A stretch of 58,606 bases of DNA, taken from positions 1 to 58,606 of the forward strand of contig NZ_VUNS01000031.1 of the NCBI RefSeq assembly GCF_009695545.1, in the 5' to 3' direction. Source of the stretch: Victivallis lenta. GTDB taxonomy: Bacteria > Verrucomicrobiota > Lentisphaeria > Victivallales > Victivallaceae. Shown in pieces: positions 1 to 58,606 of the stretch. The notes under the pieces were generated by a model. It made no database searches, was not told the origin of the DNA, and worked only from the letters and a program-made list of their open reading frames with translations. The stretch's first letter is position 1, and every line of letters starts with the position of its first letter. The position numbers and the translations under genes were made by a program.

Positions 1-125
1 ACTTTGGACCAGAAGCCGTCCGATACTTCCCATGCTTTTGTCGTTGCCATACTCGCCTCCATTATCTGATAGGATAATATGGCATATTATTTTTAATTTT
101 CAACTCCTATTTAGGGATAAGCTCT
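1..125 (+). mobile_element. Possible 3' end of an insertion element
   Basis: Reading frame 1 gives a short open tail, TLDQKPSDTSHAFVVAILAS, ending at a TGA at 67-69. It is followed by AT-rich sequence that abuts the truncated fnlA-type gene at about 126. The fnlA reading frame loses similarity to its family exactly here and hits a stop at 75-77. A foreign piece therefore replaced the 5' two thirds of that gene. An insertion element is the simplest explanation, and the other window edge also looks like one. No terminal inverted repeat or target duplication could be confirmed. Confidence 0.3.
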
Positions 126-605
126 AAATCCGGCAGGCCGATCACTATTACCAATCCCGAAATGACCCGTTTTATGATGACGCTGGATGATGCCGTCAAT
201 CTGGTCATCTACGCCTGGCGGCACGGCGATAACGGAGATCTCTTCGTGCAGAAAGCCCCGGCCGCGACGTTGGCCACGCTGGCGCAGGCGCTTAAGGAGC
301 TCTATCAATCCGATTCCGAAGTGCGGATTATCGGCACCCGGCACGGGGAAAAATTATATGAGACGCTGGTCACGCGCGAGGAGATGGCAAAATCCGAGGA
401 TATGGGAGATTACTTCCGGATTCCGTGCGATACCCGGGATTTGAATTATGACAGATATTTCGAGGTCGGATCGGAAAAAATCAACGAGGTCGAAACCTAC
501 CATTCCCACAACACGCGGCGTCTGGATGTCGCGGGCATGAAGGAACTGTTGAAAAAAATGAAACTGATCCGGCAGGATCTGGGGTTGGGCGATGGCGGCT
601 GTTAA
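126..605 (+). pseudogene. fnlA: 5'-truncated UDP-GlcNAc 4,6-dehydratase/5-epimerase (FnlA/CapE type)
   Basis: This is the C-terminal part of the SDR enzyme that starts UDP-N-acetyl-L-fucosamine synthesis from UDP-GlcNAc. Recognisable family blocks are SGRPITITNPEMTRFMMTLD, VQKAPAAT, IIGTRHGEKLYE, MGDYFRIP and DTRDLNY. The Rossmann fold with its GxxGxxG and the YxxxK active site, about 200 residues, is missing. Family similarity begins at the codon at 126 with no start codon or ribosome site upstream. An internal ATG at 162 could only make a catalytically dead fragment. The order fnlA, cupin, capF, capG is typical of FucNAc cassettes, so the lost half probably lies beyond an inserted element. 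Identity is confident; the cause of truncation is inference. Confidence 0.8.
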
Positions 606-1029
606 AATAGTGGAAGGTGAAATTTTCCGCGATGCGCGGGGCCGGATTTCCAGTCTGAACGACTTTCGGTTTCCCGGCGTGGAACGTTTTTATTTCATTC
701 ATCATCCTGATATCACGATAATCCGCGGCTGGCATGGGCACCGGTTTGAAAAAAAATGGTTTTACTGCGTCAAAGGTGCATTCACGCTCGGCCTGGTGGA
801 AATCGACGACTGGGAGACGCCGTCACGCGGGCTCAGGCCGGAATTATATCACCTGAGCGAGCAGAAGAGCGAAATCATCTGCGTCCCCGAAGGCTATGCC
901 AACTGCATCAGGGCCGAACAGCCGGACTCGGTGCTGCTGGTGTTTTCCGGAAAAATCTTGAGCGAAGCCCAGGCGGACAGCTGGCGTTATCCTGCTGACT
1001 ACTGGTTCGATTGGAGCGCCGTAAAATGA
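592..1029 (+). CDS. Cupin-type sugar isomerase/epimerase (WxcM/FdtA-like)
   Basis: A 145-residue single-domain cupin resembling dTDP-sugar 3,5-epimerase and 3,4-ketoisomerase-like proteins found in polysaccharide clusters. Visible motifs are RGWHGHRFEKKWFYCVKG, with the histidines expected in the cupin pocket, and ICVPEGYANC in the second cupin strand region. It overlaps the end of the truncated fnlA by 14 bases and its stop overlaps the capF start (ATGA), so translation is coupled. Its position between fnlA- and capF-type genes suggests a role in the UDP-FucNAc branch or an associated modified sugar. The exact substrate cannot be read from sequence. Confidence 0.75.
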   Translation: MAAVKIVEGEIFRDARGRISSLNDFRFPGVERFYFIHHPDITIIRGWHGHRFEKKWFYCVKGAFTLGLVEIDDWETPSRGLRPELYHLSEQKSEIICVPEGYANCIRAEQPDSVLLVFSGKILSEAQADSWRYPADYWFDWSAVK

Positions 1030-2147
1030 TTCGAGTCGGTATTACCGGTCAGCCCGGTTTTGTGGGGTCCCATCTTTATAATCTGCTGGGAACCATGCCT
1101 GAGGAGTTTGAGCGGATTCCCTGGGAAGACGCTTTTTTCGCCGATCCCGCCGGCCTGCGTGAATTTGTGCGCAGCTGTGATGCGATTGTACATCTGGCGG
1201 CAATGAACCGCCATCCGGACCCGGGAGTGATTTATGACACGAATGTCCGTCTGGTCAGGCAGCTGATTGATGCGATGGAGGCGGAAAAGGTCACGCCGCA
1301 CGTGCTGTTTTCCAGCTCGATTCAGGAGGAACGCAACAACCCCTACGGCGACAGCAAAAAGGAGGGCCGCCGGCTTTTCCAGGAGTGGGCGGAGCGTACC
1401 GGAGGGCAATTTACGGGGTGCATAATCCCCAATGTTTTCGGTCCTTACGGCCGCCCCCATTACAATTCAGTCGCGGCGACGTTCTGTCATAAACTGATCC
1501 GCGGAGAGGAGCCGGAAATTCAGGTCGACAATTCAATCAAGCTGATTTATGTCGGAGATCTCTGCCGTGAATTTCTCAAATGCATCCGCTCGGGAGCGGG
1601 AGTCAATCCGTATCCGGTTCCGTGGCGGGATGAGCGCAGGGTTTCCGAACTGCTGGCGACCTTTCAGCGCTTTCGGAGCCTCTACTGCGAACAGGGGGTG
1701 ATTCCGGAACTCCCCACCCGATTTGATATCCAGCTGTTCAACACGTTCTGCGGCTACATCGATTATGCCCGGTTTTATCCGTTCGCCCTGAAAAAGAACA
1801 GCGACGAACGGGGAATGTTTGTCGAAACCGTGAAGCTGGACCGCATCGGCGGGCAGGTTTCATTTTCAACCACACGTCCCGGAGTCACCCGGGGAAATCA
1901 CTATCACACGCGTAAGATCGAGCGGTTCGCCGTCATCCGCGGGAAAGCGCGGATTGAACTGCGCCGGGTCGGAACCGCCGAAAAGCTTGCGTTTGAACTC
2001 GACGGAGAGCATCCGGCATTCGTGGATATGCCGGTATGGTACACGCACAACATCACCAACATTGGAACAGACGAACTTTATACGATTTTCTGGATCAATG
2101 AGTTTTATGATTCTGACGATCCCGATACTTACTTTGAGAGGGTATGA
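1026..2147 (+). CDS. capF: UDP-2-acetamido-2,6-dideoxy-hexulose reductase (CapF/FnlB)
   Basis: Bifunctional second enzyme of UDP-L-FucNAc synthesis. An N-terminal NAD(P)-dependent SDR domain (GITGQPGFVGSHL near residue 5, IVHLAAMNRHPDP, SSSIQEERNNPYGDSKKEGR with the YxxxK-like segment) is followed by a C-terminal cupin from about residue 245 (RGMFVETVKL, SFSTTRPGVTRGNHYHTRKIE, RFAVIRGKARIELRR). This SDR-plus-cupin order is specific to CapF. About 373 residues is the normal length. The ATG at 1026 is chosen because it forms an ATGA overlap with the previous stop; an upstream TTG at 1011 lies within the preceding gene. The gene end overlaps the next start by four bases. Confidence 0.92.
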   Translation: MIRVGITGQPGFVGSHLYNLLGTMPEEFERIPWEDAFFADPAGLREFVRSCDAIVHLAAMNRHPDPGVIYDTNVRLVRQLIDAMEAEKVTPHVLFSSSIQEERNNPYGDSKKEGRRLFQEWAERTGGQFTGCIIPNVFGPYGRPHYNSVAATFCHKLIRGEEPEIQVDNSIKLIYVGDLCREFLKCIRSGAGVNPYPVPWRDERRVSELLATFQRFRSLYCEQGVIPELPTRFDIQLFNTFCGYIDYARFYPFALKKNSDERGMFVETVKLDRIGGQVSFSTTRPGVTRGNHYHTRKIERFAVIRGKARIELRRVGTAEKLAFELDGEHPAFVDMPVWYTHNITNIGTDELYTIFWINEFYDSDDPDTYFERV

Positions 2148-3298
2148 AAATGACCGAGTCCAAATTGAAAGTCATGACGATTGTCGGAACCCGTCCCGAA
2201 ATCATCCGCCTGGCGGCGGTTGTCAAGCTGCTGGACAGGCATGTGAATCACAAAATGATTCACACTGGCCAGAACTACGATTACGAACTCAACCAGGTTT
2301 TTTTCGATGATCTGGGCCTGCGCAGGCCCGACTATTATCTGGGGGTGGACACCTCCAGCCTGGGGCATGTCCTGGGCGAGACCCTGATCAAAGTCGAGGC
2401 AATCTTCCATGAGGAAAAACCGGATGCCGTACTGATTCTGGGCGATACCAACGCCGCCGTTGCGGGAATCATGGCCCGGCGGATGAAAATTCCGATCTAC
2501 CACATGGAGGCCGGAAACCGGTCGTATGATTTTAATGTTCCCGAGGAAATCAACCGGCGGATCATCGATCATATCGCGGATTTCAACCTGGTCTACACCG
2601 AGAATTCCCGCCGGCATCTTCTGGCCGAAGGGCTGCCGCAGCGCCAGATCTACGTCACCGGCAGTCCGATGTACGAGGTGCTGAATCAGTATCGGAATAA
2701 AATTCAGCAGTCGAAGATTCTTCAGACCTTGGGGCTGGAAAAGAACCGTTACTTCATTGTCAGCTGCCATCGGGAAGAAAACGTCGATTATCCCGGCAAT
2801 CTGCGCAAGATCATCCTGTTTCTGAATATGATTGCGGAGAAATACGACATGCCGGTGGTCGTCTCGACTCATCCGCGTACCCGCAAGCGGATCGAAGCTC
2901 TGGGCGATGTCAGGATCGACTCGCGGATTCAATGGCTGAAGCCGTTCGGGTTCTTCGATTACAACGCATTGCAGCTCAATGCCAAATGCGCGATTTCCGA
3001 TTCCGGCACAATCAGCGAGGAATCAAGCATGATGAATTTTCCTGCGATCACGATCCGGCAGGCGCTGGAGCGCCCCGAGGCGCTGGATGCGGGAACCATC
3101 ATTCTGACCGGACTGGACCCGGAAACCGTATTGAATTCCATTGACGTCGTGCTGGCGGAATTTCGGGAAAACGGCGGCAAATACGATAAAATCTGTCCGG
3201 AATACCAGGTGTCGAACACCTCATGGCGGGTTTTGAAATTGATTCTCGGCACGGCTAAACTGGCTAATCGCTGGGAAGGCGTCGAATTAAAGCATTGA
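2144..3298 (+). CDS. capG: UDP-N-acetylglucosamine 2-epimerase family, UDP-FucNAc-forming (CapG/FnlC, WecB-like)
   Basis: A 384-residue GT-B-fold non-hydrolysing 2-epimerase. It carries VGTRPEIIRLAAVVK at the N-terminus, HTGQNYDYELNQVFFDDL, GDTNAA, HMEAGNRSYD, PEEINRRIIDHIAD and SDSGTISEESSMM, all typical of the WecB family. In this context it should perform the final C2 epimerisation to UDP-N-acetyl-L-fucosamine rather than make ManNAc. The start at 2144 overlaps the capF stop (ATGA); a second ATG six bases later is possible. It is followed eight bases later by a glycosyltransferase likely to use its product. Confidence 0.92.
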   Translation: MKMTESKLKVMTIVGTRPEIIRLAAVVKLLDRHVNHKMIHTGQNYDYELNQVFFDDLGLRRPDYYLGVDTSSLGHVLGETLIKVEAIFHEEKPDAVLILGDTNAAVAGIMARRMKIPIYHMEAGNRSYDFNVPEEINRRIIDHIADFNLVYTENSRRHLLAEGLPQRQIYVTGSPMYEVLNQYRNKIQQSKILQTLGLEKNRYFIVSCHREENVDYPGNLRKIILFLNMIAEKYDMPVVVSTHPRTRKRIEALGDVRIDSRIQWLKPFGFFDYNALQLNAKCAISDSGTISEESSMMNFPAITIRQALERPEALDAGTIILTGLDPETVLNSIDVVLAEFRENGGKYDKICPEYQVSNTSWRVLKLILGTAKLANRWEGVELKH

Positions 3299-3305
3299 GT
3301 CGTCT

Positions 3306-4478
3306 ATGAAGATTCTGATTCTGACGGAACGCTTCTTCCCGGAAGAGTTTCTGATCAATGATCTGGCGGCGGAGTGGCGGAGCGCCGGCCATGAAGTGGA
3401 GGTGCTGACTCAGGTTCCGAGTTATCCCGGGGACCGGATTTTCAGCGGCTACCGCAATCGGTTGTTCCAGACGACCCGGGAATTTCACGAGATCCCGGTA
3501 CACCGGGTGCGGACCGTGCTCGGATACAATACCGGGGGCGTGAAGCGCAAGATCGTCAATTACCTGAGTTTCGCCTTCTGGACCTCGTTGTGGGCGCTGG
3601 CGAACGGCTGGCGCTGCGACCGGGTGTTCGCTTATCATACCGGGCCGCTATCCATGGCCAGCGCGGGGATGATATTCCGCTTTGTCTGGTGGCGGAAGTG
3701 CATGATCTGGACGCAGGATGTCTGGCCGGACACAGTCTACAGCTACGGCATCAGGCCGACGCTGCCGATGCGGTTGTTCCTGAATCTCGTGGTCCGGAGC
3801 ATTTACACGGCATTCCGGACAATCACGGTGTCGTGCCCGGGATTCGTCGGAAAGCTGAAACCCTATACCCGGAAGAAAGTTGTATTCCTTCCGCAGTGGA
3901 CGACCCATGACACGCCGCTGCCGCCGCGCCGTGCCGACGGGAAGAAAATCTTCACGTTTGCCGGCAACATCGGTTCAGTCCAGAATCTGGACAAGGTCAT
4001 TGACGCTTTCGGAAAGCGGAACCGCGCCGATGCCGAACTGCGCATCGTCGGCGGCGGAATTTATCTGGACCGCCTGCAGAAACAGGCGGTTGACAACGGC
4101 TTTCGCAACATCGTTTTCACCGGGCGGCGTCCCAGTGAGGAGATGCCGGAATATTTTGCGGAATCCGATGTGCTGATCATCTCGCTGAAGCCGGAATTTG
4201 ATCTGACGATTCCGGCCAAGTTTCAAGCTTACATCGCGGCCGGCCGGCCGATTCTGGGGCTGGTCCGCGGCGATACGGCTGACCTGATCCGGCAGCATGA
4301 TCTTGGTCTGGTCGCAGACCCGGCGGATGAAGCGGCGATCGGCCGTGCGTTCGACGCGATGTGCGAGGCTCCGGCCGCCAGATTCGCGGACTGGCGTGAA
4401 CATGCGCTGGCGTTGTCCCGCGATGAATTCTCCCGGGAAAAAACGATTCGCAACATGACAAATCTATTGGTTCATTGA
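3306..4478 (+). CDS. wbuB: GT4 glycosyltransferase, WbuB-like (probable L-FucNAc transferase)
   Basis: A 390-residue family 4 GT-B glycosyltransferase. It opens with [20 protein letters not shown] and continues with [16 protein letters not shown] and WTQDVWPDT. The C-terminal nucleotide-binding half has [40 protein letters not shown] and a conserved [16 protein letters not shown] stretch with the E/K region of GT4 enzymes. WbuB-type proteins are found right after fnlABC and are thought to transfer FucNAc onto the lipid-linked repeat unit. There is no signal peptide; the protein is cytoplasmic or peripheral on the inner membrane. Specificity is inferred from neighbours. Confidence 0.85.
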
Positions 4479-4497
4479 CAATACGGCAGGAAAGAGA

Positions 4498-5460
4498 ATG
4501 AAACGAGTTCTGGTAACCGGCGGCAGCGGCTTTTTGGGCAGCTTTCTTTGTGAAAAACTTTTGGAACAGGGCAACGAGGTGATTTGCGTCGATAACTTTT
4601 ATACCGGTGCGAAACGCAATATCTATCATCTGCTGGATGATTCCAGATTCGAGATGATCCGGCATGATGTGACGTTTCCGCTGTATGTGGAGTGCGATGA
4701 AATCTACAATCTGGCCTGTCCGGCATCGCCGATTCATTATCAGCGCGACCCGGTGCAGACCGTAAAGACGTGCGTACACGGCGCAATCAACATGCTGGGA
4801 CTGGCCAAGCGGCTCAACGCGGGGATTCTTCAGGCTTCAACCAGCGAGGTTTACGGCGATCCCGCCGTGCATCCGCAGGAGGAAAGTTATTGGGGAAATG
4901 TAAATCCGATCGGGATTCGCTCGTGCTATGATGAAGGGAAGCGCTGTGCGGAGACGCTTTTCAACTGTTATCGGATGCAGTGCGGTTTGAGGACGAAATT
5001 GATCCGGATTTTCAATACTTACGGTCCGCGGATGCATCCGAACGACGGTCGCGTGGTGAGCAATTTCATTTTGCAGGCACTGCAGGGGAAAGACATCACC
5101 ATCTACGGGGACGGCAGTCAGACCCGGAGCTTCTGTTATCGGGATGACCTGATTGACGGAATGATGCGGATGATGGCGACTCCGGACGAAGTGGCCGGCC
5201 CGATCAACATCGGCAATCCGGAGGAGTTCACGATTCTGCAGCTGGCGGAGACCATAATCGAGCTCACGGATTCGAAGTCGGAAATCGTTCGCCGGCCGCT
5301 TCCGGCCGACGATCCCAGGCAGCGCAGACCGGATATCGCCAGAGCGCGGGAACTGCTCCGCTGGCAGCCGTCCACGCCGCTTCGGGAGGGATTGAGCAGG
5401 ACGATCGCATATTTTGACGAATTGCTCAGAAGTGATCGTGCGTTCTGCATGGGACAGTGA
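4498..5460 (+). CDS. uxs: UDP-glucuronate decarboxylase / UDP-xylose synthase (extended SDR)
   Basis: A 320-residue extended SDR enzyme. [15 protein letters not shown] is the NAD-binding loop. [20 protein letters not shown] is a block characteristic of UXS proteins. [10 protein letters not shown] supplies the catalytic Ser/Thr and Glu, and [11 protein letters not shown] holds the YxxxK pair. The conserved [20 protein letters not shown] and [10 protein letters not shown] blocks follow. It converts UDP-glucuronate to UDP-xylose (or the 4-keto intermediate). An AGGAAAGAG-like ribosome site precedes the ATG. It sits 19 bases after the glycosyltransferase and may supply a pentose for the same polysaccharide. 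A sister epimerase specificity cannot be fully excluded. Confidence 0.87.
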
Positions 5461-5655
5461 GAAAAACACGGTGGAAAGCATTCTTCGCGCCGGTGCCGGA
5501 TGTCTTCGGCGGCAACTCGGCTGCGGAGATCAGAAAGGCGCTTCTGCCGACGGCGGTTGCACTGCCGCAGTTTGCATGTTATATTGTCGAGAAGCGCGGA
5601 TGCGCGATCGAGCGGCCGCGCAATCCGGCCGGAAGTGTGACTGTGGGGTAAAAAC

Positions 5656-6708
5656 GTGAAAAGAGCATTGATTACGGGCATAACGGGTCAGGACGGTTCC
5701 TATCTGACCGAGCTGCTGCTGGAGAAGGGGTACGAGGTGCACGGCATCATCCGGCGTGCGAGCAGCTTCAACACGGGGCGGATCGACCATCTGTACCGCG
5801 ATCCGCATCTGGACGGAGTACGGCTGTTCCTTCACTACGGAGACCTGACCGATTCGTCGAACCTGAACCGGCTGGTCGAAAAGATCGCTCCGGATGAGGT
5901 GTACAATCTCGGTGCGCAGAGTCACGTGCGGGTGAGCTTCGAGGTTCCGGAGTACACGGCGGAGACTGACGCATTGGGGACTTTGCGGCTGCTGGACGCG
6001 ATCCGGGAAACCGGGGTGCCCGCCCGCTTCTATCAGGCGTCTACTTCGGAGCTTTACGGAAAAGTCGCGGAAGTGCCGCAGACGGAAGAGACTCCGTTTC
6101 ATCCGCGCAGTCCGTATGCGGTTGCGAAACTGTACGGCTTCTGGATCACGAAGAATTACCGGGAAGCGTACAATCTTCACGCCAGCAACGGGATACTGTT
6201 CAATCACGAGTCTCCGCGGCGGGGCGAGACCTTCGTGACGCGCAAGATCACGATGGCGGCGGCGCGGATTCACCGCGGATTGCAGGAGTGCTTCTATATG
6301 GGCAATATCGATGCCTGCCGCGACTGGGGGTATGCTCCGGATTATGTCCGGACGATGTGGCTGATGCTGCAGCAGGAAACCTCTGACGATTATGTGGTTG
6401 CGACCGGCGAAATGCATACGGTCCGGGAATTTATCGAGAGAAGTTTTGCATATCTCGGCCGTCCGCTCGAGTGGCGCGGCGAGGGTGTTGACGAAACCGG
6501 CATCGACACGACGACCGGAAAAACGGTGGTCCGGATCGATCCGCGCTACTTTCGTCCGGCCGAAGTCGAGCAGCTGCTCGGCAATCCTGCCAAGGCGAAG
6601 GAGAAGCTCGGCTGGAGGCCGGAGGTGAAGTTCGAGGAACTGGTCAAGATCATGGTGGACGGAGATTTACGGCTGCTGAACCAGCCCGGCTACGAGATCG
6701 GGTTCTGA
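5656..6708 (+). CDS. gmd: GDP-mannose 4,6-dehydratase
   Basis: A 350-residue SDR dehydratase that converts GDP-mannose to GDP-4-keto-6-deoxymannose. Diagnostic blocks are [80 protein letters not shown] with catalytic Thr/Ser and Glu, [10 protein letters not shown] (YxxxK) and [16 protein letters not shown]. The GTG at 5656 after a GGGG ribosome site is the best start. About 195 bases separate it from the UDP-xylose synthase; a short open frame there (5457-5651) has no recognisable content. The next gene, two bases downstream, encodes the following pathway step. Confidence 0.95.
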
Positions 6709-6710
6709 AC

Positions 6711-7646
6711 ATGATCGACAAAAACGCGAAAATTTTCATCTGCGGCCACCGCGGCATGGTCGGCAGCGCCTGCGTGCGGAAGTTTGAAAAAGAGGGCTAC
6801 TCGAACATTCTGAAACGCGCCCGCGCCGAACTCGACCTGCGCAATCAGCTTGCGGTGAAGGAGTTCTTCGATGCCGAACAGCCGGATTACGTGATTCTGG
6901 CCGGGGCGAAGGTCGGCGGAATCATGGCGAATAAGACGCATTGCGCGGAATTCCTGCTTGAGAACCTCGAGATCCAGAACAATGTGATCATGCAGAGTTA
7001 CCTGCACGGAGTCAGGAAGTTCTGCTTTCTCGGCTCGAGCTGCATCTATCCGTGCCGTGCGCCGCAGCCGATCAGAGAGGAGTATCTGCTGACCGGGCCG
7101 CTGGAGCCGACCAACGAAGGTTACGCGCTGGCCAAGATCGCCGGGTACAAGCTCTGCCTCTATTTGAGCCGGCAGTACGGCTGGAACACGGTGAGCCTGA
7201 TGCCGTGCAACCTCTACGGAACCAACGACAACTACGATCCGGAGAACAGCCATGTGTTCCCGGCGTTCGTGCGGCGTTTCGTGACGGCGGCGCGCGAAAA
7301 CAAGACAGAAGAGGTGCTCTGGGGAACCGGTTCGCCGCTGCGGGAGTTCCTGCACGTGGACGACGTGGCGAACGCGGTCTACTTCTTCCTGCAGAACCAC
7401 AACGACCCGGAGGTCGTCAACATCGGCAGCGGCAGCGACATCACCATCAGGGAGCTGGCCGGAAAGATCGCCGCTGCGGCGGGATTCAGAGGAGAAATCA
7501 GGTGGGACGCCTCCAGACCCGACGGCATGTACCGCAAACTCATGGATTCGAGCAAAGCGAGAAAACTTGGATGGAAGCCAGAGATTACGCTCGATGAAGG
7601 GATTGAACGGACTGTGCGGGAGTATGCCGATCTGAAATTGTCATGA
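6711..7646 (+). CDS. fcl: GDP-L-fucose synthase (GDP-4-keto-6-deoxymannose epimerase/reductase)
   Basis: A 311-residue SDR enzyme completing GDP-L-fucose synthesis with NADPH. It shows the family's GHRGMVGSACVRKFE loop, ILAGAKVGGIMANKTH, FLGSSCIYPCRAPQPI with the catalytic Ser and Cys region, EGYALAKIAGYKL (YxxxK), and NLYGTNDNYDPENSHVFPA. It lies directly behind gmd, so the two are co-transcribed and the polysaccharide or glycoproteins of this organism likely contain fucose as well as FucNAc. It is the last recognisable gene of the polysaccharide region. Confidence 0.95.
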   Translation: MIDKNAKIFICGHRGMVGSACVRKFEKEGYSNILKRARAELDLRNQLAVKEFFDAEQPDYVILAGAKVGGIMANKTHCAEFLLENLEIQNNVIMQSYLHGVRKFCFLGSSCIYPCRAPQPIREEYLLTGPLEPTNEGYALAKIAGYKLCLYLSRQYGWNTVSLMPCNLYGTNDNYDPENSHVFPAFVRRFVTAARENKTEEVLWGTGSPLREFLHVDDVANAVYFFLQNHNDPEVVNIGSGSDITIRELAGKIAAAAGFRGEIRWDASRPDGMYRKLMDSSKARKLGWKPEITLDEGIERTVREYADLKLS

Positions 7647-8261
7647 ATATGGCTTGTCGCCGGGAATTTAAAGGATGCAGAAGAAGCTGTCCGGGACTGA
7701 CGGGATTCGAGACAAGGCGAATCGTTATCCGAAATGCGAAATTTCGGCAATCGGATTCGTTTTGGCATCACTTCGCGTCAATCACCGGATCGGCATGCTT
7801 CGCCCGGCTGCGAGCCGGGGACGGACGATCGTTTTTTTATGATTCTGATGGAAGGTACGCCGTTGAAACGATTTCTGGCAGCGGTGCGGAAACGGTGTGA
7901 TTTCTTTCGCGTTTCCGGCTCCGGCCGGTGCGACGGGCGGCCCTGTTCTTCGAGCATGCCGTATTGTCCGTATGGGCGGGAGAAGTCGTGTCCGCCGTTT
8001 CCCGCAAAAGAAGAAAATGGCGATATGAATGCGGATGTGAAGGGAAAGAAGTCCTGGTGATCATGCCGTTTGGGCTTCCTGTCCGTTCCCGGGAATTCGT
8101 GCTGTATCCTCCGCCGGCTGCCGTTTGTCGGTGCAGCTGCGCGCCTGAGGCATGGCCGAAGAAGAGCGACAATCGTAAGGGAAGCGGTAATAACCGGTTC
8201 CATTCCGCTGCTTCTCTCCGGCGGCCGGGGCGCGTCATCCCGGGCCCCGGACCGGCAGAGA
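7647..8261. other. Gene-free stretch between fcl and the GH4 gene
   Basis: About 600 bases without a convincing gene. Several overlapping open frames on both strands (for example 7928-8326 plus and 7778-8203 minus) are low-complexity Arg/Pro/Ser-rich and lack ribosome sites or family motifs. A hairpin with arms CGGAAACG at 7887-7894 and CGTTTCCG at 7910-7917 is visible. The stretch may be decayed sequence marking the edge of the polysaccharide cluster. Confidence 0.5.
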
Positions 8262-8285
8262 GCCGGAGCCGACGTCGGCTCCGGC
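8262..8285. terminator. Perfect palindrome at convergent gene ends
   Basis: A 24-base perfect palindrome (arm GCCGGAGCCGAC) follows the GH4 stop codon on the minus strand. On the plus strand it is followed by CGCTTTTA. It probably serves as a bidirectional transcription end. The T-tract is short, so termination is likely but not certain. Confidence 0.5.
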
Positions 8286-8301
8286 CGCTTTTATACGCCT
8301 C

Positions 8302-9633
8302 CTACGCCTTCAGAGAGTTGAAGTAACCGAGGTAGTCCCGGTTCGCTTCGAACATCTCGTTGACCATGGCACGGGTCTCCGCCAGCGAAAGCACCGCGCT
8401 GGTCAGCGGATCGAACATGACCGCCTGGAAGATCATGTGCGGGTCCTTCGCAAAGAAACCTTCGATGGCGAGCTCTTCACACCGCGCACTGATGTTGTTG
8501 AGCAGCGCAAGCTGCGGCGGCAGCGCCCCGACACGGCAGATCCGCAGCTCGTCGCGGGAAGCCGCCACCGGAACCTCCACGCAGCAGCCGTGCGGCAGAT
8601 TGTCGATCAGGTTGAAGTTGCGGACATTCCCGTTGAATTCGTACCGCGTATTGTCGCCGAACACCGCGTTGAAAATGTTGCTCGCATATTCGTTGCCGCG
8701 CGCCAGCTCGACCGGTTTCGCCAGCTCCTCCTGCGTCAGCTCCTTCCATCTGGCCTGGCGCTCTTCGTAGTTCTTGACGATATAGGCGTATTCGCCCGGA
8801 TTCCAGCCGGTCCCGTGCGTACAGTACTTTTCGATCAGGTCCGGGCGCTTGCGGAACCAGGCGTTGTATTCGGAGTTGTGTCCGCTCGACTCGGTCACGT
8901 AGTAATCGAGCGCGAGGAACATCTCGTTGCGCACGATCTCCTCGTTGTAGACCTCCTTGCGGGCGGTGATCGCCTCGCGGATCAGCGGATATGCGTCCTT
9001 GCCGTTCCACTTGTATTCGAGGTAGAAGGCCTGATGGTTGATTCCGGCGCAGGTGTAGGTGATCTCTTCGACCGGGGCGCCGATCCACTTCGCCAGCATT
9101 CCGGCCGTTCCCTGCACGGAGTGACAGAGCCCGGTAATGCGCAGTTCGGGGTAGGCGCTCTGCATGCCGCGGCAGAGCATCGCCATCGGGTTCGTGTAGT
9201 TCAGCACGATCGCGTTCGGGCAGCACTCGCGGATGTCTTTGCAGATGTCCAGCATGACCGGCAGCGTGCGCAGCGTCCGGAAAATGCCGGAGGGGCCGCG
9301 CGTGTCGCCGACGTTGATGTCGACGTTGTACTTTTTCGGAATCTCAATGTCGGTGCGGAAGACCGGAAAGCCGCCCTGCAGGATCGTGATGATCACCCCG
9401 TCGGCATCCTTCAGCGCTTCGCGGCGGTCGAAGGTCGCTTCGATCTTCGCCGGATATTTGCCGGCTTCGACGATCTGTTCGACGGCGGTTCTGACGAAGC
9501 CGAGCTTTTCGGCATCGATATCCATCAGCGCCAGCGTCGCATCCCGGAAGGCCGGGAAAGAGAGGATGTCCCGAACCAGTCCGCGGGTGAAACCGAAACT
9601 GCCTGCCCCGATAAATGCGATCTTTTTGCCCAT
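8302..9633 (-). CDS. Glycoside hydrolase family 4 (alpha-galactosidase MelA-like)
   Basis: A 443-residue NAD+- and Mn2+-dependent GH4 enzyme. The N-terminal Rossmann motif is [28 protein letters not shown] is the family motif, and metal ligands are seen in GLCHSVQGT (Cys near residue 168) and GINHQAFYL (His near residue 197). These fit the MelA/alpha-galactosidase branch; other alpha-glycosidase activities are possible within GH4. There is no signal peptide, so it acts on imported sugar in the cytoplasm. The ATG at 9633 is chosen because AGGAAG lies 8-14 bases upstream and GH4 proteins begin at KIAFIG. A longer frame to 9729 lacks support. The promoter must lie in 9634-9778. Confidence 0.9.
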
Positions 9634-9778
9634 GACCTGCTTCCTGTTTTTTCGAGTTGAATAAGGGTTCCCTTCGCAAGCGGCGCAAGGCGCCTTTGAA
9701 AAAGTTAGCCCCTCTCGGGGAATAGTCAAGGACGGGAATGTGATTTTTCCGGCAGATTCTTCGACTCCGGGCGCAAAG

Positions 9779-9816
9779 CGGGCCGTTCTCCGGAACGTTT
9801 TCCGGGAAACGGCCCG
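9779..9816 (-). terminator. Hairpin downstream of the clan GH-A gene
   Basis: Arms CGGGCCGTT (9779-9787) and AACGGCCCG (9808-9816) with an inner CCGG pairing form a stable hairpin 22 bases after the glycosidase stop on the minus strand. Only a short T-tract follows, so it could act as a terminator or protect an mRNA 3' end. Confidence 0.45.
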
Positions 9817-9838
9817 TTGTGCGGTGCTGCCGCCGGGC

Positions 9839-12166
9839 TCAGAAGAACGTGACGGCGAGCGGGTTGTTCCCGACGCTGAGCGTCAGCAGCAGGTCGCCGC
9901 CGTCCGGACGGGACGGCACGTCAAAGCACTTGCCGCTGACCAGGTCGGTGCCGACGGTTCTGCCCGCGCTGCCGGCCTTGCCCCGGACGCGGATTTCGGC
10001 GGTCCGGTTCGCAAATTCGCCGGAATACTGCTGACCGGACCAGACCGCGAGGCGCAGCCCGCCGTTCGTGGCGAAAAGATGCGCATGCAGCGAATTGTCG
10101 GCTTTGAGCAGGACCCTGCCGTTCCCTTCCCAGTCGAGCAGATGCTCGCGTTTCGCGGCGCGCTGGAGCGGCTGTTCCTCGATCTTCAGCAGCCGGTCGA
10201 GTTCGGGCCGGTACCGGACGCCGTCAAAGAGCGTCGCAAGGTTCTGCACCGCGAAATAGGCGGCTTTCGGGGAGAGGTCCGCGCGCAGCAGCCCGAAATT
10301 CGCTTCGGGGTCGAACGGTTTCCCTCCGAAGTCGTCGACGCCGTCGTACTGCAGGACGGCTTTGACCGCCGGCAGCGTGAAGCACTGCAGGAAACGCCGC
10401 GCGATGTAGGCCGCCTGCGCCTCCTCCGTATAGGCCGCGAAGCCGTACTGCTCGCGTTCGCGCCGCCCGTCGTAAACGTAGGTCGTATACCCGAATTCGG
10501 TGAAGTAGAGCGACAGATCGCGGCGGTTCATCGTTTCGAACTGTTCGCGGTAGGCCGCGACGACTTCCGGCAGCGTGAGCTCCGAACCGCCCGCCTTAAC
10601 GCCGTCGCGTCCTTCGAACGGAGTCCCGAACATCAGCCGTTCCGGCGGGAGCATGTTCGCGTACGGGTGGTCCGCGATGCCGTCGAGGTGTTCCGACACC
10701 CCGGACTGAAGATAGCGGATGTTCGCCGCGGTCACGCAGCCGCCGCCGATGATTTCGGCCTGCGGCGCGAGTTCGTGGATCAGGTCTGCCGCGGCTTTCG
10801 CGTATTTCGCATGTTCGAGCAGCCAGGGAGAGGTCGAATTGTCCGGCTGCCGGGCGTTCCAGGTGCCGCCGAAGCGGGGAATCCAGCCGCCGAAGTTGTG
10901 CGGTTCGTTGCCGATCTCGTAGACGGCGACATCGTCGCGGGTGTCGCTGACGAGTCCGCGCACACCTTCGAGAAAAGAATCAAGCGTCTGGTCGGCCATG
11001 GTCGGGATGATCGCGATGACGCGGAAGCCGTGCTTCTTCGCCGCCTTCAGCCGGGCCAGCTGCTCGGGGGCGGCTCCGGGCGTTCCGTCCGGGCGGCGCG
11101 GCTGGAAATCGTCGCGGATGTATTTGATTCCGGCCTCGGAGAGCAGCTTCATGATCCGTTCGTAGTCGTGCCAGACCGCGAAATCGCCGGCCGGCTGCGG
11201 CGCGAAGTTGAAGTGCACACCGCAGCCGATGATCGACTGCCGGACTTCGGCGGAGGTCAGGCGGCGGCTCCAATCCGGCGAATCCGCGCCGCGCAGCAGC
11301 GTCGCGCCGCCGGCGACCGTCCTGCCGTCCTGCTCGAGCGTGATGCCGATCCGGTAGGTGTTGAAGGCATTTCCGCCGAGAACGAGCGGTGGCGCGTATT
11401 CGTATTCGGCGCTCTCCCCCGGCTTCACCTCGTACCGGACGACCTTGTCGCGGAACATGTCGGGGAAGGCGACGGCCAGCCGCGTGCCGGGACGGACCGT
11501 TCCGGCCGCCGTCACGGCGAGTTTGAGTTTCGGGTTCGTGCCGTTCGTCCAGTTGCCGGAGATGTCGCAGCCGAAGGCGGAGAACCGGAACGCTTCGCCG
11601 CGGAACGGCTTTCCGTTGATGAACGGCGCTTCGGCTTCTACTGCGTCGATCCGGAGTGCGGCCGAGCGGTCGGGGCCGCGGTTCACGATGAGCAGGATCT
11701 CTTTCAGCGGCAGGAGCGGAGCGGCGGCGGACGGCTCCTTGCCGCCCCACTTCTCCGGCCACTCGCCGTTTGCGAGGTCGAGCGTCAGGGTTCCGTGCGT
11801 ATCGGCCGCCAGCCGGGTGCGGGCGGTCTGGAAACTCCGGTCCGAAGCGTCGACCACACGGATTTGCGCTTCCAGCTCCCGGTCCGGCACGACCCGGAAA
11901 CGGAGTTTTTCGATTCCGGGCGGCAGTTCGGGCTTGTAGACGCCGGCGGCGTACCGGCTGTCCTCCGCGAACTCGGCGCGGATCGTCACTTTGCCGGCGG
12001 CCGGATCGACCGCGGTTTCTCCGCTCGCTCCCGGGAATTCGGCTCCGGGGTTGAAGCTCCAGTTCGCGGCCGAGGCGGCCGGGTCGAAGATCGCGCTGCC
12101 GCCGCGAAGGCAGAGGCCGGCGGCGGAGACGGCCGCGATCAGGGTCAGTCTGAGAATAGATTTCAC
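9839..12166 (-). CDS. Secreted clan GH-A glycoside hydrolase
   Basis: A 775-residue exported glycosidase. The first 25 residues form a signal peptide ([19 protein letters not shown]). Next come beta-sandwich regions up to about residue 300, then a TIM barrel with [10 protein letters not shown] (acid/base Glu near residue 420) and [10 protein letters not shown] (nucleophile Glu near residue 555). This spacing matches retaining clan GH-A enzymes such as GH5/GH39-like proteins; I cannot name the family. The GTG at 12166 is preferred because GGGAAAGAGA precedes it and the signal peptide begins there. A farther ATG at 12205 lies inside the upstream pseudopilin gene. It is third in the regulator/pseudopilin/hydrolase unit and likely co-regulated by the LacI-like protein. 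Confidence 0.8.
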
Positions 12167-12191
12167 GATAAATCTCTTTCCCGCCTGAACA

Positions 12192-12869
<678 letters not shown>

Positions 12870-12872
12870 GAG

Positions 12873-13946
12873 TCAGATCCTTTCGTCGGGAGTGATTTGG
12901 TTTACGGAGTCGCGTTCGATGATGCGCATCGGGATTTCGGTTTTGAAAAACGGCGTTTTTTTGTCGAGGACGTCGGCGAGGCCGGTGAACGCCGCTTCGA
13001 CTTCCGCCTCGAGATCGGCGCAGACGGCGGTCAGGGCCGGGTGATAATAACGGCCGATCTGCTCGGTCGAATGGGCCATGATACTGATGTCGCGCGGCAG
13101 TTCACAGCCGAACTCCCGCAGGGCCGACATGATGCCCGGCACGCTTTCCCCGGCCACCGCATAGACGGCGGTGAAGCCGGGCTGTCCGTCGTTCTCCTCC
13201 AGATAACGCTTCATGCCGAGGTAGGCCTTGTGCTGTGCGAATTCGCCGCTGACGGTCATGCAGTCGATATGAATCAGTTGAATGCCGAAGAGATCGGCGA
13301 TGCGGCGGAATGTGGCGATGCGTTTTTCGGCCGGGAGCGTGTGGGGCTCGCTCTGCACGAGGGCGATCCGCCGGTGTCCGTGCCGGTAGAGGTAGTCGCA
13401 GCCGAGAATCGCGCCGTCGCCGTCGGCCGATCTGACGTTGCTGATTGCGAAGCTGCCGGTGTCGACGTTCAGCAGCACGGCCGGAATCGGCAGGGAGCCG
13501 AGCCACATCATGTCCTCGAGCGTCACGGTCGTGCTCGGCATCTGGATGATGGCGGCGTCGTACCCGGCGGTGTCGATCGACGAAACCGGGTCGCGGTCCG
13601 GCGTCAGCATGATTTTGCACAGTTGCCAGTTTTTGTGTGTTTCCGTGTAGCGGCTGGCGCGCATGCTCCACTCCTGGGTCAGTTCGCTCGGCCAGTCCGG
13701 CACGGCCAGCAGCACTTTGCGCGCATTCGGGCGGCGGGTCACGCTGCTGAAGATTCCGACCTGCGGCACCCGGTCGATCAGCCGGTTCGCTTCGAGGCGT
13801 TCAAGCACTTCGTCGAGCACGCCGCGGTGGCATTTGAACTTGTCCATCAGCTTCCGGACCGAATAAAATTTGGCGCCGGTCGGGAAGTTGTCGAGTTCCC
13901 GGTCCAGCGTCCGGTAAAGCTCTTCCACTTGCGGTTCGAGTTTCAT
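12873..13946 (-). CDS. GntR-HTH / LacI-type sugar-responsive transcriptional regulator
   Basis: A 357-residue regulator. Residues about 1-75 form a winged helix of GntR type (FYSVRKLMDKFKCHRGVLDE, VLERLEANRLIDRVPQVGIF). From about residue 85 a LacI/periplasmic-binding-like sensor domain follows, with DAAIIQMP, GCDYLYRHGHRRIALVQSE, GFTAVYAVAG and RDISIMAHSTEQIGRYYHPA. This GntR-plus-LacI architecture is that of AraR-like regulators. The ATG at 13946 has GGAGA nine bases upstream; a longer frame to 14030 would run through the operator region. It heads the unit with the pseudopilin and glycosidase, and repeated TGCACA sites just upstream suggest autoregulation. The ligand is probably a sugar released by the hydrolase. 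Confidence 0.85.
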   Translation of the reverse strand: MKLEPQVEELYRTLDRELDNFPTGAKFYSVRKLMDKFKCHRGVLDEVLERLEANRLIDRVPQVGIFSSVTRRPNARKVLLAVPDWPSELTQEWSMRASRYTETHKNWQLCKIMLTPDRDPVSSIDTAGYDAAIIQMPSTTVTLEDMMWLGSLPIPAVLLNVDTGSFAISNVRSADGDGAILGCDYLYRHGHRRIALVQSEPHTLPAEKRIATFRRIADLFGIQLIHIDCMTVSGEFAQHKAYLGMKRYLEENDGQPGFTAVYAVAGESVPGIMSALREFGCELPRDISIMAHSTEQIGRYYHPALTAVCADLEAEVEAAFTGLADVLDKKTPFFKTEIPMRIIERDSVNQITPDERI

Positions 13947-13990
13947 TCCGATGTTTCTCCGTTTGGGGTTACGATTATATTTTACCGGAT

Positions 13991-14032
13991 TTGCACAGTG
14001 TGCACAATAGCTGTGCGTAACTTTTTGCACAA
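13991..14032. promoter_or_regulatory. Cluster of TGCACA repeats, putative operators
   Basis: TTGCACA (13991-13997), GTGCACAA (14000-14007), the inverted TGTGC (14012-14016) and TTGCACAA (14025-14032) lie in the divergent region. On one side is the GntR/LacI-like regulator (minus) and on the other the pseudopilin at 14150 (plus). Spacing and palindromic TGTGCACA character fit a dimeric repressor site. The link to this regulator is inference. Confidence 0.5.
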
Positions 14033-14149
14033 TTTGTCAGGTCCGGCCGTACACCGCGGGCGGCGGAGGCGGGGAGGCGGCCGGAGACGGGCCGGATTCC
14101 CGGTTTTTTCCGGGACCGGGTTGATTTCCGGCTTCCGGCGGAGTAATGT

Positions 14150-14794
14150 ATGGGAAGTGATCCGGGAGGAATTTTGAAAAAAGAGTTTACACTGGTCGAA
14201 CTGCTGGTGGTGATCGCCGTCATTGCGGTTCTGGTTTCGATGCTGCTGCCGGCGCTGGCGCGGGTGCGGGCGCGGACCAGTTCGACGAATTGCGTCAGCA
14301 ATCTGCGGCAGATCGGTGCGGCCATGCAGAGCTACGCGGTCGACTGTGACTATTTTCCGGGCGCGTACCTCTCCGGCAGCGGCGCGCACTGGTACGAACA
14401 GCTGAAGGGGTATCTGCCGGATCATACCCGGGTCTACCGCTGCCCGTCCGAGCCGGAGCTGAAGGCGTACGGCGCGCGCGATGTGCTCATCAGCTACGGG
14501 GTCAACTCCTGCAATTTTTCAGAGCCGTACGATTCGAAGTATCCGTACCGCTTCTGGAACCCGATCAGGACTTCGCTGATCCGGCACGCCTCGCGTACGG
14601 TCATCATGGCGGATACGCCGGGCGGAACCTACTATTTCGGCAGCGTCCGCGATTTCAGAAGCAATCTTTCCGCGCGCCACCCGGGCGGAAGTTTCAATGC
14701 GCTCTTCTGCGACGGGCACGCCGCAAATCTCCGTGCTGCCGGCGCGGAGCCGCGTTTGTTCGACGCCGCCGGAATCGGCATCCCCGGGGAGTGA
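14150..14794 (+). CDS. Type II pseudopilin-like protein
   Basis: A 214-residue protein with KKEFTLVELLVVIAVIAVLV as prepilin cleavage site and membrane helix, then SNLRQIGAAMQSYAVDCDYF, YRCPSEPE, and the C-terminal RHPGGSFNALFCDGHAANL typical of DUF1559-like pseudopilins (H-x-DGH region). The ATG at 14150 has GGCGGAG six bases before it. A TTG at 14174 with GGGAGGA gives a shorter, more canonical leader, so the start is uncertain. It is transcribed divergently from the regulator and followed 22 bases later by a radical SAM gene, with which it probably forms an operon. Confidence 0.85.
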   Translation: MGSDPGGILKKEFTLVELLVVIAVIAVLVSMLLPALARVRARTSSTNCVSNLRQIGAAMQSYAVDCDYFPGAYLSGSGAHWYEQLKGYLPDHTRVYRCPSEPELKAYGARDVLISYGVNSCNFSEPYDSKYPYRFWNPIRTSLIRHASRTVIMADTPGGTYYFGSVRDFRSNLSARHPGGSFNALFCDGHAANLRAAGAEPRLFDAAGIGIPGE

Positions 14795-14816
14795 ACCAGA
14801 CAACATCGAGCATATC

Positions 14817-15566
14817 ATGTCCTTTTATAGAATCACAAGTCATAAGTCTCTGCATTTCACAACATTGCATAATTACGGATGCACGTTTCGCTGCTGCTTC
14901 TGCAGCTATAGGCTGAGAAGCGGCGCGGACGGTGCGCCGGGACTTTCGTACCCGCCTCCGAAGCGCTTTCTCTCCGTCGCCGAGATCGAAGCGGCGTTGC
15001 GGAAGGCCGCGCCGGAGAAGGTCTATTTCATGGGCGGCGAGCCGACCACGGCGAAGGAGCTGCCGGAACTGCTCGCGTTTGCGAAGCGGGAGCTCGGTGC
15101 CGTGACGCGGCTCGGGCATACCAACGGCAGCCGCCTGCCGCTGCCGGATCTCGACGGCGCGAATGTCGGCTTCAAGGCGTGGAGCGATGATCTTCACCGC
15201 CGGATTACCGGGCGCGAAAAGGCGCTGATCTACGACAATTTTTCCGCCGCCTGCGATGCCGGGCTGGATATGGCGGCCAACATGGTTTTCGTTCCGGGGC
15301 TGGTCGGGCTTGCGGAGTTCGAAGGGCTTATGAAGTTCCTGAGCCGTATCGGCTGCGACATCCCGTTTCACATCATGGGGTATATCCCCGTGCCCGGCCA
15401 GCCTTACCGCCGTCCCGGCGACGCCGAGATGGATGAAGTGCTCGCGCTCTGCCGCAGTTACCTGAAGAGGGTCGATTCCTCCCACCTGACTTCGGAGGAA
15501 GCGCTGGACCTGAAGCGCCGCGACCACCGTTTTCAGGTCGAAACGATCGCGGGCGAAACGGAGTAG
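14817..15566 (+). CDS. Radical SAM protein
   Basis: A 249-residue radical SAM enzyme. The cluster motif is CTFRCCFC near residue 21 (CxxxCxxC), preceded by TTLHNYG. FMGGEPTT is the GGE motif that binds the SAM amino group, and NGSRLPLPD and VPGLVGLAEFE follow as barrel strands. It resembles pyruvate-formate-lyase-activating-type and related small radical SAM proteins without a clear SPASM extension. The ATG at 14817 is chosen because the longer frame overlaps the pseudopilin gene. Its target is unknown. The neighbouring pseudopilin is an obvious but unproven candidate partner. Confidence 0.8.
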   Translation: MSFYRITSHKSLHFTTLHNYGCTFRCCFCSYRLRSGADGAPGLSYPPPKRFLSVAEIEAALRKAAPEKVYFMGGEPTTAKELPELLAFAKRELGAVTRLGHTNGSRLPLPDLDGANVGFKAWSDDLHRRITGREKALIYDNFSAACDAGLDMAANMVFVPGLVGLAEFEGLMKFLSRIGCDIPFHIMGYIPVPGQPYRRPGDAEMDEVLALCRSYLKRVDSSHLTSEEALDLKRRDHRFQVETIAGETE

Positions 15567-15717
15567 GTATCCATACCGGCCGGAGCGCCGGGAGCATTCG
15601 ATTGGCGAGCCTCCTCCGCATTTTCATTTCCATTCCCCCCCGGACCTGCGGCCGATGCCGTGCTCCGTCGGGATGGAAGTGCAACGCCGGGAAACTGAAG
15701 AGAGAAAATTAGAAGGA

Positions 15718-15745
15718 GCCAAAGGGGATTGGCGCACCCTTTGGC
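15718..15745 (+). terminator. Probable terminator after the radical SAM gene
   Basis: Arms GCCAAAGGG (15718-15726) and CCCTTTGGC (15737-15745) are followed by CCTTTATATAA, about 150 bases downstream of the radical SAM stop. The stem is strong but the T-tract is interrupted. Confidence 0.5.
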
Positions 15746-15906
15746 CCTTTATATAATCTCTCTGGAGTCAGAGAAGCTCACTTATATTATACTCGATAAA
15801 ATATGAAAATGCAAGTTTTGCACGTGTTTTTATTGGTCTTCAAATAATTTTCGAATGTTTTGCCCGGTCTTTCAGCCGGTAATTCCGGTTTCCGGCCCGC
15901 TGCTAT

Positions 15907-15934
15907 GCGCTTCGCCCTGACCAGGGCGAAGCGC
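15907..15934 (-). terminator. Perfect 12-bp hairpin downstream of zwf
   Basis: Arms GCGCTTCGCCCT (15907-15918) and AGGGCGAAGCGC (15923-15934) enclose a GACC loop, 41 bases after the zwf stop on the minus strand. There is no T-run, so it may stop polymerase inefficiently or protect the transcript end. Confidence 0.45.
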
Positions 15935-15975
15935 TGTCGGCGAAGCCCTGTGATCTGCTTCGTCTCCCCCGTGCC

Positions 15976-17460
15976 TTACAGCGGACGCCATTCGCGGCTG
16001 TCGGCGAAAAGCAGGCGGCCGGCGCGTTCAGGGCCGTCGGAGCCGGGCGCATAGGTTTCGAGCGGCAGCTTCGACCAGTTTTCGAGGAGCGGGGTGAAGA
16101 GCCGCCAGCTTTCGGCGATGCTGTCGCTGCGGATGAACAGCGTCTGGTCGCCGAGCATGGCGTCGAGCAGGAGCCGCTCGTAGGCGTCGAAGCCCTCGCC
16201 GCCGGGGAGGTCGCTGTAACGGAAGCTCAGCGTGAGGCCCCCCATGCAGAGCTTCGGACCCGGCTGCTTGGCCTGGATGGTCAGCTCCATGCCTTCGTCT
16301 GGCTGTACGTTCAGCACCAGAGTGTCCGGCTGCATGTCGCGGGCGCGGATCGGGGTGAAAATCGAGTGCGGAATCGACTTGAAGACAATGGCGATTTCGC
16401 TCTTCCGCGCCCCGAGTTTCTTGCCGGAGCGCAGGTAGAACGGCACGCCGGCCCAGCGCCAGTTCGCGATTTCGAGTTTGGCGGCGACGTAGGTTTCGGT
16501 CTCCGACTCCGGCGAGACGCCGGGCTCGGCGCGGTAACCGTCGTACTGGCCGCGGACTACGACCCTGTCGAGCTCCGAGAGGTCGAACGGGCGGATCGAT
16601 TTGATGAGCTTGACCTTTTCGTCGCGCACGTCGTCGGGGGAGAAGCTGGCGGGCATCTCCATGGCGGCCAGGGAGAGCATTTCCAGCATGTGGTTCTGGA
16701 ACATGTCGCGCAGGAGCCCGGCCTGTTCGTAATACCCGGCGCGCCCTTCGACGCCGAGCGTCTCCGAGACGGTGAGCTGGACGGAGTCGATGTACTGGCT
16801 GTTCCAGATCGGCTCGAAGATCAGGTTCGCAAAGCGCAGCATGAGGATGTTCTGCACCGTGTCCTTGCCGAGATAGTGGTCGATGCGGTAGATCTGATCC
16901 TCCCGCATATGGGAGTGCAGGTCGCGGTCGAGCGCCTCGGCGGACTCGAAATCGCGGCCGAACGGCTTTTCGAGGACGACGTGCCGCCACGGCGCATCCT
17001 CTCCGTCGCCCTCCGTCAGCATTCCGGTTTCGGAGAGCTTGTCGATGATCGCCGGGTAAAGCGAGGCGGGCATCGCGAGATAGAACGTCCGGTTGGCGGG
17101 GAGGTCGCTTTTCGCCTCGAGCTTGTCGAGGAACCGGTCGAGCCGGCGATAGAAATCGAGATCCGGGTAGTCGCCGGCGATGTAGTGGATCTTGGCGAGA
17201 AACGCGTTGCGCTGTTCATCCGTTCCGGCAGTCAGGAACGGGCGCAGGTGGTCACGGAAGCCGTCGTCGCTGTAAGAGGTCCGCGCGCAGCCGACGATGC
17301 GCGAATCCTCGTGCAGCAGCCCGCGCCGGAACAGGTGGTAGAGCGCCGGAAAAAGTTTCCGCTTGGCAAGGTCGCCCGAAGCGCCGAAGATGACGAGCGA
17401 CCCCGGGGCCGGATGGATTTCCACACAGAAATTGCTGCGGTAATAACTGACGTCTGGCAT
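15976..17460 (-). CDS. zwf: Glucose-6-phosphate 1-dehydrogenase
   Basis: A 494-residue enzyme that oxidises glucose-6-phosphate to 6-phosphogluconolactone with NAD(P)+, the entry to the oxidative pentose phosphate pathway. The coenzyme loop is GASGDLAKRKLFPALY and the substrate site is RIDHYLGKDTVQN. VVLEKPFGRD, LLRDMFQNHMLEMLSL and YLRSGKKL are also diagnostic. The length is normal. It starts 17 bases behind the binding-protein gene after a strong GAGGAGGAG ribosome site and is the last gene of the GH2/binding-protein/zwf operon, an unusual setting for zwf. Confidence 0.95.
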   Translation of the reverse strand: MPDVSYYRSNFCVEIHPAPGSLVIFGASGDLAKRKLFPALYHLFRRGLLHEDSRIVGCARTSYSDDGFRDHLRPFLTAGTDEQRNAFLAKIHYIAGDYPDLDFYRRLDRFLDKLEAKSDLPANRTFYLAMPASLYPAIIDKLSETGMLTEGDGEDAPWRHVVLEKPFGRDFESAEALDRDLHSHMREDQIYRIDHYLGKDTVQNILMLRFANLIFEPIWNSQYIDSVQLTVSETLGVEGRAGYYEQAGLLRDMFQNHMLEMLSLAAMEMPASFSPDDVRDEKVKLIKSIRPFDLSELDRVVVRGQYDGYRAEPGVSPESETETYVAAKLEIANWRWAGVPFYLRSGKKLGARKSEIAIVFKSIPHSIFTPIRARDMQPDTLVLNVQPDEGMELTIQAKQPGPKLCMGGLTLSFRYSDLPGGEGFDAYERLLLDAMLGDQTLFIRSDSIAESWRLFTPLLENWSKLPLETYAPGSDGPERAGRLLFADSREWRPL

Positions 17461-17477
17461 GATTTTTCTCTCCTCCT

Positions 17478-18260
17478 CTATTTCTCCACGGGCTCCATTC
17501 CGGCATCTTTCACAAGGTCGCGGAAGTCCGCTTTCTCCATTTCCGCCAGGAATTTCCGGGCGGTTTCGCCCGGAATTTTCGCGGCCAGCACCGCGCGTTT
17601 CACGGCGAGCGGGTAGGTTGCTTCCCGGACGCTTTTCAAGGTCGGTGCGACGCCGTCCACGGCGAGCATCTTCACCTGCACCGGGGCGCTCGACAGATAG
17701 ACTCCGAATCCGATCGCGGCCGGGTCCGCGCCGGTCATCAGCACGACTTCGGGGGTCGATTTCAGCAGGGTCGTCTCCTCCGCCAGTTTCGAGCCGCGCA
17801 GCAGGAAATCGGCCATCAGCTCCGCACCGGGCTTGCCCGGCCGGATTCCGTAGCGTTTGATGTCCGCCGCGAGGAAGCTGTAATCCTGCCAGCGCGGCTT
17901 TTTGTCGGTGAAAATATCGCGCAGCTGGTCGCTTTTGGCCCCCTCGAGCGTATTGGCGACATTCACGTAAAAGGCGAGAGCGCGGACGCCGTAGACCTTG
18001 CGCGTTCCCTTGAAATCGGCCGGAATGGCCGGGACATCCATGATGACGAGGTCGAACCGGCCGCCCGCGAGACCAGCGAGCGCCTGCGCCTTGCCGCTGC
18101 GTTCGTATTTGACCGGTACGGACGGGTCCGACAGCGCCTGCCGCAACGCGAGCTGCCGCACCGGAATGTCGCCGTGTCCGGTCGCGTCGGCGATGCGCAG
18201 CTCGGCCGCCGCGATGGAGGCGGCGGCCAGAATGACGGCCAGAATCGGCATCAGTTTCAT
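17478..18260 (-). CDS. Secreted PstS-like substrate-binding-domain protein
   Basis: A 260-residue exported protein. The signal peptide is MKLMPILAVILAAASIAAA. The mature chain has the two-lobe periplasmic-binding layout: FDLVIMDVPA, VYGVRALAFYVNVANTLEG, LRDIFTDKKPRWQDYSF, and TGADPAAIGFGVYL. The LRDIFTGK-like and AIGF segments are characteristic of phosphate-binding (PstS-like) proteins, so it may bind an oxyanion or act as an accessory protein. No permease genes are adjacent. Its ATG overlaps the GH2 stop (ATGA), and zwf follows directly. Confidence 0.7.
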   Translation of the reverse strand: MKLMPILAVILAAASIAAAELRIADATGHGDIPVRQLALRQALSDPSVPVKYERSGKAQALAGLAGGRFDLVIMDVPAIPADFKGTRKVYGVRALAFYVNVANTLEGAKSDQLRDIFTDKKPRWQDYSFLAADIKRYGIRPGKPGAELMADFLLRGSKLAEETTLLKSTPEVVLMTGADPAAIGFGVYLSSAPVQVKMLAVDGVAPTLKSVREATYPLAVKRAVLAAKIPGETARKFLAEMEKADFRDLVKDAGMEPVEK

Positions 18261-19948
18261 TTACCGGAGCCTCCGAAATGTTTTTTCACGACATCGTAGG
18301 CGAGTTTCGGCCGCCGGTACTCGTCGAGCGTGCCTTTGTTGTTGAAGGCGCGCGGGCGCCCGAGCACGCCGCCTGCCGCGTAGGTCCGCCCGTCGGCGAA
18401 CTGCCAGAGCGCGAGGCCGGTCAGCCGCTTCTTCCGCCTGAAATAGGCGCAGACGGCATCAAGATAGTCGGCCTGATACTCTTCGCTCCAGATCCCGGCC
18501 ACCCGGTCCCGCCAGCCGTAGATCGCGCCGGCGCCGATTTCGCTCAGAATGAGCGGCTTGTCGCGCAGCTCCTTCGTATTGAGGCGGGCGAGCACTTCGT
18601 CGAGCGTCGGGGCGATCCGGTCGAGCGGACGCGGGTCGGCGGTGTTGTCTCCCTCGTACCAGCCCGGATAGAGGTTGAAACTGACGACGTCGAACACATC
18701 GAGCGCGATCGACGTCCGGATATGCATCGAGGCGCTGGTGACGGGGCGGCTGCGGTCGACGGCACGGACTGCGGCGGCGAGTTCGCGCAGCAGCGACGCG
18801 CCGACCTCCTTGTCGTCGCCGCTCTCGTTCATGAATCCCCAGAGGATGACCGACGGGTGGTTGATGCTCGCCTTGACCATATTGACCGTCTGCTCGACCT
18901 GGAGCCGGCGGAATTTCGGGTCGCTCTGGACTTCGACGCTGTCGCCCCAGCCGAGCGACTCCTCCCAGACCAGAAAACCGAGCTGGTCGCAGAGGTCGAG
19001 AAAGCGCTGGCTCTGCGGATAGTGGCAGCCGCGGATGAAGTTGCAGCCGAGATCGCGCAGGATTTGCAGGTCCTCGATCCAGAGTTCGTCCGGCATGGCC
19101 GGGCCGAATTGCGGATGCGCGTCGTGGCGGTTGTAGCCGCGCAGGCGGAGCGGCTGACCGTTCAGCAGCAGTTCGCCCTTTTCGCAGCGGATGGTGCGCA
19201 GGCCGAAACGCTCGATGACGGTATCGCTTCCGGTTTTCAGCGTGATGAGGTGCAGATTCGGGCTGTCCGGACTCCAGAGCGCGGGGGAGGGGACCTTCGC
19301 TTCGAACGAGAACTCCTCCCCGTTGAAAACGGCATCGACCTTCTTCGGCGCGGCGCCGTCGAATCCGGCCGAAATCTCCGCGAAGCCGCCGCCGAGCGTG
19401 CCGGAAACCAGAACGCGCCCCGACAGGTCGAGCGTTTCGACCCGGACCCGCCCGAAGCGTGCTTTTTCCGGCAGAGTTTCGAGCTCGACCGAGCGGTAGA
19501 TGCCGCCGTAGCCGTAGAAGTCGTAGAAATGGTGGAAGAGGGGGGTATCCGCGAAATCGAGCCGGTTGTCGATCAGGATGACGAGTTCATGCCGGGAGCT
19601 GCTGCCGGAGTCGAATTCATACTCCTGAAGCGAATACGGCAGTTCGTTGAGCCCGATCTCGCGCCCGTCCCAGAGGATGCGGCCGCGCAGCCCGAGTGCG
19701 CCGATCCGGAGCCGGAGCCGGACGCCGGCCGGAGCTTCCACGCTGCGGCGGTAGACGCCGACTCCGCGCCGGCCCGCATATTTCGGCGCCGCGTCGAAAC
19801 AGCCGGGCACGGCCGCGAGTTCGCGGCAGGCGATGCCTTTCGGATTGACCGATTCGAGCTTCGGTGCGTCGGAGCCGAGGAATGAAAAATCCCAGATCCC
19901 GTCAAGTGATTGCGTATTCCGTTCCGGATAAATCGGATAAGCGTACAT
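18257..19948 (-). CDS. Glycoside hydrolase family 2 (beta-galactosidase/beta-glucuronidase-like)
   Basis: A 563-residue GH2 enzyme: sugar-binding jelly roll (NTQSLDGIWDFSFLG, YGGIYRSVEL), immunoglobulin-like domain from about residue 175, and a TIM barrel from about residue 260. The acid/base Glu is in WGFMNESGDD (near residue 373) and the nucleophile in LILSEIGAGA (near residue 470). LRGYNRHDAHP is the GH2 RxxNxHxxHP-like element. At 563 residues it matches beta-glucuronidase-sized members. No signal peptide is seen, so the enzyme is probably cytoplasmic. GGAGAGGAA precedes the ATG. It heads the operon with the binding protein and zwf. Confidence 0.9.
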   Translation of the reverse strand: MYAYPIYPERNTQSLDGIWDFSFLGSDAPKLESVNPKGIACRELAAVPGCFDAAPKYAGRRGVGVYRRSVEAPAGVRLRLRIGALGLRGRILWDGREIGLNELPYSLQEYEFDSGSSSRHELVILIDNRLDFADTPLFHHFYDFYGYGGIYRSVELETLPEKARFGRVRVETLDLSGRVLVSGTLGGGFAEISAGFDGAAPKKVDAVFNGEEFSFEAKVPSPALWSPDSPNLHLITLKTGSDTVIERFGLRTIRCEKGELLLNGQPLRLRGYNRHDAHPQFGPAMPDELWIEDLQILRDLGCNFIRGCHYPQSQRFLDLCDQLGFLVWEESLGWGDSVEVQSDPKFRRLQVEQTVNMVKASINHPSVILWGFMNESGDDKEVGASLLRELAAAVRAVDRSRPVTSASMHIRTSIALDVFDVVSFNLYPGWYEGDNTADPRPLDRIAPTLDEVLARLNTKELRDKPLILSEIGAGAIYGWRDRVAGIWSEEYQADYLDAVCAYFRRKKRLTGLALWQFADGRTYAAGGVLGRPRAFNNKGTLDEYRRPKLAYDVVKKHFGGSGK

Positions 19949-20099
19949 TTCCTCTCCCTGCCTCTATCTTGGTTCGCGTCATGTCGATATGCGGATTTAA
20001 GATACATCCGGAAAACGGGATTGCAAGGAGAAAACCCGATTCTTCCATTCTGACGCCATCGCGGCCGCATGGAGACGCGACGGTCCGGATCGCGGCAGA

Positions 20100-20760
20100 C
20101 CGGATTTTTCTGTGCTGAACACTCCGGGCGAGTTCCGTCAGCCCGTTTCCCCGCGCGCCTCCGATGAGTGGAAATGCCGCATGCCAGTGGCTCCAGGAGT
20201 CGTAAGTTCCGAAAAAGAACTTCATGCTCAGTTCGTCCGAAAGCCCGAGAAACATTTCGACCAGATCCGCCGCGGGCCGGTAACAGTTCTGACGCCGCAT
20301 CAATACTTCCGAAGGATAGGTCAGCCACTGTTTGAGACCGCACCGGGTCATGATCACGGTGTCGATTCCGAGGCAGAGAGCGCCGTCACAATACAGCCCG
20401 CCGCACCATGCAGCCGGATGATGACGGAAGTGCGCCGCACGAGCAGCGGCAGGGTTCCCGATTGTTTCAGTTCCGTGAGCCGCTCCGAAAGCTGCGCAAG
20501 GGGATCGTTGGCAGCTTCGAAGACGTCGAGGGGCTGCTGTTTCACCACGAAAGCCGAATGCGGGGCCCGCGAAAAGCGGAACAGACCGTCCCAATTCTGG
20601 AGGGAGGCGTAAGCGCCGATCAGCGGTCCGCCCTCGGCCCGGTGACGGTTGGGGCAGACGTAATTGAATTCGGTCACGGTGAACGGCTTTCCGAAAATCA
20701 GCGTCGGCATCATTTCGCGCGGCACCGGCGCGAGCTGCCGGACGGCGCACTGCTGATGAT
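20100..20760 (-). pseudogene. Decayed glycoside-hydrolase remnant (two fragments in different frames)
   Basis: On the minus strand, 20354-20755 reads as part of a large secreted glycosidase barrel: GKPFTVTEFNYVCPNRHRAE, GGPLIGAYASLQNWDGLFRF and FEAANDPLAQLSERL. It has no start, and a TGA lies just before it. It then shifts frame near 20400-20354 into a different piece, LCLGIDTVIMTRCGLKQWL with LSDELSMKFFFGTYDSWSHW, resembling the N-terminal half of DUF4434-type barrels. That piece fades out at about 20100. Both pieces lack their remaining halves, so this is a deletion-fusion relic of two enzymes and not a functional gene. It lies between the GH2 operon and the AraC gene. Confidence 0.6.
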
Positions 20761-21007
20761 AGCGGTACCTTCTTCAAATGATGATTTGTCATGTTTCCTT
20801 TGGCTGCGGCAATGTTGAACGGCCCAATGATCAGTTGACAAATCAGGCGGAACCCGACTGCGGTCAGAGGGGCCCCGCATTTCAGAAAAAACAGGCGTGT
20901 TTCCTTTTCCCGCTTGAATTCCCGGCCCGGCCATACTACATTCTTTTGAACAGTCATCCGGCGGCGGCGGAAGAGAGATCAGAACGCCGCCGGAATGGGG
21001 GAGAGCC

Positions 21008-21883
21008 ATGGATGTAAAAGTCATCTCCAAATACCGGTTGGGGGAAGCGATGGAACTGGGATTCCCCTTTTCCATCTTCCGCTGGACCCATGCGCCCGGC
21101 GACCTCCCGGAGGTTCTCTTCCGCCGTAATTTCTGGAAACTGGTTTACGTGATTGCCGGAAAGGGAAGCATTGAAATCAACGGACATGAATATCTCCTGT
21201 CGCCGGGCACGGTTCTGTTCATTCATCCCGAGTCGGAGACCCGCTACCGGCTGGCGGAAACAAAGCTGGAGATATGCAACCTCTGCTTTCTGCCGGAACT
21301 GATCGAAGACCGGCTGGAGAAACTCCGGGATCCCTCCGGTTTCTTCTCCATCCTCCGCCCCGGTTCCTCCGCGCCGCCGGAGGCGGTCCGGAATCTCTGC
21401 GTCCAGAGCGCTCCGCCTTCCGTCGCCGGGCTCTTCCGCAAAATGGAACGGGAGTACCGTTCCGGCCGGAACAACTGCCGGGAAATGCTCCGTACCCAGC
21501 TCATCGAACTTCTGCTGCTTCTGGAACGGAACGCCTGCCGACTCCGGAACAGGCGGCGCTCCGGCGGCCCGGAGCCGGCCCGGACCGTGCTGGCCTATCT
21601 CGCGGAACATCTGGAAAGCGGCGTCGATTATGAAGAGCTCACGCTCCTGACCGGGCTCTCGCGCTCCCGGCTCGGAGTCCTGTTCCGCCGGGAGACGGGG
21701 GAAAACATCTCATCCGCCTACCTGAGGCTCCGGCTGAAGCGGGCAAAGGAACTGCTGGCCGGGGAGGAGGAGTTTTCCATCCCGGAACTCTGCCGCCGCT
21801 GCGGCTTCCGCGACATCAGCTATTTCTACCGCCGGTTCCGCCGGGAATTCGGGACCTCTCCCCGGCGGACGGCAGGCCGGTGA
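21008..21883 (+). CDS. AraC-family transcriptional regulator
   Basis: A 291-residue regulator. Residues about 25-100 form a cupin-like sugar-sensing domain (KLVYVIAGKGSIEINGHEY, LSPGTVLFIHPES). The C-terminal 95 residues form the AraC double helix-turn-helix (YEELTLLTGLSRSRLGVLFR, YLRLRLKRAKELL, IPELCRRCGFRDISYFYRRF, FGTSPRR). GGGGGAGAG precedes the ATG. It lies directly upstream of, and in the same direction as, the 810-residue unknown/pseudopilin/GH-A operon, which it probably activates in response to a sugar. Confidence 0.92.
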   Translation: MDVKVISKYRLGEAMELGFPFSIFRWTHAPGDLPEVLFRRNFWKLVYVIAGKGSIEINGHEYLLSPGTVLFIHPESETRYRLAETKLEICNLCFLPELIEDRLEKLRDPSGFFSILRPGSSAPPEAVRNLCVQSAPPSVAGLFRKMEREYRSGRNNCREMLRTQLIELLLLLERNACRLRNRRRSGGPEPARTVLAYLAEHLESGVDYEELTLLTGLSRSRLGVLFRRETGENISSAYLRLRLKRAKELLAGEEEFSIPELCRRCGFRDISYFYRRFRREFGTSPRRTAGR

Positions 21884-22011
21884 AGCGTTTTCGCTTTTCC
21901 GACTGTTTTCCCGGATTCCATCGCATCCGAACAAAAAAGCCAAGACTTTCGCTCTTTTTTTTGTCATAATAAGTACAAGTGGAATTTCAGCCGATGAAAA
22001 GGAGCGTTTTT

Positions 22012-24440
22012 ATGTACGGAGATTTTCAGTTGCGCGATCTCACGTTCGAGATCAGCGGCAAGCCGTTTCTGAACGACAGTGAAGAAGAGATGCGCCGGGT
22101 GGCCCGGACCCTGTTCCGGCAATGGCGGCGGCTGGCCGGGCGGTCCGGGCGGATATCCATCCTGCTGTGGATTGCCGACGGCAGCGAAATTCTCGAATAC
22201 ACCGGCAACCCGGCCGACACCTTCGAGTGGGGCTATTGGCAGGGGATCGCCAATCCGATGCCGATGCCGGAGAATCCGTCGCCGGAGGCTTTCCACAACT
22301 ACAATTTCGTCCCGTTCCGCTACCGCGAGGATGCCGCGCCGCGCACTTACGGCTGGCTGAAGCGGCTGATTCAGGTTCTGCGGGAGGTCGGCACAACCGA
22401 ATGCGGCGGGAAACCGATCCGCATCGGAGCCGCCTTCGACAACGGCCCGGAATTTTCCGTGTCCGATTTCAAATACCGCCGCCACCGTGAAATCGCGCAG
22501 GCGCATTCGATCTATCCGAACAGCTTCGTCACCTGCGACTCCGTGCTGCACGCCGACCCGAAACCTTATGCGGGATTTCCGGAGGGAATCCCCGAAGGAA
22601 CCGGCATCGGAACCTTTCTCGGCCGCCAGTATGCCGCTCTTGCCCGCGACTTCGGGTTCGATTACCTCTGGCTCTCCAACGGAATGGGGTTCGGCACGGA
22701 GACGTGGGGAGTCACGGGAGCACTCTTCGACCAGCACGCCTTCTATCCGGAGAAGATTCCGGAAGCCTCCGCCAGAATGCTGAAGTTCTGGCAGGAGCTC
22801 CTCGCCGAGCTCCCGGGTGCGGTACTGGAGACCCGCGGCAGCAATTTTCCGGCGGGTGTGGAGATTGCCACTGATGCCGCGCCGCTCGGCTTCCTCTACG
22901 GAACCGGAGTCATCGCTCCGCCGGTCAACTCCCCGATGGCGGCGATCGACTTCAACACCGGCCTCGCCATCGCAAGCTGGATGAGCCATATCGCCGAACT
23001 GCCCGGCCGGGATTATGCGTTCCGCTACTACATCCACGACCCCTGGTTTCTGAACAGCCCGTGGCTCGACCGCTACGGCCGCAATCCGTGGGACCTCTAC
23101 CCGGTGATGACCGTGTCGCGCATGAACGGAGCCGGGGAAGTCGAACCGCCCTCCCGGCTGGCTCTTCTCACCTGCGACGACTCTTACGGCGGTATGCCGG
23201 AACAGGTTCCGGACGAGGTGATCCCCCATGTGATCGAGGCTTTTTCCTCCACGCCGGACCGGAGCGGCCCGCTGCTCTGGGTCTACCCTTTCGCCGAATA
23301 CAGCCGGATGCGGGATCTGCCGCGCACCTTCAACGAGGATATGTTCATCGCGGCGGCGATTCAGGATGGGTTGCCGCTCAATACGGTTATCAGCACCGGG
23401 AACTTCCGGCGCGTGGCTGCGAAGCATCCGGAGAAACTGACGGGAACCATACCGGTCGTCCCGGTGACGGCGCTGCTGGAGGAGGATATCGCCGAACTCC
23501 TGTTCTCCTTCGCCGGGCGCGGCAATTTCATCCTCGTCTACGGCAGCGGAGCCGGAATCCCGGAACGGCTGGCGGAGCGGATCGGATTCCGCCGGGCCGC
23601 GCCGCAGCGGGGAGCCGCCCGGGCGGAATTGTTTCTGCCGGGGGACCGGACCTCCTTCTCCGACCGTCTTTTCCTGCACGAACAGTTTTCCGGCGGTCCG
23701 GCGGTGGAGGAGGCGCTGTCGGAGACGAGGATCGCGGCGCAGGCCCGTTTTGCCGGAGGAACGCGGCTGCTGGCGGGGCGGAACGGCTCCATCCTGTTCG
23801 TCCGTTCCCTGCTGCCTGTGGAGGAGGAGTACCTGCCGGAGAATCCCACCGTGTTCCGGAAGCGCCATCTGAACTGTGCGCCGCCGGACCGGATGTTCCC
23901 GTCGGCGCGGCTGATCCGCTGGAGTCTGGCGGAGGCCGGCTGGGAGCTGCGCGCCGTTCCGTCCGCTCCCCGGCAGATGCCGCCCCGGCTCTGCATCGCG
24001 CGGCGCGACGATGCCTTCCTCTTCTGCGGCTACACGCCGGACACCACCGTCCCCCTGGAGATCCGCACGCCGCTCGGGGTCCCGGTCCCGCCGGAGCAGG
24101 AGCTCCTGCTGAAGTCGGGAGCCGGAATCTGGCACACAGCCAAGGCATTCCGGTTCGAGATCCGCGTTTTCGTGCGCCAGGAGGCGGAGGGCGTGATATC
24201 CGGGAAGACCATGTATCCTCTGCTGCCGGGAATGACGCCGCCGATCGAGGTCCGCAACCTGCACAACGCCGAAGTCCGCTGTCTGGTGCCTCCGGGCTCC
24301 TCCGGCTGGGAGGTCCGCCGGGGAAGAACGCATCTGCCGTTCGAATGGGAGGAGACGCCGTACGGCCGCTGCCTGCTGGTCCGCGATATCTCAGAGCAGG
24401 TCAGCTTTTCATGGAAGAATCAACGGAAAGGGAATGAAGC

Positions 24441-24444
<4 letters not shown>
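22012..24444 (+). CDS. Large protein of unknown family, probable glycosidase-like
   Basis: An 810-residue protein without a signal peptide and without a family I can name. Features are an N-terminal alpha/beta region ([29 protein letters not shown]), a middle part with [14 protein letters not shown] and [20 protein letters not shown] that looks like a barrel enzyme, and a C-terminal half with beta-rich segments ([29 protein letters not shown]). Asp/Glu-rich loops such as HDPWF and TCDDSYGG are plausible catalytic sites, but no pair can be assigned. GGAG at 22001-22004 fixes the ATG at 22012; two in-frame starts upstream lack a ribosome site. It overlaps the pseudopilin start by four bases (ATGA) and shares its operon with a secreted GH-A enzyme. 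Confidence 0.75.
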
Positions 24445-25199
<755 letters not shown>

Positions 25200-25210
25200 G
25201 GAAATTTTTC

Positions 25211-28200
25211 ATGTACGGAAAAACATTGTGGATGACTCTTTTCTGCGCCGTTCTCGCCGCATCGGCGGCCGACATTCCTGTATCGAAACTTGAAAGCGAC
25301 AACGCCGTTTCGCTGGAGACGGAGGCGGGAATCCTCTCCTGCAGAGTTGTTCCGCCGAAGGGCGGAGTTGCTCTGACACTCCCGGTGGAACCCGGGGCCG
25401 TCTACACGGTCAGTGCCGAACTCTCCGGCGACGTCCCTGTGGAGTGTGTGGCCTGGTCGAAGAACTTTCCCGGCAGAAACCGCCGGAATTTGTTCGTGGC
25501 CGGAACGAAGCCGGAGGAGTTCCGGCGCTTCTCCGGCACCTTCGCCGCCGGGGAGAATGTGAACAGCGTCCGGCTCAATCTATTCGCCTGGCAGCGGACC
25601 GGCTCCTTCCGGCTTCGCAATCTCTCCTGTTCCCGGACGGTTCCGGCCGATCCCGAAGCGATTGCGGTCCGCCCGTCTGCCGGGAAACTGGCCGGGCGTC
25701 CCTGCGTCTGGCTGCTCAGGGAAGGCTTCTCCTATCCGAAATGGCAGGGCAACAACAGGATCGACACTGAGCCGTCGGGATGGGACCGGGTCGCCTTCGG
25801 AGGAGCGGAAATCAATGCGGCGGACCGGCTTACGCCGCTCACTTCCCCCGGGACGCCGCCCCAGGCCCTCGAAGTCAACGCGCCGGAAACGGGACTTTCC
25901 GGCTGGATCTGCAACCCGCTTGAAACGGTTCCCGGCAATCCGTTTCTGCTCCGGCTGCAGCTCCGGCGCTCCGGAGATTTTTCCGGGGCCCGCCCGGTTG
26001 CGCGGATTCATTTCCTCAGCCGCACCCGCGAGCTGCTGAAGGTCGTTGAGACGGAGCTTCCGGCAGTGCCGTCAGTCGACAACTGGAGCAGTGTCTCCAC
26101 GGGGGTGACCGCGGAGCACGTTCCGCCGGAAACCGCTTTCTTTCAACTGTTTCTCGGCTGCCGCGCAACGGAGGGAAAACCGCGCGGCAAGCTCTGGTTC
26201 GATATGGTTTTCTTCGGGCGTCAGCAGGGCTTCTTCCTGCCGCGCGCCGACCGTTTCGGCGGCTGGTACCATCTCGGGGAGACGGTGACGGTGACTCCGG
26301 CGGGGAAGGTGTGTGCCCCGGAGGTGGAGGAGGTCATCGGCATCGTCCGCGATTCGCAGGAACGGGAGCTGCAAAGAAAATGCATTCCGGCGGAGGAGTT
26401 CCGGCTTCGGGGATGGTTTTTCCTGCCCGATACACCCGGCTTTTATCTGCTCGATTTCCGCGTGAAGGCCGGCGGCCGGGAGATTCCGGTAACGGAGGAG
26501 TTCAGCGAACGCAGTGTCCGGGTTCTCAACCGCATCCCCTTGAAACAGCGATACCTGCCGGTCGCCGTCGCTTCGGTGCCGCGGAACTCCCTTCAGGCCG
26601 GATGGCTCGGATTTTCCATCGACGGGAGTTTGTCGGGACTGATGCACGGCTCCCTGGACCGGCAGCTGCCGATCATCCGTGCGCTCGGCGGCAGCTTCGT
26701 GCGTTTTCACGGCTGCATCTGGCCGGATCTCGAACCGGAACGCGGCAAATTCAATTTCTTTCTGGACGATGCCATGCGGAAGCTCGGGCCGGAGCTTTGC
26801 GCCCGTTCCGTGCTGAACGTGTGGGGGACCCCGCGCTGGGCCTCTTCGCTGCCAGGACGGACCGATATGCAGCTCAATAATCCGACCTGGAAAATCGTGA
26901 AACCGGCCAGAAACGAGTATACCCGCGAATTCTGGAGCGCACTTGTCAATCACTATCGCAAATTCGGAATCAGGCGTTATGAAGTCTGGAATGAGCCTCA
27001 CCTGCCGGGTTTCTCCTGCTTCTGGAACGATACGCCCGAACATTTCGCGGAGATGCTGGCGGATGCCGCTTCCGCCATCCGGGGGGAGGATGCCGGTGCG
27101 GAAATATGGCTCGGCGGAATCGGCCAGCGCTATCTCCCCTTCTACGACCGGCTGCTGGAACTCGGCGCGAGGAAATACTTCGACGCGGTCCCGCTTCACG
27201 GCCGGGATTACAATGCCGACACGTTCCGCTCCCTCGACCGCAAGCATGGAGTCGCTTCGCCTGTCTACACCTCCAGCGAATGGCACACGGTGCTGATCTC
27301 CGCCGACAAGCTGCCGCCGAACCCGGAATCGACCGAACGGGAAATTTCGAAGGTGATGCTGCTGGATCTCCTGCGCCAGAAGCGGAGCGGTGTCCGGGAG
27401 GTCACGGCGTTCGGGCTCATCGGCTGGATCAGGAAAGAGGGGCTGCGCCGTCACCTGAGCCACGGCAATTACCGCGCGCAGGCGATCGGCATCTTCGAGT
27501 CGGTCCCCTATATTATGCCCCGGCACTGCGCGCTGGTGCTGGAAGAGCTGGCCGCCCGCTTCCCCGCATCGCTCGACTATGACGGGGAGTTTCGCTTCGG
27601 AGCGGTCCGCGGCGCGCGCTTCCGCAGCGGCCCGGTTCCGATCCTGATCGCCTGGCACGATGAAAAGGAGGCTCTGGAATGTCCGGAAGAGCTGAAAAAG
27701 CTCTTCTCCGAAACGACCCGGATCTCGGACTGGGAGGGACGGGAGATCCGGCCCGGAGAGTTTGCGCTGCAGCCGGAGGAGTTTTACTATCTCTCCGGCC
27801 TGGAGAAACTTCCGCTCCCGGCAGCAGGGATCGACGTGCTTTCGCCGGAACGTCCGCAGCTTGCGCTGCAGGGGCCGGCCGGAGTATTCGGCAGCCGCCC
27901 GATCATCGATGCCGACGGCGTTTTCCTGCCCGCCGACGCAGTGTGGAATGAGCGAAACTGGGGCGTGCGGCACTACGGAAAGCCGTTCCATCGCCGGTCG
28001 CGTTTCGCGCTTGCCGTTGCCGACGGCACGCTTCAGCTGGCGGTGGAGACCTCTGATGAGAGACCGGTTCCTGCCGCCGACCCGCGCCGGCTGTGGCTCG
28101 GCGACTCTCTCCAATTCGCGTTCGATACCGCCGGCTCCGGCCATCCGGCCGATTGCGTGGAGTTCGCCCTGGGCGAACTGGCCGACGGAAGCATCCCCGT

Positions 28201-28513
28201 GCTCAAGTTGGGCGCGCCCCCGCTGGGAGGCGACCTGCCGGGCGATTATACGGTGCCGGGCAGTTTCGTCGGGCGGGAAACCGCCCTCCGCAAAGTGGAG
28301 AAGATTCCCGGCGGCAGGCGTTATCTGGTCCGGCTGAAGCAGTCAGAGCTGTATCCATTGATTCCGGCCGTGGCGGAGAAGCTCCGTTTCTCCCTGCTGA
28401 TCAATGAGAACGACGGTTCCGGACGAATCGGCTATCATCACTGGGCCGACGGCATCGGCAACGGCAAGGACCCCGTCAGGTACGGAACGCTGCTGCCGCC
28501 CCCATCCCGGTAA
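25211..28513 (+). CDS. Large secreted clan GH-A glycoside hydrolase with C-terminal CBM9-like domain
   Basis: An 1100-residue exported protein. The signal peptide is MYGKTLWMTLFCAVLAASA. Residues about 20-450 are beta-sandwich, carbohydrate-binding-like modules. A TIM barrel starts near 460 (FVRFHGCIWPDLEPERGKFN) with YEVWNEPHLPG (acid/base Glu near 593) and VYTSSEWHTV (probable nucleophile Glu near 688), as in GH39/GH-A relatives. The last 220 residues (WLGDSLQFAFDTAGSG, GYHHWADGIG) resemble CBM9/DOMON-type sugar-binding domains. AAGGAAA precedes the ATG. It closes the AraC-controlled operon, and a C-rich stretch follows its stop. Substrate is unknown. Confidence 0.82.
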   Translation: MYGKTLWMTLFCAVLAASAADIPVSKLESDNAVSLETEAGILSCRVVPPKGGVALTLPVEPGAVYTVSAELSGDVPVECVAWSKNFPGRNRRNLFVAGTKPEEFRRFSGTFAAGENVNSVRLNLFAWQRTGSFRLRNLSCSRTVPADPEAIAVRPSAGKLAGRPCVWLLREGFSYPKWQGNNRIDTEPSGWDRVAFGGAEINAADRLTPLTSPGTPPQALEVNAPETGLSGWICNPLETVPGNPFLLRLQLRRSGDFSGARPVARIHFLSRTRELLKVVETELPAVPSVDNWSSVSTGVTAEHVPPETAFFQLFLGCRATEGKPRGKLWFDMVFFGRQQGFFLPRADRFGGWYHLGETVTVTPAGKVCAPEVEEVIGIVRDSQERELQRKCIPAEEFRLRGWFFLPDTPGFYLLDFRVKAGGREIPVTEEFSERSVRVLNRIPLKQRYLPVAVASVPRNSLQAGWLGFSIDGSLSGLMHGSLDRQLPIIRALGGSFVRFHGCIWPDLEPERGKFNFFLDDAMRKLGPELCARSVLNVWGTPRWASSLPGRTDMQLNNPTWKIVKPARNEYTREFWSALVNHYRKFGIRRYEVWNEPHLPGFSCFWNDTPEHFAEMLADAASAIRGEDAGAEIWLGGIGQRYLPFYDRLLELGARKYFDAVPLHGRDYNADTFRSLDRKHGVASPVYTSSEWHTVLISADKLPPNPESTEREISKVMLLDLLRQKRSGVREVTAFGLIGWIRKEGLRRHLSHGNYRAQAIGIFESVPYIMPRHCALVLEELAARFPASLDYDGEFRFGAVRGARFRSGPVPILIAWHDEKEALECPEELKKLFSETTRISDWEGREIRPGEFALQPEEFYYLSGLEKLPLPAAGIDVLSPERPQLALQGPAGVFGSRPIIDADGVFLPADAVWNERNWGVRHYGKPFHRRSRFALAVADGTLQLAVETSDERPVPAADPRRLWLGDSLQFAFDTAGSGHPADCVEFALGELADGSIPVLKLGAPPLGGDLPGDYTVPGSFVGRETALRKVEKIPGGRRYLVRLKQSELYPLIPAVAEKLRFSLLINENDGSGRIGYHHWADGIGNGKDPVRYGTLLPPPSR

Positions 28514-28582
28514 TCCGCCGCCGGGGCGGGCTGTTTCTGCCCCCCCCCGGCAAAAGCGGAAACTCAATACTTCTTTTCCGGA

Positions 28583-30388
28583 TCAAGTCCGAGTTGATCG
28601 AAGCCGTAATCGTTTTCCTCGTAATATTTGGTTCTCACTCCGAAGTTTTTGACTTTTTTCACCGATTTTGTCCGCTGCCTGTTTATAATTTTCCGGCAGG
28701 GCCGCGGTCGGGGAAGTCGGGATCACGGTCAGAACCGCCGCCAGCTGCGTTTTCTTCAGCGTCTCGTTCTCCGCGGAGAAGAGGAAGCCGAGAAACGGGA
28801 TGTCGCCGAGGAACGGGACCTTGCTGACGCTGCGCACCACCGCCGATTTGTCAAGTCCGCCAATGTAGAAAACATTGCCGTCATTGGCGAGCTGAACCTC
28901 GGTTTTGAGTTCGCTCCTTGAAGTGCGCGGCATGCCGTTGCTCCTGAAGCCGATCAGGTTGGTGTTGCTCATTTCCAGCGCGAGACAGGTCGCCTTATTG
29001 TAGATATAAGGCTGCATCGTCAGGCTGAAGCCGTATTCGGTATCGCTGTTCGTGACGCGGGTCTTATCCTTTTCGATCGGATAGCCGCCCGCTTCGGTCC
29101 ATGCAATTGCCGTGTCGTTTAGCGTCGGTTCGGCGTTGAATACGGCGCAGGTGTCGCCGAGATTGCGCCCTCCGGCGGTGAAATGTCCGCTGCTGATCCG
29201 CAGTGTATCATAGGCTTTGCCGTTGACGATCGTCCGGGTGGCCGTGAACTGCGCGGCGGCATTGCCGGGAACCCACTCGACCGTCTGAAACTTCTCCTGA
29301 TCGACGCCGAGGCCGGAGAGTGTATCCGCCGGATTAACTGCAGTTGCGATATAGGACTTGGCGATCTGCGTTTCGCCTCCGGCGGTTTCCTCGCCGGCGA
29401 CGATCACCGGCATGCGGGTGACGCTTTCGATCGAAGCCGCGGTGCCGTTGCCGATGTTGAGAGAACCGCTCGTGACGACTTTCGCCTTGCCTTTGGACAC
29501 CAGGAAATCCAGATAACGCGAATTCCATTTCGGATTGAAGTTGATGTACGAAACATGGGCGCTCTTCACGAGGTTGCTGATATTGCCGGTCCGGAGATTC
29601 CAGCCGTTCAGGTAGCGGGAACCGGCGGCGAAGAGATCCGCGCCGGGACCGTTTTTCCACGCCTGGAAATCAACGCCGAGATTGCCGTCGTTTTCGCTTT
29701 CAATCTCATAGATGGTATAATTCACCAGCGCCTGCGAGGTGGGCGTGTCGTACTCCTTGAGCATCTTCAGAATCTGCGGCTCCGAATTCGGGGAGGCATA
29801 GAACATCAGGGTGTTGAGCTTCGTATCCGGCACGACCGTGTCGATGCCGCCCTGCAGTTCGGCATTGTCGCCGGCATGCTGCATGCCGACTTTGCGGATC
29901 AGCCCGGCCAGCGTGACCGAATCGAAATATTTCGGGTAATAGAGGAAAAAGCGGCGACCGGCCTCCGAAGCGAGGTTCGGGCGGTCCAGCATTTCGATGA
30001 TCTGGTCGAGGCTCATACCGTTTTCGACCGGAAAGAAGCGGTACTCTTCCGCCGAAACCAGCAGCATTCCGGTACCGTCCTGATACTTGACCGCCTCAAC
30101 CTTGGTCACGCTGGTGTCCACCCGGCGCGAACGGATTGCCGCCATCACATAGGGACGGATTTCATACGGATCGGCATGCTTGAGCTTGTAGACCTTCGTG
30201 TAGACATAAGGGTCGTTGTTCGTGTTGACGAAAGTGATCTGTTCGGTCTCCCTGCCGATCTGAACATTCAATTGCGGCTGCACCTGAGTTGCCATCGGCG
30301 CCGGCGTCGGCACATCAACAGAAGCGGCAGACAGACCGGTCCCGACTGCTCCGCAAAGGGAGATAAAAAGGGATTTTGAAAATTTCAT
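28583..30388 (-). CDS. Secretin-like outer-membrane protein (GspD/PilQ family), paralogue 2
   Basis: A 601-residue exported protein with signal peptide (MKFSKSLFISLCGAVGTGLS). N-domain-like segments are VYTKVYKLKHADPYEIRPYV and DTKLNTLMFYASPNSEPQIL. A secretin-type C-terminal region has LGVDFQAWKNGPGADLFAAG, a YIGGLDKSAVVR turn and KVPFLGDIPFLGFLFSAENE, the hallmark secretin closing motif. Secretins form outer-membrane gates for type II secretion or type IV pili. No gspE/F or pilus genes accompany it; its partner is the upstream paralogue, 21 bases away. It may serve the scattered pseudopilins, which is inference. Confidence 0.8.
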   Translation of the reverse strand: MKFSKSLFISLCGAVGTGLSAASVDVPTPAPMATQVQPQLNVQIGRETEQITFVNTNNDPYVYTKVYKLKHADPYEIRPYVMAAIRSRRVDTSVTKVEAVKYQDGTGMLLVSAEEYRFFPVENGMSLDQIIEMLDRPNLASEAGRRFFLYYPKYFDSVTLAGLIRKVGMQHAGDNAELQGGIDTVVPDTKLNTLMFYASPNSEPQILKMLKEYDTPTSQALVNYTIYEIESENDGNLGVDFQAWKNGPGADLFAAGSRYLNGWNLRTGNISNLVKSAHVSYINFNPKWNSRYLDFLVSKGKAKVVTSGSLNIGNGTAASIESVTRMPVIVAGEETAGGETQIAKSYIATAVNPADTLSGLGVDQEKFQTVEWVPGNAAAQFTATRTIVNGKAYDTLRISSGHFTAGGRNLGDTCAVFNAEPTLNDTAIAWTEAGGYPIEKDKTRVTNSDTEYGFSLTMQPYIYNKATCLALEMSNTNLIGFRSNGMPRTSRSELKTEVQLANDGNVFYIGGLDKSAVVRSVSKVPFLGDIPFLGFLFSAENETLKKTQLAAVLTVIPTSPTAALPENYKQAADKIGEKSQKLRSENQILRGKRLRLRSTRT

Positions 30389-30409
30389 GATTCAACTCCA
30401 ATTCCTGCA

Positions 30410-31816
30410 TTATTTCGTGACTGCGGCAATCGCGGCATCCGGACTGTTTTTCGTGACGGCCGGAGTTGCCGTCAGTGTTACGAAGACTTTGAACTTGCTC
30501 TTCACCTTGCTTTCCGCGCCGAAGAGATAACGGAGAACCGGAATTTCTCCAAGAAACGGAACGCCGTTGTACTGTTCGACTTCAACGCTCTTGTCAAAAG
30601 CGGCGACCAGCATTTCGGTACCGACATTGAGGGTCAACGATGAATTGAACGTATTCGAGTCGGTCGTGACGGTTCCGAGATTGTCGGTCTCGACCGGAGT
30701 GCTGACAGTCAGAACCCAGTTGCCCATCAGGGTTTGAGCCCCCTCGGCCGGATCATCTCCGAAACAGATCATAGGCGCGCTGATATAAAATTCAAACTCG
30801 GTGGTTTCCACTGCGGTGACAGAAGTGTTCTGATTTTCGGCGTCCTTCTGAATCTGCTGGAACTCCGGGGTAAAGCGGAAACGGTATTTCGCCTCATCCC
30901 AGGAGTTCACGGCGGTAAAATCGTTGGTGACGGTCATGGTCATGCCGGTCGCCACATTCGCCTTGCCGTTCTGGGCGAGCATCCGCAGAAATGTCGCGTC
31001 GAAATTCGGAGCGACCATGATCGCGCCGAGCCCGGTGGCGTCCCGGACGGGGCCGTCGGAGATCAGGCTTGCGAAGTTTTCGATTCCCTGCTTGGAATAG
31101 AAGTTGGAAAAATCGAATCCGGCGGAAAGAATATCGGCGCCGGGGCCGTTCTTCCACGCCACATAGTCGATGCCGAGTTCGCGGAAGTTGTTGTCGGAAA
31201 CCACATAGACTTTCAGCTCAAGCTGAAGCTGGGGGACCGGCCGGTCGACCGCTTTCAGGAACTTCATGAATTCATCGGCCTGCGACTTCGAGCTTTTCCA
31301 GATGAACATATTGGTTCCCCGGTCGAAGTAAGCAGAACCGCCGCCGAATCCGGCCGGCGCGAAAGTCTGGTCGAGCATGGCAAGCATCTCATCGGAACCG
31401 CGGTAATCGGCGCAATAGCTGTAACGGGTGATCCCGTCGCCGCTGACGGCGGTTCCGTTCTCATCGACTTTTTTCGAAGGATAATCGAGCGCGGCGATCA
31501 TCTGGTCCACATACGGCAGCATGGTCTTGCCGGTCGAAACCACGAGAAACTGCTTGCCGCCTGCTTTGTAGTCGAGGCTCTGCACCGTGGATTGCGCGTC
31601 GAATCGCTTGACCGCGCCTTTGATGAACGGCAGCAGGTCATGGGCACTGACATGTTTCAGCTCATAGACCTTGCTGGTCATGTAATGCTGCGCGCGATCC
31701 TCGTTGAAGACGATGGTTCTCTGCTTGCCGTCGTCTCCCGTCAGGGGCAGCGCCGCAGCGAAGGCGGCGACTCCGAGCCCCAGCATTGTCGTTCTGGCGA
31801 TGAGTTTGTGATACAT
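30410..31816 (-). CDS. Secretin-like protein, paralogue 1
   Basis: A 468-residue exported paralogue of the next gene. It shares TSKVYELKHVSAHDLLPFIK, LGIDYVAWKNGPGADILSAG and GVPFLGEIPVLRYLFGAESK with it. It is shorter because the central region between the N-domains and the barrel is reduced. The N-terminus (MYHKLIARTTMLGLGVAAFA) is a signal peptide. AAGGAAAACAGT precedes the ATG. The two genes are in one operon, suggesting a hetero-oligomeric or specialised gate. No lipoprotein pilotin gene is visible nearby. Confidence 0.78.
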   Translation of the reverse strand: MYHKLIARTTMLGLGVAAFAAALPLTGDDGKQRTIVFNEDRAQHYMTSKVYELKHVSAHDLLPFIKGAVKRFDAQSTVQSLDYKAGGKQFLVVSTGKTMLPYVDQMIAALDYPSKKVDENGTAVSGDGITRYSYCADYRGSDEMLAMLDQTFAPAGFGGGSAYFDRGTNMFIWKSSKSQADEFMKFLKAVDRPVPQLQLELKVYVVSDNNFRELGIDYVAWKNGPGADILSAGFDFSNFYSKQGIENFASLISDGPVRDATGLGAIMVAPNFDATFLRMLAQNGKANVATGMTMTVTNDFTAVNSWDEAKYRFRFTPEFQQIQKDAENQNTSVTAVETTEFEFYISAPMICFGDDPAEGAQTLMGNWVLTVSTPVETDNLGTVTTDSNTFNSSLTLNVGTEMLVAAFDKSVEVEQYNGVPFLGEIPVLRYLFGAESKVKSKFKVFVTLTATPAVTKNSPDAAIAAVTK

Positions 31817-31844
31817 ACTGTTTTCCTTACTTCTATGTTTTTAC

Positions 31845-31882
31845 TGCGCCCGATGACGGTCCGACTACGCGGACAGGGCGCA
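31845..31882 (-). terminator. Hairpin between the kdp operon and the secretin pair
   Basis: Outer arms TGCGCCC (31845-31851) and GGGCGCA (31876-31882) plus inner GTCCG/CGGAC form a branched stem about 60 bases after the short kdpD stop. There is no strong T-run. It is a plausible partial terminator insulating the secretin genes. Confidence 0.4.
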
Positions 31883-31944
31883 ATTCACCTGTAAATGATA
31901 TGAAATGCGAAGGATCATAATCCGGGAAAGCCGGGGCAGGGAGG

Positions 31945-33117
31945 TCAGGCAGGAAGCCCGAGGGATGAACCGTGGTCAGGGGATTGGTGTTCCATTACGA
32001 CGATTTTGAAGTCGTAATTCTGTTCGGTCAGCCGTTCGAGCAGGCTGCGCTTTCCGCAAAGCCGCTGCAGGAACGGAACGGGACGGCCGGAGGGCCCCAT
32101 GATGATATGTCCGACCCGGTGTTCCTTTGCAAACTGCAGAATCGTCTGAACGATATCATCGCTTTTATAAGTGAAAATCGTGGCCCCGAGCTGGCGCGCG
32201 AGTTCCAGCGTATTGTTCAAATGGCGCTGGGTGGCCGCATCGATGCGGACCGCACTCTCCCGGGAAGTCTGGACGTAAAGCACATACCAGTTCCGGCTGA
32301 GCCTGCCGGCGATGCGGGAAGCGTAACGCAGCAATGCATCGGCGTTCGGACTGCGGGAGCTCATGCACACCATGACCTGATCCGGGCTGACCGCCTCTTC
32401 TTTGCCTTCGGGGACCGTTTTCTCCCGGAAGCGCGTATCGAGCTGCGCCGCCAGTTCGCGCAGCGTCAGCTCTCTTAGCTGCTGCAAGTTGCTGTCTTTG
32501 AAAAAGTTCGCCAGAGCCGAATCGATCCGCTCTTCCGGATAGACCCGGCCGGTGCGGATGCGCTGCTGCAGATCCGCAACCGAAACGTCGACATTGACCA
32601 CCTCATCCGCACCGGTCACGACCCTGTCGGGAATCCGCTCCTTGACTTTGACTCCGGTCGACTTCTCGACGATTTCGTAGAGGCTTTCGAGATGCTGGAC
32701 GTTCAGGGTCGAAATCACATGGATTCCTGCATCGAGAATATCCTCGACATCCTGGTAACGTTTGGCGTTTCTGGAGCCCGGCGCATTGGTATGAGCAAGT
32801 TCGTCAACCAATACGGCCTGCGGATTCCGCCTGATGATGGCAGGAACATCCATCTCGGTGATCTTGATTCCGCGATGCACGATTTCGCGCCGCGGAATCA
32901 TCTCCAGGTTCCCGATGCATTCGGCGGTCTCCTTCCGGCCGTGGGTCTCCAACAATCCGATCACAACATCCATATGCTCAATATCTCTGAGGCGGCATGC
33001 CTCCTTGAGCATCTGGGTGGTTTTGCCGACTCCGGCGCAATACCCGAGATAGATCTTGAGCTTTCCGCGCCGGGAGCTGCGGATCATTTCGAGAAAGTTG
33101 TCTGCACGTGTATTCAT
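31945..33117 (-). CDS. kdpD: Short KdpD: N-terminal sensor domain plus USP domain, no kinase
   Basis: A 390-residue protein equal to the cytoplasmic N-terminal part of KdpD. The KdpD domain has Walker A GYCAGVGKTTQML, AVLVDELAHTNAPGSRNAKR and DILDAGIHVISTLNVQHLES. A universal-stress-like domain follows from about residue 250 (MVCMSSRSPNADALLRYASR, HIIMGPSGRPVPFL). Transmembrane segments, H-box and ATPase are absent, so it cannot phosphorylate. It is the last gene of the kdp operon. It may sense K+/turgor state or c-di-AMP through the USP part, as described for KdpD in other bacteria, and work with the separate histidine kinase at the front of the operon. Confidence 0.9.
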   Translation of the reverse strand: MNTRADNFLEMIRSSRRGKLKIYLGYCAGVGKTTQMLKEACRLRDIEHMDVVIGLLETHGRKETAECIGNLEMIPRREIVHRGIKITEMDVPAIIRRNPQAVLVDELAHTNAPGSRNAKRYQDVEDILDAGIHVISTLNVQHLESLYEIVEKSTGVKVKERIPDRVVTGADEVVNVDVSVADLQQRIRTGRVYPEERIDSALANFFKDSNLQQLRELTLRELAAQLDTRFREKTVPEGKEEAVSPDQVMVCMSSRSPNADALLRYASRIAGRLSRNWYVLYVQTSRESAVRIDAATQRHLNNTLELARQLGATIFTYKSDDIVQTILQFAKEHRVGHIIMGPSGRPVPFLQRLCGKRSLLERLTEQNYDFKIVVMEHQSPDHGSSLGLPA

Positions 33118-33134
33118 GACGGAAGAGCCGTTCC

Positions 33135-33178
33135 CCGGCGGGCCATGTTCCGCGGGAAGGGAGGGAACGGCCCGCCGG
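33135..33178 (-). promoter_or_regulatory. GC-rich hairpin between kdpC and kdpD
   Basis: Perfect 10-base arms CCGGCGGGCC (33135-33144) and GGCCCGCCGG (33169-33178) fill the 76-base gap, ending 17 bases before the kdpD start. There is no T-run, so it more likely acts as an mRNA stability or processing element or lowers kdpD translation than as a terminator. Confidence 0.45.
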
Positions 33179-33193
33179 AGACGGCGTTTTTCA

Positions 33194-33757
33194 TTATTTC
33201 ATTTCATCGAGCGCCAGATTCAGCATCAGGACGTTCACGATCGGTTCGTTGCGCATGATGCCGCCGGGATATTCGACCTTGGATTCCACCACCTTCATGA
33301 GTTCGGCTTCGCTCATGCCGCGCGCTTTCGCGACGCGGGGCGCCTGAAACTTCGCGGCGGCCAGCGTGATATGCGGGTCGAGCCCGCTGCCGGAGGCGGT
33401 CACCATGTCGGCGGGAATCGGATTTTCGGCGGTGGCGCCATACTTTTTTATGAGCTCCTGAGCCCGCTCGGTGATCTTCGGCGAGGTCGGGGTCAGGTTG
33501 CTGCCGACCGCTCCGGCACCGTTGTAGTCCGCCGCCGACGGACGGCTGTGGAAGTAGTTATCCCGGGTGAACTCCTGCGCCACCTGGCGGCTGCCGACAT
33601 ACTGGCCGGCGGCGTTCTTCACCAGAGAACCATTGGCGGAGTTCGGTACAAAGACCTGTGCAATGGTCCAGATGACCAGCGTATAGACCACGCAGCAGAG
33701 CAGGATGCTCAGCACGGCGGTGCGTATCGCTCCAAAAATATCGGTTGTCAGCTTCAT
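33194..33757 (-). CDS. kdpC: K+-transporting ATPase subunit C
   Basis: A 187-residue single-span membrane protein of the KdpFABC pump. One N-terminal helix (VLSILLCCVVYTLVIWTIAQ) is followed by a periplasmic domain with the family blocks GSLVKNAAGQYVGSRQVAQE, YFHSRPSAADYNGAGAVGSN, ASGSGLDPHIT and ARVAKARG-like QAPRVAKARGMSEAEL. The length is normal. AAGGAGA precedes the ATG, and it starts 18 bases after kdpB. Confidence 0.95.
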   Translation of the reverse strand: MKLTTDIFGAIRTAVLSILLCCVVYTLVIWTIAQVFVPNSANGSLVKNAAGQYVGSRQVAQEFTRDNYFHSRPSAADYNGAGAVGSNLTPTSPKITERAQELIKKYGATAENPIPADMVTASGSGLDPHITLAAAKFQAPRVAKARGMSEAELMKVVESKVEYPGGIMRNEPIVNVLMLNLALDEMK

Positions 33758-33775
33758 GATTTTCTCCTTTGCTTA

Positions 33776-35830
33776 TCAGAACAGCCCGGTTGCGGCCAGC
33801 ACCATATCGATCAGTTTGATGCCGATGAAGGGGGCGATCACCCCGCCGAGGCCGTAGATGAACAGATTGCGCGCCAGCAGCGCATCCGCGCCCATCGGCC
33901 GGTACTTCACGCCTTTGAGCGCGATCGGGATCAGCAGCGGGATGATGACCGCGTTGAAGATCAGCGCCGACAGGATCGCGCTCGACGGGGTCGCAAGGTG
34001 CATGATGTTCAGCACCGCCAGTTCCGGGATCGCCAGCAGGAAGATCGCCGGAATGATTGCGAAGTATTTCGCCACGTCGTTCGCAATCGAAAAAGTGGTC
34101 AGTGCGCCGCGGGTCATCAGCAGCTGCTTGCCGATCTCGATGACTTCGATCAGCTTGGTCGGGTCGCTGTCGAGATCGACCATGTTGCCGGCCTCCTTCG
34201 CCGCCTGCGTGCCGGAGTTCATCGCAATGCCGATATCGGCCTGCGCGAGCGCCGGAGCGTCGTTCGTGCCGTCGCCCATCATCGCGACCAGGCGGCCTCT
34301 GGCCTGCTCCTGGCGGATATAGGCGAGCTTGTCCTCCGGTTTGGCTTCGGCGATGAAGTCGTCTACGCCCGCTTCTTCGGCGATCGCCTTCGCGGTCAGC
34401 GGGTTGTCGCCGGTGACCATCACCACGCGCAGCCCCATCGCCCGCAGACGTTCGAAGCGGTCCCTGATGCCGGTTTTAAGGATATCGGACAACGCCACCA
34501 CGCCGAGAATCCGGTCGTTAACCGAAACAACGATCGGTGTGCAGCCTTTCCGGGCGACTTTCGTCACCATCTCCTCAATATCGGCCGGAACTTTGGTTTT
34601 CGCCTTCTTCGCGGCCTGAATCACGGCATCGGAAGCACCTTTGCGATAGTGAGTTCCATCCGTCGCATCGGTTCCGCTCATGCGGGTCTGGGCGGTGAAC
34701 TCAATCACGTCGCAGCTTCCGTCGTCTTTGGCGACCTTGCCGTTGAGTTCGCGTTCCGCCAGAGTGATGATCGAACGGCCTTCCGGAGTCTGATCGCCGA
34801 ACGAGGCACGCACCGCGGCGTCGATCAGCTTTTCGCGATCGACTCCCTTCACCGGATAAAACTCCGAGGCGAGGCGGTCGCCGACGGTGATCGTGCCGGT
34901 CTTGTCCAGCAGCAGCGTATCGATGTCGCCGGCCAGTTCCACGGCCTTGCCGCTCTTGGCCAGCACGTTGGCCGCCAGCGCCCGGTCCATGCCCGCGATG
35001 CCGATCGCGGCGAGCAGCGCGCCGATCGTGGTCGGGATCAGGCAGACCAGCAGCGAAATCAGGGTCGGCAGCGGAATGGTCACGTCGAAATATTTCGCCA
35101 TCGGGTAGAGCGTGGCCGTGACCAGCAGGAAGCCCAGCGTCAGCCCGGCCAGCGTGACGGTCAGCGCCAGCTCGTTCGGAGTCTTCTGGCGGACCGCGCC
35201 CTCGACCAGCGCGATCATCCGGTCGAGGAAGGATTCCCCGGCTCCGGCGGTGATCTTCACCTTGATCCGGTCGGAGAGCACGCGGGTGCCGCCGGTCACG
35301 CCGGAGCGGTCGCCGCCGGCCTCGCGCACCACCGGCGCGGATTCGCCGGTGATCGCGGATTCGTCGATGCTGGCGACGCCTTCGATCACTTCGCCGTCGC
35401 TCGGAATAATCTCGCCCGCGCTGACCACGACGATATCGCCGGTTTTCAGCAGCGAGGAGCTGACCGCTTCAATCCTGCCTGAACCGCCCAGACGATTGGC
35501 CATCGTCTGTCTGCGAGTGTTTTTCAGGCTGTCGGCCTGCGCCTTGCCGCGCGCTTCGGCGAGCGCCTCCGCGAAATTCGCGAAGAGGACGGTCAGCCAG
35601 AGCACGGCTGTCACCAGGGTTGTATAGAGGATATTGGCATGGCCGCCGCAGATGTCGATGATCCAGACCAGCGTGGTCAGCGCCGCGCCGATTTCGGTGA
35701 CGAACATCACCGGATTGCGCGCCATCGTCCGGGGATTCAGCATCGCGAACGACTGGATCAGGGCGGTTTTGACCAGCCCTTTGTCGAAGAGCGTCGCCTT
35801 CCGGCTTTCTTTTCTGTTCATGTGATTCAT
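33776..35830 (-). CDS. kdpB: K+-transporting P-type ATPase subunit B
   Basis: A 684-residue catalytic subunit, a P1A-type ATPase in the inner membrane. The phosphorylated Asp is in [15 protein letters not shown] (near residue 308). TGES (in [13 protein letters not shown]) is the dephosphorylation loop, and [20 protein letters not shown] and [20 protein letters not shown] are the hinge motifs. An AGGAG lies eight bases before the ATG at 35830; an ATG nine bases on is an alternative. It works with KdpA (K+ channel subunit), KdpC and KdpF encoded around it for high-affinity K+ uptake. Confidence 0.97.
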
Positions 35831-35848
35831 GATCTTAACTCCTGAGAA

Positions 35849-37537
35849 TCAGTGTACAAGGGTGGTGAGATATTCGGCGATCGGCCCGAGGACCGCCACC
35901 GGCAGAAAGAGCAGAGCGCCGACGAAGACCACGGTGCCGCCGATCACCACGCCGAAGAGCGCGGTATCGGTCTTGAGCGTTCCCACCGTTTCGGGGACCT
36001 CCTTCTTCGCAAAGAGCGAGCCGCAGATCGCCAGCTGGAAGATGATCGGGATGAACCGGCCGATCAGCATCACCAGCCCGCAGGCGATGTTCCACGGCAC
36101 GGTGTTGTCGCCCAGCCCCTCGAAGCCGGAGCCGTTGTTGGCCGAAGACGAGGTGAATTCATAGAGCATCTCGGTGAAGCCGTGGAAGCCCGGATTCAGC
36201 ACGGTGTCGCGTCCCCACGACGGGATCAGGCAGAAGATCGCCATGCCGCCGAGGATGCACAGCGGGTGCATCAGCAGCGCCGGGAGCGCGTACTTCATCT
36301 CGCGGGTCTCGACCTTCTTGCCGAGGTATTCCGGCGTCCGCCCGACCATCATGCCGCAGATGAATACGCCGATGATGATGTAGGTGAAGAGTCCGAGGAA
36401 GCCGACGCCGATGCCGCCGAAAGTGATGTTGAACCACATGCCTGCCAGCGGGATCAGCCCGGTCAGCGGATTCAGGCTGCAGTGCATCGAGTTCACCGAA
36501 CCGTTGCTGGTGCAAGTCGTGAACACCGCCCACAGCGGGCTTGCGCCCGCGCCGAGACGCAGCTCCTTGCCTTCGAGGTTGGAGGCTTCGGCGACCGGCA
36601 GGTCATGCAGCGCGACGGCCGGTTCGCTTTCAAAGGTGATCGCGCAGCCGAGCTTTACGAGGCAGAGCACCGTCATCACCGCGAAGATCACCAGCGCGTG
36701 CTTTCTGTGCTTCGTGATCATGCCGAACATCCAGACGCAGCCCATCGGGATGATCACCAGGCTGATGCACTCGATGATGTTGCTGTAAAAGCCGACGTTT
36801 TCGAGCGGATGGGTCGAGTTCGGCCCGAAGAAGCCGCCGCCGTTGGTGCCGAGCTGCTTGATGATCACTTCGACCGCCACCGGGCCGCGGGCGATGGTCT
36901 GCACCGCGCCTTCCAGCGTATGGACCACCGCCGCGCCGTCGAAGGTCATCGGCAGCCCGCAGAGGACCAGCAGCGTCGCGCCGATCGCGGCGACCGGCAG
37001 GATCACCAGAAACGTGGCGCGGCACATATCCAGATAGAAGTTGTTCCGTTCCCGGGAGCCGCCGAGCCAGCGGGAAGCGGCGGTCACCGCCGCCAGCCCG
37101 GTCGCCGCCGACACGAACTGCAGCCACATGATGCCGAAGAGCTGCGAGAAGTACGACAGCGTGCTTTCGCCGGAGTAGTGCTGCAGATTGGTGTTGGTCA
37201 CGAACGAGGTGACGGTGTTGAAGATCAGGCTGCCCTCGATCGCCTTCTGCCCGTCCGGGTTCAGCGGCAGGAACTGCTGGAACGCCAGCACGCCGGTCAC
37301 GACCACGAACATGATCGTGTTGAAGATCAGAAGGCTGACCGTATACTGTTTCCAGTTCTGGTCGGCTTCGGCGGCGCGCCCGATCACTTTGTGGAAGAAG
37401 CCCTCGACTTTCTTATGCGTGGGCCCCATGAGGCCGGGGGCCGGGCACATCATCTTGAACATCCATTTCCCGAGCGGCAGCGAAATCAGGATCGACAGCC
37501 CGAGAACGGCAATTGCAAGCAGAAAAGAGTAAATCAT
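35849..37537 (-). CDS. kdpA: K+-transporting ATPase subunit A (K+-selective channel subunit)
   Basis: A 562-residue polytopic membrane protein. K+ selectivity-filter-like loops are visible: TSFVTNTNLQHYSG, LGTNGGGFFGPNSTHP, TTCTSNGSVNSMH and SSSANNGSGFEGLGDNT. About ten hydrophobic helices are distributed along the chain, as usual for KdpA. It begins eight bases after the kdpF stop with a GGTGAG ribosome site. As channel subunit it passes K+ to KdpB for energised import under K+ limitation or osmotic upshift. Confidence 0.97.
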   Translation of the reverse strand: MIYSFLLAIAVLGLSILISLPLGKWMFKMMCPAPGLMGPTHKKVEGFFHKVIGRAAEADQNWKQYTVSLLIFNTIMFVVVTGVLAFQQFLPLNPDGQKAIEGSLIFNTVTSFVTNTNLQHYSGESTLSYFSQLFGIMWLQFVSAATGLAAVTAASRWLGGSRERNNFYLDMCRATFLVILPVAAIGATLLVLCGLPMTFDGAAVVHTLEGAVQTIARGPVAVEVIIKQLGTNGGGFFGPNSTHPLENVGFYSNIIECISLVIIPMGCVWMFGMITKHRKHALVIFAVMTVLCLVKLGCAITFESEPAVALHDLPVAEASNLEGKELRLGAGASPLWAVFTTCTSNGSVNSMHCSLNPLTGLIPLAGMWFNITFGGIGVGFLGLFTYIIIGVFICGMMVGRTPEYLGKKVETREMKYALPALLMHPLCILGGMAIFCLIPSWGRDTVLNPGFHGFTEMLYEFTSSSANNGSGFEGLGDNTVPWNIACGLVMLIGRFIPIIFQLAICGSLFAKKEVPETVGTLKTDTALFGVVIGGTVVFVGALLFLPVAVLGPIAEYLTTLVH

Positions 37538-37545
37538 ATCTCACC

Positions 37546-37626
37546 TTAAAACTTTTCAGGTTTCAAAAGAACATAGCACAGATACACCGTGCAGAACGCC
37601 GTTGCGGCGGAAGCCAGATAAATCAT
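37546..37626 (-). CDS. kdpF: K+-transporting ATPase subunit F
   Basis: A 26-residue hydrophobic peptide beginning MIYLASAAT and ending YVLLKPEKF. KdpF proteins are 25-30 residues, one helix, ending in a similar L-x-P-E-x-F. AAGGTG lies seven bases before the ATG. The stop is eight bases before the kdpA start, which is the canonical kdpF position. It stabilises the KdpABC complex in the membrane. Confidence 0.85.
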   Translation of the reverse strand: MIYLASAATAFCTVYLCYVLLKPEKF

Positions 37627-37651
37627 AAACGCACCTTGGGTTGTTCGTTTT

Positions 37652-37735
37652 TCACTTTAAAGAATCGCAGAATTGGGTCAGGGCGAACATGCCGGCGAAA
37701 AACAGCAGTCCGAGGATAAAACACCCGATTACCAT
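37652..37735 (-). CDS. 27-residue membrane microprotein preceding kdpF
   Basis: A short open frame encodes one hydrophobic helix, MVIGCFILGLLFFAGMFALT, then a tail ending CDSLK. AAGGAG lies nine bases before its ATG, which overlaps the end of the histidine kinase gene by seven bases. A comparable unnamed small protein ending in C-x-x-L precedes kdpF in some other kdp operons (recalled from family knowledge, not checked here). It is probably a small accessory of the Kdp complex. No function can be read from sequence. Confidence 0.6.
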   Translation of the reverse strand: MVIGCFILGLLFFAGMFALTQFCDSLK

Positions 37736-39582
37736 ACAACAGAACTCCTTTCCGGTTGATTGTCCTGCTTCAGCGGCAAAGTGAAATGGAACGTGCTTCC
37801 ATTGCCTTCGGAGCTTTCCACCTCGACCGTTCCTCCCAAAGCAGTGATAATTTCTTTTACGATCGATAAACCGAGACCGACGCCGGAGGATGCTTCCTGT
37901 CCGGGGGCCCGGTAAAATTGTTCGAAAAGATGGCTTCTGACCTCTTCCGGCATGCCGCTGCCGGTATCCTGAACCGCAAACCTCATGAGATTTCCCCGGG
38001 CTTCCGCTTTCAGGGTGATGGTTCCGCCCGCCGGCGTAAAGCGGACGGCATTGTCGATCAGGTTGTCGAACACGTAATTGATCCGGTTGACCGGAACCGT
38101 CACCTCCGGAAGGCCGGGTGCCGCCTCAATCTCCATTTTGATATCCTTGTCGAGGCAGACGGAGCGGAAACGCTCCTTTGCATCCTGCAATAAAATTTCC
38201 GGCCGGCGCGGTTCAAGCTTGAAATGCTTCTGACTGGAGGCCCGATTGAGATCGAGCAGGTCGTCGATGATCGCCGTCAGCCGTTCGCTGTCCTCGCGCA
38301 TCGACATGACCAGATCAAGCTGTTCGGCAGAGAGTTTGCCGATCTTCTCCTCCAGCAGAAGATAAATCGACATCTGCAGTGAGGTCAGCGGCGTTTTCAA
38401 CTGGTGGGAAACCGTCGCCAATACGCTGCGCTTCAGCTCCTGCTGTTCATGGGCCAGCGTAACATCCTTCAGGATAATCGCAACCCCGGAGAGCTGTTCG
38501 GGCGGAGCGCCGGCCGGGATCGGCAACGCCACAGGCTGAAAGAAATATTCCCGGTTCTCGATGAAGAACTGGACCTCTTTCCTGTCCTGCGGCGTCGAAA
38601 CCAGCCCGGTCTGCAAAACGTGACTGTAAAGCTCGGAAAGCCACGCAATCCGCAGATCGCTGAGCTTTACACCTGCTTTCAGCCCGAAACAGCGGTCGGC
38701 GCTCTGCGTCGTGATCTCCACCTTGCCGCTCCGCGCATCGATCACGGCAATCGGGGTGGGAAGCTCTTTGAAAACGTCCTGATTGGTCCGTTCGGAACGC
38801 TCCAGCCGCATCCGTTCGGAGCGACGGGTTTCGCGCAGTGCGGTCGTCATTGAGTTGAATGCGCGCGAAAGCTGTCCGATTTCGTCATTGGAATTCGTTT
38901 CCAGTACGATGTCGAGGTTGCCGCCGGCGATTTCCGTTGTCAGCTCAGTCAGCTTCCGGATCGGTTTTTCAATCCAGTGCCGCAGCAGCAGCATCTGCAG
39001 CACCGCGAAAACAGCGCAGCCGAACAGAATCAGCAATACCCGGTTGTAAAATCGGGCAGCCTCTTCGCGCGCATGATTATTGGCGGCAATCATGTTCTTC
39101 TGGTTCAGTTCCAGCACTTCTCCGGAGAGCTGCCGCAATTGAACCGCCAGCGGATAGATTTCCGTGCCGTACAGCTTTTGACACTCCGCCGGAGCAAGTC
39201 CCGGAGCGGAAACTTTGCGAATACTGTCGGAGTAGTTTACCAGAAGCGCGGCAGTCCTGTCGGCCAGCTCGCGCTCACCCGCAACAGTGATGTTATTTAA
39301 TTCCGCTTTCCAGATTTTATTCAGATTCGCAAGCTGTCCGTCAAAAAAGGCGGATGTCACGGCAGAATCCCCGGCGAACCGGCGCAGAAAACCCTCGTTG
39401 ATTTTCTCCAGAGTCTCGTTAAAACGCTGGCAAAGAATGACACTCTGATAATTTTCACGCAGAATGACATCGATGGAATTGCCCAGTTTCCTGACTTGCA
39501 CGATCATAACGGCGCCGATCACAAAGATCAACGCCAGCAGGCCAAGCAAACTGACCAGAAATTTACGTTTGATATCCAACAT
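37729..39582 (-). CDS. HAMP-domain membrane histidine kinase of the kdp operon
   Basis: A 617-residue two-span sensor kinase. The first helix is FLVSLLGLLALIFVIGAVMI, an extracytoplasmic domain covers about residues 30-180, and a second helix near 185-205 is followed by HAMP (EKPIRKLTELTTEIAGGNLD). A PAS-like domain spans about 270-370. The H-box is LATVSHQLKTPLTSLQ (His near 391), and the ATPase has NLIDNAVRF, DTGSGMPEEV and GVGLGLSIVKE. The ATG at 39582 has AAAGG upstream. A longer frame to 39630 would place a sigma-54 promoter inside the gene. It leads the kdpFABCD transcription unit and is the likely partner of the NtrC-type regulator just upstream. Confidence 0.92.
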   Translation of the reverse strand: MLDIKRKFLVSLLGLLALIFVIGAVMIVQVRKLGNSIDVILRENYQSVILCQRFNETLEKINEGFLRRFAGDSAVTSAFFDGQLANLNKIWKAELNNITVAGERELADRTAALLVNYSDSIRKVSAPGLAPAECQKLYGTEIYPLAVQLRQLSGEVLELNQKNMIAANNHAREEAARFYNRVLLILFGCAVFAVLQMLLLRHWIEKPIRKLTELTTEIAGGNLDIVLETNSNDEIGQLSRAFNSMTTALRETRRSERMRLERSERTNQDVFKELPTPIAVIDARSGKVEITTQSADRCFGLKAGVKLSDLRIAWLSELYSHVLQTGLVSTPQDRKEVQFFIENREYFFQPVALPIPAGAPPEQLSGVAIILKDVTLAHEQQELKRSVLATVSHQLKTPLTSLQMSIYLLLEEKIGKLSAEQLDLVMSMREDSERLTAIIDDLLDLNRASSQKHFKLEPRRPEILLQDAKERFRSVCLDKDIKMEIEAAPGLPEVTVPVNRINYVFDNLIDNAVRFTPAGGTITLKAEARGNLMRFAVQDTGSGMPEEVRSHLFEQFYRAPGQEASSGVGLGLSIVKEIITALGGTVEVESSEGNGSTFHFTLPLKQDNQPERSSVVW

Positions 39583-39619
39583 ATTCACGCCTTTGGTTGC
39601 AAAAATATCACTTGTATAA

Positions 39620-39635
39620 GCAAGACGCATGCCAA
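39620..39635 (-). promoter_or_regulatory. Sigma-54 core promoter for the kinase/kdp operon
   Basis: The minus strand reads TTGGCATGCGTCTTGC: GG and GC separated by exactly ten bases, close to the consensus TGGCAC-N5-TTGC. Transcription would begin about 12 bases downstream, leaving a leader of roughly 26 bases before the kinase start at 39582. Confidence 0.8.
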
Positions 39636-39688
39636 CTGCCCGATGGCTCTTGTACGCTCAAATCATTCCGGACATAAGCAAACTCGTA

Positions 39689-39701
39689 TTGCATTTTGCA
39701 A
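39689..39701. promoter_or_regulatory. Enhancer dyad TTGCA-N3-TGCAA upstream of the kdp sigma-54 promoter
   Basis: The perfect dyad TTGCATTTTGCAA is centred about 75 bases upstream of the GC element. A further half site, AAAATGCAAT, is at 39724-39733. The distance fits an NtrC-type activator that loops to sigma-54 polymerase. The same dyad is found at the other two sigma-54 promoters of this region. Confidence 0.7.
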
Positions 39702-39734
39702 AAGAACACGTGCTGAAAATAATAAAATGCAATG

Positions 39735-41072
39735 TCAATTATTGATTCCATAAGCCTTGCGTTTCCTCCATAAAGTTGCCTGATTGATTCCAAGGATCGA
39801 AGCTGCTTCCACGAGAGAAGAGGAGGTTGTCAGAACCTCACGGATATAATTTTCTTCGAGTTGTTCCAACGTAAGCCTGCCGTTCGGCGACACCTCGCCT
39901 TTTAAATGTTGCAGGGCATCCGGCAGATGGTGTAACAGCACGGTATCACTGTCAGTAAGAATGACGCCCCGCTCGACTGCATTGCGCAATTCCCGCAAAT
40001 TTCCCGGCCACGGATAGGCTTTAATCGCCTCCGATGCCTCAGGAGAAAATCCCCGGATCAATTTGCGGTTCGCCGCCGCGAAGAATCTCAGCATATTCTC
40101 CGCCAGCATTTCAAGATCCTCCGGCCGTTCCCGCAATGGCGGAATTTCCAATTGAAACACGTTCAGGCGATAAAAGAGATCTTCGCGAAAAGCTCCGGTT
40201 TTGACTGCTTCTTCCAGATTGCGGTTGGTCGCGGCAATCAGCCGGACATCGGCCTGCCGCGGCGTGGGATCACCGACCCGCTCATACTCATGATCCTGCA
40301 GGAAGCGCAGAAGCTGCGGCTGAATCGAAGCCGTCAGGTCGCCGATTTCATCCAGAAAGAGCGTTCCGTGGTCGCAGCCGGCAATGCGGCCGGGATTCTC
40401 ACGGACGGCTCCGGTAAAGGCTCCGCGCGCGTGACCGAAAAGCTCGCTGGCCAGCAGTTCCGGCTGCAGCGTCGGACACGAAACGATTCCGAGCGGCTGG
40501 GCTGCCCGCGGGCTCCAGCCGTGGATTGCTTTCGCCAGAATGGTTTTGCCGGTTCCGCTCTCGCCCCGGATCAGGACGGCGGCTTCGCTCGCCGCCACGT
40601 GGCGGGCCATCTCCAGCGTCCGCTGCATTTTCAGGTTGCTGGAGACGAACACTCCGTCGGGACGCAGGCTTTTCAGGTCTTCCTCCAGGCGGTCCAGGCG
40701 GCGCTCGATGCAGAGCGCCTTTTCCACCTTTTCAAGAACAAGCCCGAGCTTTTCCAATGCAAACGGCTTTTCGATGTAATCGAAGGCACCGCGCTTCATC
40801 GCCTCCACGGCGGTATCCACAGAGGAGTAGGCCGTCATGACCACAATTTTCAGCCAGGGGGAATCTGCGAGTAATTTCGGCAGCAGTTCCAGCCCGCTCT
40901 CCGGCCCGAGCCGCAAATCAAGGAAAGCAAGATCGAACTTGTGAAGCCGGTTCTCCGCAAACCCTTCCCGGGCGGAACCGGCCTGCCGGACCTGCTGGCC
41001 ATGCGATTTCAGCCAGAGCGTCAGGGACTTCCGGATGTTGGCTTCATCATCGATCACAAGGATGTTCAACAT
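39735..41072 (-). CDS. NtrC-family sigma-54-dependent response regulator
   Basis: A 445-residue enhancer-binding protein. The receiver domain has VIDDEANIRKSL, phosphoacceptor Asp near residue 52 in LAFLDLRLG, and VVMTAYSSVD. The AAA+ domain has Walker A RGESGTGKTILA, the sigma-54 contact loop RGAFTGAVRE, FLDEIGDL and ATNRNLEEAV. A C-terminal Fis-type helix-turn-helix (ILGINQATLWRKRKAYGI) binds DNA. It starts 16 bases after the betaine-binding-protein gene, so it belongs to that operon and to the loop it probably controls. It replaces the usual OmpR-type KdpE next to kdp. Confidence 0.95.
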   Translation of the reverse strand: MLNILVIDDEANIRKSLTLWLKSHGQQVRQAGSAREGFAENRLHKFDLAFLDLRLGPESGLELLPKLLADSPWLKIVVMTAYSSVDTAVEAMKRGAFDYIEKPFALEKLGLVLEKVEKALCIERRLDRLEEDLKSLRPDGVFVSSNLKMQRTLEMARHVAASEAAVLIRGESGTGKTILAKAIHGWSPRAAQPLGIVSCPTLQPELLASELFGHARGAFTGAVRENPGRIAGCDHGTLFLDEIGDLTASIQPQLLRFLQDHEYERVGDPTPRQADVRLIAATNRNLEEAVKTGAFREDLFYRLNVFQLEIPPLRERPEDLEMLAENMLRFFAAANRKLIRGFSPEASEAIKAYPWPGNLRELRNAVERGVILTDSDTVLLHHLPDALQHLKGEVSPNGRLTLEQLEENYIREVLTTSSSLVEAASILGINQATLWRKRKAYGINN

Positions 41073-41088
41073 TTTCGCCGTTATCCTT

Positions 41089-42003
41089 CTATTTGTCTTC
41101 TCCCGCCAGGCCATAAACCTCAATCGCCTTTTCCGCCAGCAGCAGAATTCCCTGGCCCGGTTCATTGCCGATAATCTTCCCCTCAAATTCATTCCGGTAT
41201 TTTTTCAAATCCGCAATGGTTTCCACCGGCGCATATTCGGGGACTGCAATTCCCATCATCGCTCCCGGCAGATTCACGCCGAGATCGACAACTCTGTCGC
41301 GGATCCGGGCAAACTCGTTTTTATGGTAGTTCGGCAGCCACACCGTCACCATAACATCCTGAGTCCCGTTGGCCAGCGCTTCGAACGCAATCGGAATTGT
41401 GGTCGAAACGTTGGAGACTTCGCATTTCAGGTGTTCTTCCAGCAGGATTTTCAGCATTGCATTGGTCGCCAGTTCGTTATGAAAGCCGATATCGACCATT
41501 TTGATCTTCGCTCCGGGCTGCGGGCGCACGCCTTTCAGGAATGCTGCCTGCAATTCCGGGTTTCGTTTCAGCCACTCCCGGGCGCCTTTGCCGTAGTCGC
41601 CGTCGCTTTCATAACAGATCAGCGACAGGGAGTCAAGGTCAGTCGTTTTCCATTTGAATTGCCGGAAAAATTTCGCAAGTTCCGGATAATCCTTATCAAA
41701 CCCTTTCCTGACAATTGTATGGACGTTCTCCGCCTCTCCAAATACTTTTTCCGGGTCTTTCAGGTATTTGATCGGCAGCTCGGCATTCATCCAGTGAGGA
41801 CTCCACGCGGTAATGGCGGCATACCGATCATTTTTAATCGCATAAGCCATCTCTTCGATCATGGCGGGAGTTGTCGAGGTGATGACTCGGAATCCCTTGC
41901 CGCCGGCCGAATCCTTTCCGTTTTTCAGATTGAAAAAAATCAGGAAAGCCGCGCAGACCGCCAATATGATCGTATTTTCAATTCTTTTTCTCGTCCATTT
42001 CAT
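41089..42003 (-). CDS. opuAC: Glycine-betaine-type ABC transporter substrate-binding protein
   Basis: A 304-residue OpuAC-family binding protein with an N-terminal membrane anchor (TIILAVCAAFLIFF) and no lipobox. Betaine-pocket segments are visible: ITAWSPHWMN, EAENVHTIVRKGF and VTVWLPNYHKN. The segment order is unusual. The WSPHW lobe comes first, the IGFHNELATN...VPEYAP lobe second, and the piece resembling IIGxDPGxGI, which begins Bacillus OpuAC, is at the very C-terminus (KIIGNEPGQGI). It overlaps the permease stop (ATGA). It delivers compatible solutes such as glycine or proline betaine to the permease. Confidence 0.88.
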   Translation of the reverse strand: MKWTRKRIENTIILAVCAAFLIFFNLKNGKDSAGGKGFRVITSTTPAMIEEMAYAIKNDRYAAITAWSPHWMNAELPIKYLKDPEKVFGEAENVHTIVRKGFDKDYPELAKFFRQFKWKTTDLDSLSLICYESDGDYGKGAREWLKRNPELQAAFLKGVRPQPGAKIKMVDIGFHNELATNAMLKILLEEHLKCEVSNVSTTIPIAFEALANGTQDVMVTVWLPNYHKNEFARIRDRVVDLGVNLPGAMMGIAVPEYAPVETIADLKKYRNEFEGKIIGNEPGQGILLLAEKAIEVYGLAGEDK

Positions 42004-42845
42004 TTTTCATCCTCCTGTTTGAAGGCTGTTCCCGTCGCCTGCAGCGTCCGGTCCAGAATGATGGCGATCACGACAATCACAATACCGCCTTCAAAAGCGA
42101 CTCCCTTCTCTCCATTGCAAATTGCGCCCCACACCACGCTGCCGACGCCCTGCGCACCGACCAGCGAAGCGATGACGACCATCGACAGCGCGAGCATGAC
42201 CGTCTGGTTCAGGCCCGCCCGGATCGACGTGAGCGCAGTCGGCAGCTCAAGGTCGAACAGCCGGTTCATCGGCGTCGCCCCGAATGCTTCGGAACACTCC
42301 AGCAGATCCTTCGGCGTGTTTTCGATGCCGAGCACGGTCATGCGCACGATCGGCGGCAGAGCGAACACCACGGTCGCAAAAACGCCGGAGGTGTTGCTGA
42401 TCGAAAAGAACGCGATCGCCGGCACCAGATAGACATAGGCCGGCATCGTCTGCATGATGTCCAGCAGCGGCAGCACGATTTTCTTGAGCCATTTGCTGAA
42501 CGTCATCAATACCGCCAGCGGCAGGCCGATTGCGACTGCGGCCGCCGTGCAGATGATCACCAGCGCCATCGTTTCCATCGCCGACTCCCAGAGGCCGAGC
42601 ATGATGACCAGCATCATGCCGCAGGCGGAGCCGAACGTCAGCAGCTTGCGCCGGCCGCTGACGACGAAGATCACTGCGCAGAAAATCAGCAGCATCGCCC
42701 ACTCCGGCGGAGCGCAGAGTATGTTTTTAAGCCCGTCCACAACAGAATCGATACTGCGTGAACACCAGCGCGTGAAATCTGCGCAATGGACAACCGCCCA
42801 GTCGAGGAAACGTTCAAAATATTGTCCGATCGGTAGTCTGATCAT
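42000..42845 (-). CDS. opuAB: Glycine-betaine-type ABC transporter permease
   Basis: A 281-residue inner-membrane protein of the ProW/OpuAB family. An N-terminal amphipathic stretch (FERFLDWAVVHC) and about seven helices follow, with the cytoplasmic coupling loop ECSEAFGATPMNRLFDLELP (the EAA motif region) and NQTVMLALSMVVIASLVGAQ typical of betaine permeases. It overlaps the ATPase stop by four bases and the binding-protein start by four bases, so the three genes are translationally coupled. Confidence 0.93.
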   Translation of the reverse strand: MIRLPIGQYFERFLDWAVVHCADFTRWCSRSIDSVVDGLKNILCAPPEWAMLLIFCAVIFVVSGRRKLLTFGSACGMMLVIMLGLWESAMETMALVIICTAAAVAIGLPLAVLMTFSKWLKKIVLPLLDIMQTMPAYVYLVPAIAFFSISNTSGVFATVVFALPPIVRMTVLGIENTPKDLLECSEAFGATPMNRLFDLELPTALTSIRAGLNQTVMLALSMVVIASLVGAQGVGSVVWGAICNGEKGVAFEGGIVIVVIAIILDRTLQATGTAFKQEDEK

Positions 42846-44068
42846 TTGGATTCTCCAGTTGTACCGTTGTAGGAAGCAAGGCAGGCCAGCAGCGCGCCGC
42901 TGGTGATGACGCCGAGAAAACGGCGTTCATCGTCCACGACCGCGATCGGCGCGGTCGATTCGCCCATCTGCATAACCACCTCTTTCAGCGGAGCGGAACG
43001 GTTGATGGTCTTGATGTTCATATCCATCATCGATTGCGCGGTCACATTGGGTTCACCCATGTGCTCGCGCACTTTCCGCGCCCAGACCAGGCCGTAGATC
43101 ACCCCCTGGTCGTTGGTCGCGAACAGCGACGACAGGCCGCTTTCGCGGATTTTATGCAGCATGGTCTGCGGGCCGTCGCTCAGGTGCAGATAATCGTAGA
43201 CCGGCTTCATGATCGAACCGGCGGTGATGACCTTGGTTTTGTCCGCCGCGTTCACAAACTTCGCGACATAATCGTTGGCCGGATGGCTCAGAATCTCCTC
43301 CATCGTCCCGAGCTGGGCGATCTCGCCATCCTTCATGATCAGCACGCGGTCTGCGAGCCGGATCGCTTCGTCGAGGTCGTGGGTGATGAAGATCACGGTC
43401 TTGCCGAGCTTTTTCTGAAGCGCCCGGATCTCATTCTGCATTTCGCGCCGGATCAGCGGATCGAGCGCCGAAAGCGCCTCGTCCATGATGATGATCTCCG
43501 GGTCCGCCGCCAGTGCGCGGGCGATGCCGACGCGCTGGCGCATCCCGCCGGAGAGCTGGTCCGGATAACGGTCCGCGTAATCGGCCAGCCCGACGAGCGC
43601 CAGCACTTCGCGCGCTCTGGCGCGCCGGGTTTCACGCGGTACTCCGGCGATCTTCAGCGCATAGGCTGCATTGTCCAGCACCGTCAAATGCGGGTAGAGT
43701 GCGAACTGCTGGAACACCATTCCGATCCGGCGGCGGCGCAAGTCACGCAACTGCCTTCTGCTGAGTGCGGTAACTTCCGTGTCGTCGATGAAAATCTTTC
43801 CGTCCGACGGCTCGATCAGCCGGTTGATGGTGCGGATCAGCGTGCTTTTGCCGCTGCCGGAAAGTCCCATCACCACAAAAAGTTCGCCGCGGCGGATGGT
43901 AAAATTGATGTCGTGAACACCGACACTGCACTGGGTTGCTTTATATACTTCTTCCCGGGTCTTGCCCGCTTTGAACAGTTCGGCGGCTTTCCTGTGATGC
44001 CGCCCGAAGATTTTGGTCAGCCCTTCTATCCTGACCAGATCTTCCGTTTTATCCAACTGATCCATCAT
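42842..44068 (-). CDS. opuAA: Glycine-betaine-type ABC transporter ATPase with CBS domains
   Basis: A 408-residue ATPase of the ProV/OpuAA family. The long N-terminal lead (AELFKAGKTREEVYKATQC) precedes Walker A GLSGSGKST. The signature is LSGGMRQRVGIARAL and Walker B IIIMDEALSALDP. Two C-terminal CBS domains (about residues 285-400) could sense ionic strength or a nucleotide, as shown for other OpuA systems. GGGAGG precedes two adjacent ATGs, 44068 and 44065. It is the first gene of the sigma-54 operon opuAA-AB-AC-regulator. Confidence 0.93.
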   Translation of the reverse strand: MMDQLDKTEDLVRIEGLTKIFGRHHRKAAELFKAGKTREEVYKATQCSVGVHDINFTIRRGELFVVMGLSGSGKSTLIRTINRLIEPSDGKIFIDDTEVTALSRRQLRDLRRRRIGMVFQQFALYPHLTVLDNAAYALKIAGVPRETRRARAREVLALVGLADYADRYPDQLSGGMRQRVGIARALAADPEIIIMDEALSALDPLIRREMQNEIRALQKKLGKTVIFITHDLDEAIRLADRVLIMKDGEIAQLGTMEEILSHPANDYVAKFVNAADKTKVITAGSIMKPVYDYLHLSDGPQTMLHKIRESGLSSLFATNDQGVIYGLVWARKVREHMGEPNVTAQSMMDMNIKTINRSAPLKEVVMQMGESTAPIAVVDDERRFLGVITSGALLACLASYNGTTGESK

Positions 44069-44131
44069 AAGTCCTCCCTGACGGCTGCATTAACTTACCG
44101 ATTCCATATCAAATTGTTCGTAACAGCAGAA

Positions 44132-44147
44132 GCAAAATACATGCCAA
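44132..44147 (-). promoter_or_regulatory. Sigma-54 core promoter for the betaine-transporter/regulator operon
   Basis: The minus strand reads TTGGCATGTATTTTGC, again GG-N10-GC and sharing TTGGCAT with the other two promoters. It lies 64 bases ahead of the ATPase start, giving a leader of about 50 bases. Confidence 0.8.
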
Positions 44148-44230
44148 TACCGAAATCGGCGGAAAAAGCAGAGAGCGGAAAGAGTTTTTGCAATTCGATA
44201 ATTCAAAATGCAATATTCTGATTTTAAAAA

Positions 44231-44243
44231 TTGCATTTTGCAA
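44231..44243. promoter_or_regulatory. Enhancer dyad TTGCA-N3-TGCAA upstream of the betaine-transporter promoter
   Basis: TTGCATTTTGCAA is identical to the dyad at the kdp promoter and centred about 105 bases upstream of the GC element. Additional half sites TTGCA (44188-44192) and TGCAA (44209-44213) lie between. Because the regulator gene is in this operon, autoregulation is expected. Confidence 0.7.
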
Positions 44244-44261
44244 TGTGATTTCTGCGATCTT

Positions 44262-45200
44262 TTATTGGGGATGCCGTCCGGCGGACCGCCGCCCCTTTGG
44301 AGGGGAAGCCATCCGCAATCCGGCCAGCACAAGAATAATTCCGAGAATGTTATAGAACGACAAGTGTTCCCCCAGAAAAAGCCAGGCGCCGAGCAGCGTG
44401 AATACCGGAGAGAGATTCTGCAGCAACCCCAGTTTCCAGAGCGACACCCGGGGCATCGCCTCCGACCAGGCGATAAAAGCCGCTGCCGTGGGAACCAGAC
44501 CCAGAAGAACAATCGCTCCCCATGCGTCCCAGCCGGCCGGAATGATGAGCTGTGAATGGAAAATAAGAAGAAACGGAATTACCATGACAGCAGACGCCAG
44601 CTCGCAATACCCCATCAGGACAACGCGATTCGGGGCCGCCATCAGTTTCCGGCCGATTGCGGAGCCGATCACCCACGACACGGCGGAACCGATCAAGGCA
44701 AGCTGCCCCAGCCAGCTGGCGAAACCGTAATGGAATCCGCGCATGGAAATCATATTAAGGACAAACATGCATCCCAGCAGTCCGCATCCCACAGCCAGAA
44801 TTTCACGGCGTTCCGTGGGATGGCGACGGATCAGTTTCCACACGATTGCGATAATCGCCGGACCGGATTCCAGAAACAGTGCGGCTGTGATTGCGCTCGC
44901 GGTCTGCTGGCCGATGAAAAAAAGCAGGCTCATCAGGAACAGCATGAAAAAAGCCACCGCAAGCATCTGCATGAATTCACGGAGCGAACGAAACCGCAGC
45001 GACTCCTTCCGCCACGCGGCATATCCGAGAATAGCCGCCGAACCGATCAGAAAGCGGTAAAACACCAGGGAAACCGGATCGACTCTGGCGTCGCCGCCGA
45101 GCAGAAAGCGCGCAACAAGGAACGCACTGCTCCAGCATACAATCGCCAGCAAGGCCAGCCGGAAACCGACCAGTTCGGCATTCTTGGAAAGCAAAGTCAT
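44262..45200 (-). CDS. EamA/DMT-superfamily transporter
   Basis: A 312-residue protein with about ten membrane helices in two EamA repeats, beginning GFRLALLAIVCWSSAFLVAR and ending near FTLLGAWLFLGEHLSFYNIL. PVSLVFYRFLIGSAAILG and AAFIAWSEAMPRVSLWKLGL are typical. Such carriers move amino acids or small metabolites, usually outward. It follows the opine-synthase homologue and a hypothetical gene in the same direction with a 57-base gap, so it may export their product or be independent. The ribosome site is weak. Confidence 0.82.
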   Translation of the reverse strand: MTLLSKNAELVGFRLALLAIVCWSSAFLVARFLLGGDARVDPVSLVFYRFLIGSAAILGYAAWRKESLRFRSLREFMQMLAVAFFMLFLMSLLFFIGQQTASAITAALFLESGPAIIAIVWKLIRRHPTERREILAVGCGLLGCMFVLNMISMRGFHYGFASWLGQLALIGSAVSWVIGSAIGRKLMAAPNRVVLMGYCELASAVMVIPFLLIFHSQLIIPAGWDAWGAIVLLGLVPTAAAFIAWSEAMPRVSLWKLGLLQNLSPVFTLLGAWLFLGEHLSFYNILGIILVLAGLRMASPPKGRRSAGRHPQ

Positions 45201-45257
45201 AATCCGTAAAAATTTGGTAAGTCAAGAAAAACTGTTCCGGCAAAGCCTTTTACAGAA

Positions 45258-45851
45258 TCAGTAAAGAGAGAAAATCCCGGGAGGAACGCCCCGCCAGTTG
45301 TTCGTCACACAATGTACGGGAACCGGCGTCCGGGGCGACAGGGCGGAGATCAGGCGCTGCCGCCTCTGCCGCCAGTGTTCCTTCGTCGCCGGCAGGGCGC
45401 AGACGGCCGCGGCAAATTCCGGGCTGTACAAAGCTTCCGCCAACTGCGCGTAGCGGAAAAACTCAGCCATCGGGCGGTCCAGGCGGGCATTGCGCAGGAT
45501 GACCTGCCGCAGACGTTCCCTGTGGGATTCCGGCAATACCGCGCTGCGCAGTGCTTTGCAGATTTTCAGCTTGATGTATCCGGCCTCCACGCAACAGGGA
45601 TCTGCTTCCAGAAAACGCACGGCTTCTTCGATCGCGTCCAGTTCTCCGGCCTGAATCCGCTGATATAGAGAAGGCGTATGTGCGGGCGCGCTCCCGTTGA
45701 AATAATCGAAAAAACGGAACGCCTCCTGAAAAGCGCGTGCCGCTTTCTGCCGCAGAACCTTGTCACTGTCGGGCTTTGAAAGGCGGCGGATGGCTCCATA
45801 ATGCCGTCCCACCAATTTTTCCTGGTGCTTGATTTCCGCAATCGTGATCAT
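45258..45851 (-). CDS. Hypothetical protein, second gene of the opine-synthase unit
   Basis: A 197-residue protein I do not recognise. It is mainly alpha-helical with no signal peptide or membrane helix: IKHQEKLVGRHYGAIRRLSK, AARAFQEAFRFFDYF, LDAIEEAVRFLEADPCCVEA, FFRYAQLAEALYSPEFAA. Cys-Cys near the middle could bind metal but lacks partners. GGAGG eight bases before the ATG at 45851 fixes the start; longer frames run into the upstream gene. It lies 31 bases after the CEOS homologue and should be co-transcribed with it from the sigma-54 promoter. Confidence 0.65.
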   Translation of the reverse strand: MITIAEIKHQEKLVGRHYGAIRRLSKPDSDKVLRQKAARAFQEAFRFFDYFNGSAPAHTPSLYQRIQAGELDAIEEAVRFLEADPCCVEAGYIKLKICKALRSAVLPESHRERLRQVILRNARLDRPMAEFFRYAQLAEALYSPEFAAAVCALPATKEHWRQRRQRLISALSPRTPVPVHCVTNNWRGVPPGIFSLY

Positions 45852-45882
45852 GAATTCAACCTCCATAAAAGACAGTGGTTCG

Positions 45883-46917
45883 TTAAGCCAATGAGACATT
45901 TTCCAGTATTTCAACCGGTCGCCCGGAATTCCGTCGCATCTTGTGCCGGGCAATTTTCATCGGTTTGAAACTGGTTCGGCAATACCAGTCACGAAGATCA
46001 AGAAAACGCCGGACATCCGGCATGAAAAAGTAATGACTCAGAATCGGACTCAGATAACTGCTTACCGTCTGAAAATAGAAAGACGGCGAATTCGGCACTT
46101 CATAAAAGCAATGCCCATTCTCCCAGTACACCGGATTCAGCAGCGAAGTGTAATGGGTTCCTTCGATCGTGCCGCCGGCATCCGCGGAAGCGTCGATAAA
46201 CAAACAGCCCGGCTTGGCGCGCTTCAGTTCGTCACGGGAAATTACATGATTGCTGTGCGGAAAAGTCTCGATACCATTGATTACAATATCAAATGAGGGC
46301 AATTCTTCGAGGAATTCGCTTATCGTTTTGCGGTAGAACATGCGGATATCGGAAGTGAATTTGCTGATTGCCCAATAGCCGCCCTGGGCAACATTACCGG
46401 AGGAGAGCACGGCAACCCGGGTGGCCGGTTCCGGCAGCTTCCCCCACGAAAGCAGTGCATGCTGCACGGAAGCCACTCCCGCGTAAAAACTGTTTTTCCA
46501 GAGAAAATCACGGGGGATGAAGGGGATCTTACAGGTCTGTCCGTTGAAAGTGACGGTCGGAGAGATATTGTCGATATCCACAACCGTGAGTGCAAGTTCC
46601 TTTGCAATCTGCATGAATTCTGCGGAAGGGGCCTCATGGGGATGGGTCCAGCCGATAATCAGCTGTCCTTTGCGAAGATGGCGGTAGTCCTCCGGCTGGA
46701 TCAGTTTCAACGAAAAAATCGCATCGCAACTGGAAAACACTTCCTGCCGTGTGGCAATTTGAGCTCCTCGTCGTCGATATTCATCGGGGGGAATGCCCAG
46801 GGTATCACCGAATTTTTCATCGATTACGAGATGATTCTCAGATGTTCGCATATCCTGCGGGAGCAAGGCGACCCGCCTTTCTCCCGGAAAATCCGGCCTG
46901 ATCAATCCCAATCGCAT
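45883..46917 (-). CDS. ceo: N5-(carboxyethyl)ornithine synthase homologue
   Basis: A 344-residue NADPH-dependent opine-type dehydrogenase related to alanine dehydrogenase. The Lactococcus enzyme condenses pyruvate with ornithine (or lysine). Matching blocks are LIRPDFPGERRVALLP, with the conserved Arg pair, FSLKLIQPEDYRHLRKGQ, IIGWTHPHE, KNSFYAGVASVQHALL, VAVLSSGNVAQGG as the nucleotide loop, RMFYRKTISEF, DIVINGIE and IDASADAGGTIEGTHYTS. It is about 30 residues longer than the Lactococcus protein at the C-terminus. AAGGAG lies eight bases before the ATG at 46917. A sigma-54 promoter and two enhancer dyads of the same type as at kdp and opuA lie just upstream, suggesting osmotic control. Confidence 0.85.
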   Translation of the reverse strand: MRLGLIRPDFPGERRVALLPQDMRTSENHLVIDEKFGDTLGIPPDEYRRRGAQIATRQEVFSSCDAIFSLKLIQPEDYRHLRKGQLIIGWTHPHEAPSAEFMQIAKELALTVVDIDNISPTVTFNGQTCKIPFIPRDFLWKNSFYAGVASVQHALLSWGKLPEPATRVAVLSSGNVAQGGYWAISKFTSDIRMFYRKTISEFLEELPSFDIVINGIETFPHSNHVISRDELKRAKPGCLFIDASADAGGTIEGTHYTSLLNPVYWENGHCFYEVPNSPSFYFQTVSSYLSPILSHYFFMPDVRRFLDLRDWYCRTSFKPMKIARHKMRRNSGRPVEILENVSLA

Positions 46918-46969
46918 ATCTTTGGTCTCCTTCTGTCGTTGAAAGATGAGAGCTTGAAATTCTTTATCA

Positions 46970-46985
46970 GCAAAAATAATGCCAA
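46970..46985 (-). promoter_or_regulatory. Sigma-54 core promoter for the opine-synthase unit
   Basis: The minus strand reads TTGGCATTATTTTTGC, GG-N10-GC, the third copy of the TTGGCAT-N5-TTGC pattern. It is 53 bases ahead of the CEOS start. Confidence 0.78.
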
Positions 46986-47050
46986 TGCCGATACCGCCGT
47001 TTGTCTTGCATAAACGCCGGGAGGAGAGCCGAATGAAGTTCCAGACGCAT

Positions 47051-47094
47051 TTGCAAAGTGCAATTTTGAAGAATCTGAAAATTGTACTTTGCAA
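47051..47094. promoter_or_regulatory. Two enhancer dyads upstream of the opine-synthase promoter
   Basis: TTGCAAAGTGCAA (47051-47063) is a perfect TTGCA-N3-TGCAA dyad. TTGTACTTTGCAA (47082-47094) matches with one change. Their centres are 31 bases apart (about three helical turns) and lie about 87 and 118 bases upstream of the GC element, suited to cooperative binding of an NtrC-type activator. Confidence 0.7.
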
Positions 47095-47503
47095 TCAGAA
47101 AAATCTCTTCCGGGAACCGGGATGAGCCGGATCATTCACGGAACGGCAGACTCCGGCCTGAAAATCATGCGGCAGGGATTATAAAAAGATTGCAGGAACC
47201 CATGCAGGCTGCAGCCGTAACACGCGAACGACGGCAATATTACCGATCCAGATGGTTCCCGATGAGATTGCCGCGGCAATTGCCGCCATTCATACCAATT
47301 ATCCAAACCCAATTATTTCTTGCCCGGAACAGGAACTGGGTGATGATATGGAGAGCCTGCCGTGGAAACAATGGAAAAATACCCATGCCAAGGTTGACGG
47401 CTTCCGGTATAAGCGGGATCAGCAACTTGCAATCGGACAAACTCAATAAACAATGAGATACCCATGATAATCATAAAAACAAGCTTCACATCCCACGAAA
47501 AAA
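47095..47503. other. Gene-free stretch upstream of the opine-synthase unit
   Basis: About 400 bases with only short overlapping frames on both strands (for example 47252-47449 plus and 47240-47446 minus). None has family motifs or good ribosome sites. Apart from its enhancer-bearing edge I see nothing definite in it. Confidence 0.4.
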
Positions 47504-47550
47504 CCGGGAGAGCGCCGGTGTCAATCATGGCACGACACCGGTACTCCCGG
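47504..47550 (-). terminator. Strong intrinsic terminator after the UvrA2/small-ORF unit
   Basis: Arms CCGGGAG/CTCCCGG and GCCGGTGTC/GACACCGG form a long stem that on the minus strand is followed by CGGTTTTTTCG. This is the clearest rho-independent terminator in the window. It lies eight bases beyond the stop of the small basic ORF. Confidence 0.85.
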
Positions 47551-47557
47551 AAACATT

Positions 47558-47737
47558 TTACATGTCGTCGCTGTTTTTCTCAACAGCGTTACAGCGTTTT
47601 AAACTATGCTTCCTGATCCGGATCTGTGGGCCTCGCATTCTGGAATAAAGAGGCTTGCGCCGCTTGACATAATTGATGAAATCGGTCACGTTTTCTACCA
47701 TACTCCTGACTGATTTAGAAAAATTGTGCGCATCCAC
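47558..47737 (-). CDS. Small basic hypothetical protein downstream of uvrA2
   Basis: A 59-residue frame starting at GTG (47737) five bases after the UvrA2 stop and ending eight bases before the terminator. The peptide is Lys/Arg-rich in the middle (NYVKRRKPLYSRMRGPQIRI). GGAGG is present but too close to the GTG. An internal ATG 12 codons in is also preceded by AGGAG at short distance. Its exact fit between stop and terminator argues for a real co-transcribed gene, but nothing is known of its role. Confidence 0.4.
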   Translation of the reverse strand: MDAHNFSKSVRSMVENVTDFINYVKRRKPLYSRMRGPQIRIRKHSLKRCNAVEKNSDDM

Positions 47738-47742
47738 CTCCG

Positions 47743-50208
47743 TTACAAATATTTTCCGGTACGGCTCTCCGGCACATTTCTGATATCTTCCGGAGTGCCG
47801 GACGCGACGATCCTGCCGCCGTCCTTGCCGCCACCCGGTCCCATGTCGATGATATAGTCGGCATTGCCAATCACATCCAGATCGTGTTCAATCACGACGA
47901 CTGTCGCTCCATTGTCGATGAGAGCCTGAAATACTTTGAGAAGTGTCCGTACATCCAGAGGATGCAGTCCGATGGTCGGTTCATCAAAGACGAAGAGGGA
48001 ATCCGATTGCGTTTTACCCATCTCGCCTGCCAATTTCAGGCGTTGCGCTTCGCCGCCGGAAAGATTCGGCGTCTCCTCGCCGAGCGTCAGGTAACCAAGC
48101 CCCAGATTTTGCAAAGTCAGCAATCTGGAATATACGCTTTTCATTTTCTCGCAAATCCTGATCGCATTGTTGATATCCATCGCCATCAACTCCGGCAACG
48201 AGCAGCCGTCCGGCAGCTTCACGCCGGCGGCTTCCTTCGCATAACGGGTTCCCCGGCATTCCGTGCATGGAATATCCACATCAGGCAGAAATTGCACGTC
48301 CAGACTGATTTCTCCGGTCCCGTCACAGACCGGACAGCGCAGCTTCCCGGTGTTGTAGGAAAAATCACCGGCCTTGAAGCCGAGCCGCTTTGCATCGGGC
48401 GTCCTGGCGTAAATCTTGCGCAGTTCGTCATGCACGTTGGCATATGTCGCCACGGTGGAACGCACATTGATTCCGATCGGAGTCGCATCGATCAATTTTA
48501 CCTGCCTGATTCCCCCTGCTTCGACGGCGACAATATGTGCCGGCGTTTTTTTCCCGGCGATGGCGGCTTCCAGCCCGGGAATCAGACTTTCAAGGATCAG
48601 CGTCGTCTTGCCGGAGCCGGACACTCCGGTTACGACGGTCAGTTTCCCCTTCGGGATATCGATTTCGAGCGGCTTCACCGTATGAATCTTCGCTGTGGAG
48701 AGATGAATGCGGCCCTGAGAGAACAGATCGTCTTTTCCGGCACGTTTTCTCACTTTCGTGTCTGCGGTTCCGGCGAGAAAAGGACCGATCATGGAACGGC
48801 CGTTTTTTTCAATATCCGCGACAGTTCCTTCCGCAACGACAGATCCGCCTTCCGCTCCGGCTCCCGGTCCCATCTCTACAAGCCAGTCAGCTTCCGCCAG
48901 AATCTGTGTATCGTGATCAACCAGCAGGACGGAATTGCCATCGGCGATCAGATCGCGCATGACGCCGATCAAGCCGACGATATTGGACGGATGCAGTCCG
49001 ATGGACGGTTCATCCAGAACATACAGAACGCCTGAGGTGCGGTTGCGGACCGCGCGGGCAAGCTGCATTCGCTGCCTTTCACCGGTAGAAAGAGTGGAAG
49101 CTGCGCGGTCGAGTGCCAGGTATCCCAGTCCGAGATCCATCAGTCGTCTTGCAGCTGCCTGGAACGATTCGCAGATGCTTGTCGCCATGGGGCGCATCGC
49201 TTCCGGCAGGGAAGCAGGAACGCCGTCCACCCAGTGAACGAGTTCGGCAAGCGTCATCATGCAAGCCCGGTCCAGGGTAATCTCCCGCAGCCTCGGCGTT
49301 CTTGCCCGTTCCGATAAGCGCGTTCCGCCGCAATCCGGACAGGTTTCCTGCTTCAAAAAGCGTTCCACGCGCTTCATCCCCTGTTCGTCCTTGACTTTCG
49401 CCAGCGCGTTTTCCACGGTATAGACGGCATTGTAATAGGTAAAATCGAGTTCACCCGCCTGATTGGTGTTTTTGGAGTGATAGAAAATATGCTTCTTTTC
49501 CGCAGGACCGTTGTAAACGATCTCCTTTTCGGCATCCGTCAGCTCGCGAAACGGCACATCGGTGCGGACTCCCATTGCGCGGCAGACATCCGTCATAAGC
49601 GACCACATCAGCGAATTCCATGGAGCCACCGCGCCGTCGTCGATCGTGCGCGACTCATCCGGAACGAGCGTTGTCCGGTCAACGGTCCGCACCGTACCCG
49701 TTCCGTCGCAGGTCCGGCAGGCGCCCTGGCTGTTGAATGCCAGTTCTTCGGCCGACGGTGCATAGAATTTTACGCCGCATTCCGGACAAACCAGTTCCCG
49801 GCCGGCCGCAACTGCCAAAGAAGGTTCCAGCTCATGTCCGCAGGGACAGCGATGATTTGCCAGCCGCGAAAACATCAGACGCAGAACGTTCAGGAGTTCG
49901 GTCCCCGTGCCGAAGGTACTGCGTATGCCGGGAATTCCGGGACGCTGATGCAGTGCCAGCGCGGCCGGAACATACAGAACGTCATCCACCTGCGCCTTGG
50001 CCGCTCCGGTCATTTTGCGGCGGGTATAAGTGGAAAGCGCTTCCAGATACCGCCGGGAGCCTTCCGCATACAGCACTCCCAGCGCCAGCGACGATTTTCC
50101 GGAACCGGACACTCCGGCAACTCCGACAATTTTATTCAGCGGGATGTCCACATCGATATTTTTCAGATTGTGTACCCGCGCTCCACGGACTTTTATTCTA
50201 TCAATCAT
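47743..50208 (-). CDS. UvrA2-type excinuclease-related ABC protein
   Basis: An 821-residue soluble tandem ABC ATPase of the UvrA family, about 120 residues shorter than UvrA1. Walker A motifs are [14 protein letters not shown] and [14 protein letters not shown]. Signatures are [13 protein letters not shown] and [13 protein letters not shown]. Walker B segments are [13 protein letters not shown] and [13 protein letters not shown]. Zinc-finger cysteines are in [22 protein letters not shown] and CPVCDGTGE. UvrA2 proteins are linked to DNA damage tolerance or self-resistance to DNA-binding drugs. The ATG at 50208 is the likely start; a GTG at 50265 would add 19 unconserved residues. No uvrB or uvrC is near. 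Confidence 0.88.
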
Positions 50209-51446
50209 AATTCTGTCAATCACCCGTTCTTCTGAACCATTAAGGCTGCAACTGCCGCCGGACACGTATATTCATCGATAACAACAGGTCCGGCCATCCC
50301 TCTTGTTCGGAATCACTGCTGTCGGAATTTACTTCGGGCATGGTCAGGTGTTCCCTACTCAAGTCCTTTTCCTCCCGCATATCTTTCGTGCCTGCATTAT
50401 ACCATAGACCCAATTGCTCTGGAATCAAATATTTAATCAGTCTGTTTCCTTTTTTTACGGAGTGTATAACCAGTGTATTTCCGTTTCGGCAATACGGCGG
50501 GAGCCTGCGCGTCTCTGATTGTCGGAACCGTGGTTTCCGCTGGGGGAATCCTTATGCCGCGGAACTGGGCCGATTCCATTTATCCATGGCTCGAACGGGC
50601 GGGATGGCAGGAAAATATCGGCGCTGTTCAGAAAGCGGTTTCGGGACCTTTTCTGCTTTATATCACCTGGCTGACGGATGCTTCTGCATGGCACTTCTGT
50701 TCGCTGCGCCGTCCGTCCGGAATTCCGGTTCTCTTTTCTTTTGAGGGAACTCCGTGGATGTCCTCTTCCGGCAGCTTTTCCATGCGCCGGAACGGCAGCA
50801 CACACCGGCTGGATTGTATCGATGGCGTGTCCCATGTTTTCGGCGGCGGAGGATTCGAAAAGTGTGAATTGCGTAATCAGAGGAGGGGAGGAACAGCAGC
50901 ATCACGCCTCCGGAAAAGCTCAAACGGAACGGCAGCGGATCAACTTACCGGTTCGAGAGCGAAATGGGAATCGTCGGACTCCGATTCCTCTTCATTTGAG
51001 AAGCGGAAAATGAGATTGATAACTTAATTCATTTATAATTTTGTTTTTTGCGATAATACGAAATTAAACATAATATTTATATTGAGATATATTAATATTG
51101 TATATGTTTTTTCTTTATTTATTGTTGATTAATGGTATAAATAGGATTATTATAATATATTCATAAATTTTATGATCGTGTTTTCAATGGCGTGATGTGA
51201 TTGTTGTGTTGAGAAAATAATGGATATTTTTGTGACGCTATATCGTTTTTTTATCGCATTATCTTGGCGGTGTTTTTTGAGCGCTCAACGGCCAGGCCGG
51301 GAGTTCATCTGTTCTCTCAAAAATTCCAGATATAGCGGCGCAGAAACTGTTGTTGCGGACTCTGCTCAGGATTAAAATTTAATTATCGCAGAATTGAGTA
51401 TTTAACAATCATCATATAAAATACTATTTTCAAGAAAGAATTGTAA
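50209..51446. other. Gene-poor region, AT-rich in its second half
   Basis: About 1.2 kb without a recognisable gene. An open frame at 50473-51027 (plus) encodes a 184-residue chain with one hydrophobic stretch (CASLIVGTVVSAGGILM) and then low-complexity Ser/Arg-rich sequence. It has no convincing family and a poor ribosome site, so it may be chance or a relic. From about 51020 to 51240 the sequence becomes strikingly AT-rich, unlike the flanks, as often seen at sites of recent insertion. Confidence 0.45.
51394..51422 (+). promoter_or_regulatory. Possible sigma-70 promoter of the giant secreted protein
   Basis: TTGAGT (51394-51399) and TAAAAT (51417-51422) are separated by 17 bases, ending 24 bases before the ATG at 51447. 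The match is good for a -35/-10 pair, but the AT-rich setting makes chance matches common. Confidence 0.4.
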
Positions 51447-54017
51447 ATGATCTGGCGTAATTTGTGTCTGGCTGCCGCTTTTGCAGTGACGGGAGTACTG
51501 GCCGCGGAGAATCTGATCGACGCTCCGCAGAAATTGGAACTTGAGCGGGCAACCTATCGCAAAATTACAATCAAGTGGGAATATCCCGCCGACGGGACCC
51601 AGATTGCCGGCTATCGTATTTATCGGGATGGAAAAGAAATTTCCCGTTCAACTGAAACCGTTTTCACCGATACCAGTGTTGTCCCCGGCAAATATTACGA
51701 ATACAGCGTGGATGCCGTCACCACAGGCGGCAAATCCTCCGATCTGTCGGCACCTTTGAAAGTCAAGACGTTTGATTCCGTTGATTTTGCTCAGCATGAA
51801 CAAGTGGAAAGCGTTGTCGATTCGCTGCACGATATGCCGGCGAAAAATCTGACCGCGCTTTCTCTGCTTTCCGCAATCAAAGCCGGTTTTGAAAGTCTGA
51901 CCGGCAGTAGCCTGGCGATGAATACGTTCGACACCGAACTGATCAGTCAAATGATTTCCGAGGAACTGGAGGTGATCAAAACGGCGGTGCCGGACTGGAC
52001 CGATGCGGAACGGATCGCCGCCCAGGCAGAGCTGGACGCGTGCCTGAAGGAAAGCTTCGGCGGCCATTCCATGGAGCAAGTCTATATCTATGAACGCCTG
52101 ACGACGCTTGCCGAAGCCCATTGGGAGAAAGGAAACAAGCAGGCGGCAGCCATCCTGTATGAATTTTCATTGAAATTTCTCAGCGATCAGGAGAATTGTG
52201 TTTCGAGCACCCTGAATCGTCTTTCTGTTTTCAAAGTTGCTCATCTGACTGCGGAAAGCGGCGCTGATGAAGTTGAGGCCGCACTTGCGGCGTCTGCGTC
52301 CGAAAGACTTCGTTTTTTTGATTTCTTTCCCGACTCGAAAGGAAATGAAGCGAGATTTATTTACAGCTATCTGGCCGGACAGTATTTCAGGCATTTCCCG
52401 AAGCTGCTCCCTTATGATGATTATCGGGAACAGGCATTCCTTGCAGCCCGTTCCTGCGCAGTCAAACAGCAGGAACTGTTCGGGAAAGTGCCGGGCAACA
52501 ACCGGCTCGAACAAATCGAAGCCTGGCAGCTGATCCGGGTCAAGGTCAAACTCCATGACGCGGCAGGCAATCCGCGCCGCGGTTCGATCAAGGTAGCCAA
52601 CGTAACGGCGGATACGAAACCGGAGCTTTTCCCGGACGAACCTTACTATGAAGAACGCACATTTGCAATCGACGGCGAGGCGGAAATTCCGGTTTATGCC
52701 GGGCACGTCTACGAAATCACGGCCCGGATCGCGATTTCCGGCGGCAGCGACCTGGTGCTGAATCTGCCTTCTTTTCCGCAGCAGGACGACCGGCAGATCG
52801 TCTATGACACGCACGGCAATCCGGTACAGTCTCCAGCGACGAATGGGCCGACGGCCGAAATCGTCGTGGCCGATTCCGATTTCCCCTATAACCTCAGGTT
52901 TGAGCGTGATATCGACGTGTTTACGCTGAGTTGGGACTGGGTTGACACGGCGGACTTTAAGGCTGCGGGCTTCAAGGTTTTCAATGGGAATACGCTGGTT
53001 GCCGCCGTCACCGGAAACAGCGCGGCGAATATCCGGCTGGCTGCGCCGGACGGCAATTACACCTATACGGTCGCCGCGTTCGATGCGAACGGCCAACTCT
53101 CCCGCTTCAGCGTGCCGGTCACGGTCGAGCCGGGGGATCAGAGCGCCCATGCGGAATTTTTTGAGTGGTTGCGGCAGCATTTCGGTGATCAGCCGGTTCT
53201 TTCCACGGATGATTCCGACGGAGACGGCGTGGACAATTATCACGAATTTCTGAACGGCACCGATCCGACCTGCGCCCCGGCGCCGACTCCGTCGGACAAG
53301 CAGGTCACCTACACGAAAATTACCCTGAACTGGGAATGCGCGCCGGAATTGAGCGAAGGCGCGGTCTGGACGATCCGCCGGGATGGAACGGAAGTCGGCA
53401 CTTCCCTGACCGCCTCCTTTACCGACAGCGGCCTGATTCCGGGCATGGAATACCGGTACACGATCCGCGGGGAGTTCGCCAACGGTTCCGGGACCGACTG
53501 GAGCGCTCCGCTGCAGTTGAAAACTCAGAAGCCGGAAACCGTCGCTTACGGCGACAAACTCCAGCAGGTCGTGGACCTTTTCAACCCGATCGAACTGGCG
53601 GATTATACTGCCCCGAGCCTAATCTCCGCGGTGAAAAGCGCCGTGGAAGCCGTAACCGGCGCCAATATCACGTTCACTGTCGTCGACGAGTCGCTGCTCG
53701 AGAAACTGGTTGCGGCGGAATTTGAGCTGCTTCGGGAGAGCACCGGCAGCATGACTGCGGCGGAGCGGCTGACGCTGCGCAACGAACTGTCGCAGATGAT
53801 GGCCGAGGATTTCGGCGGCAACTCTTTTGAACACATGTATATCCACAGCAAGCTCGCTGAACTGGCGGAAGAACACTGGGCGGCTTATCTCGCCGATCGG
53901 AGCAAAACCGGCAGCCGGACAGCCGCCGAAGCTCTGTACGATGCTTCGCTGGGTTTCATGAAGAACCATCAGGTGACAGTTTATTCAACGCTGTACCGCC
54001 TTGCTGCAATGCAGTGA
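51447..54017 (+). CDS. Giant secreted fibronectin-III/DGDG-repeat protein, N-terminal part up to in-frame TGA
   Basis: An 856-residue exported, modular protein. The signal peptide is MIWRNLCLAAAFAVTGVLA. An FN3 domain spans about residues 25-105 (YRKITIKWEYPADGTQIAGY), followed by a helical module about 110-280 and beta domains to about 570. A calcium-binding-like DDSDGDGVDNYHEFLNGTDP lies near 590. Then the whole pattern restarts (second copy FN3 from about 612, helical module LISAVKSAVEAVTGANITF). It stops at TGA (54015-54017) within the second helical module. The frame continues openly after the TGA, so this is probably the front of one ~1,940-residue gene. The role is probably cell-surface or extracellular adhesion; no catalytic motif is seen. 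Confidence 0.75.
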   Translation: MIWRNLCLAAAFAVTGVLAAENLIDAPQKLELERATYRKITIKWEYPADGTQIAGYRIYRDGKEISRSTETVFTDTSVVPGKYYEYSVDAVTTGGKSSDLSAPLKVKTFDSVDFAQHEQVESVVDSLHDMPAKNLTALSLLSAIKAGFESLTGSSLAMNTFDTELISQMISEELEVIKTAVPDWTDAERIAAQAELDACLKESFGGHSMEQVYIYERLTTLAEAHWEKGNKQAAAILYEFSLKFLSDQENCVSSTLNRLSVFKVAHLTAESGADEVEAALAASASERLRFFDFFPDSKGNEARFIYSYLAGQYFRHFPKLLPYDDYREQAFLAARSCAVKQQELFGKVPGNNRLEQIEAWQLIRVKVKLHDAAGNPRRGSIKVANVTADTKPELFPDEPYYEERTFAIDGEAEIPVYAGHVYEITARIAISGGSDLVLNLPSFPQQDDRQIVYDTHGNPVQSPATNGPTAEIVVADSDFPYNLRFERDIDVFTLSWDWVDTADFKAAGFKVFNGNTLVAAVTGNSAANIRLAAPDGNYTYTVAAFDANGQLSRFSVPVTVEPGDQSAHAEFFEWLRQHFGDQPVLSTDDSDGDGVDNYHEFLNGTDPTCAPAPTPSDKQVTYTKITLNWECAPELSEGAVWTIRRDGTEVGTSLTASFTDSGLIPGMEYRYTIRGEFANGSGTDWSAPLQLKTQKPETVAYGDKLQQVVDLFNPIELADYTAPSLISAVKSAVEAVTGANITFTVVDESLLEKLVAAEFELLRESTGSMTAAERLTLRNELSQMMAEDFGGNSFEHMYIHSKLAELAEEHWAAYLADRSKTGSRTAAEALYDASLGFMKNHQVTVYSTLYRLAAMQ

Positions 54018-54062
54018 CAGGCACTGGATGCGGAAAGCTCCCGCGAGGAAATCAAGGGGGCT

Positions 54063-57000
54063 TTGACCCGCCAGCGGGATATCCAGCTGCGTTTCTTCGA
54101 CTTCTTCGACACCGTGGATGACGAATCCGGAACTGTGATTCATCCCTATATTTCCATTCTGAATGCGTATTACCGATACTTCCCGGTGATGCTGGCATAT
54201 GAGAATTACGATCATGAAATCTTTGATTCGGCCATGCAGATCCGGAATGCCCTGGCCGGGATTGAAACGAAAATATCCACGGTTTCTCTGCTGAAAAAGG
54301 TTGCGGCCTGGAATCTGGTTCCGCTGACGATTTCCAGTGAAGCCGCCGGAGCTGCCTCAGGAACTCTGACACTCCGTAACGTCAGCACAAGATTGAATTA
54401 TCCGCTGGTTGACGACGATTTTCAAGATATCCGCACTGTCCGGCTTCAGGCCGGGACGCAGAGTCTGCCGGTCTACGGCGGGCATTGGTACGAACTCGAA
54501 CTGGTTACCCCTGTGAACGGCGGCCCGGATTGGAAGCGGGTCATCGGCCCGCTCTTCTTCCCGGCCGGGGAAAAGGTCGTTTACGACTCCTTTGCGGGAA
54601 TCAGCCGCGAAACGCTTCCCGCCGGAACCGCCGGAGCGACGCTGGCGCTGAAGCTCGAACAACCGCTCGCACCTTACAACCTGAGGGAGGAAAAGCTGCC
54701 GGATGCGCTGACGCTTTCGTGGGACTGGGCGGCGCCGGAAAGATTCACGCTCGACCATTTCAAAGTCTACCGCGGTGACACGGTCGTCGGGACCTCCGCA
54801 ACGCAGACGCTCGCCGGGATTCCGCGCGTGGTGGCGGAAGATGCGGCCTATGCGTACACGGTCACGGCGGTCAGCGCCTCCGGGGCTGAAACGCGCCGCA
54901 GCCCGGCGCTTCAGGTGCTCCCGGATTTCACGGCGGAGGAAAAAGCCTACTTCGAGTGGAAACACCGTTATTTCGGCGACGCCCCGACCCTGGCGACCGA
55001 CGATCCCGACGGCGACGGACTCAGCAACTATCAGGAATTCCTGCTTGGATCGAATCCTCTTGTAGCACCGCCGGAAACGTTGCCGGAGGAGTTGCAGAGC
55101 AAGCGTCAGCCGGGAGCCGAAGTCGCCTACTATGAAGGAAATTGGAACTATCTGCCCGATTTCGGTAAACAGAAGCCGTTCAAATCCGATGTCGTGAAGA
55201 ATTTCTGTTTTGCCGCCACTTCGGGCGAAATCCTGACCAGCGGCCTGAGCGATCATGTCGGCGCGGTGGTGACCGGCTTCTTTGAAGTTCCGGCGACCGG
55301 AAAATACAAATTCTTCATGAGCAACGACGACGCGGCGCGTCTGCAGGTGGACGGCGTCACGGTGATCGAAAATAATCGTCCCGGTTCGCCGCAGGAATAC
55401 CTGGCGGAAGTTCCGCTGAAGGCCGGTATCCATTCGTTCCGGCTTGAATATGTGGAATACGAGAGCAATGCCAAGCTGCAGATCAACTGGGAAGGGGCCG
55501 GCTTTGAACGCCGTTCCTTCGACGGCGATAACGTCTGGCACTACTCCGGCGGTCTCGGCCAGGAGGCGCTTGAATACCTGCAGTGGCAGCGCGACACCGA
55601 CGGCGACGGCATCGTCGATGCGGACGAGATGAAGCTCGGCACCGACTGGAAGAGCAAAGACAGCGACGGTGACGGCCTTTCGGATTGGGACGAAATCTAC
55701 CAGTACCACACCGATCCGACCAAGACCGACACCAACGGAAACGGCCTTAATGATTATGATGAAGTTTTTCTCGCAGGAGAAGATTCACCTATCGATTTGA
55801 GTAATGCCGGGTTTGAACAAGTGAGAAAACGCCCAGGCTCCCGATTTTATGCCTATTCTGGTAAATGGGAAATTAAAGGCAACTCAATCCGGGCTGTAGA
55901 CCGACGCGGATCAGTTGAGTGCGAAGTTTCTGTTTCGGCTGCCAATATATATAAATTGGAATTCGACGTCAGAAACTATTTTGGAGCTGTCAATCCGACA
56001 GAAGCAGTTCTGGATGTCTATGTGGATGATGTGTTTTGTGGAACGCAGACAGTACCTCTTACAAGTGAAGTTTCGACGGCACTCTTCCATACCGCATTTC
56101 TTCCGGTTGGATCTCATCGTGTACGCCTGGCTTGGGATAATTATCGGAGTAGCGGCTCTTTGCAGCTTGATACATTTCGGATGCTCGGGCTGAAGTCTCT
56201 TTCTGGTGAGGAAAGTGGTCGATTAGAGTTAGTGGAAAAAGTTCTTTCCAAACGTAACTCGGTGAAATTGTCAGCAGAAAGTCGGGTATCTCCATATTGC
56301 TTGGAGGGAACCGCCTTGTTTCCGACAAAGGTACAGATAGGGGATTCTGTTGCCGGGACACAACTTCCCGACAACGGTTGGTATGCAAATATACCATTAC
56401 AGGAAACCGAGCAAACAACTTTTGAAGTAACATTTGAGAACGGTGGCTTTCGTCGTGAAGGAAAGGTGAAATGGAAGCAAACTAACCTTCTGACTGAGAC
56501 GGAAGAGAGAATTCGAATCCGTAAAGGCGATTCGTTAAGACTTACAGCTTTTCCCGCTTTTGCCGATACTGGTTTTTGGCAAATTTCCGGCGGTCCAGTC
56601 GAAATTTCCGGAATTGCGCGTCAAGCGGTTGTACAACGCTTCGACCAAGCCGGAGAGTATATGTTGACTGGACGTTTCCAGGCAGAGGGAGAGACTCAGG
56701 AAAAAAGCCTTGTTGTGGAGGTTGTGGATTATGCGTTCTCCCAAGAGGATATTGTGTGTTGGCTTGGTCGAGTTCGTCAATGGCAGGTTTCTGCTCCTTC
56801 GGAAGCGGTAACTTTTCAGTTTGACAAGCGGTTGCGCGATGCCCGATATTCAATTTCCGGAAATAATCATTCATTTTCAGTGTATATCGATGACAATCAA
56901 GTCCGCTGTGTTGCTGCACGTCTCGGCGAGGAAGGGCCTGTTATGGCGGTTCAGCAAATTTCCGGTATGGGTATTTATTCATCCTACCAGACAGGAATGC

Positions 57001-57275
57001 GTATGCTGGAAACTTATGAGGATGGTTCGCAACTTCATGAGATGACTGTGGTCTGTTCTCCGGTACGGGCAGATGTGGAATTGCGGTTGAATATTTTTGT
57101 AGCCGGGGTAGTCTTTGATGATGGTACAGTGAGCAAAGTATTAGATGTTTCAGACTTCAATGACGTCGGAATTGCCAAAGTACGTTTTATTCGATCAACG
57201 GAAGTGAATACCTCGGTTTGCCATCACATGTCAGCTTATCAGAATGGTGAATATATAGGAGTGAGACCGCGATGA
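54063..57275 (+). CDS. Giant secreted protein, C-terminal part after the in-frame TGA (PA14 and DGDG repeats)
   Basis: A 1070-residue frame in phase with the preceding part. Only a poor TTG start exists and there is no signal peptide, so it is best read as the rest of the interrupted gene. It completes the second helical/beta module. Then come DDPDGDGLSNYQEFLLGSNP (near residue 317), a PA14-like domain about 350-485 (VVTGFFEVPATGKYKFFMSN, DDAARLQVDG), and further calcium repeats DTDGDGIVDADEMKLGTD and DSDGDGLSDWDEIYQYHTDP (about 510-565). A 500-residue beta-rich tail of unknown type follows. Codon composition turns AT-rich from about 55750, at the start of that tail. It overlaps the next start by four bases. 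Confidence 0.6.
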   Translation: MTRQRDIQLRFFDFFDTVDDESGTVIHPYISILNAYYRYFPVMLAYENYDHEIFDSAMQIRNALAGIETKISTVSLLKKVAAWNLVPLTISSEAAGAASGTLTLRNVSTRLNYPLVDDDFQDIRTVRLQAGTQSLPVYGGHWYELELVTPVNGGPDWKRVIGPLFFPAGEKVVYDSFAGISRETLPAGTAGATLALKLEQPLAPYNLREEKLPDALTLSWDWAAPERFTLDHFKVYRGDTVVGTSATQTLAGIPRVVAEDAAYAYTVTAVSASGAETRRSPALQVLPDFTAEEKAYFEWKHRYFGDAPTLATDDPDGDGLSNYQEFLLGSNPLVAPPETLPEELQSKRQPGAEVAYYEGNWNYLPDFGKQKPFKSDVVKNFCFAATSGEILTSGLSDHVGAVVTGFFEVPATGKYKFFMSNDDAARLQVDGVTVIENNRPGSPQEYLAEVPLKAGIHSFRLEYVEYESNAKLQINWEGAGFERRSFDGDNVWHYSGGLGQEALEYLQWQRDTDGDGIVDADEMKLGTDWKSKDSDGDGLSDWDEIYQYHTDPTKTDTNGNGLNDYDEVFLAGEDSPIDLSNAGFEQVRKRPGSRFYAYSGKWEIKGNSIRAVDRRGSVECEVSVSAANIYKLEFDVRNYFGAVNPTEAVLDVYVDDVFCGTQTVPLTSEVSTALFHTAFLPVGSHRVRLAWDNYRSSGSLQLDTFRMLGLKSLSGEESGRLELVEKVLSKRNSVKLSAESRVSPYCLEGTALFPTKVQIGDSVAGTQLPDNGWYANIPLQETEQTTFEVTFENGGFRREGKVKWKQTNLLTETEERIRIRKGDSLRLTAFPAFADTGFWQISGGPVEISGIARQAVVQRFDQAGEYMLTGRFQAEGETQEKSLVVEVVDYAFSQEDIVCWLGRVRQWQVSAPSEAVTFQFDKRLRDARYSISGNNHSFSVYIDDNQVRCVAARLGEEGPVMAVQQISGMGIYSSYQTGMRMLETYEDGSQLHEMTVVCSPVRADVELRLNIFVAGVVFDDGTVSKVLDVSDFNDVGIAKVRFIRSTEVNTSVCHHMSAYQNGEYIGVRPR

Positions 57276-58195
57276 ACAGACGGCTCTTGATATTGGGAAG
57301 TATTACAGGCATCGGAATAGTCTTGGCTTTTGGAATCATCTGTTTTCGTGTTCCAGACGAGAAATCGAAGAAACAAGAAAAAGAAGTCCGCATTTCAGAA
57401 CCGGAAAGACCGGTTGCCGCCGGATTTCCCCAAATTACATCTTCATATGGGATGCGGATAATTGAAGCAGAAAGCAAGGATGTTTTTCAAATTGTGAATC
57501 CAGAAGATGATAAAACGACCGCAATACGATTGCGACTGGTACATGCGTTGCCGGATACACTTTCCGCAAAAGATCGTGCCGCAATTGTGGAATATTTGAA
57601 ATACGGTCCTAATAGCGATATCGAATATGTAATCAAAAACGACTTGATGAATAAACTGCGCAACCAAAAAGTACTTCCGCCTGAACTGACTGGAGCGTTG
57701 CTGGACTTATACTCAGATCGTGAGCAGGATATGGTAGTACGCTCCTACGCATTACAGCATCTGCGCCCACAGTATGAATTAACCGGTGAAGTAGAAATTG
57801 CGAAGGCATTTCTGGCCGCCTTGGATGAATCGGAAAATGAAATTGCAGGAGGAGCACTTCTGGCATTGCGTTATTTAGCAACAGAATATCCAGACGAGTT
57901 TAGCGCTCCGGAGGTCTCGTCCCGCGCCGCACAAATTGCAGCGGATACAAATTGTTATATCCTGACACGGATTTCAGCAATCCAAGTCGCGTCACAGCTT
58001 GGGAATTCAGAAGTCGCTATTGTTGCACGACAACTCGCTGAGGATGAAACAACCCCTTTGGTTTTAAGGTTATCTGCAGTTGCGGGATTGGGAATTTTGA
58101 AATCCCCCGAAAGTGTGCCTCTGCTGCAAACTTTGGCAAAACGTGAAGACCCAATTGGTAATGCTGCACGTGCTGCATTGGTTCGTATAAATTGA
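57272..58195 (+). CDS. Membrane-anchored HEAT-repeat-like protein
   Basis: A 307-residue protein with an N-terminal anchor (ILGSITGIGIVLAFGIICF), a charged linker (EKSKKQEKEVR) and then helical repeats of HEAT/armadillo type. Examples are MVVRSYALQHLRPQYELTGE, GGALLALRYLATEYPDEF, RISAIQVASQLGNSEVAIVA and LRLSAVAGLGILKSPESVPL. These are protein-binding scaffolds. The start overlaps the stop of the giant protein (ATGA), so the two are co-translated and likely interact at the envelope. Composition is AT-rich like the tail of that protein. Confidence 0.75.
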   Translation: MNRRLLILGSITGIGIVLAFGIICFRVPDEKSKKQEKEVRISEPERPVAAGFPQITSSYGMRIIEAESKDVFQIVNPEDDKTTAIRLRLVHALPDTLSAKDRAAIVEYLKYGPNSDIEYVIKNDLMNKLRNQKVLPPELTGALLDLYSDREQDMVVRSYALQHLRPQYELTGEVEIAKAFLAALDESENEIAGGALLALRYLATEYPDEFSAPEVSSRAAQIAADTNCYILTRISAIQVASQLGNSEVAIVARQLAEDETTPLVLRLSAVAGLGILKSPESVPLLQTLAKREDPIGNAARAALVRIN

Positions 58196-58236
58196 ATTCA
58201 GAAATCATTTTGTTATATAGGAATGAACTCAAACAG

Positions 58237-58500
58237 ATGTTGAAACGTTTTTTAATCCTATTGTTGGCGTTGGCATATAATTCGACCAGTATTGCAGTGG
58301 AAGATGATAATCCTTGTGTTACACATGACTGGGAGATGGTACAGCATGACTGTTCTTTAATATTGGCTGTTACACCTTATAAGTCGGTGGTTTTACCAGC
58401 AAACGGTTCCGTCAGTCTTGTCGGGTTGTCCAGGAGTTGCTTTTCTGCGAGTGTGGATGGTAAATGTTATTATGAGTGCCAGACGTGTCCTAACAATTAG
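58237..58500 (+). CDS. Small Cys-containing secreted protein
   Basis: An 87-residue peptide with a signal sequence (MLKRFLILLLALAYNSTSIA) and a short mature chain containing five Cys, two of them in the C-terminal YYECQTCPNN. It lies 41 bases after the HEAT-repeat gene in the same AT-rich block. The start at 58237 is taken because the signal peptide begins there; the ribosome site is weak. I do not recognise the family. It may be disulfide-stabilised and envelope-located. Confidence 0.55.
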   Translation: MLKRFLILLLALAYNSTSIAVEDDNPCVTHDWEMVQHDCSLILAVTPYKSVVLPANGSVSLVGLSRSCFSASVDGKCYYECQTCPNN

Positions 58501-58606
58501 CCAAAAAGGCGGAGCCAAACTTTGTCCGTAACAGTATATTACGGTTGCCTAACCCCAAAGGAGGGCTCCGTAATGAAAAATACCTCGATAAGTCTGTTTC
58601 GTCAAA
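58501..58606 (+). mobile_element. Probable 5' end of an insertion element with structured leader
   Basis: Directly after the small Cys-containing gene, a new unit begins with nested inverted repeats CGGAGCC (58510-58516)/GGCTCCG (58564-58570), CTTTG/CAAAG and CCGTAA/TTACGG, then a coding start at 58573. Similar leaders that fold over the ribosome site are known from IS10/IS50-type elements. The truncated fnlA end of the window also suggests an element. The assignment is inference. Confidence 0.4.
58573..58606 (+). CDS. Start of a gene cut by the window end, possibly a transposase
   Basis: AAAGGAGGG lies 9-10 bases before the ATG at 58573. Only MKNTSISLFRQ is available before the window ends, too little to identify. 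The position behind a structured leader suggests a transposase. Confidence 0.4.
   Translation, partial: MKNTSISLFRQ

Follow-up and report, generated by a model that had tools for sequence, protein, structure and literature searches.

A CEOS-family opine synthase gene with the sigma-54 promoter architecture of the neighboring opu and kdp operons in Victivallis lenta, and its possible link to osmolyte synthesis

Results

The window analyzed here, a 58,606-nucleotide stretch of the Victivallis lenta genome (contig NZ_VUNS01000031.1), carries on its minus strand, at 45883..46917, a gene for a 344-residue protein with a low-confidence C-terminal tail (about residues 317-344). The open reading frame starts at an ATG downstream of a good ribosome-binding site, AAGGAGA. 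The first-pass annotation had taken the product for an N5-(carboxyethyl)ornithine synthase (CEOS) homologue, and this identification was borne out: it contains the blocks PGERRV, WTHP, SSGNVAQGG and AGGTIEGTHYTS, and its similarity to CEOS from Bacteroidota, Clostridium and lactic acid bacteria extends over the full length at 43-52% (46% identity to the Lactococcus enzyme across 307 aa, 43-44% identity to Clostridium CEOS-like proteins and up to 52% to Bacteroidota CEOS-like proteins), whereas identity to alanine dehydrogenases is about 23%. Pfam and PDB matches place the protein in the alanine dehydrogenase/transhydrogenase superfamily, and an AlphaFold model (pLDDT 82) has the corresponding fold; the genome yielded no other AlaDH_PNT_N protein. 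In a phylogenetic tree the protein groups with CEOS (fork support 98/99) and, on a long branch (0.95), with Bacteroidota CEOS at moderate support (90/76). Sequence comparison makes its membership of the CEOS family clear.

Individual residues were compared in an alignment of the window protein with 19 other CEOS, 8 distant relatives and 5 alanine dehydrogenases. The residues that we take to be responsible for pyruvate handling in alanine dehydrogenase, R15, K71, H92, D246 and N276, are all retained, as are the CEOS-type W90-T-H-P and Y-R-K-T segments. After beta-2, R192, R196 and K197 are as in the CEOS rows and not as in alanine dehydrogenase; they mark the place where the phosphate of NADPH would bind, and would fit the use of that cofactor. 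The GSG loop after His92 (95-97), K108, Y282 and R/K283, conserved in all or nearly all other CEOS compared, are replaced in the window protein by EAP, L, F and Q respectively; conservation of these positions is family-wide, but is not known to define the family or its activity. With near-invariant positions around the active site altered, it is uncertain which amine the enzyme uses, and ornithine is not assured; the divergence weighs against assuming ornithine, but not against CEOS family membership.

Downstream of the CEOS gene and on the same strand lie, in the order first described, an open reading frame for a helical 197-residue protein (orf197; 45258..45851) and an EamA/DMT carrier gene (44262..45200), with gaps of 31 bases between CEOS and orf197 and 57 bases between orf197 and the carrier. 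No family could be assigned to orf197, which has no match in Pfam or NCBIfam, is about 30% identical to hypothetical proteins from unrelated contexts, and yielded an all-helical single-sequence model of low confidence (pLDDT 56). It was considered as a partner of CEOS and ruled out, as its homologues occur in unrelated contexts and none lies near any other CEOS. The carrier scores above the PF00892 cut-off; among NCBIfam models it comes closest to carriers of amino acids or amines and to exporters, each match falling under its cut-off, and this resemblance to exporters keeps an export role alive and would be odd for a retained osmolyte. An EamA neighbor was seen at no other CEOS locus tested, and the three-gene order, proposed earlier as a point to check for conservation, is conserved nowhere among the loci that could be checked.

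The adjacent minus-strand genes encode a ProV-type ATPase with a CBS domain (42842..44068; TIGR01186 above cut-off), a ProW/ChoW-type permease (42000..42845; PF00528 above cut-off, choline/betaine permease models below cut-off), an OpuAC-type substrate-binding protein (41089..42003; PF04069) and an NtrC-type sigma-54 response regulator (39735..41071; Response_reg, Sigma54_activat and HTH_8). The ATG of the regulator gene lies 17 bp past the opu stop, and the gene is apparently co-transcribed with opu. The importer labeled opuA earlier is of the ProV/ChoV type, and its operon ends with a response-regulator gene. These genes are followed, on the same strand, by a sensor histidine kinase gene (37729..39582; HAMP-HisKA-HATPase by domain search, start set from the promoter position), a small kdpF-like open reading frame, kdpA, kdpB and kdpC (33194..37537; TIGR00680, TIGR01497 and TIGR00681/NF001454 above cut-off), and a gene for a KdpD-like sensor without a kinase domain (31945..33117; PF02702 above cut-off, NF038185 below). 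The Kdp components KdpA, KdpB and KdpC and a KdpD-type sensor domain are all present, and the NtrC-type regulator stands in place of a KdpE-type one.

The strict sigma-54 promoter TTGGCAT-N5-TTGCT occurs behind paired TTGCA-NNN-TGCAA-type activator sites at three loci within one 8-kb stretch, in agreement with the first-pass claim that CEOS has its promoter and enhancer type in common with kdp and opu. At the CEOS operon, a strict promoter motif (46969..46985, minus strand) is accompanied by a proximal site, TTGCA-NNN-TGCAA (47051..47063), and a distal site with one mismatch, TTGCAAAGTACAA (47082..47094), 31 bp from the proximal one. The opu promoter (44131..44147, minus strand) has the site TTGCAAAATGCAA at 44231..44243 and a weaker site, TTGCATTTTGAAT, starting at 44213; the promoter of the histidine kinase-kdpFABC-KdpD' genes (39619..39635, minus strand) has TTGCAAAATGCAA at 39689..39701 and a weaker site starting at 39732, 31 bp away. 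The promoter attributed to kdp precedes the histidine-kinase gene and not kdpA. Each pair consists of one perfect and one imperfect site, with a spacing of 31 bases at both CEOS and kdp and of 30 at opu. The features of a sigma-54 regulon were found together, namely GG/GC -24/-12 promoters, paired upstream sites and an encoded AAA+ response regulator. Three site-plus-promoter combinations occur in the window, compared with none in any of 200 Markov-shuffled windows. Upstream of the CEOS operon, on the plus strand, a short open frame (47250-47456) resembles a small-gene remnant.

Across the 5.5-Mb genome there are 12 strict sigma-54 sites and 9 perfect palindromes, and only one further combination of site and promoter, at a paralogous Kdp sensor pair (locus C1; L057 4154-8837). 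There, the combination stands ahead of a second histidine kinase and KdpD-like gene, a second NtrC-type regulator gene precedes it, and no kdpABC was seen beside these genes. A gap-pattern search of the genome found the same combinations except the one at opu, where the spacing, 83, was beyond the limit of that search. The other strict sigma-54 sites, at a glutamine synthetase-type gene, a large synthase subunit, groEL and others (genes named by eye), lack activator sites. One candidate, a promoter with an activator-like site at C9:130142 (L093 5143-8485), was rejected; its site is imperfect, and a small open reading frame and an rtcB-type RNA ligase lie downstream.

The history of these operons was examined in related genomes. 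In a second genome of the genus (G007), opu and kdp are adjacent, the kdpA product is 99% identical, and both operons have sigma-54 promoters with degenerate activator sites; no CEOS was found in that genome, and neither orf197 nor an EamA gene lies beside its opu-kdp genes. The contig concerned (C17; L150/L151) is without the 3.3-kb regulator-kinase segment that stands between opu and kdp in the window (37752-41107), and the sigma-54 promoters are kept. Inverted copies of a short dispersed element, at 12771-12855 and 24440-24540 of the window, are about 80% identical to one on the same G007 contig. In a genome from another genus of the family (G011; L152), the palindrome and a sigma-54 promoter accompany a regulator, a kinase, kdpABC and a KdpD-like gene. 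We infer that the NtrC-type response regulator binds the TTGCA-NNN-TGCAA sites, given its proximity to them and the conservation with both the C1 paralogue and G011. Only 2 of the 388 genomes in the phylum sample gave CEOS-level matches; one is the window genome, and the other has a distant CEOS subfamily only. Since opu and kdp of G007 have sigma-54 promoters in a genome that lacks CEOS, the K+/osmotic regulon probably predates the CEOS gene. The comparison with G007 and G011 and the rarity of CEOS in the phylum make the CEOS operon look like a late addition to this older regulon, and the gene was apparently acquired horizontally.

Among Clostridiaceae, close CEOS were found in 11 of 207 genomes. 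At 4 of the 11 (C. cadaveris, SUG470, G568 and G567) the gene is divergent from a neighboring BusR-like gene encoding GntR and TrkA_C domains, while the other 7 lack such a neighbor. The best PDB match of the C. cadaveris regulator is BusR (7b5t, E 7e-39), and the regulators at the other three loci share 60-95% identity with the C. cadaveris protein; as the four paired CEOS also form one clade, the pairing is probably a single, lasting event. BusR, responding to c-di-AMP and ionic strength, is known to repress the betaine importer BusA (PMC8517857, PMC10243994). Inspection by eye of the four Clostridium CEOS promoters gave no evident match to GAC-N22-GTC, the operator published for BusR. An inverted repeat, ACAA(C/G)T-N22-AGTTGT, spans the -35/-10 region of the CEOS promoter near the BusR-like gene (L025 7864-7900; also L027, L131 and L134), and its ACAACT-N22-AGTTGT form is exact at two loci and has one mismatch at two; this repeat has the spacing of the BusR operator but a different motif, and is only suggestive. 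The BusR-like partner constitutes a second, independent link of CEOS to osmotic control.

Other CEOS genes have different surroundings. On two Lactococcus plasmids, near-identical CEOS genes lie downstream of a Gls24/AmaP stress operon. In two Bacteroidales genomes (L024 8995-11455 and L029 8995-11455) CEOS is followed by a 386-aa gene and a radical SAM-looking protein, with the order kept. A distinct CEOS-like subfamily (L100 of genome G218, and L139-L145), at about 30% identity and with W-I/V-H-A and HTPS motifs, may possibly represent an uncharacterised opine synthase; the G218 gene is flanked by genes for an ATP-grasp-like protein and a glycosyltransferase.

Discussion

To our knowledge, no physiological role of CEOS has been agreed on in the decades since the enzyme became known, and a literature search on CEOS physiology found no paper giving one. 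Osmotic or K+ control of the window gene, as suggested in the first-pass annotation, receives strong support at the sequence level from the genome-wide promoter architecture and from the BusR-like partner in Clostridium. Of the two roles offered with it, that of a compatible solute is plausible and appears to be the best single explanation, but the divergent surroundings of the active site make ornithine a less than assured substrate, and the exporter-like carrier speaks against simple accumulation. The alternative role of K+ counter-ion is disfavored, because N5-(carboxyethyl)ornithine, with two carboxylates and two protonated amines, has a net charge of zero at neutral pH and cannot balance K+.

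The following mechanism would accommodate these observations. An NADPH-dependent reductase of the CEOS family would have been placed under an existing sigma-54 Kdp-type two-component system, in which a split sensor, formed by the KdpD-like protein and a separate histidine kinase, may report K+ shortage or hyperosmotic stress. Acting on the paired TTGCA-NNN-TGCAA sites, the NtrC-type response regulator would fire three operons at once, supplying K+ through kdpFABC and betaine-like solutes through the ProVWX-type importer, with CEOS-orf197-EamA as the third. The CEOS enzyme would then join pyruvate to the side-chain amine of ornithine, or of a related amine, to give a net-neutral and very soluble zwitterion, an osmolyte built from central metabolites, and the EamA carrier might tune the osmolyte pool or export its surplus; any function of orf197 is likewise conjectural. 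A cationic diamino acid is neutralized by carboxyethylation just as it is by acetylation in the solutes N-acetylornithine and N-acetyl-lysine. Taken as a whole, the reading in which a horizontally gained CEOS under sigma-54 Kdp control makes a net-neutral osmolyte is, in our estimation, evenly poised between right and wrong.

The same co-regulation with kdpFABC that the promoter architecture suggests, and the EamA gene apparently in the CEOS operon, could fit charge-balance export, in which K+ would enter through Kdp while CEOS neutralized ornithine or lysine to an opine that EamA would expel. E. coli expels putrescine upon K+ entry after osmotic upshift, a parallel in favor of this explanation; however, no EamA gene adjoins the other CEOS loci tested, and we consider such export by this putative exporter unlikely. 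A poorer prospect is that the protein, as a dehydrogenase of the same superfamily, acts on another amine or on ammonia (yielding alanine), its product serving as an osmolyte or nitrogen store: the diverged GSG loop, K108, Y282 and R/K283, the long branch and the status of sole AlaDH_PNT_N protein would agree with this, but the protein is far closer to CEOS than to alanine dehydrogenases (43-52% against about 23%) and keeps the W90-T-H-P and Y-R-K-T segments. That a mobile opine-synthase gene merely captured a stress promoter beside opu-kdp while serving an unrelated process, such as a signaling or nutrient opine, is very unlikely, for although CEOS is patchily distributed, partly plasmid-borne and missing from 386 of the 388 genomes of the phylum sample, its promoter here has two well-formed activator sites spaced as at the other targets, and a BusR-like partner accompanies CEOS in another phylum.

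The osmolyte reading can also be put more broadly: opines may form an unrecognised class of bacterial osmolytes, with CEOS separately placed under K+/osmotic regulators in different phyla, by sigma-54 Kdp control here and by a BusR-like regulator, probably sensing c-di-AMP, in Clostridium. We advance this generalization tentatively, as somewhat less likely to hold than to fail. The CEOS enzyme family, Kdp systems, a response regulator of such a kdp layout in Desulfovibrio vulgaris, and BusR are already known; the literature search found no report linking CEOS to osmotic or K+ control. With its two separate links to potassium/osmotic regulators, CEOS can now be tested directly for a role. If the interpretation is true, opine osmolytes would answer what CEOS is for, an opine would join the charge-neutralized diamino acids used as osmolytes, and an NtrC-type Kdp system would command solute import and, probably, solute synthesis together.

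Comparison with known systems delimits these proposals. The alanine dehydrogenase of M. tuberculosis (2vhx) has the fold and pyruvate-site residues of the window CEOS, but identity is about 20% and the residues after beta-2 of the nucleotide-binding domain differ. Lactococcus CEOS (NZ_CP087601.1, NZ_AP025521.1) resembles the window protein over its full length and has the same pyruvate-site and NADP-loop residues, whereas the window protein has a C-terminal extension of about 35 residues and the changed GSG loop, K108, Y282 and R/K283, and its gene has a sigma-54 promoter and no neighbors in common. The BusR systems of Lactococcus and Streptococcus resemble the Clostridium CEOS loci through the BusR-like GntR-RCK_C gene, but no BusR-like gene was seen beside the window CEOS. 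In Desulfovibrio vulgaris, DVU3334 regulates its own kdpFABC operon, and two proteins, a K+-sensor/UspA protein and a distinct kinase, stand for a split KdpD (PMC3333781). The window has this same layout, with a response regulator predicted to control its own kdpFABC operon and a split KdpD; the likeness is one of layout, and to it the window regulon adds a betaine-type importer and an opine synthase.
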